Shown in pieces: positions 1 through 64,000 of a stretch of 64,000 bases of DNA. The stretch is from Alphaproteobacteria bacterium (GTDB lineage: Bacteria > Pseudomonadota > Alphaproteobacteria > Micropepsales > Micropepsaceae): the NCBI GenBank assembly GCA_947467345.1, contig CANIHD010000018.1, positions 1 to 64,000 on the forward strand. Direction: 5' to 3'. The number at the start of each line of letters is the position of its first letter. Position 1 is the first letter of the stretch. The position numbers were made by a program, and so were the translations under genes. The notes under the pieces were generated by a model. That model searched no databases. It was not told the origin of the DNA and saw nothing but the letters and a program-made list of their open reading frames with translations.

Positions 1-790
1 AGGAAATTTTTGATCTGAAAATTCACGCAGCAGCAGCGGACGCGGCGATCCATCCGTCCATGGCGCTGGCCCGGAAGGTGCGGAGCGTGGATCGTGAAAT
101 CAGATGTCGTTGAACGTTGAAGAGATTGTAGACGGTACCGTGGATGGACGCGAAGCGCTTTGCTTGAGCCTGAGATTTAAAGCGCTGCATCTTTCGTTCT
201 CGTCGCCGCACGGATAGGTGCGAGTTTTCAGCACGATTGTTGTCGCGTAATCGTCCAGGTCGGTGACGCCGGCGACACTTCAATGTTTCGAGTGCGGCTC
301 CGTAAGAGAGCAGGCCATCGGTCACGAAGTGATCCGGGACGTAGCCCTGTTTCTTTAGTAATTTCCGTAGCAATCGCAGCGCTGCATGTTTATTGCGGCA
401 TTTCTGCACGAGCACGTCAAGCACCTCGCCTTCGTCATCCACGGCCCGCCACATGAACATGCGTTTGCCGTGAATCCTCACGACCATCTCATCGAGGTGC
501 CAGACCGAACCTGGGCGAGGGCGCGATTTCCGAATATTTCTAGCGATAGCCCGTCCGAATTTCTCGGCCCAACACCGCACTGTTTCGTAGGAAACGTCCA
601 TCCCTCGCTCGGCGAGAAGATCCTCCACGTCCCTCAAACTGAGAGTGAATCGGTAATAGAGCCAAACCGCCTGGCGGATAACATCCGGCGGAAACCGATG
701 CCGCTTAAAGGAAATACCAGCCATTTGGCCCTCCAAATTCCTCCATAACCCAGGAATTCAGAGACAAGTTAGCGTTAGCCTGACAGCACC
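1..790 (-). mobile_element. IS6-family insertion sequence, copy 1 (left end outside window)
   Basis: The element carries one transposase gene on the minus strand. Its right end (as drawn) matches the end of the second copy at 4591: the same block around 'ttagcgttag.ctgacagcacc' closes both elements. The left terminal repeat is not visible; by comparison with copy 2 it should lie about 28 bases before the window starts. IS6 elements normally have 14-20 bp terminal repeats beginning GG and ending in the inner CTGT motif, which fits the visible end. Confidence 0.85.
23..736 (-). CDS. IS6-family DDE transposase
   Basis: This 237-residue protein has the usual IS6/IS26 transposase length. An N-terminal helix-turn-helix-like part (residues about 10-60, 'LSLRDVEDLLAERG') precedes the DDE catalytic domain. 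The three acidic residues can be read in 'WHLDEMVV', 'FVTDGLLSY' and 'NRAENSHL', so the enzyme looks intact. It would catalyse replicative, cointegrate-forming transposition of the surrounding element. By my residue-by-residue count it differs from the transposase at 3823-4536 at 19 of 237 positions (about 92% identity), so the two copies are close relatives rather than a fresh duplication. Confidence 0.95.
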   Translation of the reverse strand: MEGQMAGISFKRHRFPPDVIRQAVWLYYRFTLSLRDVEDLLAERGMDVSYETVRCWAEKFGRAIARNIRKSRPRPGSVWHLDEMVVRIHGKRMFMWRAVDDEGEVLDVLVQKCRNKHAALRLLRKLLKKQGYVPDHFVTDGLLSYGAALETLKCRRRHRPGRLRDNNRAENSHLSVRRRERKMQRFKSQAQAKRFASIHGTVYNLFNVQRHLISRSTLRTFRASAMDGWIAASAAAA

Positions 791-944
791 CATCAGTCAC
801 ATCAATTACATGAATTCCGAGGCAAAACGACATTTTTCCGCAACAAAATCATCATTACTCTTGCGCGCAAATGAACGCTAACACCTCACGGGAACTTGGC
901 TAGGCACTCTGTACGCTTACTGGCCGACAATGTGAGGGGATTAA
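791..944. promoter_or_regulatory. Intergenic region upstream of TonB receptor
   Basis: This AT-richer gap lies between the IS end and the TonB receptor and should hold the receptor's promoter. A purine-rich GAGGGG stands about 5 bases before the ATG at 945 and is a good ribosome binding site. A TTGCGCGCAAATGA stretch near 860-873 loosely resembles an iron-type operator, but I do not regard this as established. Confidence 0.3.
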
Positions 945-3632
945 ATGCATATCCATCAATTTCGAAGTGCTCTCTTTGGGAGCTCGGCATTCATGCTGTT
1001 CGCGCCAGGGTTGGTTCATGCGGCCGGCGCGCCGGAGGCCGAAGAGGTTCTTGTAACTGCTCGCCGGCCGCTCGCGGAGAGCCAGGCGGCCGCCATAGCA
1101 GAGCAGCGCATCTCGCCGTCGATCGTCTCCGTTCTCTCCGCGGATATCATCGGTAACCTTCCTGACCAAAATCTGGCGCAGGCGGTCGGCCGCTTGCCCG
1201 GCGTCGGCGTCGAACGCGACCAGGGCCAAGGGCGCTATATCAACTTACGTGGCGCGCCGATTTATTGGACGACGATTTCGTTTGATGGGCTTTCGGTGGT
1301 TTCGCCCGAGGGTCGTTCGACACGCTTCGACAACATACCTTCCGCGATCGCTTCGCAAATCACGGTCCAAAAAGCACTCATTCCGTCGATGGGAAGCGAC
1401 GCCGTTGCGGGTAACATCGACATCCGGACACGCCGCGCGTTTGACTATGACGGTATGACCATAACAGGCAAGCTCGGCGCCGGTTATGTCGAACTCGGAA
1501 AGGGCTTCGAGACCGACAATTCCATTGTTTTTTCAGATATCCTGATGAACGGAAAATTGGGCATTGTTGCGCAAGGGTCCTATTACAAGCGCGACATGGC
1601 CACGGAGAATTGGGAAACCGATCCCTATTTGGCGAACATCACCGATCCCATTAAACGGTTCGCGCAAGACACAAAGAACAAACACTACCGACTTTATCGC
1701 GAGAACTATTCCGGCTCGTTTCGTGCCGACTACAAGATCTCCGAGAACAGTGAAATCTTCGCCTCCACCGTCAACACGGTTTTTCACGATGACGAGTTGC
1801 GGGATCAGTTCATTTTCCAATTGAGCCAGGGCACGAACGCGGCGGGGCAGAGCTACACCACGCCGGCCTTCATCATCGGGAACGATCCCGTTTTCGGCAC
1901 GGTGTATGGCGGGCGCATCAGCGCCCGTATCACCTACCGGGACAATTTCGACCGGATGTCCACCAACACCGCGGGAGGCGAGCACAAATTCGACAACGGC
2001 CTGAGCGCTTCATGGCGGCTCAACTACACATGGGCTGACAATGTCGGCAAGAATCCGGCCGAAGTGCGCTTCCAAAGCCCGAGTACATTCACCTCACGGC
2101 CGACAATCCTTTACGATTTCCGCGACCGCACCTCGAACGTTGTCTCGTTGTTCCGCACCATTGGTGCCACCGGCGCGCGTGCGGTCGGCGATCCCGTGCA
2201 GAATATTGAAAACTTCGACATGCCCTTGAACCAAGTCTCGCTTCTCGACGCGAAGGAAGTTACGAACGCCTACACGGCGAAACTGGATTTCGACTACGTG
2301 GCCGATCTCTTCGGTGCCGACACAATGATCGAATTCGGCGGCCTCTATACGACGCGCGAGAAGGAAAACAACGAAACCGGTTGGGCTGCGACCGCCGCGC
2401 AGCTTACGGCGAATGCCGCCAAGCGCTGGGGAGACCTTGCGAAGGATGGCGATTATTTGGGCAAGCAACGCCTTGGCTACACGTTCCACTACACAAACCG
2501 AGACAAGGTTGACGAACTCGTCGATCAGATTCGTGGGGGAGCGGCTTTGGCGGACAACCTCGCCAATTACTGGAATGTTACGGAAGACATTCTCGCCGGC
2601 TATGCAATGGGAACAACGCCCACCAATTGGGGCAGCGTAGTCTTTGGCGCGCGCGTGGAACATATCCGCAATACCGGAAAAGCATATCCGACCATCGGCA
2701 GCACCGTCTCCACCACACTGCTCAAAACGAAGAGCGGCGACACAGCCGTCTATCCGAGCGTGCATGTGAATTGGGACGTCACGCCTGCCTGGAAACTGCG
2801 GACGGGCCTCACAACTTCGGCTTCGCGCCCCGACTATGACGATTTGCGTCCGAACTTTGTTATCAACGACACGCAACAGACGATTTCGGGCGGCAATCCA
2901 TCCGCCAAGCCGGAGAAACAAAAGGGCATAGACGTCTATGCCGAATATTACGGCGAGAACGAAAACTTCTTCTCCGTCGGCGTGTTCTACAAAGATATCA
3001 GCAGGGTCCTCATGCGGCAGGCGGTTGCCTTCGGCCGCGACGACCTGGATACGGGGAGTCTTGATCGTTCCAACTATGTTTTCACCACCCTTACCAACGG
3101 CGGTGATGGTTATCTTCAAGGCGTCGAGGTCTTCTATTCGGGCTCTGCCGAGACGATCGTTGAGGGCAGCGGCTTGCCCGAATGGGTCGGCGGGTTTGGC
3201 GTAAGGGCATCGGCAACCTTGACGCAGTCGGAAGTCAGCGTGCCGGCGCTCGCAGGCGTTCCAGAGCGCAAGATATCGCTCCTCGGAAGTTCGGACGCGG
3301 TCTATAATGTTCAATTGATCTACGAGAAGTACGGCGTCTCGCTGCGTCTAGCCTATCAATATCGTACGCCGTGGGGCCAATCCATCGGCAGCTATCAGGT
3401 GGTGAACGGTTCGGTCTACCCGGGTACGGGCAACGCCGGCATCTTCTGGGATTCGGACGAAGAGATCGATTTCTCGGCTCGCTACCAGGTCAACGACAAT
3501 ATCGAGGTCTATCTGGACGCGCTCAATCTCTCGAATGCCGGCGCAGCCCGCTACGACGACAACGCCAAATATCCAATCGAATACGAGAAGTTTGGCCGCC
3601 GATTTGTGACCGGCGTCCGTTTCAACTTCTAG
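945..3632 (+). CDS. TonB-dependent outer-membrane receptor
   Basis: This 895-residue receptor would take up an unidentified ligand across the outer membrane using TonB energy. It has a signal peptide (residues 1-27, ending 'GLVHAAG') and a TonB box 'EEVLVTARR' right after cleavage. The plug domain (about 55-170) contains 'NLPDQNLAQAVGRLPGVGV', a hallmark of the large Xanthomonas/Caulobacter-type TonB receptor subfamily. A long beta-barrel follows, ending in 'VTGVRFNF' with the C-terminal aromatic residue needed for Bam assembly. It stands alone between two same-strand IS6 copies, with no neighbouring enzyme or regulator to reveal the ligand. Members of this subfamily often import plant-derived carbohydrates; that is family knowledge and not shown here. 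Confidence 0.93.
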   Translation: MHIHQFRSALFGSSAFMLFAPGLVHAAGAPEAEEVLVTARRPLAESQAAAIAEQRISPSIVSVLSADIIGNLPDQNLAQAVGRLPGVGVERDQGQGRYINLRGAPIYWTTISFDGLSVVSPEGRSTRFDNIPSAIASQITVQKALIPSMGSDAVAGNIDIRTRRAFDYDGMTITGKLGAGYVELGKGFETDNSIVFSDILMNGKLGIVAQGSYYKRDMATENWETDPYLANITDPIKRFAQDTKNKHYRLYRENYSGSFRADYKISENSEIFASTVNTVFHDDELRDQFIFQLSQGTNAAGQSYTTPAFIIGNDPVFGTVYGGRISARITYRDNFDRMSTNTAGGEHKFDNGLSASWRLNYTWADNVGKNPAEVRFQSPSTFTSRPTILYDFRDRTSNVVSLFRTIGATGARAVGDPVQNIENFDMPLNQVSLLDAKEVTNAYTAKLDFDYVADLFGADTMIEFGGLYTTREKENNETGWAATAAQLTANAAKRWGDLAKDGDYLGKQRLGYTFHYTNRDKVDELVDQIRGGAALADNLANYWNVTEDILAGYAMGTTPTNWGSVVFGARVEHIRNTGKAYPTIGSTVSTTLLKTKSGDTAVYPSVHVNWDVTPAWKLRTGLTTSASRPDYDDLRPNFVINDTQQTISGGNPSAKPEKQKGIDVYAEYYGENENFFSVGVFYKDISRVLMRQAVAFGRDDLDTGSLDRSNYVFTTLTNGGDGYLQGVEVFYSGSAETIVEGSGLPEWVGGFGVRASATLTQSEVSVPALAGVPERKISLLGSSDAVYNVQLIYEKYGVSLRLAYQYRTPWGQSIGSYQVVNGSVYPGTGNAGIFWDSDEEIDFSARYQVNDNIEVYLDALNLSNAGAARYDDNAKYPIEYEKFGRRFVTGVRFNF

Positions 3633-3664
3633 TCGACGGGACTATCAATTTAACACGGCAGGGT

Positions 3665-3710
3665 GAAAGCGGCGTGTTGCGAAATGCTCTTTCGCCCGCC
3701 GCTTTCTTCC
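3665..3710 (+). terminator. Probable intrinsic terminator after TonB receptor
   Basis: GAAAGCGGCG pairs with CGCCGCTTTC across a 22-base loop that itself contains CGAAA/TTTCG. A pyrimidine-rich tail (cttcct) follows. The U-tract is weak, so termination efficiency is uncertain. Confidence 0.5.
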
Positions 3711-3771
3711 TGGGTGCGCGTGACCGGAATGGCGCCCTCCTTTGGAAGGTTTGTTCGTGGTGGCTGATATC

Positions 3772-4591
3772 GGAACTGTCAGGTTAATTCGGTCGGTCGC
3801 ACGAAGGCTCTAATCCGAAAATTCACGCAGCAGCAGCGGACGCGACGATCCATCCGTCCACGGCGTTGGCCCGGAAGGTTCGGAGCGTGGATCGTGAAAT
3901 TAGATGTCGTTGAACGTTGAAGAGATTGTAGATCGAGGCGTGGACCGATGCGAAGCGCTGTGCCTGGCCTTGCGATTTAAAGCGCTGCATCTTTCGTTCG
4001 CGTCGTCGCACAGCGAGATGAGAGTTTTCTGCACGGTTGTTGTCGCGTAATCGCCCGGGTCGGTGACGCCGGCGACATCTCAGTGTTTCGAGTGCTGCAC
4101 CGTAGGACAGCAGGCCATCGGTCACAAAGTGATCCGGAACATAACCCTGGCGTTTCAGCAATTTTCGCAACAATCGCAGCGCTGCATGTTTGTTGCGGCG
4201 CTTCTGAACCAGAACATCGAGCACTCCGCCTTCGTCATCCACAGCCCGCCACATGAACATGCGTTTGCCGCGAATCCTCACGACCATCTCGTCGAGATGC
4301 CAGACCGAACCTGGGCGAGGGCGCGACCGCCGTATGTTGGATGCAATCGATCGCCCAAACTTCTCAGCCCAACACCGCACCGTTTCATACGAGACGTCCA
4401 TTCCACGCTCGGCGAGAAGATCCTCTACGTCCCTAAGACTGAGAGTGAATCGGAAATAGAGCCAAACCGCCTGGCGGATAACGTCCGGCGGAAACCGATG
4501 CCGCTTAAAGGAAATACCAGCCATTTGCCCCTCCAAATTCCTCTCATAGACCGGGAATTCAGAGACAAGTTAGCGTTAGACTGACAGCACC
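3772..4591 (-). mobile_element. Complete IS6-family insertion sequence, copy 2
   Basis: This 820 bp element is bounded by imperfect terminal inverted repeats. The left end reads ggaactgtcaggttaattc and the right end, on the opposite strand, ggtgctgtcagtctaacgc; they share GG..CTGTCAG..TAA. This is typical of IS6 ends. The flanking octamers (ctgatatc on the left, ggcgcgcc on the right) do not match, so no 8 bp target duplication survives. That is expected if recombination between copies, rather than simple insertion, produced this arrangement. Confidence 0.9.
3823..4536 (-). CDS. IS6-family DDE transposase
   Basis: This 237-residue transposase is the close relative of the one at 23-736, with the same DDE triad context ('WHLDEMVV', 'FVTDGLLSY', 'NRAENSHL') and no frame damage, so it is probably active. 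Substitutions relative to copy 1 are scattered and mostly conservative (for example Y28F, and several K/R exchanges). The gene starts about 55 bases inside the element's right terminus, the usual single-gene IS6 layout. Both copies point the same way, which is the geometry of an IS26-like pseudo-compound transposon around the TonB receptor. Confidence 0.95.
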   Translation of the reverse strand: MEGQMAGISFKRHRFPPDVIRQAVWLYFRFTLSLRDVEDLLAERGMDVSYETVRCWAEKFGRSIASNIRRSRPRPGSVWHLDEMVVRIRGKRMFMWRAVDDEGGVLDVLVQKRRNKHAALRLLRKLLKRQGYVPDHFVTDGLLSYGAALETLRCRRRHRPGRLRDNNRAENSHLAVRRRERKMQRFKSQGQAQRFASVHASIYNLFNVQRHLISRSTLRTFRANAVDGWIVASAAAA

Positions 4592-4698
4592 GGCGCGCCA
4601 GCTGAAGTCGCCATTAAGGCAGGGCGCGCGAAGCAGAAAACCACGGCTCCAGGCATTTTGTCCCTTTGCTGAGCAAAGAAAACTGACCACCGGTTGCC

Positions 4699-5556
4699 AT
4701 GTCCGACGCGGTAAGTCTCACCACGCCTTGGACGTGTCCCACCTGCAAAACGGCGGTAGCGACGGATTTTTGTCCCACCTGCGGCGAAACGCGCATGCGT
4801 CCGCGCGATCTGACCTTGCGCGATCTTCTCGACCAGATCGTCGAAGCATTCGTCAGCATTGACGCGAAGCTGCTTCGGACCCTGCGCGCGGTGCTGTTCA
4901 AACCCGGCGCGTTAACAATTGCCTATCTGGAAGGGCGGCGAAAATCCTACATCAAGCCGCTGCAATTGTTTCTGGTCGCCAACCTTCTGTTTTTCGGAAT
5001 GCAGTCGCTGACGCACCAGAACATCTTCTCGACGCCGTTTGCGTCCCATCTCAACGGACAGGATTGGAGCCCATTCGCCCAAGATCTCGTGGCGCGGCGC
5101 CTGGCAGCAACGGGCAGGACAATGGAAGCCTACGCGCCGGTCTTCGACCGCGCTATTCTTCTGAACGCCAAATCGCTGATATTTCTGATGGCGCTCTTTT
5201 TCACGGCCCTATTGCCGTTCCTGTTTCGCCGGGGCGGGCGCCTTTTTGTCGGCCATGCCGTATTCGCGCTTCACCTCTACGCCTTCCTTCTATTCGTGTT
5301 TTGCGCGGCGCTCGCCATTGCGGAGGTGCATGTCCTTCTTGGCGGCGAGGACCTCCAGTCCGAGAGTTTCGACCTGATCATCACTCTGGCTTGGATAGCG
5401 GCCAGCGCCGCCTATCTCTACGTCGCAATCGGGAAGGTTTACGGAGCGAAGGGCGCGGCCGGCGTGGCAGAGGCCGGCGTTCTCACGGTGGCGGTGTTCG
5501 CCCTCGTGCTCGGCTACCGCTTTTCGCTTCTGCCGATTACCCTCTACAGCACCTAA
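4699..5556 (+). CDS. DUF3667 family zinc-ribbon membrane protein
   Basis: The 285-residue protein begins with a four-cysteine zinc ribbon (CPTC at residues 13-16 and CPTCG at 27-31). It continues with the block 'RTLRAVLFKPGALTIAYLEG' and 'RRKSYIKPLQLFLVANLLFF', which is diagnostic of DUF3667. Four or five hydrophobic segments follow (about 92-112, 155-175, 190-212, 228-246, 258-280), indicating an inner-membrane location. The family has no established biochemical role. The gene stands alone between an IS6 element and glnS. A short GC-rich hairpin (CCCCC/GGGGG) lies about 15 bases past the stop, without a U-tract. Confidence 0.8.
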   Translation: MSDAVSLTTPWTCPTCKTAVATDFCPTCGETRMRPRDLTLRDLLDQIVEAFVSIDAKLLRTLRAVLFKPGALTIAYLEGRRKSYIKPLQLFLVANLLFFGMQSLTHQNIFSTPFASHLNGQDWSPFAQDLVARRLAATGRTMEAYAPVFDRAILLNAKSLIFLMALFFTALLPFLFRRGGRLFVGHAVFALHLYAFLLFVFCAALAIAEVHVLLGGEDLQSESFDLIITLAWIAASAAYLYVAIGKVYGAKGAAGVAEAGVLTVAVFALVLGYRFSLLPITLYST

Positions 5557-5685
5557 GGCAGGCGGACTTATCCCCCTGGACGGGGGCGGCGCATAGGCGG
5601 TAAAGCTCGCCAATTCCTGCGTTTTTGTGCTGATTCTAAGCTTTGGCGTCAGCCTTGGCGGCGTGGGTTACGGAGTTGGTTCGGT

Positions 5686-7344
5686 ATGGACGGCAACACA
5701 GCGCCCCGCGAAGCGGGCCGGGATTTCATTCGTGACATTGTCCAGGCCGATCTGGATGCCAAGCGCCATGCCATGTCGGTCACGCGCTTTCCGCCCGAGC
5801 CCAACGGCTATCTCCATATCGGCCACGCCAAGTCGATTTGCCTGAATTTCGGCATTGCCGAGGAGTTCGGCGGGCGCTGCCATTTGCGCTTCGACGACAC
5901 CAACCCAGTCAAGGAGGAGCAGGAATATATCGACGCCATCAAGCGCGATGTGCGCTGGCTTGGTTTCGGCTGGGGCAAGAACCTTTTTCACGCCTCGGAT
6001 TATTTCGAGCAGCTTTATAGCTGGGCGGAAGAGCTGATCCGCGCCGGTAAAGCCTATATCGACGACCAGTCGCAGGACGATATGCGGGCGGCGCGCGGAA
6101 CGTTGACCGAGCCTGGCCGGAATAGCCCGTTTCGCGAACGCGCCATCGCCGAGAATCTCGATCTCTTCCGGCGCATGCGCGCTGGCGAGTTCCCGAATGG
6201 CGCGCGTGTGCTACGGGCGAAAATCGATATGTCGGCCGGCAACATCAACCTACGTGATCCGGTGCTCTATCGGATTTTGCATGCGCCGCATCCGCGCACC
6301 GGTACGGCGTGGTGCATCTATCCGAGCTATGATTTCGCCCACGGCCAGTCCGATGCCATCGAAGGCATCACCCATTCGCTGTGTACGCTGGAATTCGAGG
6401 ATCACCGCCCACTTTACGATTGGTTCCTGGACAATCTCCCGGTTCCGTCGCGCCCCCGCCAATATGAATTCGCGCGGCTGAATATCGCCGGCATCGTGCT
6501 GTCGAAGCGCGTGCTGACTGAGCTGGTGCGGGAAAACCATGTCAGCGGTTGGGACGATCCGCGTATGCCGACTCTGGCGGGTCTGCGCCGCCGCGGCGTT
6601 CCGCCCGAAGCCATTCGCGATTTCGTCAAGCGTATCGGCGTGGCCAAGGCCAACAGCGTTGTCGATGTGGCCATGCTCGACCATTCCATTCGCGAGGTGC
6701 TGAACAAGAAGGCGCTGCGCCGCATGGCAGTTTTGCGCCCGCTCAAGATTGTCCTCGAGAACTATCCCGAAGGGCAGGTTGAGGAACTGGAAGCGGTCAA
6801 CAATCCGGAAGATCCTTCCGCCGGCTCACGCCGCATTCCGTTCGCGCGTGAAATCTTCGTCGAGCAGGAAGATTTCATGGAGAATCCACCTAAGAAATTT
6901 TTCCGTCTTTCGCCGGGCAACGAGGTGCGTCTGCGCTACGCCTATTTAATCACCTGCCGCGAGGTGGTGAAAAACGCGAGCGGCGACGTCGTTGAATTGC
7001 GCTGCACCTACGATCCCGCCACACGCGGCGGCAACGCGCCGGATGGCCGTAAAGTGAAAGCCACGCTCCATTGGGTTGCTGCGGCGCAGTCGCTGCCGGC
7101 AGAAGTCCGGATATTCGAGGCGCTGGGCGGCAAGCGCGAGGGCGGTGGCGCAGAAACTTCCGTTCCCAGCGTCGAAAAAGTTGAGGCGCGGCTCGAGCCG
7201 TCGCTCGCAGATATCGCCGTCGGCGAGGCGGTGCAGTTCGAGCGCCTGGGCTATTTCAGCCGCGATTCCGATTCCACGCCGTCGCGTCCTGTGTTTAACC
7301 GCACGGTAGGCCTGAGAGATGTGGCGAAGGCCCAAATTGCATAA
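5686..7344 (+). CDS. glnS: Glutaminyl-tRNA synthetase
   Basis: The enzyme charges tRNA-Gln with glutamine using ATP. The 552-residue length matches bacterial GlnRS. The class I HIGH signature is 'HIGH' at residues 44-47 within '[15 protein letters not shown]'. The second signature is 'IVLSKR' near residue 270, in place of KMSKS as usual in this family. The '[19 protein letters not shown]' block separates GlnRS/GluRS from other class I enzymes. The beta-barrel anticodon-binding domain follows and no YqeY extension is fused. The predicted start is preceded only by a weak GGAG. Many alphaproteobacteria lack GlnRS and use GluRS plus GatCAB, so its presence here is worth noting. Confidence 0.95.
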
Positions 7345-7410
7345 GCCAAAATCCTTAAATGGATTTGCGAGCGGAGGAATAAATCGTAACTAGGCCAGCG
7401 AGGCATTCGC

Positions 7411-8004
7411 ATGCATGAGTCCGGCATGGAACATGAGTCCGAAGCCCCACCGAGCATCACCACGCTCGAGCTCTTCTATGTCTTTCTCTATGTCGGGCTG
7501 AGCTCCTTCGGAGGCGGCACGTCGGCTTGGATGCACCGCGAAATCGTCGAGCGGCGCAAGCTGATGGACGACGAAGCCTTCATGGCGGGCCTGACGATTG
7601 CGCAGGTTCTTCCCGGCGCCAATCCCGTCAACATGTCTCTTTACCTCGGGATGCAATTGCGTGGTCGCTGGGGTGCCGTGCTCGCCGTTATCGGCATGGT
7701 GTTCCCGGCGTTTTGCGTCATCCTGTTGCTCGGATTCCTCTATCGCAGCTTTGGTCAGTTGCCGATGGTGCAGGTCGTGCTCGGCGGCATGGCCGGTGTC
7801 GGCATCGGTGCCACACTGGCGCTTGCTGTGAAGGCGGCCTCTCGGCGCGCTATGCGCAACACCGTTCCCATAGTTTTGGCGAGCATCACATTTATCACGG
7901 TGGGAATTTTACGCTGGCCGATGGTGCCGGTCGTGATCGTTCTGGTGCCCGCGAGCATTGCCATGGCTTACGCCATGGAGAAGCGGAAGGCCAAAAATGG
8001 ATAG
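7411..8004 (+). CDS. chrA: Chromate transporter, N-terminal-type subunit
   Basis: This 197-residue membrane protein is one half of the ChrA/CHR family. It holds the family motif 'SFGGGTSAWMHREIV' near residue 33 and 'AQVLPGANPVNMSLYLGMQL' near 65, the conserved PGP/PGA region, followed by about five membrane segments. Two-gene (short-chain) CHR transporters work as pairs with opposite topology. The partner begins 5 bases downstream, so translation is probably coupled. Chromate efflux is inferred from family membership; many CHR proteins have untested substrates. A second in-frame ATG at 7426 is possible as the start. Confidence 0.88.
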   Translation: MHESGMEHESEAPPSITTLELFYVFLYVGLSSFGGGTSAWMHREIVERRKLMDDEAFMAGLTIAQVLPGANPVNMSLYLGMQLRGRWGAVLAVIGMVFPAFCVILLLGFLYRSFGQLPMVQVVLGGMAGVGIGATLALAVKAASRRAMRNTVPIVLASITFITVGILRWPMVPVVIVLVPASIAMAYAMEKRKAKNG

Positions 8005-8009
8005 GCTGC

Positions 8010-8555
8010 ATGGATAGGCTGCTGGGGCTCATCATCGTTTTCGTGCCGTTGTCGCTGCTCTCGTTCGGCGGCGGGCAGGCGATTGTTGCCGACATTCAGT
8101 ATCAGACAGTCGTGGTCCATCCATGGCTGACCAATCAGCAATTCACTGACATGTACGCCATCAGCCGCGCGGCACCGGGACCAAGCACGCTCATCGCCGC
8201 GTTGATCGGCTGGCAGGTTTACGGATTTTGGGGCGCGCTGGTGGCGTGTCTCGCCATCTATATTCCGTCGTCGATTGTCGTCTACACGGCCAGCAATTGG
8301 TGGCATCGCAATCAAGAGTCGCCATGGCGCGCCGCCATCGAACGGGGCCTCGCGCCTATCGCGGTCGGCCTCATCTTCGCCGGTATCGTCGCCGTTATGC
8401 GCGCCGCCCACATCGTTGAAGTCGGCCACATTGATTTTCTTGGGCTTGCAACGGTGCTCGCCGCGGCCGCGCTTCTCTACAAGACGAAGATCAGCCCCTA
8501 TGTGTTGCTTGGTCTTGTCGCCATCGTCTATGTCGGCGTCGATTTGATTCAGTGA
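8010..8555 (+). CDS. chrA: Chromate transporter, C-terminal-type subunit
   Basis: This 181-residue protein is the second CHR half. It contains 'LSFGGGQAIVADIQ' and 'ISRAAPGPSTLIAALIGW', the repeat-equivalent motifs of the first subunit, and about five hydrophobic segments. The start used is the ATG whose product reads MDRLLGLI; reading further upstream in this frame only yields a shadow of the first subunit. The gene converges with the YcnI-PCu(A)C gene, overlapping its end by 7 bases. The pair would assemble as a heterodimer in the inner membrane. It lies next to a copper locus, but shared regulation cannot be claimed. Confidence 0.87.
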   Translation: MDRLLGLIIVFVPLSLLSFGGGQAIVADIQYQTVVVHPWLTNQQFTDMYAISRAAPGPSTLIAALIGWQVYGFWGALVACLAIYIPSSIVVYTASNWWHRNQESPWRAAIERGLAPIAVGLIFAGIVAVMRAAHIVEVGHIDFLGLATVLAAAALLYKTKISPYVLLGLVAIVYVGVDLIQ

Positions 8556-9475
8556 TGATGCGCGTGCTCGTCCGCCTCCGCGGGTGCCAGCGCACCAATG
8601 GCGGCGACGGACAGCTCCACACGGACCGCACCCGCGCGAGCAAAGTTCAGCGTCAGCGGAATTTTCTGTCCCGCCACAAGCGCAGCTTTTAGGTTCACCA
8701 GCATTAGATGGAACGAACCTGCCGGCGCCATGTCCACTGTTGCGCCCGGTGCAATGGGAATTCCGGCCGGAGCGATACGCATGGACGAAACACCGTTCAC
8801 ATTTGTCGTGCTGTGAATTTCCACTCGCTCGGCCACATCTGTTGAGCCGCCCGTCAATATGTCTGCAACCGCGCCGCTATTGGTCAGCTTGAAATAGCCG
8901 GCGGCGGTGCGCGCGTTCGGCGCGGTGGCGCGCGTCCAGGGTTGCTCGATGCGTATGGCGCCTGCCGTAGTCGTGTCAGCAGCAATCAGCGTCAGTACGG
9001 GAGCAGGATGCGGAACGCTATTCCACGCCTGACCTGGTGCCGGAATTTCGACCCAACGATTCTCACCCGCCTCGCATGTTTGGACAGTCGGGAAATAAAT
9101 TGCGCCTTGCCGTGTCGGCAATTTAAGCATGAGACCAAATTGGTCGTTTGCTTTTACGTCGAGACGGCCGCGCCATGTCACGCTGTGAATTGACCCTGTG
9201 GGATTTCCCCCATTCCAAGAAATGGGCGCGGCTCCACGCGCACGAGTGACTTCGAGCTTCCAACCTGGCTTGGCCGGAAAATTGACGACATCGATACCTT
9301 CGGGAATTTCGACGGTCAACGACGTGGTGGGCGATTCCGCGCAGCCATGACCGACCTTGAAGAAGGCAGCGAAACTCACGCCCGGCGCGAAGCTCGTCTG
9401 CGAAAGCACGACATGCGCATCCGCTGTCGAAGCGAGTACCGCGGCGACAGCGCAGCCGGCAAGAATGCGGTTCAT
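8549..9475 (-). CDS. YcnI (DUF1775) - PCu(A)C copper-binding fusion protein
   Basis: A signal peptide (residues 1-20) leaves a mature protein starting with histidine ('HVVLSQTSF'), the copper ligand position of YcnI-like DUF1775 domains. That domain runs to about residue 155. A PCu(A)C copper chaperone domain (about 170-290) follows: 'EIHSTTNVNGVSSM' gives H-X10-M and 'FHLML' gives the HxM pair, close to the family pattern H(M)X10MX21HXM. The tail ends 'DEHAHHH', another possible metal site. The periplasmic fusion should bind and pass on copper. It lies about 30 bases after the TonB receptor stop, with GGAGAA before the ATG, so the two are probably co-transcribed. Confidence 0.9.
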   Translation of the reverse strand: MNRILAGCAVAAVLASTADAHVVLSQTSFAPGVSFAAFFKVGHGCAESPTTSLTVEIPEGIDVVNFPAKPGWKLEVTRARGAAPISWNGGNPTGSIHSVTWRGRLDVKANDQFGLMLKLPTRQGAIYFPTVQTCEAGENRWVEIPAPGQAWNSVPHPAPVLTLIAADTTTAGAIRIEQPWTRATAPNARTAAGYFKLTNSGAVADILTGGSTDVAERVEIHSTTNVNGVSSMRIAPAGIPIAPGATVDMAPAGSFHLMLVNLKAALVAGQKIPLTLNFARAGAVRVELSVAAIGALAPAEADEHAHHH

Positions 9476-9505
9476 GGCATTTCTCCAAGCAAGTTCTGTG
9501 TCGGT

Positions 9506-11806
9506 TCAATAGGCATATTTGAGCTCCGCCACGAAGCTGCGCTGCGGAAAGGGGTGGAAGATAAAGTATTTCCGGTTGTTCAAATTGTCGATGCCGGCGG
9601 AAAGCGTCCAATGCGGATCGAAATCATAGGAAACGCGCGTATCAACGACAAAATAGCTGCCGAAACCTTGGTAGGTGAAGGTATTTCCATCGGTGTTGTC
9701 GATTGTCGCATAGACACGGTCGCTGTAACGCGCCGCCAATGTGAAGGCCAATGCGTCGTTCGGCCGGTAGGTTGCGACCGCCGTTGCGCGCCATTCCGGT
9801 ACTTGCGGGGCTTTCTTGCCCACCGAAGCCGGCAATATGGGGTTTTTTACAATTGTGGAATCCACGAAAATTGCACTGCCTTGCAGCTCCAGCCCGTCGA
9901 TCAGAAAATCGTCCTGACGCACGACAATTTCAGCGCCGCGTGAACGCATGCGGTCGATGTTCTGAACGTAATTGAACAGCGTCGTGGACCCAGGAACCAA
10001 TGGAGCGCTTTGCGACAGCAATGCGTCATCGAGATGCTCTTCGAAATAGGTGAAACGGACGCTGCCGTTCGCCATCATATACTCGAGCGAGACTTCTCCC
10101 GAGTTGGCGCGTTCCGGTTTCAGTTCGGGATTGGGAACCGTCAGCGTCGCGCCCGTGGTGATGGCTTGATAGAGCTCGCTCACCGTCGGGAAGCGATAGG
10201 CCATGCCGTACGACGCCTTCGCTTGCCAAGCCTCATCTATCTCCCAACTCACGGAGGCTTTTGGCGAAAAGCGCGTGGCGTCCAAAGATGGCTGTGTCGT
10301 TGCCAAGGCGGGGCTGAGCGAGTAGTTGAAGCCGTCATAGGCGCGCCACGACTCGAACCGTCCACCCAGAGTCGCCGTCACTTCGGGCGTCAGACGCCAA
10401 GCATCCTGCACCCATAACGCGAGCGTTTCAGTCTTCCCGCGCGAATCGGTTGCCAGCGCGCCTTTTGGGCCGGAAATCCAATCATTCGTGCTGTAGCGGC
10501 TGTTCGCCAGCGTGTAGCGGTCGCCATGCGCGCCAAAGGTGATCTGATGCGCGCCGTCAGCACCGTACGGCCGCCATAGCGCTTTCGCGTCCAGCGTGTA
10601 CCAGCCGGTGCCATTGAGCACGGCGATATTGCCGGCTCCCGAGTTGAATCCTGAGGGGAGCGCGACCGTGGGATTGCGCTGTTCGTCCTTCGCGTACCGG
10701 TAAAGTGTGGCAACAGCCTGCCACTCCCAATTGCCGCCATTGATGGTGCCGAGCGAAAGGCTGTGCATCCAATGCTCGTCCTCCTGCCGGTAGACTTTAT
10801 TCGAAAATGCACTTGCCGCGAGGTTATAGGCGTAGCCGCCAATGTTGAGACTGCCTGAATAGACGGGCGCGCCGGCCCCGTCGCGCAAATAGGTTTCGAT
10901 GCCGGACTTGTCATCATGCAGAAAGACACCCGCGGCGTAGGTCGCGCGTATGTTCGGCGCGAAGTCATACGCCAGCTTGAGCCGGAAATTGTCTTGAATC
11001 TGACGTTCAAGTCCGCCGGCGCCGAGTTCAACGATCGCGGCGCCAGTGCGATTGGTGTCCGCGAACGCACCGGTTACGCGCGTGCCGGATGCGGAGGGAT
11101 TGGCAGGCCTCGTCGCCGTTACGTAAGCCAGTGGCTGGCTCTTCGAAACAAGATGATTGGCTGCAAGGAACCATGCGAATTTTTCAATGCGGTCGCCGGC
11201 CGTGGCGGCGAACTGATAGGTTGGGTAGGTATCCTTCGTGGCGTATTGGCTGAAGTTCTGCAGCGAGAATCCAGTCTTAAGGCTGGCCTCGAATGTCTCC
11301 GGCATGCGGGTCGCGATTTCGACCACCGCGCCAATGGAATTGCCGGCATAGGCGGCCGCGAAAGGCCCGTACAACACATCAATGCGCGCGATTTCCTGCG
11401 GCGATACCATGCCCCAGCGGGGCGATCCGATACTGTTATTGTTGGCAATAAGCGCCGAGAGAAGGACGCCATCCGCATAGATGAGACTGCGGGCGCTGGA
11501 ACCCACCCCCGATGTTCTCGTCGAGATGGGGGCCTGGGTATCGCCGATATGGCGGCGGCGCACGAAAATATTGGGCAAATATTTCAGCGAGTCTTCGGTG
11601 GTGACGGCATTGACCTGGTCCTGCAGATCGGTAGCGGTAACGCTCGCCGCCGTCGTGGGCGGAAGATTTTGTTCGGCGACGGATTTGGTGCCGGTGACAA
11701 GGATATTCTCGGACGGCGTTTGCGCGAACGATGATGCTGGAATGGCAAGCAATGCGAAAACTGAGCAGCCCGACAATAGGGTGCGGCCGAATGTTGTGTA
11801 CGACAT
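9506..11806 (-). CDS. TonB-dependent receptor of the copper locus
   Basis: This 766-residue outer-membrane receptor has a signal peptide (residues 1-28, 'PASSFAQ'), a TonB box-like 'ENILVTGTK' and a plug domain with 'YLPNIFVRRR' and 'IDVLYGPFAAAYAGNSIGAVV'. The barrel contains 'PNPELKPERANSGEVSLEY' and ends in 'FVAELKYAY' with a terminal aromatic. It sits between a DUF2946 gene and the YcnI-PCu(A)C gene, a combination known from copper-responsive loci. Copper or a copper complex is therefore the best guess for the ligand, by context only. The start has no strong ribosome binding site. Confidence 0.92.
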   Translation of the reverse strand: MSYTTFGRTLLSGCSVFALLAIPASSFAQTPSENILVTGTKSVAEQNLPPTTAASVTATDLQDQVNAVTTEDSLKYLPNIFVRRRHIGDTQAPISTRTSGVGSSARSLIYADGVLLSALIANNNSIGSPRWGMVSPQEIARIDVLYGPFAAAYAGNSIGAVVEIATRMPETFEASLKTGFSLQNFSQYATKDTYPTYQFAATAGDRIEKFAWFLAANHLVSKSQPLAYVTATRPANPSASGTRVTGAFADTNRTGAAIVELGAGGLERQIQDNFRLKLAYDFAPNIRATYAAGVFLHDDKSGIETYLRDGAGAPVYSGSLNIGGYAYNLAASAFSNKVYRQEDEHWMHSLSLGTINGGNWEWQAVATLYRYAKDEQRNPTVALPSGFNSGAGNIAVLNGTGWYTLDAKALWRPYGADGAHQITFGAHGDRYTLANSRYSTNDWISGPKGALATDSRGKTETLALWVQDAWRLTPEVTATLGGRFESWRAYDGFNYSLSPALATTQPSLDATRFSPKASVSWEIDEAWQAKASYGMAYRFPTVSELYQAITTGATLTVPNPELKPERANSGEVSLEYMMANGSVRFTYFEEHLDDALLSQSAPLVPGSTTLFNYVQNIDRMRSRGAEIVVRQDDFLIDGLELQGSAIFVDSTIVKNPILPASVGKKAPQVPEWRATAVATYRPNDALAFTLAARYSDRVYATIDNTDGNTFTYQGFGSYFVVDTRVSYDFDPHWTLSAGIDNLNNRKYFIFHPFPQRSFVAELKYAY

Positions 11807-11843
11807 GAATGTTGCTACATCTAAAAGTCCGTGATGGCTGTTT

Positions 11844-12296
11844 TCAGACGATGGACCGTGCGCTCAAACGAGCGCAGCCCACGCGATGAAAGCAGCAGGA
11901 AAGGACGGTTAGACGAGACTGGGTCGCGCGCGCTGGGCCGGTGGTGTAGCGCAGGAGATGCGGTACGCGCACATCCTGGAAATACGGCAAATCCACATGC
12001 CCGCTGAAACGCGGTGCGTTGATGGCGACGACTGGCGTTGTTATCGGCGCGAGACTGCCGAGAAGGCAAGGCTCGCCAGGGCTCTGCTTATGGTGGATTG
12101 GTTTTCCGTCCGCATCGACATAGAGCGTGGCGAACCCTGAGGCCGTGCAGATGACGATGGGACTGCCGCCGCTAGCCGCGAAGTCAGGCATCCAGCCGGC
12201 GGGAACCAGCGCACGCGATACAAAGAGGGCAAGCACAAGCAGAGCGTAGGCACGTTTGGCCTGGAGCAGTCGCACGTTTGTTAGAAAACCCCTCAT
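11844..12296 (-). CDS. DUF2946-like small membrane protein
   Basis: The 150-residue protein has one N-terminal hydrophobic segment (residues 15-34), then 'ALVPAGWMPD' and 'IVICTASG', the DUF2946 pattern, and a CCFH/CARL cysteine cluster near the C-terminus. DUF2946 genes are commonly found beside copper TonB receptors and PCu(A)C genes, as here. The ATG used lies inside a terminator-like hairpin (12284-12302). A GTG seven codons further in, at 12275, is an alternative start. Function is unknown; a role in copper acquisition or homeostasis is inferred from position. Confidence 0.6.
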   Translation of the reverse strand: MRGFLTNVRLLQAKRAYALLVLALFVSRALVPAGWMPDFAASGGSPIVICTASGFATLYVDADGKPIHHKQSPGEPCLLGSLAPITTPVVAINAPRFSGHVDLPYFQDVRVPHLLRYTTGPARATQSRLTVLSCCFHRVGCARLSARSIV

Positions 12297-12302
12297 GGGG
12301 GT
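12284..12302 (-). terminator. Candidate terminator after DUF1194 array
   Basis: On the minus strand ACCCC-CATGA-GGGGT is followed by TTTC. It lies about 60 bases beyond the stop of the last DUF1194 gene and could end that operon. It also contains the ATG assigned to the DUF2946 gene, so either that start is wrong or the structure affects its initiation. Confidence 0.4.
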
Positions 12303-12360
12303 CTTCTACGGCTGCTAGGTTTCCCGCGCGATGCGACACAGGCTCACAGCCGTACGAGCA

Positions 12361-13224
12361 TCAAAAATCCTGATAACCGTGGACGCAGTTCTCGCGCGGC
12401 GCTTTGGCAGCAGGCGGTTTCAGCAGCGGGTTGGGCGCTACCGTGCGCGGCGCGCCGGCCACTCTCATGATGCGCGGTTTCGCGGGCACGCGCGGAATAT
12501 CCCCCGATATTTCCATGACAAGTTTACGCCGAACCGCATTGGAGAAATCTTGAAAGCCTTTGGATGGGAGCGAGAACGATCCTTGTCCGCCGACCACGCA
12601 GTTCGCGTAATACTGATCGATCTCAAGATAATATTTGCCCCAATCGCCGACGCCATACTCGCCGGTGATGATCGGGAGGCCGTTAATGGTAATGCCGCGT
12701 GCGACGATGTCATCGCGCGCCGAGATAATGTCGATGCCTCTATTGTTGGGCCCGTCGCCCGAAATATCGATGGTGCGTCGCGTGCCTTCCAAACGGTTGG
12801 TTTCCATCATGCGCGCACCAATCTGCATGGCGCCGCTGATCGATGTTCCATTGCCGTAGGTGAGCGGCACTTTCATCAGATTGGCCGCCAACTCGTCGGC
12901 GCTGGCTTTGTCTTTGATCACATGCCAGTCGAGGACCAAGCGATTGAACGGCGCGCTTGACCAATCGATATAGGCGACGCCGATCTTGCCGAGTGAACCG
13001 GCTTGAATGGCACGCACAATTTCCGGGCTGCGAAACGCGGTCGCGATGCCCTGGCGTTGTAGGCGGGCCTCGGCTGTGTCGATGCTCGGCGACGTGTCGG
13101 TTGCGATCACCAGTTCGAGATCAACGCGTTCCAAAGGTGTTGTAGGGCCGGGCGCAGCGGCTGAAGCGCTGTGCGCGGCGAGCACCAGCAATCCGACAGC
13201 GGCAAATCCAAACGTATGTTTCAT
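12361..13224 (-). CDS. DUF1194 secreted vWA-like protein, paralogue 1
   Basis: This 287-residue DUF1194 protein has a signal peptide (residues 1-23, 'AAHSASAAA') and a von Willebrand A-like fold. The MIDAS motif DxSxS is 'DTSPS' at residues 43-47, and the second metal-binding loop reads 'RTIDISGDGPNN'. The ATG overlaps the preceding stop by one base (TGATG), so translation is probably coupled to the upstream paralogue. The C-terminal 40 residues are proline/alanine-rich and differ among paralogues. It is the last gene of four leftward DUF1194 genes. The family has no known function; a metal-dependent adhesion or scaffold role in the periplasm is inference from the fold. Confidence 0.85.
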   Translation of the reverse strand: MKHTFGFAAVGLLVLAAHSASAAAPGPTTPLERVDLELVIATDTSPSIDTAEARLQRQGIATAFRSPEIVRAIQAGSLGKIGVAYIDWSSAPFNRLVLDWHVIKDKASADELAANLMKVPLTYGNGTSISGAMQIGARMMETNRLEGTRRTIDISGDGPNNRGIDIISARDDIVARGITINGLPIITGEYGVGDWGKYYLEIDQYYANCVVGGQGSFSLPSKGFQDFSNAVRRKLVMEISGDIPRVPAKPRIMRVAGAPRTVAPNPLLKPPAAKAPRENCVHGYQDF

Positions 13225-14177
13225 CACCGAAAACCGCCATAGAATTGATCGGCGGAATTGCAGTTCTTATTGGCCTGTTCTTGTGTCAAGCGTGGTTGCG
13301 ACGGCGGCAGCAGGGGACTGGGCCGCGCCGGAGTTGCCGCGACGCGGATCAGACCTTTGTTCGCGGCGGTCTGAACACTTGGCAAATCTTCAGAAATCTC
13401 GAGCACCAATTTGCGGCGCATCGCTTGGGCAAAATCCTGAAGCCCTTTCGAGGGAATGGCGAATGACCCGCGGCCGCCAATGACGCAGTTGATATAATAT
13501 TGGGTGATATCGTCGTAATAAATCCCCCAATCGCCGCCGCCATATTCATCGCTGACGATAGGCAGTCCGTTGATGGTAATGCCTTGCGCCGCGATTTCAT
13601 CGCGCACATAGGAGACTGGATAGCCCCGATTGTAGGGACCGTCGCCGGAGATATCGATTGTGCGGCGCGTGCCTTGCAGCGCGTTCGTCTCGATCAAATT
13701 CGCTGCTGCCAATAACGCGCCGCCCATGTCGGTGCCGTTTCCGCGCGATGGCGGCGCCTTGAGAAGCGCGTCGGCGAAGGCTTGTGCGCTGGCCGCGTCG
13801 CTGATGACGCGCCAATCGATAACCAGCCGTGTGAAGGGGGCGCTTGACCAATCCATATAGGCGACCGCGATGCGCCCCAACGCACCGGCGTTGATCGCGC
13901 GCTCAATTTCGGGGCTGCGAAACGAGGTCGCCACGCCCTGGCGCTGCAGCCGTGCTTCATTCCAATCGATGCTGCCCGATGTATCGGTGGCGAGAACGAG
14001 TTCGAGATCGACAGGTTGGCGCGCTGCCGGTGCCGTTGGCGCCGGTCTCGCAGGCGCTGTGGCGGCTAGTGCGGGCGCGCAAAATAGGGGCGCGGCTAGC
14101 AACGCCACTATAAGGCCGTGCATTACCGAGTTTCTGGGAAGCAATCGCCCCAGTGCTGCAGAACATGCGATACGCAT
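13224..14177 (-). CDS. DUF1194 secreted vWA-like protein, paralogue 2
   Basis: The 317-residue product carries MIDAS 'DTSGS' and 'RTIDISGDGPYN', plus the family blocks 'LQRQGVATSFRSPEIERAI' and 'MRRKLVLEIS'. The start used follows the upstream stop directly (TAAATG). An internal ATG at 14123 gives a neater signal peptide (MHGLIVALLAAPLFCAPALAA) and may be the true start, though neither has a strong ribosome binding site. A proline/alanine linker follows the signal peptide. The C-terminal tail ends 'NCNSADQFYGGFR'; the glycine/aromatic ending recurs in paralogues 3 and 4. Confidence 0.84.
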   Translation of the reverse strand: MRIACSAALGRLLPRNSVMHGLIVALLAAPLFCAPALAATAPARPAPTAPAARQPVDLELVLATDTSGSIDWNEARLQRQGVATSFRSPEIERAINAGALGRIAVAYMDWSSAPFTRLVIDWRVISDAASAQAFADALLKAPPSRGNGTDMGGALLAAANLIETNALQGTRRTIDISGDGPYNRGYPVSYVRDEIAAQGITINGLPIVSDEYGGGDWGIYYDDITQYYINCVIGGRGSFAIPSKGLQDFAQAMRRKLVLEISEDLPSVQTAANKGLIRVAATPARPSPLLPPSQPRLTQEQANKNCNSADQFYGGFR

Positions 14178-15092
14178 TTACGGTTGGAACCCGCCAAAGC
14201 CACCAAATCCGCCCCTTTGATCGCAGTCGGTATCACGCGTCGCGGGCGGGCGAACGATGACCGGTCCATTGGCATTGGGAAGCAATGGCTTCAGGAATTG
14301 TGTGAGATCCTGCGCGGCGGCAAGACGAATGAAGCCGCGCGTGTCGGCATATTGGATAGGATTCGGCAGCGCGGAAATTTCCATGATCAATTTGTGCCGG
14401 ATGGCGACCGCGAAATCCTTGAACCCACGCGCGACGATCAGAAACGAGCCGCGACCGCCGATGACGCAACGCGCGTAATATTTGTCGATCTCCGGCGTGA
14501 AATTGCGTCCGGCGAATTCCTCGCCTTTAAGAATGATCGGCAATCCGTTGACGACGATGCCGTTGGCAATCACGTCCTCGCGCACCGGTGCCAGCGGCAG
14601 GCCGGCGTTATTTTGTCCATCGCCGGAAATATCGATGACTTTGCGCGTGCCTTCATAGCTATTGGCATCAATCATCTGCGCGCTCATTTGCAAAGCACTG
14701 CTGATCGACGTGCGTTGACCGGGCGTGAGCTCGACTTTCAACAATTCATCGGCGAAAGCTTCCGCGCTTTCTTTGCTATTGATGATGCGCCAATCGACGA
14801 TGACGCGGTTGAGATAGTCCACCGACCAATCGACATAGGCGACGGCGATCTTGCCATTGGCGCCGAGCGCGATGGCGCGCGTCACTTCCGGGCTCTTGAA
14901 GGCAGCAGCGGTCCCTTCGCGCTGTAGGTACGCTTCTTCCGCACTGATGCTGCGAGACACGTCAGTGGCGAGAACAAGTTCCAGATCGACGGCTTCAGCT
15001 GCGACGGCCGCGAACGGCGTCGTCACGGCAAACCCCACCGCCACGGCCACTGCGCAATGGCGCCATGGAGCAATGGTCTGGAAGAGTTTCAT
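14178..15092 (-). CDS. DUF1194 secreted vWA-like protein, paralogue 3
   Basis: This 304-residue protein starts at the ATG preceded by GGAGAG (MKLFQTIAPW), giving a signal peptide of about 33 residues. The MIDAS is 'DVSRS' and the second loop 'KVIDISGDGQNN'. It is the only paralogue with valine in the first MIDAS loop and K-V-I in place of R-T-I, so it is the most divergent at the metal site. The tail is glycine/phenylalanine-rich ('GGFGGFGGFQP'), similar to paralogue 4. The stop abuts the start of paralogue 2. Confidence 0.85.
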   Translation of the reverse strand: MKLFQTIAPWRHCAVAVAVGFAVTTPFAAVAAEAVDLELVLATDVSRSISAEEAYLQREGTAAAFKSPEVTRAIALGANGKIAVAYVDWSVDYLNRVIVDWRIINSKESAEAFADELLKVELTPGQRTSISSALQMSAQMIDANSYEGTRKVIDISGDGQNNAGLPLAPVREDVIANGIVVNGLPIILKGEEFAGRNFTPEIDKYYARCVIGGRGSFLIVARGFKDFAVAIRHKLIMEISALPNPIQYADTRGFIRLAAAQDLTQFLKPLLPNANGPVIVRPPATRDTDCDQRGGFGGFGGFQP

Positions 15093-15198
15093 GCAAGGCT
15101 CTCCGGAAAGCCGCCGAGGAGCAAAAACGATACGCCGCTCCCTCGCGCCCGGCAATCAATCTCCCGGCACAGGCGCGTTACCGGAATAGGCTTTGACC

Positions 15199-16077
15199 CT
15201 AGCGGCCAAAACCTCGGAAATCGCCGAAACCGCCAAATCCGCCGCGCATTTCATCGCAATTCTGGTCGCGCTCGGCCGGCGCGCGCAGCACGCCTGGTGG
15301 CAGAGGCAGGTCGCGCACCGGCGGATTGCCGGCCTGTGCGTAGCGGGGCTCCGGAACGAGGCCGGAAATCTCCAGAATCAGCTTGCGGCGGACGGCGCGG
15401 GCAAAATCGTTGAAACCGCGCGCGACGATGGCAAAAGAGCCGCGTCCGCCGATGACGCAGCGCGCGTAATATTGGTCGATACCGGCGCTATTCGCATCGC
15501 CATATCCGCCTTCGTCGATAAGAATCGGCAGGCCGTTGATGGTGATGCCCTTGGCGATGGCTTCCTCGCGCACCGGAGCCAAAGGCAGGCCGCCATTGTT
15601 CGGGCCGTCGCCGGAAATATCGATGGTGCGGCGGGTGCCTTGGTAGTTGTTGTTCTCGATCAGCTCCATGCCGCTGATAATGGCGCTGCTGATATGGGTG
15701 CGCCTGCCATAGGTGCGCGGCTGCTCCACCAGCTTGGTGGCAAATTCCTCCGCCGTCTCCTTGTTACGGATGATCATCCAATCGACGACGACCGTATTGT
15801 CGAATTGGTTGGACCAATCGAGATAGGCGACGGCGATTTTGCCGTAGCTTCCCAGGCTGATGATCTTGGCGATTTCCGGATTGCGAAACGCGGCGGCGAC
15901 GCCTTGGCGCTGCACGGCCGCTTCCTCATCGCCGATAGAGCCGGAACTGTCGGTGGCAATGACAAGTTCGAGGTCCACCATCTCGGGGCCGGAGGCCGCG
16001 ATTGTGGACGACGGCACAAGCGAAACGGCGGCGCATGCGAGGACCGCCAAGGTCTTCATGTCAAATCCTGTCGACAT
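15199..16077 (-). CDS. DUF1194 secreted vWA-like protein, paralogue 4 (operon-proximal)
   Basis: This is the first gene of the leftward DUF1194 operon. The start chosen (MSTGFDMKTL) has AGGAG seven bases upstream; 16059 (MKTLAVLACA) is an alternative with a simpler signal peptide. The mature 292-residue protein has MIDAS 'DSSGS' at residues 43-47, 'RTIDISGDGPNN', 'VAYLDWSNQ' and a glycine-rich end 'MRGGFGGFGDFRGFGR'. The spacing of 106 bases to paralogue 3 is larger than the other gaps. Its promoter should lie in 16078-16304, shared with the divergent M20 peptidase. Confidence 0.85.
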   Translation of the reverse strand: MSTGFDMKTLAVLACAAVSLVPSSTIAASGPEMVDLELVIATDSSGSIGDEEAAVQRQGVAAAFRNPEIAKIISLGSYGKIAVAYLDWSNQFDNTVVVDWMIIRNKETAEEFATKLVEQPRTYGRRTHISSAIISGMELIENNNYQGTRRTIDISGDGPNNGGLPLAPVREEAIAKGITINGLPILIDEGGYGDANSAGIDQYYARCVIGGRGSFAIVARGFNDFARAVRRKLILEISGLVPEPRYAQAGNPPVRDLPLPPGVLRAPAERDQNCDEMRGGFGGFGDFRGFGR

Positions 16078-16304
16078 GCGCATTCTCCTGCTTCGGGCCT
16101 TCACGCGACTCATCGCATCTCGGCGCTCGCACCGCGCCGGGCATCTTTCTATAGTTCCTAAGTAGTGTCCTTGAATTGCCCTTAGGTGGCAAGGAGCTTG
16201 AAAACACTGGTTGTTTTATCATCCGGCGTGAAACTGCGCCTGCACGGTCTTGCGCTCCTCCGCCTTCTGGCGGAGTGAAGGAACGAGAGTTGGGAGAGAT
16301 CGGC

Positions 16305-17735
16305 ATGGACGTCGTACGCCTGCGGAATTTCATCGAACCTTTGTGGGAAGATTCGGTGATCCCCTCGCTGACCGAATATATCCGCATTCCAAACAAGTCG
16401 CCTGCGTTCGATGCCGATTGGGTCGCGCATGGCTACATGGAAGATGCCGCCAATCTGATGGCGCGTTGGGCCCGCGAACATATCGCGGTGCTTCCGGGCG
16501 CCACTTTGGAGATCGTTCGTCTTCCCGGGCGCACGCCGGTCATCTTTATCGAGGTGCCGGCGACGGCATCTGATACCGGGACAGACACCGTTCTGTTGTA
16601 CGGCCATCTCGATAAACAGCCGGAAATGAAAGGTTGGTCCGAGGGCCTTGGCCCATGGACCCCCGTGCGTCGGGGCGACAACCTCTATGGGCGGGGCGGA
16701 GCGGATGACGGCTACGCCATGTATGGCGCGCTCTCCGCGCTTCTGGCTTTGCGCGATCAGAAAATCCCGCACGCGCGTGCGGTTGTGTTGATTGAGGCGT
16801 GCGAAGAATCCGGAAGTTATGATCTACCGTTTTATGTCGATCATCTCGCTCCGCGCATTGGAAAGCCGTCGCTGGTCATCTGCCTCGATTCGGGTTGCGG
16901 CGATTACGAGCATCTGTGGCTCACAACGTCGCTGCGCGGTGTCGGCATTGGCAATCTGATGGTGAACGTTCTCACCGAAGGCGTGCATTCCGGCGATGCC
17001 TCAGGGGTTGTGCCTTCGAGCTTCCGGATCGCGCGCAGTCTTCTCTCTCGCCTCGAAGATGAAAAGACCGGCGCGGTTCTGCCGCCCGCATTTTATGTGG
17101 AGATTCCACCAGAGCGCCTGCGCCAGGCCCGCGAAGCGGCAAAGGTGCTGGAGCCGGGGCCGTTCGACAGATTTCCCTGGGCCGGTGGAACGAAGCCGAT
17201 GGCGACAGATACGGCGGAGCTCATTCTCAACCGCACCTGGCGCCCGCAATTGGCGGTCACCGGTGTTGATGGACTGCCCGCACCGCGTGATGGCGGCGCC
17301 GTGCTGCTTCCCTATACGACGCTGAAGCTTTCCATGCGCCTACCGCCGACGGCAGACGCGGAAGCCGCGATGACAGAGATGGCCTCCATACTCGAAGCCA
17401 ATCCTCCATATGGAGCCGAGGTAAAGTTCAAAGGCGATCGCGGTTCGCGCGGTTGGAATGCCCCAGGCATTGCACCGTGGCTGGAAAGCTCGCTCGCGTC
17501 AGCTGCGCAAAACTCTTTCGGCCGCAAGCATGTTTATATGGGCGAGGGCGGCAGCATTCCGTTCATGTGGATGCTGGGAGAGAAATTCCCGGACACGCAG
17601 TTTGTGATCACCGGTGTGCTCGGCCCGCGCTCTAATGCGCATGGCCCCGACGAGTTCTTGCATATTCCAACCGGCAAGCGCATTGCGCAAGTGATTGCGC
17701 AGGTTGTCGTGGATCATTATTCGCGGGCAAAGTAA
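16305..17735 (+). CDS. M20 family metallopeptidase (dipeptidase-like)
   Basis: The 476-residue enzyme is a zinc-dependent M20 peptidase with the usual two-domain layout. Metal ligands and the catalytic base are visible: 'GHLDKQP' (H101, D103), 'RGGADDGY' near 130-136, 'EACEESGS' near 167, 'CLDSGCG', and the final ligand histidine in 'NAHGPDEFLHI'. No signal peptide is seen, so it is cytoplasmic. The start at MDVVRLRN has GGGAGAG seven to eight bases upstream; longer in-frame extensions to 16176 lack a ribosome binding site and have low-complexity residues. It is the first of three rightward metabolic genes, but 40 bases separate it from the reductase. Confidence 0.9.
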   Translation: MDVVRLRNFIEPLWEDSVIPSLTEYIRIPNKSPAFDADWVAHGYMEDAANLMARWAREHIAVLPGATLEIVRLPGRTPVIFIEVPATASDTGTDTVLLYGHLDKQPEMKGWSEGLGPWTPVRRGDNLYGRGGADDGYAMYGALSALLALRDQKIPHARAVVLIEACEESGSYDLPFYVDHLAPRIGKPSLVICLDSGCGDYEHLWLTTSLRGVGIGNLMVNVLTEGVHSGDASGVVPSSFRIARSLLSRLEDEKTGAVLPPAFYVEIPPERLRQAREAAKVLEPGPFDRFPWAGGTKPMATDTAELILNRTWRPQLAVTGVDGLPAPRDGGAVLLPYTTLKLSMRLPPTADAEAAMTEMASILEANPPYGAEVKFKGDRGSRGWNAPGIAPWLESSLASAAQNSFGRKHVYMGEGGSIPFMWMLGEKFPDTQFVITGVLGPRSNAHGPDEFLHIPTGKRIAQVIAQVVVDHYSRAK

Positions 17736-17775
17736 AACAGCGCAAATCTCTCGCCATTCGCATAGGGGCAATTCG

Positions 17776-18684
17776 ATGACGAATATTGGCTTTATTGGAC
17801 TTGGCCTTATGGGACGGCCGATGGCGGGTAGGCTGCAAGAGGCTGGCCATCAGCTCATTTTGAAGAGTCGCAGATCGGTGCCGGCAGAGCTTCTGACGCG
17901 CGGCGGCAAGGCAATGCCGACGCCGAAGGATGTCGCGAAAGCCGCCGAGATTATTTTTGTGATGGTTCCGGACACGCCGGATGTCGAGCTGGTCCTGTTT
18001 GGCCCGGATGGTGTTGCGGAAGGTCTGAGCCCCGGCAAAATCGTGGTCGATATGAGCAGCATCTCGCCCATCACGACGCGGGAATTCGCGAAGAAGATAG
18101 GCGAGAAGGGGTGCGAATACCTCGACGCGCCCGTTTCCGGCGGCGATATCGGCGCCAAAGCGGGAACGCTGACCATCATGGTCGGTGGACCTGAATCGGC
18201 GTTCGAGCGCGTGTCACCGCTTTTTGCGATCATGGGCAAGACAATCACCCATATCGGCGACAATGGCGCCGGCCAGACCGCGAAAGTCGCCAATCAGATC
18301 ATCGTTGCGCTCACCATCGCCGCTGTTTCGGAAGCGTTGCTGTTCGCCTCCAAAGCCGGCGCCGATCCTGTCAAAGTCCGCCAAGCATTGATGGGCGGGT
18401 TTGCAGGCTCGCGCATTCTGGAAGTGCATGGCGAACGCATGCTGAAACGCACCTTCACGCCAGGTTTCCGCCTCGCGCTGCACCATAAGGATCTGAACAT
18501 TGCGCTGGAAGGCGCGCGCCAATTGCATTTGTCGCTGCCGCACACCGCCGTTTGCCAAGAATTGTTCAACTCCGCTCTGGCGGCCGGGGACGGCGAACTC
18601 GACGATTCGGCCTTGCTGCGGGTCCTCGAACGTCTAGCCCATCATGAGATCAAGCCGGTCTCGGACACCGCCGATAAAGCCTAG
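17776..18684 (+). CDS. garR: 2-hydroxy-3-oxopropionate reductase (tartronate semialdehyde reductase)
   Basis: The 302-residue enzyme belongs to the beta-hydroxyacid dehydrogenase family and would reduce tartronate semialdehyde to D-glycerate with NAD(P)H. The N-terminus has the dinucleotide-binding glycine motif 'GFIGLGLMGRPMA'. The substrate-binding signature is 'DAPVSGGDIGAKAGTLTIMVGG' in two parts around residue 120, and the catalytic lysine is in 'GQTAKVANQI' near residue 170. 3-Hydroxyisobutyrate dehydrogenase is an alternative, but the following glycerate kinase gene supports the glycerate pathway. The start at 17776 gives the canonical MTNIGFIGLG terminus. Confidence 0.9.
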   Translation: MTNIGFIGLGLMGRPMAGRLQEAGHQLILKSRRSVPAELLTRGGKAMPTPKDVAKAAEIIFVMVPDTPDVELVLFGPDGVAEGLSPGKIVVDMSSISPITTREFAKKIGEKGCEYLDAPVSGGDIGAKAGTLTIMVGGPESAFERVSPLFAIMGKTITHIGDNGAGQTAKVANQIIVALTIAAVSEALLFASKAGADPVKVRQALMGGFAGSRILEVHGERMLKRTFTPGFRLALHHKDLNIALEGARQLHLSLPHTAVCQELFNSALAAGDGELDDSALLRVLERLAHHEIKPVSDTADKA

Positions 18685-18688
18685 CCGC

Positions 18689-19939
18689 GTGCCTTCCGAG
18701 CCACGCGCGTTTCTTACCCAGCTATTCCAGGCGGCTTTGCGTGCGGTCGATCCGGCGCGCATTGTGCCGGCGCATTTGCCGCCGCCGCCAAAGGGACGAA
18801 CGCTGGTGATTGGCGCAGGTAAAGCTTCTGCCGTCATGGCGAAAGCGGTTGAGGATCATTGGCAGAGGCCACTAAGCGGCATCGTGATCACCCGCTACGG
18901 TCACGGCTCACCGTGCCGGCAAATCGAAATTGTTGAAGCGGGGCACCCGCTGCCGGATGCGGCAGGCGGCGATGCGACGCGGCGCATGCCGGATATGCTG
19001 CACGGATTGACGCTCGACGATTTGGTCTTGGCGCTGATCTCAGGCGGCGGCTCTGCGCTTCTGGTGCAGCCGCTGGGGCCCGTAACGCTTGCGGAGAAAC
19101 AAACGGTCACCAAGGCGCTTCTCGGCAGCGGGGCCGACATCGGTGAGATCAATTGCGTGCGTAAGCACCTCTCGGCCGTCAAAGGCGGGCGGCTTGCGCG
19201 CGCGGCCGCACCGGCCCGCTTGCACGCGCTGATTCTTTCCGATGTGGCGGGCGACGATCTCTCGGTCGTGGCATCGGGGCCGACGGTTCCTGACCCGACA
19301 ACGCAAGCGGATGCTTTGGCCGTTCTCGCGCGCTATCGCGTGGAAGTGCCTAAGAGCGTGGAGAGCGTTCTTGCAGACCCGCGTTTGGAAACGCCGAAGC
19401 CGGGCGCCCCCGAATTCATCCGTGTAAAGAATGAGATCGTGGGCTCCGGTCTTCTGGCCTTGCGCGCGGCAGCGAAGATGGCCGAAGCCGCCGGCGTGCG
19501 TGTTATTCAACTCGGCGATGAAATCACCGGCGAAGCGCGCGAGGTCGCGGGTAAGCAGGCGGAACTGGCGAAAGCCGAATTGGGCAAAGGCCCCGCCATT
19601 ATTCTTTCAGGTGGTGAAACCACGGTTACGGTGAAGGGCGAGGGGCACGGCGGGCGCAACAGCGAGTACGGACTTGCGCTCGCTATCGCATTGCGCGGCG
19701 AACCAAATATCTGGGCTATTGCTTGTGACACGGATGGTATCGACGGCAATGGCGACAATGCGGGCGTGCTGGTCACGCCCTACACGCTGTCACGCGCGGG
19801 CGCTCGGGGTATCGATCCGGCCGAAGCTTTGGCTCGCAACGATTCTTATGGATTTTTTCTACAGCTGGAAGATTTGGTGCGGACCGGTCCGACCCGCACC
19901 AATGTCAATGATTTCCGCGCGATCTTTATCGCGTCCTGA
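18689..19939 (+). CDS. Glycerate 2-kinase (MOFRL family)
   Basis: The product phosphorylates D-glycerate to 2-phosphoglycerate with ATP, the step after GarR. It shows the DUF4147/MOFRL two-domain architecture: 'RTLVIGAGKASAVMAKAVE' at the N-terminal side, 'ALISGGGSALL' near residue 115, and the C-terminal MOFRL domain with 'ILSGGETTVTVKGEGHGGRN' and 'DTDGIDGNGDNAG'. I prefer the GTG start at 18689, four bases after the garR stop, because it yields the family-like terminus PSEPRAFLTQLFQAAL. An ATG at 18644 overlapping garR by 41 bases is possible. It converges with the TPR gene, overlapping by 14 bases. Confidence 0.9.
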   Translation: MPSEPRAFLTQLFQAALRAVDPARIVPAHLPPPPKGRTLVIGAGKASAVMAKAVEDHWQRPLSGIVITRYGHGSPCRQIEIVEAGHPLPDAAGGDATRRMPDMLHGLTLDDLVLALISGGGSALLVQPLGPVTLAEKQTVTKALLGSGADIGEINCVRKHLSAVKGGRLARAAAPARLHALILSDVAGDDLSVVASGPTVPDPTTQADALAVLARYRVEVPKSVESVLADPRLETPKPGAPEFIRVKNEIVGSGLLALRAAAKMAEAAGVRVIQLGDEITGEAREVAGKQAELAKAELGKGPAIILSGGETTVTVKGEGHGGRNSEYGLALAIALRGEPNIWAIACDTDGIDGNGDNAGVLVTPYTLSRAGARGIDPAEALARNDSYGFFLQLEDLVRTGPTRTNVNDFRAIFIAS

Positions 19940-20555
19940 TCGCCGGATTTCCGAGCGCGACGATTTCATCGACCATTTCATCACCGTTCTGCGCGCCTTG
20001 CACCGGACGTTGAGTAACCTGGAATTGCTGCACAGCGTTTTGAAGCATCGGAATATCGGGGCGCAAATCGGCCGCCATGCGGTAGTCGTAATAGGCGCCG
20101 CGAACATCGCCGGTGAGGAATTTCGCTGAGGCGCGGTTGAATAGCACCAGATGCATTTTGGTGGTGCCCTTCTCAATGCCGGTATTGATCGCCTGCAGCG
20201 CTTCCGCCGGGCGCATCATATTGATCAGGGCCGCGCCGCGATTCACATGCGCTTCGCCCATATCCAACATGCGAATAGCCTGATCGGCGTCGGTTAGTGC
20301 GCCGCTATTGTCGCCGGCCCGCAAACGAATGACCGCACGGTTCACATAGGTACCGGCTTTGTCGCGCAGCGACAGGCTGGGCGTACTCAAAGCTTCGGTA
20401 CAATTTTGGAAGCCTTCATTCATGCTGCCCATGCCGAATTCGGCGGCGCGCCAACAGGCGGAGCCGATACCATTGCCGAGCACAAGCACCTGTGCTTCGG
20501 CGCCGGATGCAGTGAAGCCAATGAAACAGGCCGTCAGAAAAAAAGCTGCGCGCAT
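19926..20555 (-). CDS. Secreted tetratricopeptide-repeat protein
   Basis: A signal peptide (residues 1-21, 'GAEAQ') leads a 209-residue protein with about three TPR-like helical repeats between residues 65 and 170 ('AGTYVNRAVIRLRAGDNSGA', 'GEAHVNRGAALINMMRPAEA', 'HLVLFNRASAKFLTGDVRGA'). The repeats have the TPR small-residue spacing (N-R-A/G at the helix A end). Two cysteines near the start (C34 and C52) might form a disulfide. It is probably periplasmic and mediates protein contacts; nothing more specific can be said. It stands alone, convergent with glycerate kinase. Confidence 0.8.
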   Translation of the reverse strand: MRAAFFLTACFIGFTASGAEAQVLVLGNGIGSACWRAAEFGMGSMNEGFQNCTEALSTPSLSLRDKAGTYVNRAVIRLRAGDNSGALTDADQAIRMLDMGEAHVNRGAALINMMRPAEALQAINTGIEKGTTKMHLVLFNRASAKFLTGDVRGAYYDYRMAADLRPDIPMLQNAVQQFQVTQRPVQGAQNGDEMVDEIVALGNPAIRTR

Positions 20556-20775
20556 GGCGGTTGCTCCTGGTCCTCTGGACGGGTGCCGCTATCGCGGCTT
20601 GCCGTCCGCGTAAGGTCCGCGCTCGTTGAGCGGCGCGAGGCCACTATCTGACGGAATGCTAGCACCAGGCTTGGCAAAAGTGTTCGGATTTCCAGGCTGG
20701 TTGCGGCCGTCAGGATGTCGCTCCAGGCGGGTAATTCTGGCTTATGATTGAGGCCGATTCTCCAGGAAATTCCCC

Positions 20776-21120
20776 ATGAATTGGGCTGCGATCTCCCCCA
20801 TTTTGCTTCTGACAGTCTCGAATGTGTTCATGACCTTTGCCTGGTACGGGCAGTTGAAATTCCCAGGACGGCCGCTGGCGCTGGTTATCCTGATAAGCTG
20901 GGGCATAGCCTTTTTCGAATATTGCCTAGCCGTTCCGGCCAACCGGATCGGGTACACGGTCTATTCGGCGGCCCAGCTCAAGACCATGCAGGAAATCATC
21001 ACGCTGCTTGTGTTCGGCGTGTTCTCCGTTTTCTATTTAGGCGAGGCGATACGCTAGAATCATATGCCCGCTTTCGCCTGCCTTGTGGCGGCCGGATATT
21101 TCGCGTTCTCGAAATGGTAA
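20776..21120 (+). pseudogene. DUF486/DMT family membrane protein interrupted by in-frame TAG
   Basis: The reading frame starts at 20776 and stops at an amber codon (21055-21057) after 93 residues. It then continues in the same frame for 20 conserved-looking residues to a TAA at 21118-21120. The sequence before the stop ends 'FYLGEAIR', and after it reads 'NHMPAFACLVAAGYFAFSKW'. In DUF486 proteins the usual text here is GEPLRWN followed by a last membrane helix, so TAG stands where TGG (Trp) is expected. The full frame would encode about 114 residues and four membrane helices, the normal family size. Either this is a recent nonsense mutation (or sequencing error), or the amber codon is read through. 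Confidence 0.75.
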
Positions 21121-21597
21121 TTAGAATTGAGCCGGCGCCAGCTTGATGCGAATGGTCGGGTGCGTGCCGGCATAGACGATCATCGTCATTTCCATAGCAG
21201 CCGAATCCCATTCCAGCTGCGGTGCCACGCCGCCTTCTTTCCGAAATGTTTTTCCGTCGAACTCGAATTTCGTTGGCGGCACGCTCGGCCAGGATTGATC
21301 CAATTGCGCCTTCAGCGCGGCGCGGAATTGTTCGCGCTCTGCTCCGCTCATGGAGGCGAAATCGTGGAAGGCATTGGGCGCTGACACGCGCGCGGTGCCG
21401 TCCGCCTCAATGGCGAGGCGCGCAAGGATGATAACGTCGTCGGCTTGATAGAGGCCTTCCCACATGCCGGCAGGGGGCGAAGGATTACCGCATGACGCCA
21501 AGACAAAGCACAGCGCCACGGCAACAAGCTTGGCGGCGAGTGTGCGCTGCAATGGAAACCATTGGCCTCGCATCGTTTTGCTTGGGCGGGATTTCAT
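21121..21597 (-). CDS. Putative lipoprotein of unknown function
   Basis: This 158-residue protein has an N-terminal hydrophobic stretch ending in a lipobox 'LASC' with the lipidated cysteine at residue 36, so it should be anchored to the outer or inner membrane. An ATG nine codons in (21573) would shorten the signal peptide to 28 residues and is equally possible. The mature part is mixed alpha/beta with no recognised domain; 'MSGAEREQFRAALKAQLDQS' looks like an exposed helix. The stop codon directly abuts the extended DUF486 frame on the opposite strand. Confidence 0.7.
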   Translation of the reverse strand: MKSRPSKTMRGQWFPLQRTLAAKLVAVALCFVLASCGNPSPPAGMWEGLYQADDVIILARLAIEADGTARVSAPNAFHDFASMSGAEREQFRAALKAQLDQSWPSVPPTKFEFDGKTFRKEGGVAPQLEWDSAAMEMTMIVYAGTHPTIRIKLAPAQF

Positions 21598-21703
21598 GGT
21601 GATTCTCGGCCCGAATCGTTGCGGAGTGGTTACTGCTTCGCCTTGAGTGTAAACTCAGGCGGCAACGCGGGGAATAGACCTGCGGGCAGTGGAGCGAAAC
21701 GAC

Positions 21704-22465
21704 ATGAAATCGGCAGGCATGGTTGCGGCCTTCGTGGCTGTTGGTGTGGCGGGCGGTATAGTTGGCTATCTCATCGCGCCGCGCAGCGATGCGCCCGCTT
21801 CTGAAGTTTCGGCAGGCGCGACAAACGAGGTGGCGCAAATTCCGGCGGCAACACCAGCGACGCCGGCCACCGAAGCGGAATATAACTCAGGCATGCTGGC
21901 GGATATTCACGCCGATTCGCGCAGCCGCATTCCACTGATCAAGCGTGAAGACGTTCCGGCCGATCGCCTGCCGGAATATGATCGCCACGTCGGTCCGAAT
22001 ATGGATTCGCTGGCAGGGCTACAGGGGCCGGGCGGACTACGTTTGCATGGTTCGCGCGACGCGGATGTCGGCAATGATCTTGGTGGGCGTCTCAAGGAAT
22101 TGATTCGCCTCGTCGTCTCACGCGAAATGAATCAAGCGTTCGAGTGGACGGTGCATGAACCGGTCGGCTTGCGCGAAGGCTTGGATCCGGCGACCATCGA
22201 TATTATCCGCCACGACAAAGCGATTGTCGGCGTGCCGGAAAAGGAAGCGGCGTTAATCCAGCTGGGGCGTGAAGTGCTGCGTGATCACAAAGTCAGCTCG
22301 GTAACCTATGCGCGCGCTCTGGCTGCATTGGGCGAGCACGATTTGATCGACGCGTGTGTGCTGATGGGCGACTATGCCGAGACGGCCATATTGCTCACCG
22401 TCAATGATGTGCGCTTGCCCTTCGCGGTTCCTTCTCTATTGCCGCCCAGACCCGAGGGTTGGTAG
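21704..22465 (+). CDS. Carboxymuconolactone decarboxylase-like (CMD/AhpD fold) protein with N-terminal anchor
   Basis: Residues about 5-28 form a membrane anchor or signal sequence ('MVAAFVAVGVAGGIVGYLIA'). A proline/alanine/threonine linker follows, then a CMD-like helical domain (about 85-240). It contains 'LIRLVVSREMNQAFEWTVHE', where the FEWxxHE pattern of non-redox CMD proteins replaces the CxxC of AhpD. A peroxidase-reductase activity is therefore unlikely, and decarboxylase-like or unknown chemistry is more plausible. The ATG at 21704 is preceded by GGAGCG; a GTG 15 bases upstream is a weaker alternative. The neighbours give no functional clue. Confidence 0.75.
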   Translation: MKSAGMVAAFVAVGVAGGIVGYLIAPRSDAPASEVSAGATNEVAQIPAATPATPATEAEYNSGMLADIHADSRSRIPLIKREDVPADRLPEYDRHVGPNMDSLAGLQGPGGLRLHGSRDADVGNDLGGRLKELIRLVVSREMNQAFEWTVHEPVGLREGLDPATIDIIRHDKAIVGVPEKEAALIQLGREVLRDHKVSSVTYARALAALGEHDLIDACVLMGDYAETAILLTVNDVRLPFAVPSLLPPRPEGW

Positions 22466-22751
22466 CCGGACTGAAGATAAAACTGGAACGGCCATAACGC
22501 ACGAACACGCTTTGCGTTGCGCGCCAATGTCAGCGCTGCGGATTTATAACCCGCTATCATTATCGCGCGGCTCATCATCAGCATGAACGTGGGTTTTTCC
22601 AAGGCAAAAATTAACCTGGATCAAATTCCGTATCGTCTTGCGATGCGGCATCCGCATTTCCTTGCATCGGCCTAGAAGATGAGAAAGGATTCCCTACATT
22701 GGTTGTGTAGGCGCTGCTTAATGTATGGCGCGTTGGAAGGAAAAATTTGTC

Positions 22752-23084
22752 ATGCAAGTTTTGGTGTCAGGAAAACAGATCGATATTGTTGACTCGCTTC
22801 GCACGCATGTCGATACAAAAGCCCCCGCTGCAGTAGAGAAATATTTCCAAAACCCTATCCGCGCGAACGTCGTGTTCTCGCATGAAGCACATCTCATTCA
22901 CGCGAACATCTGGGTCGATGTCGGTCACGATCTCGATTTTCAGGGAGAGGCCGAAGCGGCGGAAGCCTACGCCGCGTTCGATCTCGCGCTCGAACATCTC
23001 GTCAAGCAATTGCGCCGCCACAAACGCAAGCTCAGGAACCATCGCCGCAATATTGCAGCGAAGCAGGAAGTCGCGGAAATCTGA
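22752..23084 (+). CDS. hpf: Ribosome hibernation-promoting factor, short form (HPF/RaiA family)
   Basis: The 110-residue protein binds the 30S decoding centre in starved cells. It starts MQVLVSGKQIDIVDSL, the family's first strand, and retains 'EAAEAYAAFDLALEHLVKQL' and the basic 'RRHKRKLRNH' rRNA-binding helix. The ATG at 22752 is preferred over one at 22725 because it matches the family terminus. Most alphaproteobacterial homologues are long forms of about 180-200 residues with a C-terminal dimerisation domain. Here translation ends after residue 110, so it should support a short-form (100S via RMF-like or monomer) mode or simply inactivation. The customary rpoN and ptsN neighbours are absent. 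Confidence 0.88.
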   Translation: MQVLVSGKQIDIVDSLRTHVDTKAPAAVEKYFQNPIRANVVFSHEAHLIHANIWVDVGHDLDFQGEAEAAEAYAAFDLALEHLVKQLRRHKRKLRNHRRNIAAKQEVAEI

Positions 23085-23110
23085 TAAAATAGTCGCCGGT
23101 TAAAACGGCA

Positions 23111-23193
23111 CGCCAACGTGGCGCGCGAGAAGCGCGCCGCGTTGGCGGTCTATGTTCTGAGTGCTGTGATGGGTCGCTTAAGGCTTAAGCGAC
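23111..23193 (+). terminator. Two hairpins behind hpf
   Basis: A long stem (CGCCAACG.GGCGCGC with GCGCGCC.CGTTGGCG, 23111-23147) is followed by a second perfect stem, GTCGCTTAA-GGC-TTAAGCGAC (23173-23193). Neither has a U-tract. They could protect the hpf transcript's 3' end, act in factor-dependent termination, or belong to an unrecognised RNA. Confidence 0.4.
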
Positions 23194-23236
23194 GGCAGGA
23201 AGCGAGGCGCGGTCAATCGCGAAACGCGGAGACCGC

Positions 23237-23356
23237 TCACTGGCCCCAATAGCGGAACATGTAGAGATACGCGGCGAGGGCGTACAAGAAACCGCCCACG
23301 ATCAACAGTTTCGGGACCAGAGGTGTCAACGGCCAGCGTGAATTCTGAGACTGCAT
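23237..23356 (-). CDS. Small membrane protein, 39 residues
   Basis: This short reading frame is preceded by GGGGAGCG five bases before its ATG, a strong ribosome binding site. The product begins MQSQNSRWPLTPLVPKL and continues with one hydrophobic helix ('LLIVGGFLYALAAYLYMF') ending RYWGQ. It therefore resembles a single-pass inner-membrane microprotein with its N-terminus in the cytoplasm. A perfect stem GGCATCGAA/TTCGATGCC lies about 20 bases upstream (23376-23401), in its likely 5' leader. It does not overlap any other gene. I do not recognise the family. Confidence 0.55.
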   Translation of the reverse strand: MQSQNSRWPLTPLVPKLLIVGGFLYALAAYLYMFRYWGQ

Positions 23357-24880
<1,524 letters not shown>

Positions 24881-25005
24881 GAATTCCGACGAAAGCGCAA
24901 TGGATTGGCCATATAACGGCCCGCATCTGCACGCGCCTTTATGTGCATGTGCGGACCAGAATGCGCTTGCGTTAATTGCGAACCGGAGTGAGCATGGCGG
25001 CCTTA

Positions 25006-25072
25006 GGGGCGCGTGACGCTCCCCGGTAAACGGGACAGCTGCCCGCCGCGCCCCGGACCCTCTCGAAGGGTC
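25006..25072 (+). promoter_or_regulatory. Structured mRNA leader of the EF-G-like gene
   Basis: Two stable elements lie just before the EF-G-like gene. The first is an outer stem GGGGCGCG (25006-25013) with CGCGCCCC (25047-25054) enclosing an inner hairpin GCT.CCCG-GTAAA-CGGG..AGC. The second is a hairpin GACCCT-CTCGA-AGGGTC (25056-25072), with the Shine-Dalgarno GGAGG starting six bases later. The nested arrangement close to the start suggests translational control. I could not match it to a known riboswitch class. Confidence 0.4.
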
Positions 25073-25087
25073 TGATGGAGGCGCTCA

Positions 25088-27130
25088 ATGTCAAAGCAGA
25101 ATGGGGGAAGTGGGCCACGTTGCGTGGCCCTCGTGGGGCCCTATGGCGGGGGCAAAACGACGCTGCTTGAAAGCATGTTGTGGATCACCGGAGCGACACA
25201 ACGCAAAGGTTCGGTCTCGGCACGCAATACAATCGGAGATTTTTCGCCGGAAGCGCGCGCACGCCAGATGAGCGTCGAGGTCAACGCCGCTACAATGCGA
25301 TACATGGACGAGACATTCACCATTCTCGATTGCCCCGGCTCCATCGAATTTCTTCAAGAAATGCTGAATGTATTGCCGGGCATCGATGCGGCCATCGTGG
25401 TGTGCGAGCCGGAAGCCCATAAAATCGCGTTGTTGCAGCCTTATTTGAAGCGACTTGCCGATCTCGGCATTCCACACGCGCTCTATGTCAACAAGATCGA
25501 CAAAGCTACCGGTTCGGTGCGCGAAGTGTTGACGGCACTGCAGGACATGGCGCCAAAACCGCTGGTGCTGCGGCAGATTCCGATTTGGCAAAACGGCATC
25601 GTGACGGGTTTTGTCGACCTCGCGCTTGAGCGCGCTTACGTCTACCGCGAACACGCAGCGTCGGAATTGATCGAATTGGACGGCGACGTGCGCGCGCGTG
25701 AAACGGAAGCGCGCTTTCAAATGCTGGAACGGCTTGCCGACTACGACGAGCATTTGATGGAAGAATTGCTGTCCGACATCGTGCCGCCGCGCGACGAAAT
25801 CTTCGACGATCTGCAGAAGGATCTGGTGGCCGGATTGATCGTGCCGGTGTTTATCGGATCGGCACTGGGTTATAATGGAGTTCGGCGTCTACTCAAAGCC
25901 TGGCGTCACGAGGTTCCGGAAGTGAGCGTTGCTGCTGCGCGTTTGGGCGTCTCAAGCAATGATCCGGTGCTGCAGGTGTTGAAGACCTACCACACCAATC
26001 ACGGGGGAAAGCTCAGCCTGGCGCGCGTTCTTGCCGGGCATGTGAAAGATGGCGCGGTGCTGCGCCACGGCAATGGCGATGATGTTCGCGTCGGGGGCAT
26101 CTTCAGCTTGAAGGGCGAAGCGCAAACGAAATTGGGTGAAGCCGGGCCCGGTGACACGGTCGCTCTTGGTCGCCTTGACGACGTCGTTACAGGCGAAACG
26201 CTCTGGGGCGGAAAGTCACCCGCCAAACTAAACTGGAAGCCGGAGGTTTTGACGGCAGTTTATGCGCTTGCCATCAATGCCGCCGATCGCAAGGACGAGG
26301 TAAAAATCACCGCCGCCATTGCGAAATTGCGAGAGGAAGATCCCTCGCTTGTGTTCGAACAGAATGCCGAGCTGCACGAGATGACGCTGAAAGGGCAGGG
26401 CGAAATCCATCTCAAAGTCGCGGTGGAAAAGCTTGCGTCCAAATATGCGCTGACGCTGAAAACGCATCGGCCGCAAGTCCCCTACAAAGAATCCATCCGC
26501 AAGACCGCCAGTATTCGCGGACGGCACAAGCGGCAAAGCGGTGGGCATGGGCAATTTGGCGACGTGGTTCTCGAAATCAGGCCGCAGCCGCGCGGAGCAG
26601 GCTTCGCGTTCGAGGACCGCATTTCCGGCGGCGTGGTGCCGCGCAATTTCATTCCGTCCGTGGAGAAGGGTGTCGTCGATTACTTACACAACGGCCCGCT
26701 CGGATTTCCGGTGGTCGATGTCGCCGTAGCGCTTACCGACGGCTCGTATCACACGGTCGACTCGTCAGACGCGGCGTTCCAAACGGCGGCACGGATCGGC
26801 ATGACGGAAGGCATGCCGAGTTGTGCGCCGGTGCTACTGGAACCTATCATGCGTGTGAAAATCCATGTGCCATCGGACGCGACCGCCGATGTGAACGGCG
26901 TGATCTCCAGCCGGCGCGGAAAAATTCTCGGCTTCGATGCGCGTGACGGATGGAAGGGCTGGGACAGTGTGGATGCCGAGATTCCGCAATCGGAATTGCA
27001 CGATCTCATTGTCGAGCTGCGTTCGCTCACGCAGGGCGTCGGCACCTTCGAGCAGAATTTCGACCATCTCGCTGAGTTGACCGGCAAGCTGGCCGAACAT
27101 GCGGTCACGTCGCGTAAAGCCGCAGCTTAG
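25088..27130 (+). CDS. Elongation factor G-like translational GTPase
   Basis: The 680-residue protein has all EF-G domains. The G domain starts with P-loop 'GPYGGGKTT' (residues 17-25), the G3 motif is 'DCPG' where canonical EF-G has DTPG, and G4 is 'NKID'. Domain II, III, IV ('VPYKESIRKTASIRGRHKRQ' and 'GQFGDV') and V ('MTEGMPSCAPVLLEP') follow. It belongs to the alphaproteobacterial EF-G paralogue group rather than the housekeeping fusA of the str operon, which is usually flanked by rpsG and tufA. A ribosome-recycling or stress-specific role is inference. The stop overlaps the convergent hydrolase by 4 bases. Confidence 0.88.
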   Translation: MSKQNGGSGPRCVALVGPYGGGKTTLLESMLWITGATQRKGSVSARNTIGDFSPEARARQMSVEVNAATMRYMDETFTILDCPGSIEFLQEMLNVLPGIDAAIVVCEPEAHKIALLQPYLKRLADLGIPHALYVNKIDKATGSVREVLTALQDMAPKPLVLRQIPIWQNGIVTGFVDLALERAYVYREHAASELIELDGDVRARETEARFQMLERLADYDEHLMEELLSDIVPPRDEIFDDLQKDLVAGLIVPVFIGSALGYNGVRRLLKAWRHEVPEVSVAAARLGVSSNDPVLQVLKTYHTNHGGKLSLARVLAGHVKDGAVLRHGNGDDVRVGGIFSLKGEAQTKLGEAGPGDTVALGRLDDVVTGETLWGGKSPAKLNWKPEVLTAVYALAINAADRKDEVKITAAIAKLREEDPSLVFEQNAELHEMTLKGQGEIHLKVAVEKLASKYALTLKTHRPQVPYKESIRKTASIRGRHKRQSGGHGQFGDVVLEIRPQPRGAGFAFEDRISGGVVPRNFIPSVEKGVVDYLHNGPLGFPVVDVAVALTDGSYHTVDSSDAAFQTAARIGMTEGMPSCAPVLLEPIMRVKIHVPSDATADVNGVISSRRGKILGFDARDGWKGWDSVDAEIPQSELHDLIVELRSLTQGVGTFEQNFDHLAELTGKLAEHAVTSRKAAA

Positions 27131-27915
27131 AGCTTCGGCATAAGGCCGCGTTCTTCTAGGAACGCGATCACGAAAACATCGAAACCCGCAGGGTCTTCGA
27201 TGGGGCAGGCATGTCCGGTGCGGGGCATGATGCGATGATGCGCGCCTGGAATGAGGCTGGCGGTTCGCTGCCCCGCCGCCAGCGAGTGATCGAGCTCGCC
27301 GTTGACGACCAGTGTCGGAACTCGCATCGACGGGAGGCGCGCGGTGGTGTCGGTGGAATTGCCGGCCGCGAAGACGTGCGCGATGGCATCGCCTTTTAGC
27401 TGCGGCTGGCGCTCCACAAACATGTTCAGGAGATGCGCTCCCAGGCGCGACTCGGCGAACGCTGGGCTCACCAGATCGCGCAGATGTTTGAGATGGTAGC
27501 CGGAAAGATCGGCGCGGTAATTGTCGATGCGTTTCTGAAAACGATTGGAACTGCCGCTATTGCCGCCGACAAGTACGAGCGCATCGAACGTATCGGGATG
27601 ATCGAGGCCGAGAAGGATCGCGGTCCCCGAGCCGACACTGCATCCGACGCAAATGGCGCGCTTGGCGCCGATGTCTGCCAGCACGCCCATCACATCGTTG
27701 CACATGTCTTCCAGCGTGAAGGGCTCGGTCATTTTCACTGAGCGCCCATAGCCGCGAATGTCGATGCTGACGATTCGGAACCATGTGGAAAAATGCGCCT
27801 TTTGGTAGAGCCAAAGGTCGTGATCGAACGGATTGGCGTGGATGAAGACCATTACAGGTCCGTCACCTGCGAGCTCGTACCAAATCGGAACCCCGTTCGC
27901 GCGGCTGAAAGGCAC
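27127..27915 (-). CDS. Alpha/beta hydrolase
   Basis: This 262-residue alpha/beta hydrolase shows the nucleophile elbow 'VGCSVGSG' with serine near residue 104, the acid in 'VNGELDHSL' and the catalytic histidine in 'RTGHACPIEDP'. The oxyanion region is 'FIHANPFDHDLW'. I chose the GTG at 27915, preceded by GGGGGG, because the protein then begins just before the first beta strand ('PFSRANGVPIWYELAG'). Reading further upstream to 28092 adds 59 residues with no family similarity. There is no signal peptide. The substrate cannot be told; haloperoxidase/esterase-like relatives are the closest in pattern. Confidence 0.85.
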   Translation of the reverse strand: MPFSRANGVPIWYELAGDGPVMVFIHANPFDHDLWLYQKAHFSTWFRIVSIDIRGYGRSVKMTEPFTLEDMCNDVMGVLADIGAKRAICVGCSVGSGTAILLGLDHPDTFDALVLVGGNSGSSNRFQKRIDNYRADLSGYHLKHLRDLVSPAFAESRLGAHLLNMFVERQPQLKGDAIAHVFAAGNSTDTTARLPSMRVPTLVVNGELDHSLAAGQRTASLIPGAHHRIMPRTGHACPIEDPAGFDVFVIAFLEERGLMPKL

Positions 27916-28091
27916 GGAAATCCCCCCGAATTGCGTAGCGTGGCGCCACCCTAGCGCGGGATGGGTGGCGATCAAGCTCGTCTCGCCACCCAAGGCTTGG
28001 TCCTTCGCCCGCCGCGACGTAGTATCGGCACATAAGAGATTTGGCAGGCGCTGCCTCGTGCGAGCAGCGACCCGCTGACAAGGAGCGTGCA

Positions 28092-29063
28092 ATGCTGATC
28101 AAAAATCCTCAGGGCTGGGAGATTCCAGAATCATTGGTGACTCCGGAAGACCTCGTTTTCAATCGGCGTGGAATTTTGAGAGGCGCGGGCGCCATCGCCA
28201 TTGCTGGATTGGCCGGCGCGGCATCGCTGCCTGCTTCCGCCGCCGAGGCCGCCGATCCTTCGGCGAAGCTCTATCCGGTGAAGCGCAACGCGTCCTTCAC
28301 CGCCGATCGTCCCATCTCGGATGAACGCATCGTCACCACGTACAACAATTATTATGAATTCGGCGAACGCAAAAATATCGTCGCTCCGGCGCAGAAGCTG
28401 AATTTGCGGCCATGGGAAATTACCATCGACGGCATGGTAGAGAAGCCGTTCAAAATCGATATGGATGGGCTTCTGGCGCGCATGCCGCTGGAAGAACGCA
28501 TCTATCGGCATCGTTGCGTCGAGGGCTGGTCCTTCGTGGCGCCGTGGTCCGGCTTTCCGCTCAAAGCACTGGTCGATTTGGCGAAGCCGCAGGCCGGCGC
28601 CACCTATATCACGTTCAAGACGTTTCTTGATCGCACCGTCTCACCGGGCCAGCGCACGCAGATTTTCTATCCCTGGGCTTACACGGAAGGCGTGACGATC
28701 GCCGAAGCGCGCAACGATGTCGCCTTTATGGTGACGGGCGCTTACGGCAAGCCGCTGCCCAAGCAAAATGGCGCGCCGCTCCGTCTCGCGCTGCCGTGGA
28801 AATACGGCTTCAAATCGATCAAGGGCATTCAGCGCATCACCTTCTCGACAACGCGCCCGAAGACATTCTGGGAAGTCACCGGGCCGAGCGAATATGGCTT
28901 CTGGGCCAATGTGAATCCTGAAGTTGACCATCCGCGTTGGAGCCAAGCCACCGAAGAGGTGCTGGGCACCGGCAATCGCGTGCCGACAAAGCTTTACAAC
29001 GGCTACGCGCCACAGGTCGCGAGCCTCTATGCCGGCATCAAGGGACAGCAATTGTTTCGGTGA
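28092..29063 (+). CDS. msrP: Protein-methionine-sulfoxide reductase catalytic subunit MsrP
   Basis: MsrP is a periplasmic molybdopterin enzyme that reduces methionine sulfoxide in oxidised envelope proteins. The 323-residue protein has a twin-arginine signal ('NRRGILRGAGAIAIAGLAGA', residues 24-43), and the molybdenum-ligating cysteine is C142 in 'YRHRCVEGWSF'. The terminal block 'LYAGIKGQQLFR' matches the family end. AAGGAG stands 8 bases before ATG 28092. The usual haem partner MsrQ (YedZ) is not next to it; an HAD phosphatase gene follows with a GTGA overlap instead. The promoter lies in the 176-base gap shared with the divergent hydrolase. Confidence 0.93.
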   Translation: MLIKNPQGWEIPESLVTPEDLVFNRRGILRGAGAIAIAGLAGAASLPASAAEAADPSAKLYPVKRNASFTADRPISDERIVTTYNNYYEFGERKNIVAPAQKLNLRPWEITIDGMVEKPFKIDMDGLLARMPLEERIYRHRCVEGWSFVAPWSGFPLKALVDLAKPQAGATYITFKTFLDRTVSPGQRTQIFYPWAYTEGVTIAEARNDVAFMVTGAYGKPLPKQNGAPLRLALPWKYGFKSIKGIQRITFSTTRPKTFWEVTGPSEYGFWANVNPEVDHPRWSQATEEVLGTGNRVPTKLYNGYAPQVASLYAGIKGQQLFR

Positions 29064-29722
29064 AAACTGCGTCTCCTTCCCTTGTCATCTTCGATTGCGA
29101 CGGCGTTCTGATCGACAGCGAGATTTCCGCTGGTCGCGTATTGAGCGCGGCATTGCAGCGCATCGGTCTGCCGTGGGGCGAGGATGTGTGCCACGCAAAA
29201 TTCCGCGGCCGCGCCTTTGCAGATTGTCTGGTGGATATCGAAGGCGAATTGGGGAGCCCCGTTCCAAACGGTTGGACGGATTCTTTGCGCACGGCCATGT
29301 ACGACGCGGCGGGCGAGGGCTTAAAGGCGATGCCTTACGCGCGTGATGCGGTTGCGGCGTTGGCGGAGGGCGGAAAAGCGTTATGCGTGGCGTCGTCCAG
29401 CAATCCGCCTTATCTCGCGCGCGTGCTGGCTTCTACGAATCTATTGCCGTTCTTCGATCCCAACGTGTTCAGCGCCAAAATGGTGGCGTGCGGAAAACCG
29501 GCGCCGGATCTTTTTCTTTTCGCGGCGGAACGCATGGGCCACGCGCCGTCGGAATGCGTTGTTGTCGAAGACAGCGTGCCGGGAATTCGTGCGGCACGCG
29601 CGGCGGGTATGCGTGTCATCGGTTATGCGAATGACGATTACAGCAGCGTCATGACACTTGAGAAAGAAGGAGCGGAAGTTATTCACGATTTGCGCGACAT
29701 CGCGCGTATTCTCCCGCTCTAA
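29060..29722 (+). CDS. HAD-superfamily phosphatase (beta-phosphoglucomutase-like)
   Basis: The 220-residue protein is a subfamily IA HAD hydrolase. Motif I is 'VIFDCDGVLIDSE', motif II 'CVASSSNP', motif III the lysine in 'CGKPAPDLFL', and motif IV 'VVVEDSVPGIRAA'. The helical cap inserted after motif I is the C1 type of YieH/YcjU-like phosphatases and mutases. The GTG start overlaps the msrP stop (GTGA), implying coupled translation, but no functional link with methionine sulfoxide repair is known. Small sugar phosphates are the likely substrates. Confidence 0.88.
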   Translation: MKTASPSLVIFDCDGVLIDSEISAGRVLSAALQRIGLPWGEDVCHAKFRGRAFADCLVDIEGELGSPVPNGWTDSLRTAMYDAAGEGLKAMPYARDAVAALAEGGKALCVASSSNPPYLARVLASTNLLPFFDPNVFSAKMVACGKPAPDLFLFAAERMGHAPSECVVVEDSVPGIRAARAAGMRVIGYANDDYSSVMTLEKEGAEVIHDLRDIARILPL

Positions 29723-29729
29723 ATTCCCC

Positions 29730-29853
29730 AAGAAAGAGGGGCCGAATCAAATGCTGCGGCCCCAAACTTCACTTAAGAAAAAAGGGCCGGAGCAATGCTG
29801 CGGCCCCATACTTCCCTTAAGAAAAAAGGGCCGGAGCGTGAGCTCCGGCCCTA
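29730..29853 (-). terminator. Three tandem intrinsic terminators (repeat units of 44-45 bp)
   Basis: Three similar units begin at 29730, 29775 and 29819. Read on the minus strand each has a GC-rich hairpin followed by a U-rich tract. The first met by polymerase is perfect: GGGCCGGAGC-TCAC-GCTCCGGCCC then six T. The second is GGGCCGCAGC-ATT-GCTCCGGCCC then six T, and the third has GGGGCCG/CGGCCCC with TCTTTCTT. The units look like duplications of one terminator. They lie downstream of trxB and of the candidate sRNA. Confidence 0.75.
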
Positions 29854-29946
29854 GTCACTTTGGGGGATGCGCCTCCGTAGAGGCACGGGACGAAACGGGG
29901 GGCTTCGTCCGAGTTGCCAGTTCTTGGGGGGAGAAGAACCGGCGAC
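29821..29946 (-). ncRNA. Candidate small RNA or trxB 3' UTR-derived RNA with C-rich loops
   Basis: On the minus strand, three consecutive hairpins precede the terminator. GTTCTT-CTCCCCCC-AAGAAC (29939-29920) and GGACGAA-GCCCCCCGT-TTCGTCC (29910-29888) both expose a run of six C, and GCCTC-TACG-GAGGC (29884-29871) follows. A perfect intrinsic terminator (29851-29822) ends the unit. A -10-like TATATC lies at 29958-29953, with only a poor -35. C-rich loops able to pair with Shine-Dalgarno sequences are typical of several alphaproteobacterial sRNAs, so this could be a trans-acting sRNA. Existence and ends are inferred from sequence only. Confidence 0.45.
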
Positions 29947-30040
29947 CAATCTGATATAGGGCGGAAAAACGCGGATTCCAGATGCCGGTCTAAAAAATTT
30001 CAGCGCGTGAAAAATCCAGGTTTAGCGCGCAAAAATCGGA

Positions 30041-30985
30041 TTAATGCGCGGCGGCGATGAATTTTTCCGCTTCCAACGCGGCCATGCAGCCCATACCGGC
30101 TGCGGTAACCGCTTGACGGAAAACCTTATCTTTTACGTCACCTGCCGCGAACACGCCGGGCACCGAGGTGCGCGTCGAATCAGGCGCTGTCAGCACGTAG
30201 CCCTCTGCATCCATGTCGATTTGTCCACGAAAAATATCGGTCGCGGGTTTGTGTCCAATCGCCACAAAAAATCCGTCCGTCGGCACGAGCTCGCTCACAT
30301 TTGTTTCGATGTTGCGGACATTCACGCCGGTCACGACTTTAGGATCGCCGCCGCTCACGACATTTTCGGCGACAGTATTCCACAGAATGCGGATCTTCGG
30401 ATTGCGCTCGAGGCGAATTTGATTGGTCTTATCGGCGCGCAAAGAGTCGCGACGATGAATCAAAATCACCTGATCGGCGAAATTTGTCAGGAAGAGCGCC
30501 TCTTCCGCAGCGGTGTTTCCGCCGCCGACGACGACGACTTTTTTGCCTTTGAAGAAAAATCCATCGCATGTCGCGCACGCGGAAACGCCGAAGCCTTGCA
30601 GTTCTTTCTCGCCAGGGATTCCAAGCCAGGTTGCTTGCGCGCCGGTCGCGATGATCAGCGCATCCGTGGTGTAGATCTGGCCGCTGTCGCCATTCAGCCT
30701 AAAGGGGCGCTGCGCGAGATCGACCGACGTGATGGTGTCGTATTCGACTTTGGTGCCGACATGTTCGGCTTGCGCCTGCATCTGCTCCATCAGCCACGGG
30801 CCTTGCACGGCCTTGGCGAAGCCGGGGTAGTTCTCCACCTCGGTGGTGATGGTCAGCTGCCCGCCCGGTTGGGCGCCGGCCAGCATCAAGGGCTCCAACA
30901 TTGCGCGCGCGGCATAGATCGCGGCGGTGGCCCCGGCCGGACCGCTCCCGAGAACAAGCACCTTGGAATGGGTAGTGTCGGACAT
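30041..30985 (-). CDS. trxB: Thioredoxin-disulfide reductase
   Basis: The 314-residue flavoprotein passes electrons from NADPH to thioredoxin. It has an FAD-binding 'GSGPAGATAAIYAAR' near residue 13, the redox-active 'CATC' (C137, C140), the NADPH-binding 'VVGGGNTAAEEA' and the second FAD contact 'GVFAAGDVKD'. The ATG at 30985 is preceded by GGGGATAAG. The length is the family norm. It is divergent from the Lrp-type regulator, with 243 bases between them containing a 21 bp palindrome. A run of three terminators lies downstream. Confidence 0.95.
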   Translation of the reverse strand: MSDTTHSKVLVLGSGPAGATAAIYAARAMLEPLMLAGAQPGGQLTITTEVENYPGFAKAVQGPWLMEQMQAQAEHVGTKVEYDTITSVDLAQRPFRLNGDSGQIYTTDALIIATGAQATWLGIPGEKELQGFGVSACATCDGFFFKGKKVVVVGGGNTAAEEALFLTNFADQVILIHRRDSLRADKTNQIRLERNPKIRILWNTVAENVVSGGDPKVVTGVNVRNIETNVSELVPTDGFFVAIGHKPATDIFRGQIDMDAEGYVLTAPDSTRTSVPGVFAAGDVKDKVFRQAVTAAGMGCMAALEAEKFIAAAH

Positions 30986-31149
30986 CTTATCCCCGTATGG
31001 CGCTTTCGGGCTGGACTTAGGAATTGCCGAAGGAAGCGCTGGCAGTTGCGGCGTGGATCGTGATATCAGTGGCCGCTCCTCAAAGGTCAAGGATCGGCGC
31101 GTGCGGTGGCTCACTGGTCCACTAAAAACGCGTGGCGACCGGCGGTTGA

Positions 31150-31170
31150 AATATTATTTCTTGTAATATT
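31150..31170. promoter_or_regulatory. AT-rich palindrome, likely Lrp-family operator
   Basis: AATATTA-TTTCTTG-TAATATT is a perfect 7+7 bp inverted repeat with a 7-base centre, 58 bases upstream of the Lrp/AsnC gene start. AT-rich palindromes of this size are typical operators of Lrp/AsnC regulators, so autoregulation is likely. It could also affect the divergent trxB promoter. Confidence 0.55.
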
Positions 31171-31228
31171 ATTGCTCAGACGGCCCAGCGGACCTACAAG
31201 ACCCGTGAGAAGTTCCGGACCGCCGCCC

Positions 31229-31735
31229 ATGACCCGCCACAAGATCGACGCCACCGACTACCAGATTCTGGCGGAGCTGCAGGCGGACGGCCGCATCACC
31301 AATGTCGAGTTGGCCTCCCGCGCCGGGATCAGCGCGCCGCCATGCCTGCGCCGTGTGCGGGCGCTGGAGAAGGCCGGCTTCATTCGCTCTTACCACGCCG
31401 ATCTCGACCCCAAATTGCTGGGTTTCGAGCTGATGGCCTTTGCCTTTGTTGGCCTTTCCAGCCAGGCGGAAGCCGATTTGAAGGCTTTTGAGGCGCAAGT
31501 CCGCGCCTGGCCGCTGGTCCGTGAGTGCACGATGCTGTCGGGTGAGGTCGATTTTCTGCTGAAATGCGTGGCCCGCGACCTGCCGCAGTTCCAGGCCTTC
31601 ATCACCGAGGAGCTGACCGCGGCAAAAAACGTCGCCAGCGTGAAGACGGCTCTGGCCATTCGTTCGTCTAAGGCAGAACCCGGCGTGCCGCTGCAATCGC
31701 ATAGCGCCCCGCAGGTTACGATCAATTCAGCCTGA
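31229..31735 (+). CDS. Lrp/AsnC family transcriptional regulator
   Basis: The 168-residue protein has an N-terminal winged helix-turn-helix ('NVELASRAGISAPPCLRRVR', residues 25-44) and a C-terminal RAM/AsnC ligand-binding domain (about 65-145) with 'VRECTMLSGEVDFLLKCVA'. It would bind DNA as an octamer or dimer in response to an amino acid. The start at 31229 gives the family-typical opening DATDYQILAELQADGR. A C-terminal extension of about 20 residues ('KAEPGVPLQSHSAPQVTINSA') is longer than usual. Its target set is unknown; the palindrome at 31150-31170 suggests autoregulation. Confidence 0.9.
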   Translation: MTRHKIDATDYQILAELQADGRITNVELASRAGISAPPCLRRVRALEKAGFIRSYHADLDPKLLGFELMAFAFVGLSSQAEADLKAFEAQVRAWPLVRECTMLSGEVDFLLKCVARDLPQFQAFITEELTAAKNVASVKTALAIRSSKAEPGVPLQSHSAPQVTINSA

Positions 31736-31751
31736 TTTGCCCTGAATCGTA

Positions 31752-31773
31752 TTTGCAAATGAGTCGCAACTTG
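31752..31773. promoter_or_regulatory. Possible Fur-type operator before the imelysin operon
   Basis: TTTGCAAATGAGTCGCAACTT contains an imperfect inverted repeat (TTGC...GCAA) and the AATGAG core seen in alphaproteobacterial Fur boxes. It lies 25-45 bases upstream of the imelysin gene. Iron repression is inferred from this and from the operon's content. Confidence 0.35.
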
Positions 31774-31796
31774 GTAGATTTCAGCGCGCCCTGGAC

Positions 31797-33089
31797 ATGC
31801 ACATGAGGTCGTCGCCGATGCCATCTTTGGCTCGCATTCTTGCCGTCGTCATCAGCCTTTCGGCTGGCTCGGCCCATGCCGCGCAACCGGCGGCTCTGGC
31901 CCCCGCTGCCGTGCTGACCTCCTATAGCGATGTCGGGCAGGCGACCTTCGAAGATTCTTTGGCCACCGCCCGCGCGCTTGCCACCGCCGTGAATGCGCTG
32001 CTCGCTAATCCGACGCCGGCAACGCTGACCGCCGCGCGCAATGCCTGGAAGGCGGCGCGTGTTCCCTATCTGCAATCGGAGGGCATGCGGTTCGGAAATG
32101 CTGTGATCGACGAGTGGGAAGGGCGCGTGAACGCGTGGCCGCTGGATGAGGGTCTGATGGATTATGTCGCGCCGTCTTACGGAACGACGTCGGACGAGAA
32201 TCCGCTTTACGCCCTGAACGTGATTTCGAAGACGCAAATTCGCATTGGTGCGCGACAAGTGAACGCGACGACGATCGACAAGGCTTTGCTCCGCCAATTG
32301 CAAGAAGCGAACGGCGTCGAGTCCAACGTCGCCACCGGCTATCACGCCATCGAATTTTTGCTGTGGGGGCAGGATCTCAACGGCACCGGACCTGGCGCCG
32401 GCAATCGCCCCGCAACCGATTTCAACACCCGCATGTGCACCAACGGCAATTGCGCGCGGCGTGCGGCGTATTTGAAAGCGGCGGTCGAACTTCTGGTCGA
32501 CGATCTGGCGGAAATGTCCACCTCCTGGGCCGCGAATGGCGCGGCGCGGCGCGCGCTTCTTGCCAAAGGCGCGAATGGCGGCTTGGCCACCATCTTGACC
32601 GGCCTCGGCAGTCTTTCTTACGGCGAACTCGCGGGCGAGCGCATGAAGCTCGGACTCATTCTGCACGATCCGGAGGAGGAGCAGGATTGCTTCTCCGACA
32701 ACACGCACAATTCGCATTACTATGATCAGGTCGGGATGATGAATCTGTGGCGCGGCACCTATCGCCGCAGCGATGGCCGCGTGACCAGCGGGTCGTCCAT
32801 CCGCGATTATGCGATGGCGCGCGATGCGGCCACCGCTCAGCGCGTCGATGCCGCCATGAACACCACTTTGGCGCGGCTGAAAACGATCAAAGACACGGCG
32901 GATTCGGGCCGCATGGCCTATGATCAAATGATCGGCCCAAACAACGCCGCGGGCAACAAGATGGTGCAGGATGCGATTGACGCTCTTATCGCGCAGACGC
33001 GCGCCATCGAAGGCGTGGTGACGACGCTGGGTTTGAAGATCGCGGTGGAAGGATCGGACAGCCTCGATAACCCCGCCGCCGTGCAATAG
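31797..33089 (+). CDS. Imelysin family (peptidase M75, IrpA-like) iron-regulated protein
   Basis: This 430-residue secreted protein has a signal peptide (cleavage after 'GSAHAA', residue 29) and the imelysin motif GxHxxE as 'GYHAIE' at residues 181-186, in a mostly helical fold. Imelysin proteins such as IrpA and ICMP sit in the periplasm or on the surface and take part in iron uptake; proteolysis is doubtful. In-frame ATGs at 31803 and 31818 are alternative starts. It opens a five-gene operon (gaps of 3 and 6 bases or overlaps throughout) that includes a multicopper oxidase, a di-haem protein, a second imelysin and DUF1513. Confidence 0.9.
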   Translation: MHMRSSPMPSLARILAVVISLSAGSAHAAQPAALAPAAVLTSYSDVGQATFEDSLATARALATAVNALLANPTPATLTAARNAWKAARVPYLQSEGMRFGNAVIDEWEGRVNAWPLDEGLMDYVAPSYGTTSDENPLYALNVISKTQIRIGARQVNATTIDKALLRQLQEANGVESNVATGYHAIEFLLWGQDLNGTGPGAGNRPATDFNTRMCTNGNCARRAAYLKAAVELLVDDLAEMSTSWAANGAARRALLAKGANGGLATILTGLGSLSYGELAGERMKLGLILHDPEEEQDCFSDNTHNSHYYDQVGMMNLWRGTYRRSDGRVTSGSSIRDYAMARDAATAQRVDAAMNTTLARLKTIKDTADSGRMAYDQMIGPNNAAGNKMVQDAIDALIAQTRAIEGVVTTLGLKIAVEGSDSLDNPAAVQ

Positions 33090-33092
33090 GCG

Positions 33093-34571
33093 ATGAGTCC
33101 TGCAACCCGAACTCGCCTTTCACGCCGTGCGGTTTTGCAGGGTGCGGCGGGATTGGCGGCGATATCGCTGACGCGTTGCGGGCCGTCACCACTGGCGGAA
33201 TTTGTTGCCGATAAAAAAGGGCGCCTGCCCGAAATGCAGTTAGACGGTCGTTTCGTACTTACCGCCGGTGAGCGTGAATTGCGTTTGCCGGGGCGCGCCA
33301 ACGCAACACCTGCTTGGCTTTATGGCGATACGCCGTTTCCGGTGTTGCGCGCGCGTCACGGGCAAGCTCTCGATCTCGGGCTTCAGAACAATCTGAAAGA
33401 GCACAGCTCCATTCATTGGCACGGCCTGCGCGTGCCCAATGCGATGGATGGCGTTCCCTATCTCACGCAAATGCCGGTGCTGCCGGGCAGAAACTTCTCT
33501 TACCGCTTTACGCCGCCCGATCCCGGCCTCACCATTTTCCACCCCCATTGCAACACGATCGAGCAATTTGGACGCGGACTCGCGGGCGTCTTGATCGTGG
33601 ATGGCGACGAGGACGAACCCTTCGACGACGACGTTCTCTGCGTCCTGAAAGAATGGCGTGTGGCGGAAGACGGAAGTTTTCTTCCTTTGACGACGCCGCA
33701 AGGCGCTGGCGGCGCCGGCACGTTCGGCAATTTGCGCACCACCAATAATGAGAGCGTGCCGGAATTGATCGTGAGTTCCGGCAGCGATATTCGCCTGCGC
33801 GTGGTCAATTTGGATGCAACGCGCATCGGCGAAATCGGAATTGAAGGCGCTGCCGCGCACGTCATTGCCATCGACGGCAACGCGGTGACGCCGTTTCCGT
33901 TGGAAACGTGGCGCCTCGGCCCCGCCATGCGGTTGGAATTGTCGCTGCGCACGCCTAACGAAGGCGGTGCGGTTCGCCTTCTAGATTTCTTCGCGCAAGA
34001 GCCGGTTGTTCTTGCAACGCTTACATCGCATGGGTCCAATCGCCGCAATGATGCTTTCGCGGGGCGCGGTTTGAAACCGGCAGTTCTGCCCGAGCCCGAT
34101 CTCAGTTCTCCGCGCGTGCATGCTTTGACGTTGGGCGCATCGGCGATCGCCACCCAATACGCCAAGCTTGCGCCGATTGTGCTGCCGGACGGCACGCGCA
34201 TCGATCTTCTGGACGCTCTCTGCTCCAATGGTGGCACGTTTTGGGCCATTGACGGCAAGACATGGCCGCGCGCCGGACATCAGGACGCGCCGCCGCCTTT
34301 CGCGAAATTCAACCGCGGCGAAACAGTGGTGATTGAATTTCTCAACACCACAAAACAGCCGCATCCGATGCATCTGCATGGCCACAGTTTCAAAGTTCTA
34401 TCGGCAAGCCGCTTGCAGCGTCCCGTTCATTGGGCGGACACGGTGCTGGTGATGCCGGATGAACGCGTGCGCATAGCCTTCGTCGCCGACAATCCCGGCA
34501 ATTGGATGATGCATTGTCATGTCATTGAACATCAGGACACGGGAATGATGGCGTGGTTCGAAATCGCCTGA
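33093..34571 (+). CDS. Multicopper oxidase, Tat-exported
   Basis: The 492-residue oxidase has a twin-arginine signal ('SRRAVLQGAAGLAAISLT', residues 10-27). All four copper-ligand motifs are present: 'HWHG', 'FHPHC', 'HPMHLHGH' and 'HCHVIEHQDTGM', the last giving the type 1 copper cysteine, histidines and axial methionine. The enzyme would oxidise a substrate in the periplasm with reduction of O2 to water. Its place in an imelysin operon makes ferroxidase activity the likely role, by analogy with iron-uptake systems that pair ferroxidation with import; laccase-like activity is an alternative. The start is 3 bases after the imelysin stop and the end overlaps the di-haem gene by 19 bases. Confidence 0.92.
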   Translation: MSPATRTRLSRRAVLQGAAGLAAISLTRCGPSPLAEFVADKKGRLPEMQLDGRFVLTAGERELRLPGRANATPAWLYGDTPFPVLRARHGQALDLGLQNNLKEHSSIHWHGLRVPNAMDGVPYLTQMPVLPGRNFSYRFTPPDPGLTIFHPHCNTIEQFGRGLAGVLIVDGDEDEPFDDDVLCVLKEWRVAEDGSFLPLTTPQGAGGAGTFGNLRTTNNESVPELIVSSGSDIRLRVVNLDATRIGEIGIEGAAAHVIAIDGNAVTPFPLETWRLGPAMRLELSLRTPNEGGAVRLLDFFAQEPVVLATLTSHGSNRRNDAFAGRGLKPAVLPEPDLSSPRVHALTLGASAIATQYAKLAPIVLPDGTRIDLLDALCSNGGTFWAIDGKTWPRAGHQDAPPPFAKFNRGETVVIEFLNTTKQPHPMHLHGHSFKVLSASRLQRPVHWADTVLVMPDERVRIAFVADNPGNWMMHCHVIEHQDTGMMAWFEIA

Positions 34572-35722
34572 CCCTTCTTGCGATATTGATCGTGTCCGTC
34601 CCGGCGCTGGCGACGGAGACGCTTGATTTCGAGATCGGCAAAAGCCTGTTCAATCGCAATTGGGTGTCGGCGCCGGCCTCGACCAAAGCCGATGACGGCT
34701 TAGGTCCGTTGTCGGATGCGAGCTCTTGTGCCGCCTGCCACGCAGGTGAACGCCGCGATGAGATTATGGTCATTCGCCTCGGCAACGCCGAAGGAAATGG
34801 CGATCCCGTTTATGGACATCAATTGCAGCGCCGTGGATCGCCCGGCGTTGCGCCGGAAGCGAACGTCGAAATTGCATGGCACGCAGCGGGCGCATTGCGT
34901 ACGGCGTCCATTCACCTCACCGATTTGGGCTACGGCAATCTCGCTGCCACAACACGCTATGCGTTGCGCCGGCCGCTTCGCATTGCCGGCATAGGACTTC
35001 TGGCGCGCATTCCTGAAGCGGAAATCCTTACGCGCGCCGATCCGAATGACGCGGATGGCGACGGTGTTTCAGGCCGGCCCGCATGGATTATTGGCAACGA
35101 CGGAAAACGCGTTCTCGGACGTTTCGGCTGGCGCGCGAGCGAGCCAACATTGCGCGCCCAAACCGAACGCGCATTTTTTCAAGACATGGGACTATCGACA
35201 ACCGGTAATGCCGAGTCCTGGGGCGAATGCACGGAAGTGCAACCAGCTTGTCGGTCGGCACCGCAGGGGGCAAGCCATGAAGAAACGGAAATTTCCGATT
35301 CCATGCGCGATCTTGTTGTCGCTTTTTTGAACGAAGCCCCGGCGCCCCGCGTGGGCTCGCCAAACGCAAGAGGCGAAAAGGTCTTCGGGGCTGCGGGCTG
35401 TGCTGCGTGTCACGCCACGCCGCGCCTCACCGAGGGGCGGAAAGTGCTCGCCTATACCGATCTGCTGCTGCATGATCTCGGCCCCGGCCTGAACGACGGA
35501 ATCAAGGAAGGCGCGGCAGAACCGGGCGAGTGGCGCACGCCGCCGCTCTGGGGTATGGCGGCTTCTTTGCGGGCCGGGGGATTGTTGCACGACGTGCGTG
35601 CGCGAAATGTCGAAGAAGCTATAGAATGGCACGATGGCGAAGCGGCCAAGGCGCGGGCTAAGATGCGCGCGCTCAGCGACGCCGACAAAGCAGCTTTGCT
35701 GGCGTTTGTGAACGGATTGTAA
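34553..35722 (+). CDS. Di-haem oxidoreductase/peroxidase-like cytochrome (DUF1111)
   Basis: The 389-residue protein has a signal peptide (residues 1-21) and two c-type haem sites, CAACH at residues 59-63 and again near residue 283 ('GAAGCAACHATPRL'). The domain belongs to the di-haem 'thiol oxidoreductase' (DUF1111) family. 'DPNDADGDGVSGRPAWI' resembles a calcium-binding loop. The GTG start overlaps the multicopper oxidase end; the ATGs nearby are out of frame. DUF1111 genes recur between imelysin genes in iron-regulated operons, so an electron-transfer step in periplasmic iron handling is plausible. Confidence 0.88.
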   Translation: MVRNRLTLLAILIVSVPALATETLDFEIGKSLFNRNWVSAPASTKADDGLGPLSDASSCAACHAGERRDEIMVIRLGNAEGNGDPVYGHQLQRRGSPGVAPEANVEIAWHAAGALRTASIHLTDLGYGNLAATTRYALRRPLRIAGIGLLARIPEAEILTRADPNDADGDGVSGRPAWIIGNDGKRVLGRFGWRASEPTLRAQTERAFFQDMGLSTTGNAESWGECTEVQPACRSAPQGASHEETEISDSMRDLVVAFLNEAPAPRVGSPNARGEKVFGAAGCAACHATPRLTEGRKVLAYTDLLLHDLGPGLNDGIKEGAAEPGEWRTPPLWGMAASLRAGGLLHDVRARNVEEAIEWHDGEAAKARAKMRALSDADKAALLAFVNGL

Positions 35723-35728
35723 GGAACG

Positions 35729-36799
35729 ATGGCCGACCGTCTCACCCTGCCGATCATGCTTGCCGCCAACGCGCCGCCGCGCGCGGCTGCGCCGGCAGCT
35801 TCCGCGCAGGCGACGTTGACCGTTGTCGATGAATTTGTTGTTCCTGCCTATCGCCGCCTTGCCGATGCTACGAAGCGCAATGAGGCGGGATGGGACGCAT
35901 TCGCCGCCGCGCGCGAAAAATCCAATTTCGCGATGCTGCGCGCCGGTTACAATCTCGTAGCCGACGCCTGGGCGATGGCGCAAATCATCAAGACGGGCCC
36001 CGCATCGCTATTCCTACGCTACGAACGTTTTGCCTATTGGCCCGAAGCGCGCAACGCGACGGGCCGCGCGCTGGACGCGCTACTGGCGTCGCGCGATGCG
36101 AAAGATTTGACGCCCGAAAGCTTGGCAACCAATAGCGTGGCGGGGCAGGGCCTCACGGCGCTGGAACGCATTCTTTATGATGGCGACGATCCGGCCGCGC
36201 TGTTGCGAGCGCCAGGCGCGGCAGGCGCACGGCGCGTACAAGTGGGCCTCGCGATTTCACGCAATCTCACCCTTATCGCGAACGAGCTTGCACGCGATTG
36301 GACAGCCCCGAACGGCGTGCGCGCGGCTATCGCGGCGGGACGCGGCTGGAACAATCTTTTCGTCAACGGCACGGAAGCATCGAGCCTCTTGCTGACCGAT
36401 CTCGTCGGCGCTTTTCGGCTGATGCACGACGTGAAGCTTTTGCCGGTGCTGGGCGATGGCGTGGATACCGCGCGGCCGCGCATGGCCGAAGCCTGGCGCA
36501 GCAAGCGCGCGCAGCGCGATCTCAGCATCAATCTCGAAGCGTCGCGCTCCATGGCTATGGCTTTCGCGCGCCGGCTTCGGCCCGAGCGCAAGGCACGCAT
36601 GGAAGCCGATTTCGCGGCAGCCGAGCGCGCTGTGACGGCTGTTCCGGTCGATCTCGGCGCGGCTGCCGCCAATCCGGCGCAACGTCCGCGCGTGATCGCG
36701 GCGCAAGCGGCCATCAGAAAAATTCAGCTCGAAGTGGCGGATGTTTTGCCCACCGCTCTCGGCATCACTCTGGGGTTCAATGCGCTCGATGGCGATTGA
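35729..36799 (+). CDS. Second imelysin family protein
   Basis: This 356-residue protein is the shorter, second imelysin seen in such operons. Where the first has GxHxxE, this one reads 'GQGLTALERILYD', so the motif histidine is replaced (GLTALE) and metal binding may differ. The N-terminal segment 'LTLPIMLAANAPPRAAAPAA' is only weakly signal-like. The helical core 'ATNSVAGQGL' and 'AFRLMHDVKLLPVLGDG' match the family. It starts 6 bases after the di-haem stop and overlaps the DUF1513 gene by 11 bases, so translation is coupled along the operon. Confidence 0.85.
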   Translation: MADRLTLPIMLAANAPPRAAAPAASAQATLTVVDEFVVPAYRRLADATKRNEAGWDAFAAAREKSNFAMLRAGYNLVADAWAMAQIIKTGPASLFLRYERFAYWPEARNATGRALDALLASRDAKDLTPESLATNSVAGQGLTALERILYDGDDPAALLRAPGAAGARRVQVGLAISRNLTLIANELARDWTAPNGVRAAIAAGRGWNNLFVNGTEASSLLLTDLVGAFRLMHDVKLLPVLGDGVDTARPRMAEAWRSKRAQRDLSINLEASRSMAMAFARRLRPERKARMEADFAAAERAVTAVPVDLGAAAANPAQRPRVIAAQAAIRKIQLEVADVLPTALGITLGFNALDGD

Positions 36800-37919
36800 A
36801 GAAACGAAGCCTGCCGGAATAAGACCGGCGCGACGCGCCGTGCTGGCGCTCGGCGCAGCGGCGGCCGGCGCGGCTGTGGCGCCGCGCGCCTTGTTCGCGG
36901 GATCGCCGGTAAAGGAAGCGCCGTCTTCGCTCGCTCGCTTCGTCACCGCGGCACGGATCGGCGGTGTTGATCGCGGCGCTGTTTTGCAGGCAGAAGGCAT
37001 TTCCGATTTCGCGTTGCCGGGCCGCGCGCATGCAAGTCTCGCTCTGCCAGGCGGGCGCATCATGCTGGTTGGCCGCAGGCCGGGAATGTTTGCAGCGATT
37101 GCGGAGGATGTTTCCGGCGGTGCGGTCCAATTCGTTCGACCATTCGACTCCCATCGGTTCGCTGGGCATGCAGCTCTGGGCGCCCATCTCGTCACCGCCG
37201 AATTGCATGAAGAAACCTCCGAAGGGCTCGCCGTGTTGCGCGATGCCCATAGCGGGGCCATTCGCGGGTCGTGGCAGCTGGACGGAATCGAACCGCATGA
37301 AATGATTTTCGCCGATGGTGGTGCGCGCCTCGTCATCGCGCTTGGCGGCATCGCGAAATCGGCCACGATTAAAGGGCCGCCGATAAATGCCGGTCACATC
37401 GAAAGCGCGGTCGTTGAGTTGGATGCGGCAAGCGGGCGCGTACTGCATCGGCATGTTCTGCCGATGGAATACGCCAGTCTTTCGCTCCGCCACATGGCGC
37501 TTGCGCCCGATGGAAAGACCATCGCTGTCGGCATCCAGGATCAGGACCGCAGCGCTTTGCGTCCTTTAGTGGCGCTGTTGCGCGTCGGCCGTGGGTTGGA
37601 ATTGCTGCCGGCGCCGGAGGGCGGCGTGATGCGATTCTATATCGGCTCTATCGCCATCGATGCCGGCGGCGACTATATCGCCGCGACCAGCCCGAAAGGC
37701 GGATGCCTGGCGCTGTGGTCGCTATCGCGCGGCACGGCTTTAGGTCATGTCGCGATTGAAGACGTTTGTGGTCTGACAGCTGCAGCGGAGCCGGGCGTGT
37801 TTTGCGCCACGTCTGGTTTGGGTGAAGTGGTGCGCGTCCAAGCTGACGAAAACGGACCGAGCATCGTCGCGCGCTGGCACGCCGGCGCGAATTTCGACAA
37901 CCACCTCTTGCGAATCTGA
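36789..37919 (+). CDS. DUF1513 Tat-exported beta-propeller protein
   Basis: The 376-residue protein has a twin-arginine signal ('ARRAVLALGAAAAGAAVAP', residues about 14-32) and repeated beta-strand blades ('HASLALPGGRIMLVGRRPG', 'GAHLVTAELHEETSEG', 'HMALAPDGKTIAVGIQDQD', 'GGDYIAATSPKGG') of the DUF1513 propeller. ATG 36789 is preferred; ATG 36780 adds three residues. It is the last gene of the imelysin operon, where DUF1513 is a regular member. No enzymatic activity is known. It lies 24 bases before the convergent RND gene; no clear terminator is seen between them. Confidence 0.86.
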   Translation: MAIEETKPAGIRPARRAVLALGAAAAGAAVAPRALFAGSPVKEAPSSLARFVTAARIGGVDRGAVLQAEGISDFALPGRAHASLALPGGRIMLVGRRPGMFAAIAEDVSGGAVQFVRPFDSHRFAGHAALGAHLVTAELHEETSEGLAVLRDAHSGAIRGSWQLDGIEPHEMIFADGGARLVIALGGIAKSATIKGPPINAGHIESAVVELDAASGRVLHRHVLPMEYASLSLRHMALAPDGKTIAVGIQDQDRSALRPLVALLRVGRGLELLPAPEGGVMRFYIGSIAIDAGGDYIAATSPKGGCLALWSLSRGTALGHVAIEDVCGLTAAAEPGVFCATSGLGEVVRVQADENGPSIVARWHAGANFDNHLLRI

Positions 37920-37943
37920 CGCCGCTTTCTTCCGCCGGACCGT

Positions 37944-40900
37944 TTATTCGGCAGGAACTGGCGCTGCCTTACGGCCCCAGCGGCCAATCCAGTGCTCGAA
38001 GCGGTCGAGATAGGCGTAGATGACCGGCGTGATGTAGAGCGTCAGCGCCTGGCTGACGACCAAACCACCCACCACCGCAATGCCCAGAGGCTGACGGCCT
38101 TCGCCGCCTGCGCCCATGGCCAAGGCGATCGGAACCGCGCCGACCAATGCCGCCATCGTCGTCATCATAATCGGGCGAAAACGCACGAGGGCTGCTTCCA
38201 CGATCGCGACTTCCGGCTCGACATTTTCCTGACGCTGCCGGGAGAGTGCGAAGTCGATCATCATGATCGCGTTCTTCTTCACGATACCCACCAACATGAT
38301 CATGCCGACATAGGCATAGAGCGTCAGCGGCAGATCCAATGCCCACAGCGACAGAAGCGCGCCGGCCGCGGCAGCGGGCAGGCCCGAAAGGATCGTCAGC
38401 GGGTGAATGAAGCTCTCGTAGAGAATTCCGAGCACGATATAGACGACGAGGATGGCGCCGATGAGCAGGAAGCCCATGCCTTGCATGGAGCGCTGGAAGG
38501 CCTGCGCCGTGCCCTGGAAGCTGGTGATAACGGTGGCCGGCATGCCGATCTGCGCTTCAACTTCTTTGAGGCGAATGATTGCGTCGCTGAGCGGAATGCC
38601 CTGCTGCAGGCTGAAGGAGATCGTGACCGCCGGAAGCTGGCCGAGATGGTTTTCGGTCTGGGCAATCGAGCCGGACGATATACGTGTGACCGCGCTAAGC
38701 GGAACAAGCCGCCCGCCAGTGCCGGTCAGATAGAGGCGCTCCAGCGAAGACGAGTCTTGCTGATATTGCGGCAGCAATTCGAGGATGACGGATTCCTGGT
38801 CGGCGGCGCTGTAGATGGTCGAAACCTGTTGGCCGCCAAAGGCGGAGCCGAGGGCGGTCATGATTTCTTGAACCGAAACGCCCAGTGATGCGGCTGCGTC
38901 GCGGTCGATATCCACGTTCGCTGCCGGCGTGGCGAGGTCGAGGTCGCTATCGACATCGACAAAGCCCGGCGCGTTTTTCAGCGCATCTCTAAGACGGATC
39001 GAACTCGCATAGAGCTCCTGCAGATCGCCATCCTGCAATGTGTACTGGTATTGCGATCTGGAATTGATACCGCCGATACGGATCGATGGCGGATTGTTCA
39101 TGAATGTGTTGATGCCCGGCACCGCCTGCATTTTGCGGCGCAAATTGGCCATGATGTCGTCGATCGATTCGCGTTCTTCACGCGGCGCTAGGCGGATGTT
39201 AAAGCGGCCGGAATTGTAACCGCGGCCGCCAAATCCGGGGACCTGCGATCCCAGTCCCACGATGCCCGGCTCGGTGGAGACAATGGCTTCAAGTTCTTTC
39301 TGCCGGCGCACCATGTCGGCGAACGATGTGCCGTTGGCAGCTTCCACCGAGACATTCAACACGCCCGTGTCTTCGCTAGGCAGAAAGTCCTTCGGGATGA
39401 GGGTGAACAAATAGCCCGTCGCGCCGATACTCACGAAGAAGAGGAGTACGATGAATTTGCGGTGGCGCATGCTCCACAGCAGGCTTATCTCGTAGCCGCG
39501 CTGGAGCCACATGAACGCAGCTTCACTCTTGCGATGGAACGCGGTTTCCCGCTCGTCATGCTTCGGCTTGATGATACGGCTGCAAAGCATCGGAGTCAGA
39601 GTCACCGACACGATGCCCGACACCAGGATGGCGATGACGATGGTGACGGCGAATTCGTTGAGAAGCCGTCCCAAAATGCCTTCCATGAACAACACCGGCA
39701 CGAACACCGCGGCCAGCGACACGGTCATGGTCAGGATGGTGCCCGCGACTTCGCGCGCGCCTTTCAGCGCCGCTTCCATCGGGCGCTCGCCTGCCTCGAT
39801 ATGACGCATAATGTTTTCGAGCATGACGATGGCGTCGTCGACGATGAAGATGACCGCCAAGGTCAGTGCCATGAGCGACAGATTGTTCAGGCTGAACCCG
39901 AACGCGGCCATGCCCGCAAAGGTGCCGACAATGGCAATCGGCAGCGCCACCGACGGAATAAAAGTGGCCGAGGCCTTGCGCAAGAACAGGAAAATCACGC
40001 CGACGACGAGAGCCGCGGAGAACAGCAAGGTCATCTGAACGTCGAACAACGATTCACGAATGGTTTCGCTGCGGTCAAAATAGATGGTGAGATTGATAGA
40101 AGGCGGGAGCTGCTGCTGGATAGTCGGCAGGACCGCGCGAATACGGTCAACAACGGCCACCGTGTTCGCGCCCGGTTGGCGACGAATGGCGAGATTGATG
40201 CTCGGCTGGCCGTTAAATGTCGAATAGGAACGGACGTTCTCGACGCTGTCGAGAACGGTTGCGATATCGCCGAGCCGAACGGGCTTTCCGTCGCGATAGG
40301 TCACGATCTGGCGGCTGAACTGATCGGCGTTCTGAAGCTGGCCTTGCGTATAGATGATTGCCGAACGCGTCTGCCCGTCCAATGAGCCGGTCGCCTGATT
40401 GACGTTGGCGGCCCGGATGGCGGCTGTGACGAGGTCGATACCAATCGCACGGGCCGCCATGGCATTCGGATCGAGTTGAATGCGCACCGCCGCGCGTTGC
40501 TCGCCGCCAATATCGATGGCAGCCACGCCTTCGATGGTCGAAAGCTGACGCAAGATCACATTTTCGGAATATTCGTTCACGGAGGAGAGGGGCAGTGTGT
40601 CCGAATTCACCCGCAGCATCATGATCGGCTGGTCGGCGGGATTTGCTTTGCGCACCAGTGGCGGCGACGGCATGTCGCGCGGCAAGCCGCCAGTGGCGGC
40701 AACCGCTGCCTGAACATCCTGCGCGAATGTGTCGATATTGACGTCGAGAAGCGCAGTAAGGGTAATGTTCGTCGATCCCTGCTGGCTCGACGAATTCATC
40801 GATTCGATGCCCGGCACCGTCGAGAAACGCTTTTCGAGCGGCGTCGCGACGCTGGTTGCCATGGTCTGCGCATTGGCGCCCGGCAAACGCGCTTGCACAT

Positions 40901-41036
40901 TCACGGTCGGGAAATCGATGGCCGGCAATTCGTTGACTGGCAGCAGCGTGTAGCCGAATGCGCCGGCAAGAAGGAACGCGGCCATAACCAGCGTGGTCAT
41001 GACGGGGCGGCGGATAAAGGTCTCTGAAATGTTCAC
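37944..41036 (-). CDS. RND efflux pump inner-membrane transporter (HAE1, MdtB/MdtC-like)
   Basis: The 1030-residue protein has the RND layout: a transmembrane helix after 'FIRRPVMTTLVMAAFLLAG', a large porter domain, then five helices, repeated once. The proton-relay aspartates lie in 'AVIFIVDDAIVMLENI' near residue 405, as in MdtC. 'GIVKKNAIMMIDFAL' near residue 920 marks the second relay helix. Its ATG overlaps the adaptor gene's stop by 4 bases (ATGA). It would export hydrophobic compounds or drugs, driven by protons. No outer-membrane TolC-like factor is adjacent, so one encoded elsewhere must serve. Confidence 0.93.
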   Translation of the reverse strand: MNISETFIRRPVMTTLVMAAFLLAGAFGYTLLPVNELPAIDFPTVNVQARLPGANAQTMATSVATPLEKRFSTVPGIESMNSSSQQGSTNITLTALLDVNIDTFAQDVQAAVAATGGLPRDMPSPPLVRKANPADQPIMMLRVNSDTLPLSSVNEYSENVILRQLSTIEGVAAIDIGGEQRAAVRIQLDPNAMAARAIGIDLVTAAIRAANVNQATGSLDGQTRSAIIYTQGQLQNADQFSRQIVTYRDGKPVRLGDIATVLDSVENVRSYSTFNGQPSINLAIRRQPGANTVAVVDRIRAVLPTIQQQLPPSINLTIYFDRSETIRESLFDVQMTLLFSAALVVGVIFLFLRKASATFIPSVALPIAIVGTFAGMAAFGFSLNNLSLMALTLAVIFIVDDAIVMLENIMRHIEAGERPMEAALKGAREVAGTILTMTVSLAAVFVPVLFMEGILGRLLNEFAVTIVIAILVSGIVSVTLTPMLCSRIIKPKHDERETAFHRKSEAAFMWLQRGYEISLLWSMRHRKFIVLLFFVSIGATGYLFTLIPKDFLPSEDTGVLNVSVEAANGTSFADMVRRQKELEAIVSTEPGIVGLGSQVPGFGGRGYNSGRFNIRLAPREERESIDDIMANLRRKMQAVPGINTFMNNPPSIRIGGINSRSQYQYTLQDGDLQELYASSIRLRDALKNAPGFVDVDSDLDLATPAANVDIDRDAAASLGVSVQEIMTALGSAFGGQQVSTIYSAADQESVILELLPQYQQDSSSLERLYLTGTGGRLVPLSAVTRISSGSIAQTENHLGQLPAVTISFSLQQGIPLSDAIIRLKEVEAQIGMPATVITSFQGTAQAFQRSMQGMGFLLIGAILVVYIVLGILYESFIHPLTILSGLPAAAAGALLSLWALDLPLTLYAYVGMIMLVGIVKKNAIMMIDFALSRQRQENVEPEVAIVEAALVRFRPIMMTTMAALVGAVPIALAMGAGGEGRQPLGIAVVGGLVVSQALTLYITPVIYAYLDRFEHWIGRWGRKAAPVPAE

Positions 41037-42430
41037 TGCGGCCTACGGTTGCCGCCGCCGGCCGCTGCTCCACCAGGCCCAGCTTCACCAGCTTCAGGCC
41101 CTCGGGCTGTGCCAGCTTGGCGTGCCGCACCAGCTCCAGGCGTTGCACCGGCAGCAGGCGCACGTCCGGCATTGGGATCGAGAATGGCCACTCTCACGCC
41201 GGGCGTAACGCGCAATTGCCCGTTGATGATGACGCGCTCATCTTTCTGCAACGCGTCGCCAATCGCCGCGATCTGCTCGTCCTGATAGGTCATCTTTACG
41301 GCGTGCATTTGCGCGACATCGTCTTGACCGACAACCCAGACATAGGTGCCGCCGTCCTGTCCGATGTTTACGGCAGTTCGCGGAACGACCGTAGCATTGC
41401 GAAGTGTGTCGAGGTGAACGCCGACATCGACCAATTGACCGGGCACCAAGCGCATATCGGTGTTGCCGAAGGTTGAACGCAGTTCAATCGTGCCGGTCTG
41501 TTCGTCGACGGTGTTACCGATAAAATCGACTTTCACGTTCAAATTGTTTTTATCAGCCGGAACCACCTCTCCACTTTCGGAGTGAAGCGTCAGACTCACT
41601 GTCAAATCGCCTTCGCGCATACGGTCCTGAAGGGAGGGGAGGTGAACCTGCGGCAATGAGAAGGAAATTTTCACCGGCTGAATTTGATTGATGACAACCA
41701 TTCCCGCGGCATCGTTGGCGCGCACGAGATTCCCCGGATGCACCAGCATAGGCCCGGTCTTGCCGTCGATCGGCGCGCGGATCGTCGTATAGGAGAGATT
41801 GAGTTGCGCGCGCTCAAGCGCCGCCTGGTTGGCCGATTGCGTGGCCGTTAAAGCTTTCGCGGTTGCGATGATCTGATCGCGCTGCTGCGTGGAAACAATG
41901 CCACGCTCTGCCAGCATTTCGGCACGTTCGGCGTCGCTCTGGGCGGACACCAATTGTGCTTGGTCGCGCGCGAGCTGCGCTTCGGCCTGACGAAGCGCAG
42001 CCTCCATCGGGCGAGGATCGATTTGGAAAAGGACGTCTCCGCGTTTGACCAATTGGCCTTCGCGGAACGATGCGGAGAGAAGCGGTCCTTCGATCTGGGA
42101 TTTCACCGCCACCGTCGCATTGGGAAGCACGGTGCCGATGGTGTTCGCCATGATCGGAATGTCGTGCACTTCGACTTTGCCGACTTCCACCGGAGGCGCG
42201 ATCTGGTTGCCGCCTCTGCCGCCGCCTGGACCGGCGCCCCTTTGACCGCCGGCTCCTTGGCCCGCGCCTTCGCCGCCCTGTCCGAACACGAGGTAACCCG
42301 CAACAAGCAGCACACCCACGCCTATAAGGGCGAAGCGCGGCGATAGAATGTTCAGACGCTTGCGGTCGCCTGTGTCCAGATGCGTAGGTCTCGCACCTTT
42401 CAGATTCGACCGGGGATCAGTGTAATTCAT
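41033..42430 (-). CDS. RND efflux periplasmic adaptor subunit (MdtA-like)
   Basis: The 465-residue membrane-fusion protein joins the RND transporter to an outer-membrane channel. It has an N-terminal anchor (residues about 31-50, 'FALIGVGVLLVAGYLVFG'), a low-complexity Gly/Gln linker (51-78), and lipoyl/barrel-sandwich halves ('ATVAVKSQIEGPLLSASF' and 'LNLSYTTIRAPIDGKTG'). A coiled-coil hairpin runs between about 145 and 205 ('AALRQAEAQLARDQAQL'). A second Gly/Ala/Pro-rich tail of about 50 residues ends the protein. It is the first gene of the two-gene pump operon, with its promoter in the 294-base gap shared with the MFS gene. Confidence 0.92.
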   Translation of the reverse strand: MNYTDPRSNLKGARPTHLDTGDRKRLNILSPRFALIGVGVLLVAGYLVFGQGGEGAGQGAGGQRGAGPGGGRGGNQIAPPVEVGKVEVHDIPIMANTIGTVLPNATVAVKSQIEGPLLSASFREGQLVKRGDVLFQIDPRPMEAALRQAEAQLARDQAQLVSAQSDAERAEMLAERGIVSTQQRDQIIATAKALTATQSANQAALERAQLNLSYTTIRAPIDGKTGPMLVHPGNLVRANDAAGMVVINQIQPVKISFSLPQVHLPSLQDRMREGDLTVSLTLHSESGEVVPADKNNLNVKVDFIGNTVDEQTGTIELRSTFGNTDMRLVPGQLVDVGVHLDTLRNATVVPRTAVNIGQDGGTYVWVVGQDDVAQMHAVKMTYQDEQIAAIGDALQKDERVIINGQLRVTPGVRVAILDPNAGRAPAAGATPGAGAARQAGTARGPEAGEAGPGGAAAGGGNRRPQ

Positions 42431-42550
42431 CTCATATCCGTCTTAGAGCTGCCGGCGACTTGGACCGACCAAGCTTAGGGGCTACGTTTACCTAGCAAGG
42501 ATGACGCCAAGCTGACGTAACAGCATGATATCTCAAAACTTTGTCTATCC

Positions 42551-42574
42551 TAGGAATTACGGGGAATTCCCCTA
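42551..42574. promoter_or_regulatory. Palindromic operator candidate between efflux genes
   Basis: TAGGAATTACGGGGAATTCCCCTA contains the perfect 12-mer GGGGAATTCCCC, flanked by a second, partly overlapping repeat (TAGGAATT with AATTCC.CTA). It stands 121 bases before the adaptor gene start and 151 before the MFS start. The placement fits a shared operator for two divergent exporters. Confidence 0.45.
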
Positions 42575-42724
42575 TACGCAAAATGACGCAAGTGCCAGAG
42601 ATTCGACCATTTTGCCGCTTTGATGGAACTCAGGCGCCGCCTCATGAAGCAGACACAAAATCGTTAGAACGGGCGTCCGATTTCAGCCGGCCGGGGACCA
42701 CAAAATGGGGAACTTGAACAAGTT

Positions 42725-44014
42725 GTGACAACAACCGTCATCCCAGAAGACGCATCCCCCCGCCCAGGCCCTCGCGACCTTCGCCTCTATTTGGCCAACC
42801 GCTGCATTTCGACCATCGCGGTGCAATTCCAGATCGTTGCCGTGGCTTGGCAAATCTATGACATCACCGGGGATCCACTGCACCTTGGCTATGTCGGTCT
42901 ATTCGAGTTTCTGCCCATGGTCGTGCTGGCGCTGCCGGCGGGCGATCTGGCTGACCGCATCAACCGCCGCACGCTGCTGATTTCGACCTATGTTCTGCAG
43001 GCAATAGCGGCGGCCGGTTTGATCGCGCTGACCTACAACGGCGTGCGCGATGTTTGGCTCTATTATCTGCTCGTCACAATTTTCGGCTGCGCGCGCGGCA
43101 TATCGCAGCCGGCGCAGCAATCCATCCTCCCCTTCCTTGTGCCAAAGGAAAATCTGCCGCGGGCGATTGCCGCCAATTCCGCCGTTTACACCATCGCCAA
43201 TATTTCGGGGCCGGCGATTGGCGGGGTCGTGCTGGCGCTGTTCGGTCCGGGGGCGACCTATGTCGCGTGCCTTAGCTTTTTTCTCGTGACCATTGTGGCC
43301 ATGTCGAACGTGCATATGCGCCATCCGGCCAGTATGGGCGGCCCGGTGGGCACCGCCGCGCAGCGAATCGGTGATGGCCTGCGTTACACCTGGGGGCATC
43401 CCCTTATCGTGGGCGCCATTTCCCTGGATCTCTTCGCGGTGCTTCTGGGTGGTGCGGTCGCACTGCTTCCCGTTTATCAGCGCGATATCCTGCATATGGG
43501 ACCGATGGGCCTGGGGTTGCTTCGCGCTGCGCCCGGGGTGGGCGCTGCCACCGTCGCCCTCATTTTGATGCGCTGGCCGCTCAAGCGTTACGCCGGCTAT
43601 TCCATGTTTTTCGCGGTCGCGGTCTTTGGCCTAGCCACCATTGTGTTCGCGCTCAGCCGAAATTTCTATCTCTCAATGGCGGCGCTTGCCCTCTCGGGCT
43701 GCGCCGACCTGATCAGCGTCTATGTGCGCTCGGCGACGGTGCAATTGGCTACGCCCGATCATTTGCGCGGCCGCGTCGGCTCCGTAACATCGCTTTTTGT
43801 CAGCACGTCCAACGAGCTAGGCCAGTTCCGGGCTGGCGTCATGGCCGCGTGGATCGGCACCGTTCCGGCTGTCGTGTTTGGCGGTGTGGGGACAATCTTT
43901 GTCGTCGCCCTATGGATGTGGATGTTTCCTTCGCTGCGACGCATAGACCGCCTGTCCGATCTGGCATCGGCGCAGCCGGCGCAACCGCAGACTCAGACCC
44001 CAGCTCAACCCTGA
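42725..44014 (+). CDS. MFS transporter (EntS/MFS_3-like exporter)
   Basis: The 429-residue protein has twelve predicted membrane helices. The MFS motif A-like loop reads 'LPAGDLADRINRRTLLIST' near residue 75, and 'SQPAQQSILPFLVPKENLPRA' marks the MFS_3 group that contains the enterobactin exporter EntS. The substrate is unknown. A GTG is the start; GGGGA lies about a dozen bases before it, and there is no in-frame ATG before the first helix. The tail is Gln/Pro/Thr-rich. It is divergent from the RND operon. Confidence 0.88.
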   Translation: MTTTVIPEDASPRPGPRDLRLYLANRCISTIAVQFQIVAVAWQIYDITGDPLHLGYVGLFEFLPMVVLALPAGDLADRINRRTLLISTYVLQAIAAAGLIALTYNGVRDVWLYYLLVTIFGCARGISQPAQQSILPFLVPKENLPRAIAANSAVYTIANISGPAIGGVVLALFGPGATYVACLSFFLVTIVAMSNVHMRHPASMGGPVGTAAQRIGDGLRYTWGHPLIVGAISLDLFAVLLGGAVALLPVYQRDILHMGPMGLGLLRAAPGVGAATVALILMRWPLKRYAGYSMFFAVAVFGLATIVFALSRNFYLSMAALALSGCADLISVYVRSATVQLATPDHLRGRVGSVTSLFVSTSNELGQFRAGVMAAWIGTVPAVVFGGVGTIFVVALWMWMFPSLRRIDRLSDLASAQPAQPQTQTPAQP

Positions 44015-44140
44015 CGCGAAGGATGTGCAGGAATCTCACATTTTGGTGAGAATTCTGTCCGCCGATATGCAATGATCCCTTCCGCGGGCGCCGCATTCCA
44101 GCGGATTCAGGCGATCCGCCAATATATTGGGAGGATTGTT

Positions 44141-46048
44141 ATGAAGAACGCAGTTCGCGGTCGCGCGCTTATGGCGTGCGCAGCGCTCACGGTTTTGGGA
44201 TTTGCAGTGTCGGCTGACGCACAAGGCGAGGCCGCTGTGGTGATTCGCGGCGGCACCTTGATCGACGGCAATGGCGGCGCGCCTATCGCCAATTCCGTCA
44301 TCGTCATTCAAGGCAATCGAATCGCGGCAGCGGGACGCGCCAATGCGGTGCGCGTTCCGGCCGGCGCCCAAATCATCGACGCGACCGGCAAATGGATCGT
44401 TCCGGGCCTAGTCGACGCCAAGTCGAATTGGAATTGGCCCTATGGCGAGGCCTATCTGCGTTGGGGCGTAACCAGCGCGATGGTCACCGGCACGCGCAAC
44501 GATACTGGTATCGCCGATCGCGACGCGGTCAATCACGGCATCTACGCGGCGCCGCGTCTCTATCAAGGCTTCCTCAATCTTCGCGGCCCCGGCGCCGATG
44601 GAAAAAAGCCTGACACCTATGTGGCCGGCGACGGCAACCGCTTGGTGCGCGATGCCGAGAATGCGCGCGCGCAAGTTCGCTACAACATCGAATCCGGCGC
44701 CGATTTTATCGGCACCAATGACGGTGATGGCGATCCCGCGATCTTCGCGGCCATTTCTGACGAAGCACACAAGGCCGGCGTTGCCGTCGTCATGCGCTGT
44801 GTCGGGCCGCAGACGCGCGGCAAGGAGTGCGTGCTCGCGGGCGCCGACATCATGGTGCACACGGGCGAGATCGGGAATCAGATCGCGAAAGATCCGGCCA
44901 AGTGGGCGAATTATATCGCGTTGCCGCCCGATCCGTTCTGCGACATGGATGAGGCCAAGGAAAAGGAGATGATCCAATTCCTGCTGCAGCATCCGGGTAC
45001 GGCACTCGAGCCCGACATGATGGCGACGGACAGAGGTTTCCATTCGCAATGGAAGCGCGTGCAGCAGGAAGACGAAGAGTTCTTCAAGGATCCGGTGTTG
45101 CGGGCCTATTACCCGCTTTATCAAATGCAGCATACGCTCGACAACGTGCGCGATCCCTCAACTTACCTGACGCCGGCGCAACTTGAACTGCGTGCTTGCG
45201 GCTACAAAAACAAAGTGAAATTCCTGCACGATTACACGCAGGCCGGCGGCCATCTCGTCGCTGCTAGCGACATCTATCAGTCGCCGCCGGGTCTCGGCGT
45301 GCATCAGGAAATGGCGGCGTATCAAGAAGAAGTCGGCATGCCGCCGATGAAGGTGCTGCAATCAGGCACCAAATGGGTCGCCGATCACTTCAAGATTAAA
45401 GATATCGGTACCATCGAAGCAGGCAAATTCGCTGACATTCTCATCGTCGATGCCAATCCGCTTACCGACATCAACAATCTTCGCCAGATCAACATGGTGT
45501 TGAAAGACGGCAAGGTCGTTGATCGCAATTACCACGCCGATTACAAAGGCTGGCTGTTCTACAACAGCCCGCAGGAAACCGAATTCGGCCCTGTTGTCGA
45601 AGGCGGTCAATGGGCAGCGGCGCTGAAGCAGGCGACGTTCCGCCCCGGTGGCGGCGGCAACGCCAACATCACCGGCGCGCAGGCGCCGCAAGTGGTTGAA
45701 GATCCGTGGGCGTCGCCGACGCCGGGTGTGGAAACGATCATGCCGCACACGGTGATTCAGGGCAGCGCGGCACAGACGCTGGTCATTAGGGGCTTCAACT
45801 TCGTCAAACGCTCGGTCGTCTATGTCGACGACAAAGCCGTGCCCACGCAGGTGATCAGCCGCACGGAGTTACGCGCCACCGTCGATCAGGCATTGCTGAT
45901 GGCGGCGGGGAATAAGTCCATCGTGGTCAAGAACCCGCTTCCGCTGGATGCGCCGGAATGGGGTCCGAAATCGAACACCGCGCATTTGCTGGTGCCGTTC
46001 TCGTTCACGACCAAATGGTCCCAGAATAAGGACATGGTGAAATACTGA
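44141..46048 (+). CDS. Amidohydrolase-like protein with C-terminal IPT/TIG domain, paralogue 1
   Basis: Signal peptide (residues 1-27), composite amidohydrolase fold (28-465) and an IPT/TIG-like beta domain (about 530-620, 'MPHTVIQGS', 'GFNFVKRSVVYVDD', 'VISRTELRATV'). The fold resembles imidazolonepropionase-like amidohydrolases: opening 'GGTLIDGNGGAP', closing 'AGKFADILIVDANPL'. The first-strand metal motif HxH is absent ('PGLVDAKSNWNW'). The strand-4 lysine and strand-5 histidine positions read 'FIGTND' and 'MRCVG'. Only the strand-6 histidine (H240, 'VHTGEI') and strand-8 aspartate (D377, 'AASDI') remain. Secretion is clear; hydrolysis is doubtful. GGGAGGA lies 6 bases before the ATG. First of seven paralogues. 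Confidence 0.85.
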   Translation: MKNAVRGRALMACAALTVLGFAVSADAQGEAAVVIRGGTLIDGNGGAPIANSVIVIQGNRIAAAGRANAVRVPAGAQIIDATGKWIVPGLVDAKSNWNWPYGEAYLRWGVTSAMVTGTRNDTGIADRDAVNHGIYAAPRLYQGFLNLRGPGADGKKPDTYVAGDGNRLVRDAENARAQVRYNIESGADFIGTNDGDGDPAIFAAISDEAHKAGVAVVMRCVGPQTRGKECVLAGADIMVHTGEIGNQIAKDPAKWANYIALPPDPFCDMDEAKEKEMIQFLLQHPGTALEPDMMATDRGFHSQWKRVQQEDEEFFKDPVLRAYYPLYQMQHTLDNVRDPSTYLTPAQLELRACGYKNKVKFLHDYTQAGGHLVAASDIYQSPPGLGVHQEMAAYQEEVGMPPMKVLQSGTKWVADHFKIKDIGTIEAGKFADILIVDANPLTDINNLRQINMVLKDGKVVDRNYHADYKGWLFYNSPQETEFGPVVEGGQWAAALKQATFRPGGGGNANITGAQAPQVVEDPWASPTPGVETIMPHTVIQGSAAQTLVIRGFNFVKRSVVYVDDKAVPTQVISRTELRATVDQALLMAAGNKSIVVKNPLPLDAPEWGPKSNTAHLLVPFSFTTKWSQNKDMVKY

Positions 46049-46069
46049 GCAGAGAATCCGAGTGAAAGC

Positions 46070-46103
46070 GGGGGCGGGCGCCATGCGCCCGTCCCCTTTT
46101 TCT
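46070..46103 (+). terminator. Intrinsic terminator of paralogue 1
   Basis: GGGGGCGGGCGC-CAT-GCGCCCGTCCCC is followed by five T and a pyrimidine-rich run, a strong intrinsic terminator 22 bases past the stop. Confidence 0.85.
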
Positions 46104-46280
46104 TCTCCGGCAGGTAGGCGCAATTCTTTCACGGGCGCGTGAACGCGGGTACTGACTGTGCGTGATCCGGTTGGCGCGGCTGGAGCCATCAAAGGCAATG
46201 TGTCAGAATTGCCCCAGCGTTGGCGCCATCGGGGGGCAGTGCTATCACATACAGCGACAACAAATTCTTGGGAGAGTCAC

Positions 46281-48143
46281 ATGGCAAGAACGATTTTGCG
46301 CGCCGCGTTGATCGGCGGCGTAGCGCTCGCGTTTTCCGGCGCACCGATGTCGGTGGCGCAGCAGGAAGCTGCTCTGGTCATCCAGGGCGGCACACTTATT
46401 GACGGCAATGGCGGCGCACCAATTCCGAATGCCACCATCGTTATTCAGGGCAATCGTATTCTCGCGGCGGGCCGCAATGCACGCGTACCCGCAGGCGCGA
46501 CCATCATCAACGCGGCCGGAAAATTCATTGTTCCGGGATTGATCGACGCCAAAGGCAATTGGAATTGGAATTACGGCGAACCGAATCTGATCTGGGGCGT
46601 CACCAGCGTCATCGTCAGTGGCGGCCGCAGCAATCAAGGCTTTGCCGAACGCGACGCGATCAATCGCGGCATCTATCGCGGCCCACGCCTCTTTCAGACG
46701 GGCGTAACGCTCGCCGGCGCCGGACCGATGAACAACCGTCCCGACAATTATCGTCCGGGCGACGGCAACCGTATCATCAAGACGCCGGAAGATGCGGTCG
46801 CGCATGTGCGCACGATGGTTGAAGCCGGTGCCGATATCATCACGTTCCAAAACGGCGATGGATCGCTCGAAGCTCACCGCGCAGGCGTCGTTGAAGCGCA
46901 GCGTCTCGGCAAGGGAATCGATTTCCGCGCCATGGGTCCGCAAGTGCGCGCTAGCGAAGTCTGCGACATGGGCAAGGGCATCGTTTACGTTCATACCGGC
47001 AATGTTGGCGCGCAGATCGCCAAAGACCCGATGAAATGGGCGACCTATATCGGTCTTCCGCCAGATGCCTATTCCGACATGGACGAAGCCAAAGTCGGTC
47101 CCATGATTCAGAAGCTGGTTGCGTGCGATGCCTATCTTGAGCCGGACCTGATGGCGGCGGATCGTGGCTTCCACAAAAACTGGGCGCGCGTGCAACAGGA
47201 AGACCGCGAGTTTATGACCACGCTGCCGGCCTATTATCCGCAGCATTCCGCGCGCGGTGTCCTTGAGAACGTCAAGTCACCGAACACCTATTTGAACGCC
47301 GAGCAATTGCAGGTCCGGCAAACCGGCTTCAACAATCACATGTCGTTCCTGAAACGCTTCGTTGCAGCGGGCGGCAAGCTTGTCGCCGCTTCCGACGCGC
47401 CGCAAACCCATCCGGGTCTTGGCACACACCAGGAAGCGACCGCTATTGTCGAGGACGTGGGGCTGACGCCGATGCAAGGCCTCCAGTCGGCGACGTCATG
47501 GGTAGCTGACGGTTTCAAGCTTCCGGATGTCGGCCGCGTTCAGGCCGGCAAGTTTGCCGACATTTTGATCGTCAACGCCAACCCGTTGGCGGACATCAAG
47601 AACCTGCGCAACATCGACACCGTCATCAAGGACGGTAAGGTCGTCGATCGCCGTTATGACCAGAACTACAAAGGCAACATCTTCGCGGCGCGTCTCGACG
47701 ATGATTTCGGACTTTCGCTCGGCGGCGACGACTGGGCAGCTAAGAATAAAGAGGTCAATTGGAACGCCAATTCCCGTAACGGCGGCTTCGCCGGTGCCGG
47801 CGGTATTGATTCCGAGAAATCGCCGACACCGGGCATCGAGGCTTTTGCACCGCACACGGTCCTTCGCGGGAGTCCGGTCACGGTGGTGAAGCTGACAGGT
47901 TACAACTTCGTCACGGGCAGCAAAGCTTTCGTGGATGGCAATGAAGTGCCCGCGAAAGTCGTGAGCCGCACCGAAGTTGAAGTCAGTGTTCCGGCGAATT
48001 TGCTGGCGGAAGCTGGGCGTCGCGACATCGTCGTGCGCAATCCGAAGCCCTTGGTATCACCGGTTTGGGGCGATACGTCGAATATCGCGCATCTTCTCGT
48101 GCCGTATGAATTCACGAAAATCCTGCCGCAGCCGAAATGGTAA
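46281..48143 (+). CDS. Amidohydrolase-like protein with C-terminal IPT/TIG domain, paralogue 2
   Basis: This 620-residue paralogue has a signal peptide ending 'MSVAQQ'. The HxH site reads 'DAKGNWNW' (89-96). It belongs to a second subgroup with paralogues 4 and 7: strand 4 reads 'DIITFQNGDG' rather than DFIGTNDG, strand 5 'DFRAMGPQ', and strand 6 keeps a histidine in 'VYVHTGNV'. The strand-8 aspartate is in 'AASDAPQTHPGLGTHQE', the only member with a proline/histidine insertion variant there. The IPT-like end reads 'GYNFVTGSKAFVDGNEVP' and finishes 'YEFTKILPQPKW'. GGGAGAG precedes the ATG. Natural substrate unknown. Confidence 0.85.
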   Translation: MARTILRAALIGGVALAFSGAPMSVAQQEAALVIQGGTLIDGNGGAPIPNATIVIQGNRILAAGRNARVPAGATIINAAGKFIVPGLIDAKGNWNWNYGEPNLIWGVTSVIVSGGRSNQGFAERDAINRGIYRGPRLFQTGVTLAGAGPMNNRPDNYRPGDGNRIIKTPEDAVAHVRTMVEAGADIITFQNGDGSLEAHRAGVVEAQRLGKGIDFRAMGPQVRASEVCDMGKGIVYVHTGNVGAQIAKDPMKWATYIGLPPDAYSDMDEAKVGPMIQKLVACDAYLEPDLMAADRGFHKNWARVQQEDREFMTTLPAYYPQHSARGVLENVKSPNTYLNAEQLQVRQTGFNNHMSFLKRFVAAGGKLVAASDAPQTHPGLGTHQEATAIVEDVGLTPMQGLQSATSWVADGFKLPDVGRVQAGKFADILIVNANPLADIKNLRNIDTVIKDGKVVDRRYDQNYKGNIFAARLDDDFGLSLGGDDWAAKNKEVNWNANSRNGGFAGAGGIDSEKSPTPGIEAFAPHTVLRGSPVTVVKLTGYNFVTGSKAFVDGNEVPAKVVSRTEVEVSVPANLLAEAGRRDIVVRNPKPLVSPVWGDTSNIAHLLVPYEFTKILPQPKW

Positions 48144-48183
48144 TCGGCGAGCGCTGATTTCAAATTGTAGCGAAGTGTACCGG

Positions 48184-48219
48184 ATGACGGCGAGGGTTCT
48201 TCCTTGCCGTCATTTTTTT
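48184..48219 (+). terminator. Intrinsic terminator of paralogue 2
   Basis: ATGACGGCGAGG pairs with CCTTGCCGTCAT around a short loop, followed by seven T. It lies about 40 bases past the stop. Confidence 0.85.
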
Positions 48220-48344
48220 GCATTGCACTCTCAGGATCGGCGCTAGAGCGCGCACTCGTCCTATGTCATATAGGCGCCAGACACCGCTGGGGGGTGTTCC
48301 CACACATCGAACGCTGCCACCGGACGTCCTAGGGAGGATTTCTA

Positions 48345-50162
48345 ATGAAAAGAATTTTGCTTGCATGCACGGCGATAGGCGGCATTGCGCTGCTGACGTC
48401 GAGCCTGCCGACGCAGGTGAACGGCGCTGCCGCGCAAGGGCAAGCGCTTGTTATTCAGGGAGGCACGCTGATCGACGGTAATGGCGGCGCGCCTGTCGCC
48501 AATTCCGTCATTGTTATTCAGGGCAATCAGATTACCGCCGCCGGCCCGGCAGCGCAGGTGCAAATTCCCGCGGGCGCGCAGATCGTCAACGCGCAGGGGA
48601 AATTCGTTCTTCCCGGTCTGTGGGACTGCCAGCAAAACTTCTCGTGGTTCTATTCTGAACCGCAATTGAATCAGGGCGTCACGTCGGGCTGCGATATCGG
48701 CAACGGCGATGAATTGTCCATCGTGCATCGCGATGCGGTGAACCGCGGCAAGATTCTCGGCTCACGCACCTGGATCGGCGTTGCCCATCTGGGTGGCGCG
48801 GATCCGTCCGAATTGACGGGTTGGGAAACACCGCTCCAGACGCGTCTGATTCCGAAGACTGTCGAGGAAACCCGCACTGTCGCGACGCGCCTGCTCGATG
48901 CAGGCACCGACATCGTCATGTTCCATGACGGCAATAATTTCACGCCGGACATGGTGAAAGCAGGCTGCGACGTCGCGCATGCTCGCAATAAACCGTGCTC
49001 GCAACGCACCGGTGGCCGCATGCCGCCAGCGGTTGGCGCGGCGGCCGGCATCGACATCATCCCGCATTCGTCGGGCATCGGCGCCGCCGTGCAGCGCGAT
49101 GGTTTGATGATCATGGGCGGCGACGCTGATCGTTATGCCGATATGGACGACGCTAAGGCGCGCGCTTTGATTGACATTCTCATCCGCGAAGACGTTCATC
49201 CGGTTCCGAACATCATCCATATCTTCCCGACCTATCCGAAGGACTGGGCGCGCATGTATGGCGAAGTCCAGAAAGCGATGACCGATCCGGGCCTGAGGGC
49301 TTACTACCCGAAGGAGTTTTACGAAGAGATGACCCTGTCTCGCACGCGCTATGACCAAGGCGCGGTGCGCGAACGTCGTCAGCGTTCCTATATGAACATG
49401 ATCAAATTCCACAAAATGCTGATCGATGCGGGTGGCAAGCCGCTGATTGGCGGCGACACAAACGGCACCAAGGTTGCCGGCTATGTCGTCCATGAAGAGA
49501 TGGAGATCTGGCAGGAAGGCGGCATTCAGCCGATGCAGATCATCATGGCGGCCACCAAATGGGTGGCGGATGCCATGAAGGTCGGTGATCGCTACGGCAC
49601 CATCGCGCCGGGGAAAGTCGCCGACATCATCGTGGTCAACGCGAATCCGCTGCAGGACATCGCGAATCTGCGGCAGATCGACACTGTCGTCTTCGACGGG
49701 AAGGTCATCGATCGCGGTTATCACGCGTGGTACGAAACGCCGTTCGGCGGTGTTGTCGACAATATCCGCGCGGTCGAAGACCTGCCGTGGGTGAAACAGC
49801 TGCGTGCGGAATATCCGGCGCCCAATAATCCGGGCGGCGCGAACGCTCCGGACCCGGGTGAATCACCGCAACCGGGCATCATGACCATGACACCGGTTAT
49901 GATCACGCAAGGCGATCCGACAACCACGCTGCGCCTACAGGCCTTCAATCACGTCGCGCGTTCGCGCGTGTTGTTTGACGGTTTGTCGGTGCCATGGCGG
50001 CGCATCAATGCCAACGAGATCGAGGTTACGCTCGACGAAAACCTTCTGCGCCGCGCCGGTCGCTTCGACATCGTCATTGCCAATCCGGCGCCGCTTACGG
50101 CGCCGAAATGGGGCAATGGCGTATCCAATAAAGCGCATCTCATTGTGAATTATCGCTACTGA
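48345..50162 (+). CDS. Amidohydrolase-like protein with C-terminal IPT/TIG domain, paralogue 3 (divergent)
   Basis: This 605-residue member is the most divergent of the array. The first-strand site is 'WDCQQNFSW' (93-101) with cysteine and glutamines. Strand 4 reads 'DIVMFHDGNNF', the strand-5 region 'PCSQRTGGRMPP', and the retained strand-6 histidine is in 'IDIIPHSSG'. The strand-8 aspartate appears as 'IGGDTNGTKVAGYVVHEEM', lacking the PPGLG motif of the others. The IPT-like domain ('AFNHVARSRVLFDGLSVP') is present but shorter, ending in 'HLIVNYRY'. AGGGAGGA lies before the ATG. The signal peptide covers residues 1-30. It may represent a third function within the array. Confidence 0.85.
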   Translation: MKRILLACTAIGGIALLTSSLPTQVNGAAAQGQALVIQGGTLIDGNGGAPVANSVIVIQGNQITAAGPAAQVQIPAGAQIVNAQGKFVLPGLWDCQQNFSWFYSEPQLNQGVTSGCDIGNGDELSIVHRDAVNRGKILGSRTWIGVAHLGGADPSELTGWETPLQTRLIPKTVEETRTVATRLLDAGTDIVMFHDGNNFTPDMVKAGCDVAHARNKPCSQRTGGRMPPAVGAAAGIDIIPHSSGIGAAVQRDGLMIMGGDADRYADMDDAKARALIDILIREDVHPVPNIIHIFPTYPKDWARMYGEVQKAMTDPGLRAYYPKEFYEEMTLSRTRYDQGAVRERRQRSYMNMIKFHKMLIDAGGKPLIGGDTNGTKVAGYVVHEEMEIWQEGGIQPMQIIMAATKWVADAMKVGDRYGTIAPGKVADIIVVNANPLQDIANLRQIDTVVFDGKVIDRGYHAWYETPFGGVVDNIRAVEDLPWVKQLRAEYPAPNNPGGANAPDPGESPQPGIMTMTPVMITQGDPTTTLRLQAFNHVARSRVLFDGLSVPWRRINANEIEVTLDENLLRRAGRFDIVIANPAPLTAPKWGNGVSNKAHLIVNYRY

Positions 50163-50187
50163 GATTTGCGCCTGCGTAAGTAAAGAG

Positions 50188-50220
50188 CCCACGGCGAGCG
50201 CTCGCCGTGGGTTTCTTTTT
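50188..50220 (+). terminator. Intrinsic terminator of paralogue 3
   Basis: CCCACGGCGAGC is directly followed by its complement GCTCGCCGTGGG and then TTTCTTTTT, a perfect 12 bp stem. Confidence 0.88.
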
Positions 50221-50295
50221 GGGCGTATTTTCTTTTCGTAGAAGTTAGTACGAAGGCGGCCTCGGATGCCGTAAAGTGCCGGCAGAGGGAATGTC

Positions 50296-50856
50296 ATGCG
50301 CCGTATCGCTTTTACCGCCGCCGCTGTGTTCGCGTTGTTTGCGCCGCCCTTAGCCGCGCAAGAACATGAGCCTCTGGAATGGCAGGAATATGCCTATCCC
50401 GAACTCGGGATCGCGAAGGAATTTCCTGCTTCGCCGCAACGCCAGACGGGAAAATATCAGACTGAAGTAGTGGGCGAAAACGCTGTGCCATCGGTTGTTT
50501 ACTTCGTCGATTTCGGCGATCTGATATTTCAAATGACGGTGGTGGATTTGCGCGCGCCCGAACATGTACTGCGCGCGGCGAATATTTTGGCGGAATGCAT
50601 CTTTTTAGCGGAATCCGCCGGTCTCCCGCTGGCCAACCTTCCGTTGGATGTCAAGGACGACACGCAATTCGGCGTTCATGGCCGGGTCGTCAGCGTCGAT
50701 CTGAATTACAATCTTGGCGTGCGGCAGACGGCATGCCTGCACAAAGATGGCCGACTCTACAAAATGGAAGCGACGATGGTGCATCCGGAAGAGGAGGACG
50801 GCGAAGCTATTGCGCGATTCGTAACCTCGCAGCGTTTCGAACTCAGGAAGCCTTAG
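50296..50856 (+). CDS. Secreted protein of unknown function, small pair member A
   Basis: The 186-residue protein has a signal peptide (residues 1-20, 'APPLAAQE') and a mature alpha/beta domain with no family I recognise. It shares with the next gene the blocks 'GIAKEFPASPQRQTGKYQT', 'FQMTVVDLRA', 'AECIFLAESAGLPLA' and 'TACLHKDGRLYKMEATMVHP'. Two cysteines (near residues 98 and 146) are conserved in the pair and could form a disulfide. It begins 133 bases after amidohydrolase paralogue 3, beyond that gene's terminator, and is separated by 4 bases from pair member B. Its place inside the amidohydrolase array suggests a related periplasmic role, by position only. Confidence 0.75.
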   Translation: MRRIAFTAAAVFALFAPPLAAQEHEPLEWQEYAYPELGIAKEFPASPQRQTGKYQTEVVGENAVPSVVYFVDFGDLIFQMTVVDLRAPEHVLRAANILAECIFLAESAGLPLANLPLDVKDDTQFGVHGRVVSVDLNYNLGVRQTACLHKDGRLYKMEATMVHPEEEDGEAIARFVTSQRFELRKP

Positions 50857-50860
50857 CGTG

Positions 50861-51418
50861 ATGCGTCCGGCAGGATTCCTTGTTGCGTTGCTACTCGCGG
50901 CTTTCGCCGCGGCGCCTGCTTCGGCGGCGTTCCAGTATTATGTGTTTCGCGAATTTGGCGTTGCTAAGGAGTTTCCGCTCGAACCGACACGGCGCGAGGC
51001 GGAGTACCGCACTCCGCTTTTGGGGCGCGCCGTTCCGGCGACGATCTTCGAGACGACAGAAGACAATATGGTCTATCGCTTCACGGTCGCGGATATGCGC
51101 GCCGTCGATCTGGTCGCGCGCAGCGCCGGCCTCTACGCTGAATGCATCGCCATGGCGGAAGCGGAAGGCAAAGTCCTTGCCCGCATGCCGCAGCGCGTCG
51201 AAGACGGAACGGCCTTTCGGGTCTATGGCCAGCTCACCAGTGTCGATCTCGCTGAGGCGGGCGGGCGCAAGCAAACCAATTGTTTTCTCAACAAAGGTTG
51301 GCTCTACAAAGTCGAATCGATTGTCTTGCCAGCCCGTGGCGAGCCCAATGCAGCGGCAGCATTACGCTTTTCCACATCCTTGCGCTTTCGAATCGATCAG
51401 GCCCCAGACAGTCCTTAG
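50861..51418 (+). CDS. Secreted protein of unknown function, small pair member B
   Basis: This 185-residue protein is a clear paralogue of the preceding gene: after a signal peptide ('AAAPASAAF') come 'FGVAKEFPLEPTRREAEYRT', 'YRFTVADMRAVD', 'AECIAMAEAEGKVLA' and 'TNCFLNKGWLYKVESIVLP', with the same two cysteines. Similarity is moderate, so the duplication is old. A GTG three bases upstream is an alternative start. The pair is probably one operon (4-base gap). No intrinsic terminator is visible after it before amidohydrolase paralogue 4, 180 bases downstream. Confidence 0.75.
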   Translation: MRPAGFLVALLLAAFAAAPASAAFQYYVFREFGVAKEFPLEPTRREAEYRTPLLGRAVPATIFETTEDNMVYRFTVADMRAVDLVARSAGLYAECIAMAEAEGKVLARMPQRVEDGTAFRVYGQLTSVDLAEAGGRKQTNCFLNKGWLYKVESIVLPARGEPNAAAALRFSTSLRFRIDQAPDSP

Positions 51419-51598
51419 GCGGCGCATCTGTTTCATGCTGCTAGTGCGAAGACGGTTCGCCAATTGTCGCGTGATTGACATAGTTGCCGGAAGATTGCCG
51501 CGCGTCTGATGGCGCGGCGCTTTCGGTCCCGCGCAAGCTGTGCGAAAAGAGCGGCTTGGACGCTTGGGAAGCGGAACCAAAAAATCTGGGAGGATTAA

Positions 51599-53497
51599 AT
51601 GAAGACGAAGCTCTTGCGGACGTCGCTTGTCTCGTGCGCGGCACTCATTGCCGTCGGCGCGGCATTGCCGGTCGGCGCACAGCAAGGCCAGGCGCAAGCC
51701 GTGGTCATTCAAGGCGGCACGCTGATTGACGGCAATGGCGGCGCGCCCGTCGCGAATTCCGTCATTGTCATTCAGGGCAATCGCATTACCGCTGTCGGCA
51801 GAGCGGGCGCGGTGCAGGTCCCCGCCGGTGCGCAAGTCATCAACGCAGCTGGCAAATGGGTTTTGCCGGGATTGTTCGACGCCAAGGCGAACTGGAACTG
51901 GATGTATGGTGAAGCTTTCCTGCACTACGGCGTTACAAGCGCCATCGTCAGCGGCGGCCGCAACAATACCGGCTCCGCGGTGCGAGATGCCATCAATCAT
52001 GGCGTCTTCGCGGGACCGCGTCAGTTCCATGCGCTGGTGACCATCAACGGTCCGGGCCCGATGCGCGACCGCGCCGACAATTACCGGCCTGGTGACGGAA
52101 CGCGGGTCATCAAGACGGGTGAAGAGGGTGTCGCGCATGTCCGCGCCATGGTGGACGCTGGCGCCGATATCATCACCTTCCAGAATGGCGACGGTCCGCC
52201 CGACGTGTTTCGTCCGGCAGTCGAAGAAGCCCAGCGCCTCGGCAAGGGCATCGACTTCCGTTCCATGGGTCCGCAAACGCGCATCAGCGAAGTTTGCGAA
52301 ATGGGTAAGGGCATCGTGTTCGTGCACACCGGCAATGTCGGCACGCAGATCGCGAAAGACCCGGCGAAATGGGCGACCTATATCGCGCTGCCGCCGGATG
52401 CCTATTCCGATATGGATGAAGCCAAGATCGCTCCGATGATCCAGAAGCTTCGCGGCTGCGATGCCTATCTGGAACCCGATCTGATGGCGACGGCGCGCGG
52501 CTTCCACAAGAATTGGAAGCGCGTGCAGCAGGAAGCGCGGGACGTTTTCCAGGATAAGGAGATGATGAAATATTATCCCGAGTACGCAATCCGCGATCTC
52601 TGGGAAAATGTTCAATCCCCTGAGGAATATCTGACGCCGGCGCAAATTCAAGTTCGCGCTGCGGGCTTCAAGAACCAGATGGTCTTCCTGAAGCGCTATC
52701 TCGATGCGGGCGGCAAGTTCGTTGCGGCATCGGACATTACGCAAACGCCGCCGGGACTTGGCGTGCACCAGGAAATGACGGCGATGGTGGAAGATGTCGG
52801 CATGACCCCGATGCAAGCCATCATGGCTGGCACGAGTTGGGTTGCGGACGGCTTCAAGATTCCGGATGTCGGCCGCGTTGCGCCCGGCAAGTTCGCGGAT
52901 ATTTTAATCGTCAGTGCAGATCCTCTGGCCAACATCCACAATCTCCGCCAGGTCGACACGGTTCTGAAGGACGGCAAGGTCGTGGACCGCGGATATCATT
53001 CGTGGTTTGCAGCTCATATGTTCGAACTGACCGACACCGACGACGATACGGTGGTGGCGGCTCCGCAATGGGCGGCGGCTTTGAAGCAGGCGACATTCCG
53101 CCCCGCCGGCGGCGGCAATGTGAATGTGCAGGGTGCGGCCGCTCCGCCGCCTCCGGTTACGACGCCGTTTAATTCGCCGACGCCGGGTATTGAGAAGTTC
53201 ATGCCGCACACGGTTCTGCGTGGCACGGGCGACACGGTCATTACGGTGACGGGCTTCAACTTCACCACCGAAACGCGCGGCTTCTACGATAATTTCGCGG
53301 TACCGACACAGATCGTGTCACGTACGGAAGCGCGGCTTACAATCTCGCAAAATCTTCTGGCGCGGGCGGGCAGGTTCGAGATCGTCATGAAAAACCCGGA
53401 ACCTCTAGCAAATCCGGAGTGGGGCGCGGCCTCGAACAAGGCCTATCTTCTGGTTCCGTTCGAATACACGAAGTTGCTGCCGCAACCGCGCTGGTAG
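51599..53497 (+). CDS. Amidohydrolase-like protein with C-terminal IPT/TIG domain, paralogue 4
   Basis: This 632-residue member belongs with paralogues 2 and 7. The first-strand site is 'FDAKANWNW' (94-102), strand 4 'DIITFQNGDGPP', strand 5 'DFRSMGPQTR', strand 6 'VFVHTGNV', and strand 8 'AASDITQTPPGLGVHQEM'. An inserted acidic stretch 'ELTDTDDDTVV' follows the amidohydrolase core, and a proline-rich linker ('AAAPPPPVTTPFNSP') leads to the IPT-like domain ('MPHTVLRGTGDTVITVTGFN'). It ends 'EYTKLLPQPRW'. GGGAGGA is positioned before the ATG. The signal peptide ends 'LPVGAQQ'. Confidence 0.85.
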   Translation: MKTKLLRTSLVSCAALIAVGAALPVGAQQGQAQAVVIQGGTLIDGNGGAPVANSVIVIQGNRITAVGRAGAVQVPAGAQVINAAGKWVLPGLFDAKANWNWMYGEAFLHYGVTSAIVSGGRNNTGSAVRDAINHGVFAGPRQFHALVTINGPGPMRDRADNYRPGDGTRVIKTGEEGVAHVRAMVDAGADIITFQNGDGPPDVFRPAVEEAQRLGKGIDFRSMGPQTRISEVCEMGKGIVFVHTGNVGTQIAKDPAKWATYIALPPDAYSDMDEAKIAPMIQKLRGCDAYLEPDLMATARGFHKNWKRVQQEARDVFQDKEMMKYYPEYAIRDLWENVQSPEEYLTPAQIQVRAAGFKNQMVFLKRYLDAGGKFVAASDITQTPPGLGVHQEMTAMVEDVGMTPMQAIMAGTSWVADGFKIPDVGRVAPGKFADILIVSADPLANIHNLRQVDTVLKDGKVVDRGYHSWFAAHMFELTDTDDDTVVAAPQWAAALKQATFRPAGGGNVNVQGAAAPPPPVTTPFNSPTPGIEKFMPHTVLRGTGDTVITVTGFNFTTETRGFYDNFAVPTQIVSRTEARLTISQNLLARAGRFEIVMKNPEPLANPEWGAASNKAYLLVPFEYTKLLPQPRW

Positions 53498-53543
53498 CCT
53501 ACATAAGCGGCAAAAGTCGCATCGAGATGTAACGAGAAATATC

Positions 53544-53576
53544 ACGCGGCCGGGTCCTCCCGGCCGCGTTTTTCTT
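53544..53576 (+). terminator. Intrinsic terminator of paralogue 4
   Basis: ACGCGGCCGGG-TCCT-CCCGGCCGCGT is followed by a T-rich run (TTTTCTT). Confidence 0.87.
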
Positions 53577-53688
53577 AGCATTCGAAGCTCACGTCCCTTT
53601 AGCGCAATGAGCGCCTGTGCCAAGATTACTGCCGGCGGGCACGCAATTTCGTGATTGCGAAAAAGACCTGCCTACGGGGAGAACAATC

Positions 53689-55572
53689 ATGGGCAGGGCA
53701 GCATTGCGGGGCACGCTGTTGGCGTGCGCGGCGGCACTGGTGTGGGGAGCATCGCTTCCAGTCGGTGCACAAGGACAACAAGCCGTTGTGATTCAGGGCG
53801 GTACGCTGGTCGATGGACTCGGCGGCGCACCAGTCGCCAATTCGGTCGTCGTCATTCAGGGCAATCGCATCACGGCTGTGGGACGTGCCGGTCAGGTGCA
53901 GGTGCCCGCCGGCGCGCAAGTCATCAACGCCGCCGGGAAATGGGTAACGCCGGGTCTGGTCGATGCCAAGGCGAATTGGAATTGGCCCTACGGCGAGGCC
54001 TATCTCTATTGGGGCGTGACCAGCGCCATGATCACCGGCGCGCGCAACGATCAAGGCGTTGCCGAGCGCGATGCCGTGAACCACGGAATCTTTCCGGGCC
54101 CGCGCCTCTATCAAGGCATTGTCAATCTTTCGGGACCTGGCCGCGACGGCATGAAGGTGGACAACGCGCAGCCCGGCACCGGCAATCGCATGGTGCGCAA
54201 TGTCGAAGATGCGCGTCAGAAAGTTCGCGACAATATCGACGCCGGCGCCGATTTCATCGGCACGCCGGATGGCGACGGCGATCCGGCCATCTTCGCAGCT
54301 ATTGCCGATGAAGCGCATAAAGCGGGCCTCGGCGTCGTCATGCGTTGTGTCGGACCGCAAACGCGCGGCAAGGAATGTGTGCTGGCCGGCGCCGACGTGA
54401 TGATTCACACCGGCGAAATCGGCAACCAGATCGCCAAGGATCCGGCGAAATGGGCCAATTACATTGGCCTTCCGCCCGATCCCTATTGCGACATGGATGA
54501 GGCCAAGGAAAAGGAGATGATCCAATTCCTGCTTCAGCACGACACGGCGCCGGAACCGGATTTCATGGCGGCCGATCGCGGCTTCCCGTCGAGTTGGAAA
54601 CGCGTGCAGCAGGAAGCGCGCGACGCGTTCAACGATCCGACGCTGCGTTCCTATTATCCGGAGTTCATGATACGCGATCTCTGGCAGAATGTTGAAGACG
54701 CGCAAAATTATCTGACGCCGGCTCAATACGAGACGCGCATGTGCGGCTTCAAGAACCACGCGAAATTCATCGGCGATCTCATCGCTGCCGGTGGTCATGC
54801 GGTCGCGGCGAGCGACATCACTCAAACGCCGCCGGGGCTTGGTCTGCATCAGGAAATGGCGGTCTTTCAAGAAGACGCGAAAGTGCCGCCGATGAAGGCG
54901 CTGCAAGCAGCGACAAGCTGGGTGGCGCATCACTTCAAGATCAAGGATGTCGGCTCGATTGAGGTCGGCAAGTTCGCCGACATCTTGCTCGTCGATGCCG
55001 ATCCCACCGTCGACATTCTTAACATGCGCAAGATCAACATGGTGATGAAAGACGGCAAGGTTTGGGACCGCCAATATCATCCGTGGTTCAAAGGCCACAT
55101 CTTCGCCAACGATCCGCAGAATCAGGAATTCGGCGGCGCGGTTACCGGTCTTGCATGGGAAGCGGGTTTGAAAGCCGCGACCAACCGGCCGGGCTTTGCC
55201 GGCAATGGACCGGCGGCGGCACCCCCGCCGGTGGCCGATCCGTTCAACTCACCCTCGCCGGGCATTGAGTCGGTGATGCCGCGGACTATCATTCAAGGCA
55301 CGGTCGATACCGTAGTCACCCTGAAAGGCATCAATTTCGTCAAACGCTCGGTCGTCTATGTGAACGAGACGCCGGTGCCGACGAAAGTGGTGAATCGGAA
55401 CGAGATCCAGGCGACGGTCGATGCCAATCTGCTGGCCCAGGGGGGCAAAATCCACCTGACCGTCCGCAATCCGGCGCCGCTGGCGACCTCGGAATGGGGT
55501 GGAACGTCCAATCCGGCGCATATCCTCATTCCGTTCTCCTTCACCGCCAAATGGTCCCACAACAAGTTCTGA
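53689..55572 (+). CDS. Amidohydrolase-like protein with C-terminal IPT/TIG domain, paralogue 5
   Basis: This 627-residue member pairs with paralogues 1 and 6. Site residues: 'VDAKANWNW' (91-99), 'DFIGTPDGDGDPAIFAAI', 'MRCVGPQTRGKECV', 'IHTGEIGNQI' and 'AASDITQTPPGLGLHQEM'. The stretch 'FCDMD/YCDMDEAKEKEMIQFL' is shared almost unchanged with paralogue 1. The linker is 'GPAAAPPPVADPFNSPSPG', and the IPT-like domain reads 'MPRTIIQGTVDTVVTLKGI'. The start ATG 53689 is preceded by GGGGAGAA; a longer frame beginning at 53617 lacks both a ribosome binding site and a proper signal peptide. Confidence 0.85.
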   Translation: MGRAALRGTLLACAAALVWGASLPVGAQGQQAVVIQGGTLVDGLGGAPVANSVVVIQGNRITAVGRAGQVQVPAGAQVINAAGKWVTPGLVDAKANWNWPYGEAYLYWGVTSAMITGARNDQGVAERDAVNHGIFPGPRLYQGIVNLSGPGRDGMKVDNAQPGTGNRMVRNVEDARQKVRDNIDAGADFIGTPDGDGDPAIFAAIADEAHKAGLGVVMRCVGPQTRGKECVLAGADVMIHTGEIGNQIAKDPAKWANYIGLPPDPYCDMDEAKEKEMIQFLLQHDTAPEPDFMAADRGFPSSWKRVQQEARDAFNDPTLRSYYPEFMIRDLWQNVEDAQNYLTPAQYETRMCGFKNHAKFIGDLIAAGGHAVAASDITQTPPGLGLHQEMAVFQEDAKVPPMKALQAATSWVAHHFKIKDVGSIEVGKFADILLVDADPTVDILNMRKINMVMKDGKVWDRQYHPWFKGHIFANDPQNQEFGGAVTGLAWEAGLKAATNRPGFAGNGPAAAPPPVADPFNSPSPGIESVMPRTIIQGTVDTVVTLKGINFVKRSVVYVNETPVPTKVVNRNEIQATVDANLLAQGGKIHLTVRNPAPLATSEWGGTSNPAHILIPFSFTAKWSHNKF

Positions 55573-55591
55573 CCTTGGCTTGATCTGCAGG

Positions 55592-55628
55592 GGGCGCGGC
55601 TGGAGAACCCGGCTGCGCCCTTTTCTTT
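55592..55628 (+). terminator. Intrinsic terminator of paralogue 5
   Basis: GGGCGCGGCTGG pairs with CCGGCTGCGCCC (two G-U pairs) around AGAAC, followed by TTTTCTTT. Confidence 0.85.
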
Positions 55629-55786
55629 GCCCGCCGCCGACCCGCCACCGGTGCCTATCGAAAGGGCAATGATTTCGGCTTTTTCACACTTCCACGGCCT
55701 TCCGGGCTCCTGGCGGCTGTGCCAATATCCGCCCAAGACGGGCTCACGAATTTGTGAACCGAGACCCGTTTTCGGGAGGACGATCA

Positions 55787-57682
55787 ATGCAAAGGAAGAT
55801 TTTTCGCGGCGCGCTTATGGCGTGCGCGGCAGCTCTGCTGTGGAGCGCATCGGACGGTGTGAATGCTCAAGGCCAGCAGGCGCTGGTGATTCAAGGCGGC
55901 ACTCTGATCGACGGCAATGGCGGCGCCCCGGTGGCCAATTCGGTCGTCGTCATTCAGGGCAATCGCATTGTTGCGGTCGGCGCGGCTGGTCGCGTGCAAG
56001 TGCCTGCCGGTGCGCAGGTCATCAATGCCGCCGGCAAATGGATCACGCCTGGCCTGGTGGACGCGAAAGCAAACTGGAATTGGCAATATGCGGAAGCGTT
56101 CCTGCGTTGGGGCGTGACGTCGGCGATGATCACCGGCACGCGTAACGACACCGGCGTTGCCGATCGTGACGCGATCAATCACGGCATGTGGCCTGGCCCG
56201 CGTCTCTATCAGGGCGTCATCAATCTTCAGGGCGGCGGCATGGACGGCAAGAAGCCGGACAATTATCGCCCCGGCAATGGCGGCCGCATCGTTCACACGC
56301 CGGAAGAGGCGAGGGCACAGGTCCGTTACAACATCGAATCCGGCGCGGACTTCATCGGCACCAATGACGGCGAAGCTCCGCCGGAAGTTTTCGCAGCCGC
56401 TGCAGACGAAGCCCACAAAGCAGGTCTCGGCGTTGTCATGCGTTGCGTGGGTCCGGGCACACTCGCGAAGAACTGCGTTGAAGCGGGCGCCGACGTGATG
56501 ATTCACACCGGTGAAATCGGCAACGTCCTTGCGAAGGACCCGACGAAATGGGCCACCTATATCGGCCTGCCGCCCGACCCCTATTGCGATATGGATGCGG
56601 CGAAGTCGAAGGACATGGTCGCGTTCCTCGTCGCGCACAACACGGCGCTTGAACCCGACCTCATGGCCGCTGACCGCGGCTTCGGCTCCACCTGGAAAAA
56701 GATCCAGCAGGAAACGAAGGATGCGTTCACCGACGAGAACCTGCTCGCTTACTACCCAGCCTATGCCATCGCCGATGTGATCGAAAATCAGAAAGATCCT
56801 TCGACCTATTTGCCGGCGGACAAGCTCGCCAATCGCAAATGCGGTTACGACAACCACGTGAAATTCTTGCACGATGTTGTCGAAGCCGGCGGGCATATCG
56901 TCGCCGCGTCGGACATTACGCAAACGCCGCCTGGTCTCGGCCTCCATCAGGAAATGGAGCTGTTTCAGGTCGATGTGAAAATGACGCCGATGAAAGTGTT
57001 GCAGTCGGCGACCAAATGGGTAGCCGATCACTTCCACATTAAAGATGTCGGTTCCGTCGAACCCGGAAAATACGCCGACCTCATCATCGCCAATGCCGAT
57101 CCGCTGCTCGACATCCGCAATTTGCGGAACATCAGCATGGTGATCAAAGACGGCAAGGTGCAGGACCGCGAATATCATCCGTGGTTCCGCGGTTGGCTGT
57201 TCGCTAACGATCCGCAGAATGCTGATTTCGGCAGCGTTGTCGAAGGCGACAATTGGGCTGATGCGTTGAAGCGCGCCACGTGGCGTCCCAACATCGCGGC
57301 GGCACGCGGCGAGCCGGGCATTCCGGGATCGATCCCCGATCTCAACACCTCGCCTACACCGGGTTTGGAATCGGTCTATCCGCACACCCTCATTCAGGGC
57401 AGCCCCACCACGGAGCTGACGCTGAAGGGCTTCAACTTCGTGAAGCGGTCAGTGGTCTATGTCGACGACATGCCGGTGCCGACACGCGTCGTCAGCCGCA
57501 CGGAAATTCGTGCCACTGTCGATGCCAACACGCTCGCGCAAGCCGGCAATTACGACATCACGATCCGCAATCCGAAACCGGTCATCGATGTCCAATGGGG
57601 CGACCGTTCCAATAAGGGTCACTTGCTGGTGCCCTTCTCTTTCACCACCAAGTACTCGCGGAACATGGACGTGAAGCCGTAA
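55787..57682 (+). CDS. Amidohydrolase-like protein with C-terminal IPT/TIG domain, paralogue 6
   Basis: This 631-residue member is closest to paralogues 1 and 5. The first-strand site is 'VDAKANWNW' (91-99), strand 4 'DFIGTNDGEAPPEVFAAA', strand 5 'MRCVGPGTLAKNCV', strand 6 'IHTGEIGNVL' and strand 8 'AASDITQTPPGLGLHQEM'. The amidohydrolase core closes with 'PGKYADLIIANADPL'. The IPT-like domain reads 'GFNFVKRSVVYVDDMPVP', nearly identical to that of paralogue 1, and the protein ends 'SFTTKYSRNMDVKP'. The ATG at 55787 has GGGAGGA six bases upstream. Confidence 0.85.
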   Translation: MQRKIFRGALMACAAALLWSASDGVNAQGQQALVIQGGTLIDGNGGAPVANSVVVIQGNRIVAVGAAGRVQVPAGAQVINAAGKWITPGLVDAKANWNWQYAEAFLRWGVTSAMITGTRNDTGVADRDAINHGMWPGPRLYQGVINLQGGGMDGKKPDNYRPGNGGRIVHTPEEARAQVRYNIESGADFIGTNDGEAPPEVFAAAADEAHKAGLGVVMRCVGPGTLAKNCVEAGADVMIHTGEIGNVLAKDPTKWATYIGLPPDPYCDMDAAKSKDMVAFLVAHNTALEPDLMAADRGFGSTWKKIQQETKDAFTDENLLAYYPAYAIADVIENQKDPSTYLPADKLANRKCGYDNHVKFLHDVVEAGGHIVAASDITQTPPGLGLHQEMELFQVDVKMTPMKVLQSATKWVADHFHIKDVGSVEPGKYADLIIANADPLLDIRNLRNISMVIKDGKVQDREYHPWFRGWLFANDPQNADFGSVVEGDNWADALKRATWRPNIAAARGEPGIPGSIPDLNTSPTPGLESVYPHTLIQGSPTTELTLKGFNFVKRSVVYVDDMPVPTRVVSRTEIRATVDANTLAQAGNYDITIRNPKPVIDVQWGDRSNKGHLLVPFSFTTKYSRNMDVKP

Positions 57683-57710
57683 GTTCTGATTACGTTGCTG
57701 TTCTTCTGCA

Positions 57711-57746
57711 CACGGCGGGTGTTCCACACCCGCCGTGATGCTTTTT
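57711..57746 (+). terminator. Intrinsic terminator of paralogue 6
   Basis: CACGGCGGGTG-TTCCA-CACCCGCCGTG is a perfect 11 bp stem followed by ATGCTTTTT. Confidence 0.88.
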
Positions 57747-58012
57747 GAGGCACCTTATGTGTCCTGGGAACCTCGTTTTCATGACGCTTTCTTGTCTCAC
57801 ACCCTCGTGAAGGGGCTGGAACAGTCACGCTTGCGCGGCACCTTCTTTCTGCTCTTGCAGTCTGCTCGTAGCTAGGGAATCTATGCCGCCTTGCGCTCTG
57901 TTGCGGCCTCCCTATGGTGGCCGCCGCCTAGCTCCTGCATTGCACGACGTTCCCGGAAGAGGAACGCGTTGGCAGCCGGAAGGGCATAGGGGACGCTTCT
58001 GGAGGACGACCA
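57747..58012. other. Leader region of paralogue 7
   Basis: This is the remainder of the 330-base gap between paralogues 6 and 7. It should hold the promoter of paralogue 7 and ends in GGAGGA before the ATG. No supported coding sequence or clear regulatory repeat was found. Confidence 0.35.
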
Positions 58013-59920
58013 ATGAAGAGAATGAAATTTGCTGCGTCGCTGTTGGCCGGCGCAGCGCTTTTGTCCATCGGGGCTTCGCTCCCGGTGGGCGCGCAGCAAG
58101 GCCAAGTCCTTGCGATCGTGAACGGCAATCTTTGGGACGGCAATGGCGGCCCGACGGTTCTGAATGCGACCGTCATCATCACCGGCAATCGCATCACGCA
58201 GGTCGGACAACGCTTGCGCGTTCCCGCCGGTGCGCAGACGATCGACGCCACAGGCAAGTGGATCATTCCCGGCCTGATCGACGCCAAAGCAAATTACAAT
58301 TGGCAATACGGCGAAGCGTTCCTGAACTGGGGCGTCACCTCCGCCATGATCTCCGGCCCGCGCAACAACCAAGGTCTTGCCGAGCGCGACGCGGTCAACG
58401 CGGGACTTTATAAATCGCCGCGCCTCTATCAAACAGGCATCACAATCGGCGGCCCCGGCCCGATGCTCAACCGCGCCAACAATTATCAACCCGGCGACGG
58501 CGATTGGATTCCGAAGGCACCCGAAGAAGCCGTGAATCACGTCAAGGCGAATATCGACGCCGGCGTTGACTTCATCACCTTCTCGAACGGCGACGGCCCG
58601 ACGACCATCTATGATCCCGCCGTGAAATATGCGCTTGCTCAAGGCAAGGGCGTTGTATTCCGCGGCATGGGTCCGCAGACGCGCGGCACCGAAGTGTGCG
58701 CGATGGGACGCGGCATTGTGTACGTCCACACCGGAAATCTCGGCACGCAAGTGGCCAAGGATCCGGCGAAATGGGCGACCTATATTCGCTTGCCGCCGGA
58801 CGCGTGGTCGGACATGGACGAAGCCAAGGTCCAGCCGATGATCGACCGGATGCGCGGCTGCGATGCCTATCTCGAGCCCGACCTGATCGCGACCGCTCGC
58901 TCGCTGCCGAGCAATTGGAAGCGTCACCAGGAAGAGACCAATAATTTCTTCACCGATCCGAATCTGCTCGCCTACTACCCGGCCTACAGCATCGCCGACG
59001 TGAAAGAGAACGTGAAAGGTTATGAGACCTTCACGCCTCCGGATCAGGTTCCGATGAAACTGGCTGGGTTTAAAAACCAAGCCGCGTTCCTGAAGCGCTA
59101 TGTTGATGCCGGCGGCAAGATCGTCGCCGCCAGCGACATCACGCAGTCGGTGCCGGGTCTTGGCCTGCATCAGGAAATGGCCGTGTTTGTTGAAGATGTG
59201 GGTTTGACGCCGCGTCAGGCACTGCTCTCGGCAACGAGCTGGGTGGCTGACGGCTTCAAGATTCCCGACATCGGACGCATCCAGGCGGGCAAACTTGCTG
59301 ACATCGTCATCATCGACGCCGACCCGATCTTCAACGTCATGGCGCTCCGTCGCATCAGCACCGTCATCAAAGACGGCAAGGTGATCAACCGCGCCTATGA
59401 CCCGAACTTCAAGGGTTGGCTGTTCCACAATTCGTTGGACGATGATTTCGGACCGACCGTGTCGGACATGGATTGGGTCGAAGGGTTGAAGGAAGCGACA
59501 TGGAATCCGAACGCCAACGCGACGCGCGGCGAACGGGGCATTCCGGGCCGTATCCCAGACTTCAACAACTCGCCGACGCCCGCGATCGAAACAATCTCCA
59601 CGCACACGCAACGCGCAGGCGCGGGACCCTTGAACATCGCTGTGAAGGGCTTCAACTACACCACCAAGTCCGAGCTCTACGCCATTCGCCGTACGTCGGT
59701 GAAGGAAGAGGTCGCAACGAAGGTGCCGACGGAAGTTGTCAGCCGTACCGAGCTGCATGCCACCATCCCGGCGGCTTTGTTCGCCGAACCGGGCAAAGTG
59801 CATCTCGAAGTCCGCAACCCGCCGCCGCTGTCGTCGCCGCGTTGGGGTGCTGTTTCGAACCGCGCTCACATTCTGGTGCCGCTCAACACGGCAACGGCGT
59901 TCTTCTCGGCGCCGTACTGA
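58013..59920 (+). CDS. Amidohydrolase-like protein with C-terminal IPT/TIG domain, paralogue 7
   Basis: This 635-residue member closes the array. It belongs to the subgroup of paralogues 2 and 4: first-strand site 'IDAKANYNW' (89-97), strand 4 'DFITFSNGDGPTTIY', strand 5 'VFRGMGPQTRGTEV', strand 6 'VYVHTGNLGTQV' and strand 8 'AASDITQSVPGLGLHQEM'. The opening is 'NGNLWDGNGGPTVLN', where the other six have GGTLIDG or GGTLVDG. Its IPT-like domain has an insertion ('AIRRTSVKEEVATKVPTEV') and the C-terminus 'LNTATAFFSAPY' differs from all others. The signal peptide ends 'LPVGAQQ', identical to paralogue 4. GGAGGA precedes the ATG. Confidence 0.85.
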   Translation: MKRMKFAASLLAGAALLSIGASLPVGAQQGQVLAIVNGNLWDGNGGPTVLNATVIITGNRITQVGQRLRVPAGAQTIDATGKWIIPGLIDAKANYNWQYGEAFLNWGVTSAMISGPRNNQGLAERDAVNAGLYKSPRLYQTGITIGGPGPMLNRANNYQPGDGDWIPKAPEEAVNHVKANIDAGVDFITFSNGDGPTTIYDPAVKYALAQGKGVVFRGMGPQTRGTEVCAMGRGIVYVHTGNLGTQVAKDPAKWATYIRLPPDAWSDMDEAKVQPMIDRMRGCDAYLEPDLIATARSLPSNWKRHQEETNNFFTDPNLLAYYPAYSIADVKENVKGYETFTPPDQVPMKLAGFKNQAAFLKRYVDAGGKIVAASDITQSVPGLGLHQEMAVFVEDVGLTPRQALLSATSWVADGFKIPDIGRIQAGKLADIVIIDADPIFNVMALRRISTVIKDGKVINRAYDPNFKGWLFHNSLDDDFGPTVSDMDWVEGLKEATWNPNANATRGERGIPGRIPDFNNSPTPAIETISTHTQRAGAGPLNIAVKGFNYTTKSELYAIRRTSVKEEVATKVPTEVVSRTELHATIPAALFAEPGKVHLEVRNPPPLSSPRWGAVSNRAHILVPLNTATAFFSAPY

Positions 59921-59926
59921 GAATAA

Positions 59927-60006
59927 AGGGCGGGCGCCATAAGCGTCCGCCCTCATTGCAATGCGAAAACGGCGCGGGTGATTGTCACCGGCGCCGTTTT
60001 GTTTTG
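59927..60006. terminator. Double terminator between paralogue 7 and the HbpS-like gene
   Basis: AGGGCGGGCGC-CATAA-GCGTCCGCCCT (59927-59953) is followed by a bidirectional terminator, AAAACGGCGC...GCGCCGTTTT with inner GGTG-ATTGT-CACC (59966-60000) and TGTTTT. The second structure serves the converging genes on both strands. Confidence 0.8.
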
Positions 60007-60026
60007 GAGATTGGCTTCGAAGCGGT

Positions 60027-60521
60027 TTAGCGCGCTGCCACCGGCGCCGCTCCGAACACCGTATCGATAGCGTGCTGCGCGCATTCTTCCTGCTTCGCCG
60101 CGCCGCCAATGCCGATGGCGCCGGCAAATTGTCCGTCAATCATGATCGGCAGAGCGCCCAGTTTCGGAAAATCATTGATCCAGAGCGAAGCCTGGTTGCG
60201 GCCCGAGGTCACGTCTTCCTCGAGAGTCTTGGTGGAGCGGCGCCAATGCGCGGCGGTCTTCGCCTTCAGAATCGCGGTTTCCGAGATAGTGGCCTGAACG
60301 CCTTCCATGCCGTGAAAATCCATCAATACGCCGGCAAGGTCCACGACGGCGACAGCAACCAGGATGTTGTTTTTCTGCGCGTAGTCGAGACACGCGTCCA
60401 CCAATTTGCGGGCGGCGTGAGAACTGACCTGTTTGCGCTCGACGGAAAGCGGCTGCGCGACGGCTGGCGCCGCACAAGCGAGACTAAGAAGAGCGGCGGC
60501 GGCGATAAAAGATTTGCGCAT
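60027..60521 (-). CDS. Secreted GlcG/HbpS family protein (haem- or cobalamin-binding type)
   Basis: The 164-residue protein has a signal peptide (residues 1-23, 'AAPAVAQ') and a single GlcG/HbpS (DUF336) domain. Family blocks are 'AARKLVDACLDYAQKN', 'VAVAVVDLAGVLMDFHGMEG', 'ETAILKAKTAAHWRRST' and 'GAIGIGGAAKQEECAQHAI'. HbpS from Streptomyces binds haem and GlcG sits in glycolate operons; which applies here is unknown. The start at 60521 (MRKSFIAAAA) is chosen because upstream residues are not signal-like. It converges with the amidohydrolase array and is divergent from the DUF2848 operon. Confidence 0.85.
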   Translation of the reverse strand: MRKSFIAAAALLSLACAAPAVAQPLSVERKQVSSHAARKLVDACLDYAQKNNILVAVAVVDLAGVLMDFHGMEGVQATISETAILKAKTAAHWRRSTKTLEEDVTSGRNQASLWINDFPKLGALPIMIDGQFAGAIGIGGAAKQEECAQHAIDTVFGAAPVAAR

Positions 60522-60684
60522 GGGGTTCCCCTGTTTTGTTGAGCATTTTAGCTTCTGGTCAATCATTCCACAGAAATGGGGCGTTGCACACCGTCCGCAG
60601 TGTGGCATCAGCAATATTCATCGGACTTGTGAGGGCCGGACTTAGAAGGGCAAGATCGGCGCGCTGGAAATATGGGCCGGAGAT

Positions 60685-61395
60685 ATGGCCAATATTGGAG
60701 GGAATTTGAGCCATCTCAATTTGCGTTTTCACGAGGGTTCGGGTGCGCCTTCGGCCCGAGAAATTTCCATTCAGCACGCGGTGATCGCGGGATGGACGGG
60801 GCGTGACGCAGCCGCCGTGGAGAAACATATTGTTGAGCTGGAAGCACTGGGCGTGAAACGCCCCGCCACGACGCCGATTTTTTATCGCGTAGCCGCCGCG
60901 CGCATTTCCACCGCGCCTGTGTTGGAGGCTTTGGGCACCGCGTCCAGCGGCGAGGTGGAGTTCGTGTTGCTGCAGACGGGCGGACGACTTTGGGTCGGGG
61001 TCGGTTCGGACCATACGGACCGCGAAGCCGAAACGTTGGGCGTCAGTCTTTCCAAACAGATGTGCGACAAGCCCATCACCGCCGAATTCTGGGCCTTTGA
61101 CGATGTGGCGCCGCATTGGGACCAGCTGATTTTGCGCTCCTACATTTTGGAAAACGGCGCGCGCGTTCTTTATCAAGAAGGTTCCGTCGCAGCGATGCGC
61201 CATCCGGACGATCTGATCGCGCGCTATACTTCGGGCGGCAGACTGGCGGACAATACGCTGATGTTTTGCGGTACGCTGGCGGCAAAAGGCGGATTGCGCG
61301 CGGCGCCACGCTTTGAATTCGAACTCGAAGACAAAGTGCGCGGACGCAAAATCGCGCATGGTTATGATATCACCGCGCTTCCGGTGCTGGGATAG
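60685..61395 (+). CDS. DUF2848 family protein
   Basis: This 236-residue cytoplasmic protein shows the DUF2848 pattern: 'AVIAGWTGRDAAAVEKHIVE' near residue 33, 'YRVAAARI', 'VGVGSDHTDREAETLGVSLS' near residue 110 and 'GYDITALPVLG' at the end. The fold resembles fumarylacetoacetate hydrolase-type enzymes, and the D-H-T-D stretch suggests a metal site. No activity is established. A cupin gene starts 9 bases later and a solute-binding protein gene overlaps that one, so the three form an operon that may process an imported small carboxylic compound. Confidence 0.8.
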   Translation: MANIGGNLSHLNLRFHEGSGAPSAREISIQHAVIAGWTGRDAAAVEKHIVELEALGVKRPATTPIFYRVAAARISTAPVLEALGTASSGEVEFVLLQTGGRLWVGVGSDHTDREAETLGVSLSKQMCDKPITAEFWAFDDVAPHWDQLILRSYILENGARVLYQEGSVAAMRHPDDLIARYTSGGRLADNTLMFCGTLAAKGGLRAAPRFEFELEDKVRGRKIAHGYDITALPVLG

Positions 61396-61404
61396 GATAG
61401 GCAA

Positions 61405-61794
61405 ATGCCATTGAAAAAACCGCATCTCGAATTCGAACGACTCGACATGACGAAAGGTTGGGCAACGCCCGACGGATATCCCGATGGCATCAAGCAGAAA
61501 ATTCTCGCGAGCTCTCTCGACGAGAAAAGCAAAAGCGGCTGCCGCACACGACTGCTGCGCTTCGATCCCGGCACCTACACAACCGCGCCGTTTGTTCACG
61601 ACCATTGGGAAGAGGTCTATCTGGTTTCCGGCGATCTGATCGTGGGCAACGACAAAAACGGCAATGGCGGGGAGGCGTTTGACGGCGCGGTCTATGCCTG
61701 CCGTCCGCCGGGCGTGCTGCACGGACCGTTCAAATCCGAGCGGGGCTGTCTCCTATTCGAGATCCATTATTACGACACAGCGGCCGTGCGGTGA
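61405..61794 (+). CDS. Cupin domain protein
   Basis: The 129-residue protein is a single small cupin barrel. The first cupin motif is partly present as 'FVHDHWEEVYLVSGDLIVG', giving H-x-H and E ligands; the second reads 'YACRPPGVLHGPFKSERG' with the final histidine. A metal ion is therefore likely bound. The function could be an isomerase, a dioxygenase-like enzyme or ligand binding. It is the middle gene of the DUF2848 operon, and its stop overlaps the next start by GTGA. Confidence 0.8.
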   Translation: MPLKKPHLEFERLDMTKGWATPDGYPDGIKQKILASSLDEKSKSGCRTRLLRFDPGTYTTAPFVHDHWEEVYLVSGDLIVGNDKNGNGGEAFDGAVYACRPPGVLHGPFKSERGCLLFEIHYYDTAAVR

Positions 61795-62726
61795 CTACGC
61801 TCAAACTCGCGGTGCCGGATCTTATTTCGAATTCCTATTTCCCGGTAGCGGCGGCGGTCGAGCTCGGCTTCTTCAAGGAGGAAGGGCTCGACGTCGCACT
61901 CGAACTAATCTTTCCGGTCAATCGCGCTTACGAGGCGCTGAAGAACGGCGACATCGATTTTGTCGGCGGCTCGGCGCATTCTGCGCTGTCGGCCTTTCCC
62001 GATTGGGAAGGGGTGAAGCTTCTCGCGGCGCAAGGCCAGGGCATGTATTGGTTTCTGGTGATGCACCGCGATCTCGCGCCCAGCCGCGGCGATCTCTCGG
62101 TGGTGAAGGGGCGCAGCATCGGCGCCGCGCCCTGGGTGGAAATGGGTTTGCGGCGTCTTTTGATCGAAGCGGGCATCGATCTTGCGCGTGATGAGGTTCG
62201 CATTGCACCGGTGCCCGGCGCAGGTAGCGGTGGTGGAATGGTCAATTTCGGCATCACCGCAGCGCGCGCATTGGAAGAGCGCAAGATCGACGGATTCTGG
62301 GCCAATGGCATGGGCGCGGAAACAGCGGTACTTAGCGGTGCCGGCGTGGTGGTGCTGGACATAAGGCGCGGCGATGGGCCGAAGGCGGCCTTCGATTACA
62401 CATTCGCATCTCTCGCCGCGACGGACCGTCTCATTCAGGAGAAGCCAGACGTCGCCGCTGCTGCTGTGCGCGCATTGGTGAAAACGCAAAAAGCGCTGAA
62501 AGAAAATCCCGCGATCGCTACGGATGTCGGGAAGAAACTCTTCCCCTCGACAGAGGCTGCTTTGATCGCCGAACTTATCCGCCGCGATGTGCCCTATTAT
62601 GACGCGGCCATTTCGCGCGCAACCGTCGCCGGCATGAACCGCTTCGCCCGCGATATCGGCATTCTCGCGCGCGACGTCGCATATGAAAACATCGTCGCGA
62701 CGCAGTTCAGCGATCTGTGGAGCTAA
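61791..62726 (+). CDS. NMT1/THI5 (SsuA-like) solute-binding protein without signal peptide
   Basis: The 311-residue protein has the SsuA/THI5 periplasmic-binding fold: 'YFPVAAAVELGFFKEEGLDV' near residue 17, 'VNRAYEALKNGDIDFVGGSA' near 43 and 'FWANGMGAETAVLSG' near 172. The family normally delivers sulfonates, nitrate, taurine or pyrimidine precursors to ABC importers. Here no signal peptide precedes the first strand ('TTLKLAVPDLISNSY') and no permease or ATPase gene is near. It may act in the cytoplasm, like fungal THI5-type enzymes, or as a sensor. The GTG start overlaps the cupin stop by 4 bases. Confidence 0.82.
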   Translation: MTTLKLAVPDLISNSYFPVAAAVELGFFKEEGLDVALELIFPVNRAYEALKNGDIDFVGGSAHSALSAFPDWEGVKLLAAQGQGMYWFLVMHRDLAPSRGDLSVVKGRSIGAAPWVEMGLRRLLIEAGIDLARDEVRIAPVPGAGSGGGMVNFGITAARALEERKIDGFWANGMGAETAVLSGAGVVVLDIRRGDGPKAAFDYTFASLAATDRLIQEKPDVAAAAVRALVKTQKALKENPAIATDVGKKLFPSTEAALIAELIRRDVPYYDAAISRATVAGMNRFARDIGILARDVAYENIVATQFSDLWS

Positions 62727-62732
62727 GCCCAA

Positions 62733-63323
62733 TCAGGGCTGGCTGGCCGTCGCAATCCGATTGATGGTTATCGGCGTTACCGGACCCTTGCCGGGGAAGG
62801 GGCCATTGCCGCCCACCGGTACTGCGGCAATCTTATCGACGATCTCGATGCCTGAAATCACGCGCCCGAACACGGCATAGCCGGTTTTGTTTTCGGTGTC
62901 GGTGGGCAAGGGATCGAGCGCCGGATTGTCGGCCAGGTTGATAAAGAACTCCGTCGTTGCCGAGGCAGGCTCATCATTGCGTGCCATTGAGATGCTGCCG
63001 CGCAGATTTTTCAAACCATTATTGGCTTCGAGCGCGATGGCGTCATGCGGCGAAGGGCGCCGATTGCCGGCCGCATCATAGCTTCCAAGCTGCAATACAA
63101 AGCCGTGCTCCACACGATAGATAACGGTCCCATCGAAATGCTTCTCGCCCACGTAGCGCAGGAAATTCGCCACCGTGATCGGCGCCTTTTCCTGATTCAA
63201 TTCGACCGCGATGTCGCCCAGCGAGGTTTGGATCCAGATGACGGGCGCGGGCATTTGCGCCTGCGCGAATGCCGGCACGAGAATCGAGAAGGCGAGAATG
63301 AATGGAGACCGCAATGTGAACAT
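62733..63323 (-). CDS. Periplasmic peptidyl-prolyl cis-trans isomerase (cyclophilin type)
   Basis: The 196-residue enzyme would catalyse proline isomerisation during folding of exported proteins. After a signal peptide (residues 1-23, 'PAFAQAQ') comes a cyclophilin domain with 'TSLGDIAVELNQEKAPITVA', 'FDGTVIYRVEHGFVLQLG', 'GSISMARNDEPASATTEFFI' and 'YAVFGRVISGIEIVD'. The catalytic arginine is in 'VIYRVEHGFVLQ'. The start at 63323 (MFTLRSPFILAF) is preferred over a longer frame to 63431 because it yields a normal signal peptide. The gene is convergent with the solute-binding protein gene, 6 bases apart. Confidence 0.9.
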   Translation of the reverse strand: MFTLRSPFILAFSILVPAFAQAQMPAPVIWIQTSLGDIAVELNQEKAPITVANFLRYVGEKHFDGTVIYRVEHGFVLQLGSYDAAGNRRPSPHDAIALEANNGLKNLRGSISMARNDEPASATTEFFINLADNPALDPLPTDTENKTGYAVFGRVISGIEIVDKIAAVPVGGNGPFPGKGPVTPITINRIATASQP

Positions 63324-63433
63324 GACAGATTTCAACCCTTGAGAATGTTGGCTGTTGCGTTGGGAATGGCGGGCGTCAGCGGAAGCGAAATCCACCGCCG
63401 CCGAACATCGGAAAATCGCATGGCCCGTCATAG

Positions 63434-64000
63434 AGAATTGTCAGGTTAACTGCGTGAGGCTACAGTGATCGGGTAGGGGCGGAACATCTATGCAGCGACC
63501 GTGGCGATTGCCCACGCTGCGTGGGCCTCGGCACGGAAGAGGCGAAGTGTCGATCGGCTAATGAGATGTCGTTGAAGGTTGAAGGTGTTGTAGATGGCGG
63601 CGTGGGTTGCAAGGAATCTCTGGGCTGAGCGCTGAGATTTGAACTTCTGCTGTTTGCGCTCCCGTCGTCGAATGACGAGATGCGAATTCTCTGCCCTGTT
63701 GTTGCGGAGCATGGATCCAGGCTGGTGACGCTTTGAACAGCCGAGTTTCCGAAAAGCTGCCCTATAAGAAGCCAGCTTGTCGGTGGCATAGGTTTCGGGG
63801 CGCACACCGTGATTCTTGAGTAATTTTCGCAACAATCTCAGGGCTGCATGGGTATTACGCCGCTTCTGGACCAGCATATCCAGAACTTCGCCTTCGTCGT
63901 CGACGGCACGCCAAAGCCACATCCGTTTACCGCCGATCTTCACCACCATTTCGTCGAGGTGCCAGCGGCCCGTCGGCTTAGGGCGAGAACGCCTGAGACC
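63434..64000 (-). mobile_element. IS6-family insertion sequence, copy 3 (right part outside window)
   Basis: The left terminus reads agaattgtcaggttaac, sharing TGTCAGGTTAA with the left end of copy 2. The element extends past the window edge. It is a separate, more divergent IS6 lineage, in the same orientation as copies 1 and 2. Confidence 0.8.
63488..64000 (-). CDS. IS6-family transposase, 5' end truncated by window edge
   Basis: The visible C-terminal 170 residues cover the catalytic domain. Reading in from the window edge the frame gives 'GLRRSRPKPTGRWHLDEMVV' before 'KIGGKRMWLWRAVDDEGEVL'. The acidic triad appears in 'WHLDEMVV', 'YATDKLASY' and 'NRAENSHL'. Compared with the other two copies it has many substitutions ('HGVRPETYATDK' against YVPDHFVTDG), so it is a different IS. 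No frame disruption is visible in the part present. Confidence 0.9.
   Translation of the reverse strand, partial: GLRRSRPKPTGRWHLDEMVVKIGGKRMWLWRAVDDEGEVLDMLVQKRRNTHAALRLLRKLLKNHGVRPETYATDKLASYRAAFRKLGCSKRHQPGSMLRNNRAENSHLVIRRRERKQQKFKSQRSAQRFLATHAAIYNTFNLQRHLISRSTLRLFRAEAHAAWAIATVAA

Follow-up and report, generated by a model that had tools for sequence, protein, structure and literature searches.

A tandem array of amidohydrolase-fold genes without most of the metal ligands of the superfamily, possibly reused for carboxylate binding

Seven neighbouring genes in the analysed window, the whole stretch of 64,000 nucleotides, encode proteins with the fold and descent of the amidohydrolase superfamily (AHS) in which the ligands of both metal sites are broken. 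With moderate confidence, we regard the array as a tandem expansion of a metal-free AHS branch whose pocket has been reused, probably for carboxylate binding. The seven open reading frames lie side by side on the forward strand (44141-59920), each open end to end in the ORF check of the window, with GGAG-type ribosome-binding sites upstream of the chosen starts. All seven products combine a signal-peptide-like N-terminus with an AHS domain and a C-terminal TIG-like domain. The host genome (freshwater, 2.5 Mb) carries 11 full-length copies of the family, seven of them in this array. The genes, with the codon starts of the six ligand columns on the same strand, and two small neighbours are as follows.

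W1, 44141..46048, + strand: signal peptide, amidohydrolase-fold domain and TIG-like domain, longer ORF possible from 44072; ligand columns K44420, N44426, G44711, R44795, H44858, D45269
W2, 46281..48143, + strand: architecture as W1, ORF open from 46158; ligand columns K46551, N46557, T46842, R46926, H46992, D47394
W3, 48345..50162, + strand: divergent copy of the Q branch (DCQQNFSW); ligand columns Q48630, N48636, M48918, R49005, H49065, D49455
Small protein of 186 aa between W3 and W4, 50296..50856, + strand: signal-peptide-like N-terminus, no Pfam/NCBIfam match
Second small protein, 50858..51418, + strand: paralogue of the 50296..50856 product with 41% identity
W4, 51599..53497, + strand: architecture as W1; ligand columns K51884, N51890, T52175, R52259, H52325, D52733
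W5, 53689..55572, + strand: architecture as W1, ORF open from 53617; ligand columns K53968, N53974, G54259, R54343, H54406, D54814
W6, 55787..57682, + strand: architecture as W1, structure predicted (pLDDT 92.1); ligand columns K56066, N56072, G56357, R56441, H56504, D56912
W7, 58013..59920, + strand: architecture as W1, strand-1 motif DAKANYNW; ligand columns K58286, N58292, T58577, R58661, H58727, D59135

All seven proteins scored above the cut-off for Pfam PF01979 (Amidohydro_1) and for NF058597 (choice-of-anchor Z / TIG-like repeat), the latter with 38.5-70.1 bits at a curated cut-off of 30 bits. The best full-length NCBIfam similarity was to NF051886 (Xaa-Pro dipeptidase family), yet the scores of 88-125 bits fall far below its curated cut-off of 500 bits and place the proteins outside that family.

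Where AHS enzymes have H, H, K, H, H and D, the ligand columns read K-N-G-R-H-D in W1, W5 and W6, K-N-T-R-H-D in W2, W4 and W7, and Q-N-M-R-H-D in W3. The strand-1 HxH is absent from every window protein (KxN in six, QxN in one), the strand-4 Lys (carboxylated Lys or Glu in AHS enzymes) is replaced by G, T or M, and the strand-5 His is replaced by Arg in all seven, which likewise all keep the strand-6 His and strand-8 Asp. This alignment bears out the first-pass annotation, according to which all seven proteins have lost HxH and the ligands on strand 4 (Lys) and strand 5 (His) and only the strand-6 His and strand-8 Asp persist; its strand-1 motifs (DAKSNW, DAKGNW, DCQQNF, DAKANW three times and DAKANY) were all found as quoted. 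No newly conserved His or Cys was detected in the alignment. The motif spacing of the window proteins (X93-94 / X27-28 / X19-21 / X129-136) lies inside the published AHS ranges (X83-140 / X25-70 / X18-25 / X52-143; PMC4407906), which indicates that the register of the ligand columns is right, and profile alignments to solved prolidases pair identical ligand columns. Because the pattern recurs in 11 of 11 full-length genome copies and throughout a clade of 54 sequences, it is beyond chance.

Structure prediction, suggested earlier as a check on the alignment, agrees with it. The confident W6 model (pLDDT 92.1) has a TIM-barrel with a beta-sandwich, the barrel being intact, and its best PDB matches are prolidase and Cc2672 structures, i.e., prolidases and Arg-carboxypeptidases (Z about 34, 2.9-3.5 A). 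The model of L031, a relative with HxH/K/Q/H/D, reached a pLDDT of 91.0 and has its elements in the same order as the W6 model.

In a tree of 95 sequences, from which the ligand columns were left out, all 54 Arg-bearing sequences are located on one branch (SH-aLRT 100) among HHKQHD relatives. These sampled sequences span Alphaproteobacteria, Acidobacteria and Gammaproteobacteria. The nearest tree relative of W4 is L019:3599-5488, part of a three-gene array in another genome of the genus. W3 belongs to a sister (Q) branch of 29 members and not to the 25-sequence branch of the other six window genes, where Arg, His and Asp are each 100% conserved. Such conservation would suit a metal-free enzyme in which the strand-8 Asp serves as base and Arg, His and Lys hold the substrate, a reading that we consider rather unlikely, given that Asp is replaced by Asn in 15 of the 29 sister-branch members, which keep the same Arg and His. 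Over the entire clade, the strand-6 His is found in 53/54 sequences and the strand-8 position is Asp in 39/54 and Asn in 15/54, while the strand-5 Arg (54/54) is the sole replaced ligand position that is identical throughout. The strand-1 Lys is not clade-wide, the column being K, Q or M and rarely E or L; the strand-1 replacement stressed by the first-pass annotation is therefore real in the window but variable in the clade, which is marked better by the strand-5 Arg that never varies.

The tree and its surviving intermediates trace the clade to secreted, TIG-tailed relatives of Xaa-Pro/Xaa-Arg carboxypeptidases. The sampled sequences include proteins with all six ligands, proteins with Gln for the strand-5 His, and proteins that have lost all but two. 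Among the sampled relatives, the strand-5 (beta-metal) His changed to Gln first, with HxH and Lys still present; later, the clade of the window genes lost HxH and Lys and acquired the invariant Arg on strand 5. Two separate losses are disfavoured by AU tests, with p=0.058 and 0.073 lying above the 0.05 rejection level.

The family is under purifying selection, with a dN/dS over the clade of about 0.36, and this includes the strand-5 Arg, which stayed fixed through 14 synonymous and 2 nonsynonymous codon steps. The corresponding ratios were 12:1 for the strand-6 His, 14:0 for D270 and 15:0 for E103 (residues in W6 numbering from Met1), whereas the column of the former strand-4 Lys looks unconstrained within the window branch (3:4, p=0.43). 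The earlier proposal of a new function rather than decay is well supported, since a multi-phylum clade, the low dN/dS and a residue held constant despite synonymous change all argue against decay. That the genes are decaying pseudogenes, or that the sequences were misaligned, is highly improbable: expression is beyond the reach of sequence evidence and nothing further favours this explanation, while intact frames, ribosome-binding sites, the dN/dS value, many conserved sites, correct motif spacing and the existence of intermediate sequences speak against it. Residues of the barrel core, beta-sandwich and TIG-like domain are also well conserved, and with a TIG-like domain in every window protein this would fit a structural pseudoenzyme, i.e., a scaffold for oligomerisation or surface display whose old pocket is ligand-free. 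We regard that as improbable, because an empty pocket would be expected neither to have its Arg and His held by purifying selection nor to gain conserved aromatics (W99, W303 and Y323).

With HxH and Lys of the alpha site as well as the strand-5 His of the beta site replaced, and no new conserved His or Cys gained, a one- or two-metal site of known AHS type is very unlikely in the window proteins, and we infer with strong confidence that no catalytic metal is bound at the ancestral site. From the three functions first suggested, this disfavours the mononuclear metal site, whereas a binding protein and metal-free chemistry both still stand. We give a small probability to a metalloenzyme whose remaining His, Asp and Glu form a metal site that is unusual or has moved. 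H240, D270, D376 and E389 are kept, an Asp/Glu-rich site may be formed, e.g., from D270, E389 and D376, and molinate hydrolase functions with a reduced site in which Asn takes the place of one HxH His and the Lys is uncarboxylated (PMC4407906). However, molinate hydrolase retains both beta-site His, one of which is Arg in every member of our clade, and HxH-bearing intermediates conserve D270 and E389 to the same degree, so these two are not replacement ligands.

Taken from the sequences, these features suggest a secreted, metal-free ligand-binding protein family derived from a metalloenzyme. Arg, together with Lys in the window's branch, would supply the positive charge formerly given by the metal ions, and a carboxylate-bearing ligand would be bound with help from the retained His and, in many of the proteins, from Asp. 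The proteins would act outside the cytoplasm in binding or delivery, and the 11 copies would then have arisen to serve different ligands. More tentatively, a metallo-carboxypeptidase lineage may have become an extracytoplasmic carboxylate-binding (or metal-free catalytic) family by exchanging two metals for Arg/Lys cations, and may then have radiated into the 11 paralogues.

The only clue from genomic context is a DASS/SLC13 transporter (Na_sulph_symp/CitMHS), for which Q-branch proteins may act as solute-binding proteins. Genomes that have it carry a single copy at the search threshold applied, and in six of the eight such genomes sampled it is adjacent to a Q-branch gene or no more than about 5 kb away. 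The linked genes occur in Proteobacteria and Acidobacteria, and five of the six have Asn at the strand-8 Asp position. The transporter was absent from the three genomes searched of the window's genus, and neighbourhood comparison found no conserved partner gene for the window's branch; the proposal of a carboxylate ligand is therefore taken over from the sister-branch evidence. DUF6152 occurs near many clade members but has 15 to at least 150 copies per genome; its excess is small owing to this copy number, and the choice of loci was also biased. Proteins with 'PDLSGVW' are likewise near many members but number 21-105 per genome within the genus of the window, and the paired 186-aa proteins that separate W3 from W4 are genus-restricted, with copies in the same genome (C22) located away from the family; none of these was retained as a partner. 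Around the four remaining family genes of the host genome, the neighbourhoods have nothing in common; Pfam identified PCuAC, TauE and lytic transglycosylase there, and PriA-like and pyruvate-dehydrogenase-like genes were recognised by eye.

Literature searches found no published description of the 54-sequence clade, and partial precedents exist for metal-ligand loss in the superfamily. LigI (2-pyrone-4,6-dicarboxylate lactonase) is reportedly a metal-independent lactonase of the superfamily that uses its strand-8 Asp as base; it belongs to another superfamily branch and keeps the HxH histidines. Dihydropyrimidinase-related proteins (CRMP/DPYSL) and pseudo-dihydroorotase are non-catalytic members that have lost metal ligands; they are cytoplasmic, belong to another subgroup and have other binding roles, and are not known to have an invariant strand-5 Arg. 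PDB entries of this group, 4b90-4b92, appeared among the profile-alignment matches of the window proteins. The best sequence match among solved structures is to molinate hydrolase and phenylurea hydrolase B (PDB 4ub9, 4wgx, 4whb), where HxH is already reduced to N-x-H; molinate hydrolase is active with one metal and has lost neither the Lys nor either beta-site His, in contrast to the window proteins, in which neither site is intact. The nearest solved structures are the Cc2672-type Xaa-Arg carboxypeptidases and AHS prolidases (PDB 3mtw, 3be7, 2qs8, 2p9b; NF051886), which have the same fold and strand order, whereas the window proteins lack HxH and the strand-4 Lys, have Arg for the strand-5 His and carry an additional TIG-like domain. 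Automated pipelines that label these eleven genes amidohydrolase or Xaa-Pro dipeptidase are probably mistaken. The pseudoenzymes known from the superfamily are scattered single examples. The present clade extends over several phyla, has lost both metal sites throughout and keeps a new invariant pocket residue, and its surviving intermediates allow laboratory tests of the succession of steps by which a metal site is taken apart and put to new use.

The amidohydrolase-like genes W1–W7 lie in the same direction between 44141 and 59920, as ORFs of 605–661 aa. Each of the seven scores above the Pfam cut-off for Amidohydro_1, with the match falling mainly in the barrel's C-terminal half, and carries the TIG-like repeat domain NCBIfam NF058597 above cut-off close to the C-terminus; their N-termini, read from the sequence, resemble type I signal peptides, with a basic stretch, a hydrophobic one and then AxA/AQ. 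Pairwise identity of the other six to W1 is 39–66%. Likely starts, each with a GGAG-type ribosome-binding site 5' of it, are listed with two further ORFs.

44141, + strand: W1
46281, + strand: W2 (weaker site, GGGAGAG)
48345, + strand: W3
50296–51418: two 186-aa ORFs between W3 and W4, signal-peptide-like N-termini, 41% identity to each other
51599, + strand: W4
53689, + strand: W5 (site read off the printed sequence)
55787, + strand: W6
58013, + strand: W7

The 186-aa pair matched no Pfam or NCBIfam family. Contig C22 of the same genome carries a second such pair, and many further relatives turned up; among the relatives searched, all fell within the genus. A transposase-like ORF of IS6-family look by eye (63488–64000) runs past the window end in contig C18.

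The first-pass annotation had claimed that all seven proteins lack the HxH and other metal ligands, with only the strand-6 His and strand-8 Asp persisting, and both points held. In place of the superfamily ligand columns HHKHHD (strand-1 HxH, strand-4 Lys, strand-5 His, strand-6 His and strand-8 Asp), W1, W5 and W6 read KNGRHD, W2, W4 and W7 read KNTRHD, and W3 reads QNMRHD, the final HD being common to all seven. A wrong alignment, which that annotation had named as its refuter, was checked, and the register was upheld. Column spacing in W1–W7 (X1, X93–94, X27–28, X19–21, X129–136) argues for the register because it fits the published motif HaXHb-X83-140-K-X25-70-Hc-X18-25-Hd-X52-143-D (PMC4407906). 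In profile alignments with solved structures, the KxN column is matched gap-free by the HxH of 2qs8 and 9kov, and the prolidase His of strands 5 and 6 fall on the Arg and His columns. A structure prediction for W6 (pLDDT 92.1, pTM 0.90; from a 56-sequence alignment) best matches prolidases and Arg-carboxypeptidases (3mtw, 2p9b, 3be7, 2qs8, 9kov; VIA Z 32–34, rmsd 2.9–3.7 Å over 333–357 residues), with the first five ligand columns in or just past model strands 90–95, 189–192, 215–219 and 237–239. Relatives in which the TIG-like tail is intact and all or almost all ligands are in place link W1–W7 to the HHKHHD form, and the alignment of the K branch, which holds six of the seven proteins, revealed no further conserved His or Cys. 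An Asp/Glu cluster might conceivably form an alternative metal site. Conservation of the acids D270 and E389 is just as high in the intermediates that still carry HxH.

A homologue scan of 84,980 species genomes yielded 79 loci. In a 95-row tree of the 'quick' type, with ligand columns left out and some outer rows long-branched, outer rows are mostly HHKHHD, and in the next rows inward the strand-5 His has given way to Gln (HHKQHD or HHNQHD), with a single LHKNHD row in addition. Next to and in between these inner rows sits one branch (54 rows, SH-aLRT 100) in which every row has Arg on strand 5. Descent, the loss of both metal-ligand sets and the constraint on Arg and His described below are shown by the data, and so is the fold, from a predicted model. 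The K branch of this clade (25 rows) is drawn from the window's genome plus MAGs of the same genus, with KxN on strand 1 (MxF/I/L in four). The Q branch, 29 rows of Acidobacteria, Gammaproteobacteria, Rhodospirillaceae-labelled MAGs, W3 and its relatives, has mostly QxS, QxN or MxS on strand 1 and Asp or Asn on strand 8. Because W3 places inside this branch, it is a Q-branch member and not a decayed sister of the other window genes. Two independent losses of ligands are disfavoured, not firmly (AU tests, p 0.058 and 0.073). The amidohydrolases with HxH and Lys intact and strand-5 Gln (VVAQPIGP; loci L031, L032, L034, L039 and L047–L050), often tandem, with five related genes in L031, are probable one-metal intermediates of biochemical interest of their own.

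The window's genome (2.49 Mb, 96% complete) holds 11 full-length members, none with HxH; other genomes of the genus, several of them incomplete, hold 1–8 each. At E 1e-60, 2 of 289 genomes in a class-wide sample match, one being the window's own, and member-holding acidobacterial and gammaproteobacterial genomes mostly have 1–3 relatives. Outliers at this threshold are a gammaproteobacterial MAG with 6 and an acidobacterial MAG with 30, those sampled in the latter being largely ligand-bearing kinds. On contig C14 of the window's genome, a 217-aa frame contains the C-terminal half of an amidohydrolase (L175:4256–4585); stops fill the upstream part of that frame, so this is possibly a broken gene or a frameshift.

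Selection was estimated by parsimony codon counts on the tree (591 sites; script numbering is W6 numbering from Met1 minus one). These counts are rough, synonymous change being partly saturated and undercounted, so the dN/dS of about 0.36 is inflated. The strand-5 Arg is kept in 54/54 rows across 14 synonymous steps and 2 nonsynonymous ones, which arise where CGN and AGR codons are joined by two-step paths; corresponding ratios are 12:1 for the strand-6 His, 14:0 for D270 and 15:0 for E103. Within the K branch, the ratios are 6:1 for the strand-1 Lys, 9:3 for the Asn and 3:0 for the strand-8 Asp; the strand-4 Lys position shows no constraint (3:4). Residues new to the clade relative to HxH relatives include W99, R219, W303 and Y323. 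The pattern is that of a reused pocket, in agreement with the earlier proposal of a new function and not decay.

Family members are mostly stand-alone or tandem, with arrays of seven in the window and three in another genome of the genus (L019). No common partner gene was found at the K-branch neighbourhoods examined. DUF6152 and 'PDLSGVW' neighbours were rejected as background. The former (PF19649; 'AHHSxAxxD' near the signal-peptide end) reaches at least 150 copies in single clade-carrying genomes of 2.6–4.6 Mb (G324, G326, G327, G319 and others); the latter, secreted-looking and with no Pfam match, is present 21–105 times in individual genomes of the window's genus (G000–G006). Q-branch genes in L054, L058 and L081 have a Na_sulph_symp/CitMHS transporter (DASS/SLC13) as their divergent neighbour; the distance is about 1 kb in L062 and about 4–5 kb in L059 and L093. 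Of the 14 genomes searched, 8 have this transporter, each as a single copy at E 1e-60 (two pieces in that of L093), and six of these eight show the linkage; four of the six are related, leaving fewer independent events. Strand 8 is Asn in five of the six linked members.

Molinate hydrolase holds metal with one HxH His missing and Lys uncarboxylated, keeping both beta-site His (PMC4407906). In contrast, the beta site of the W1–W7 clade is broken too, and we strongly infer that metal is absent from the ancestral site. With moderate confidence, the strand-5 Arg, joined by the Lys in the K branch, would supply the positive charge that the metal once gave, so that an anionic ligand is bound outside the cytoplasm. 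Metal-free catalysis is a real rival for the K branch itself, where the strand-8 Asp, its candidate base, is fixed; we nevertheless rank binding ahead of it, because 15 members keep the same Arg and His without this Asp and because of the transporter linkage.

We found no description of the 54-row clade in the open-licence literature searched. Loss of metal ligands is already known in the superfamily, with precedents in the CRMPs, pseudo-dihydroorotase and LigI, and molinate hydrolase as a partial one.
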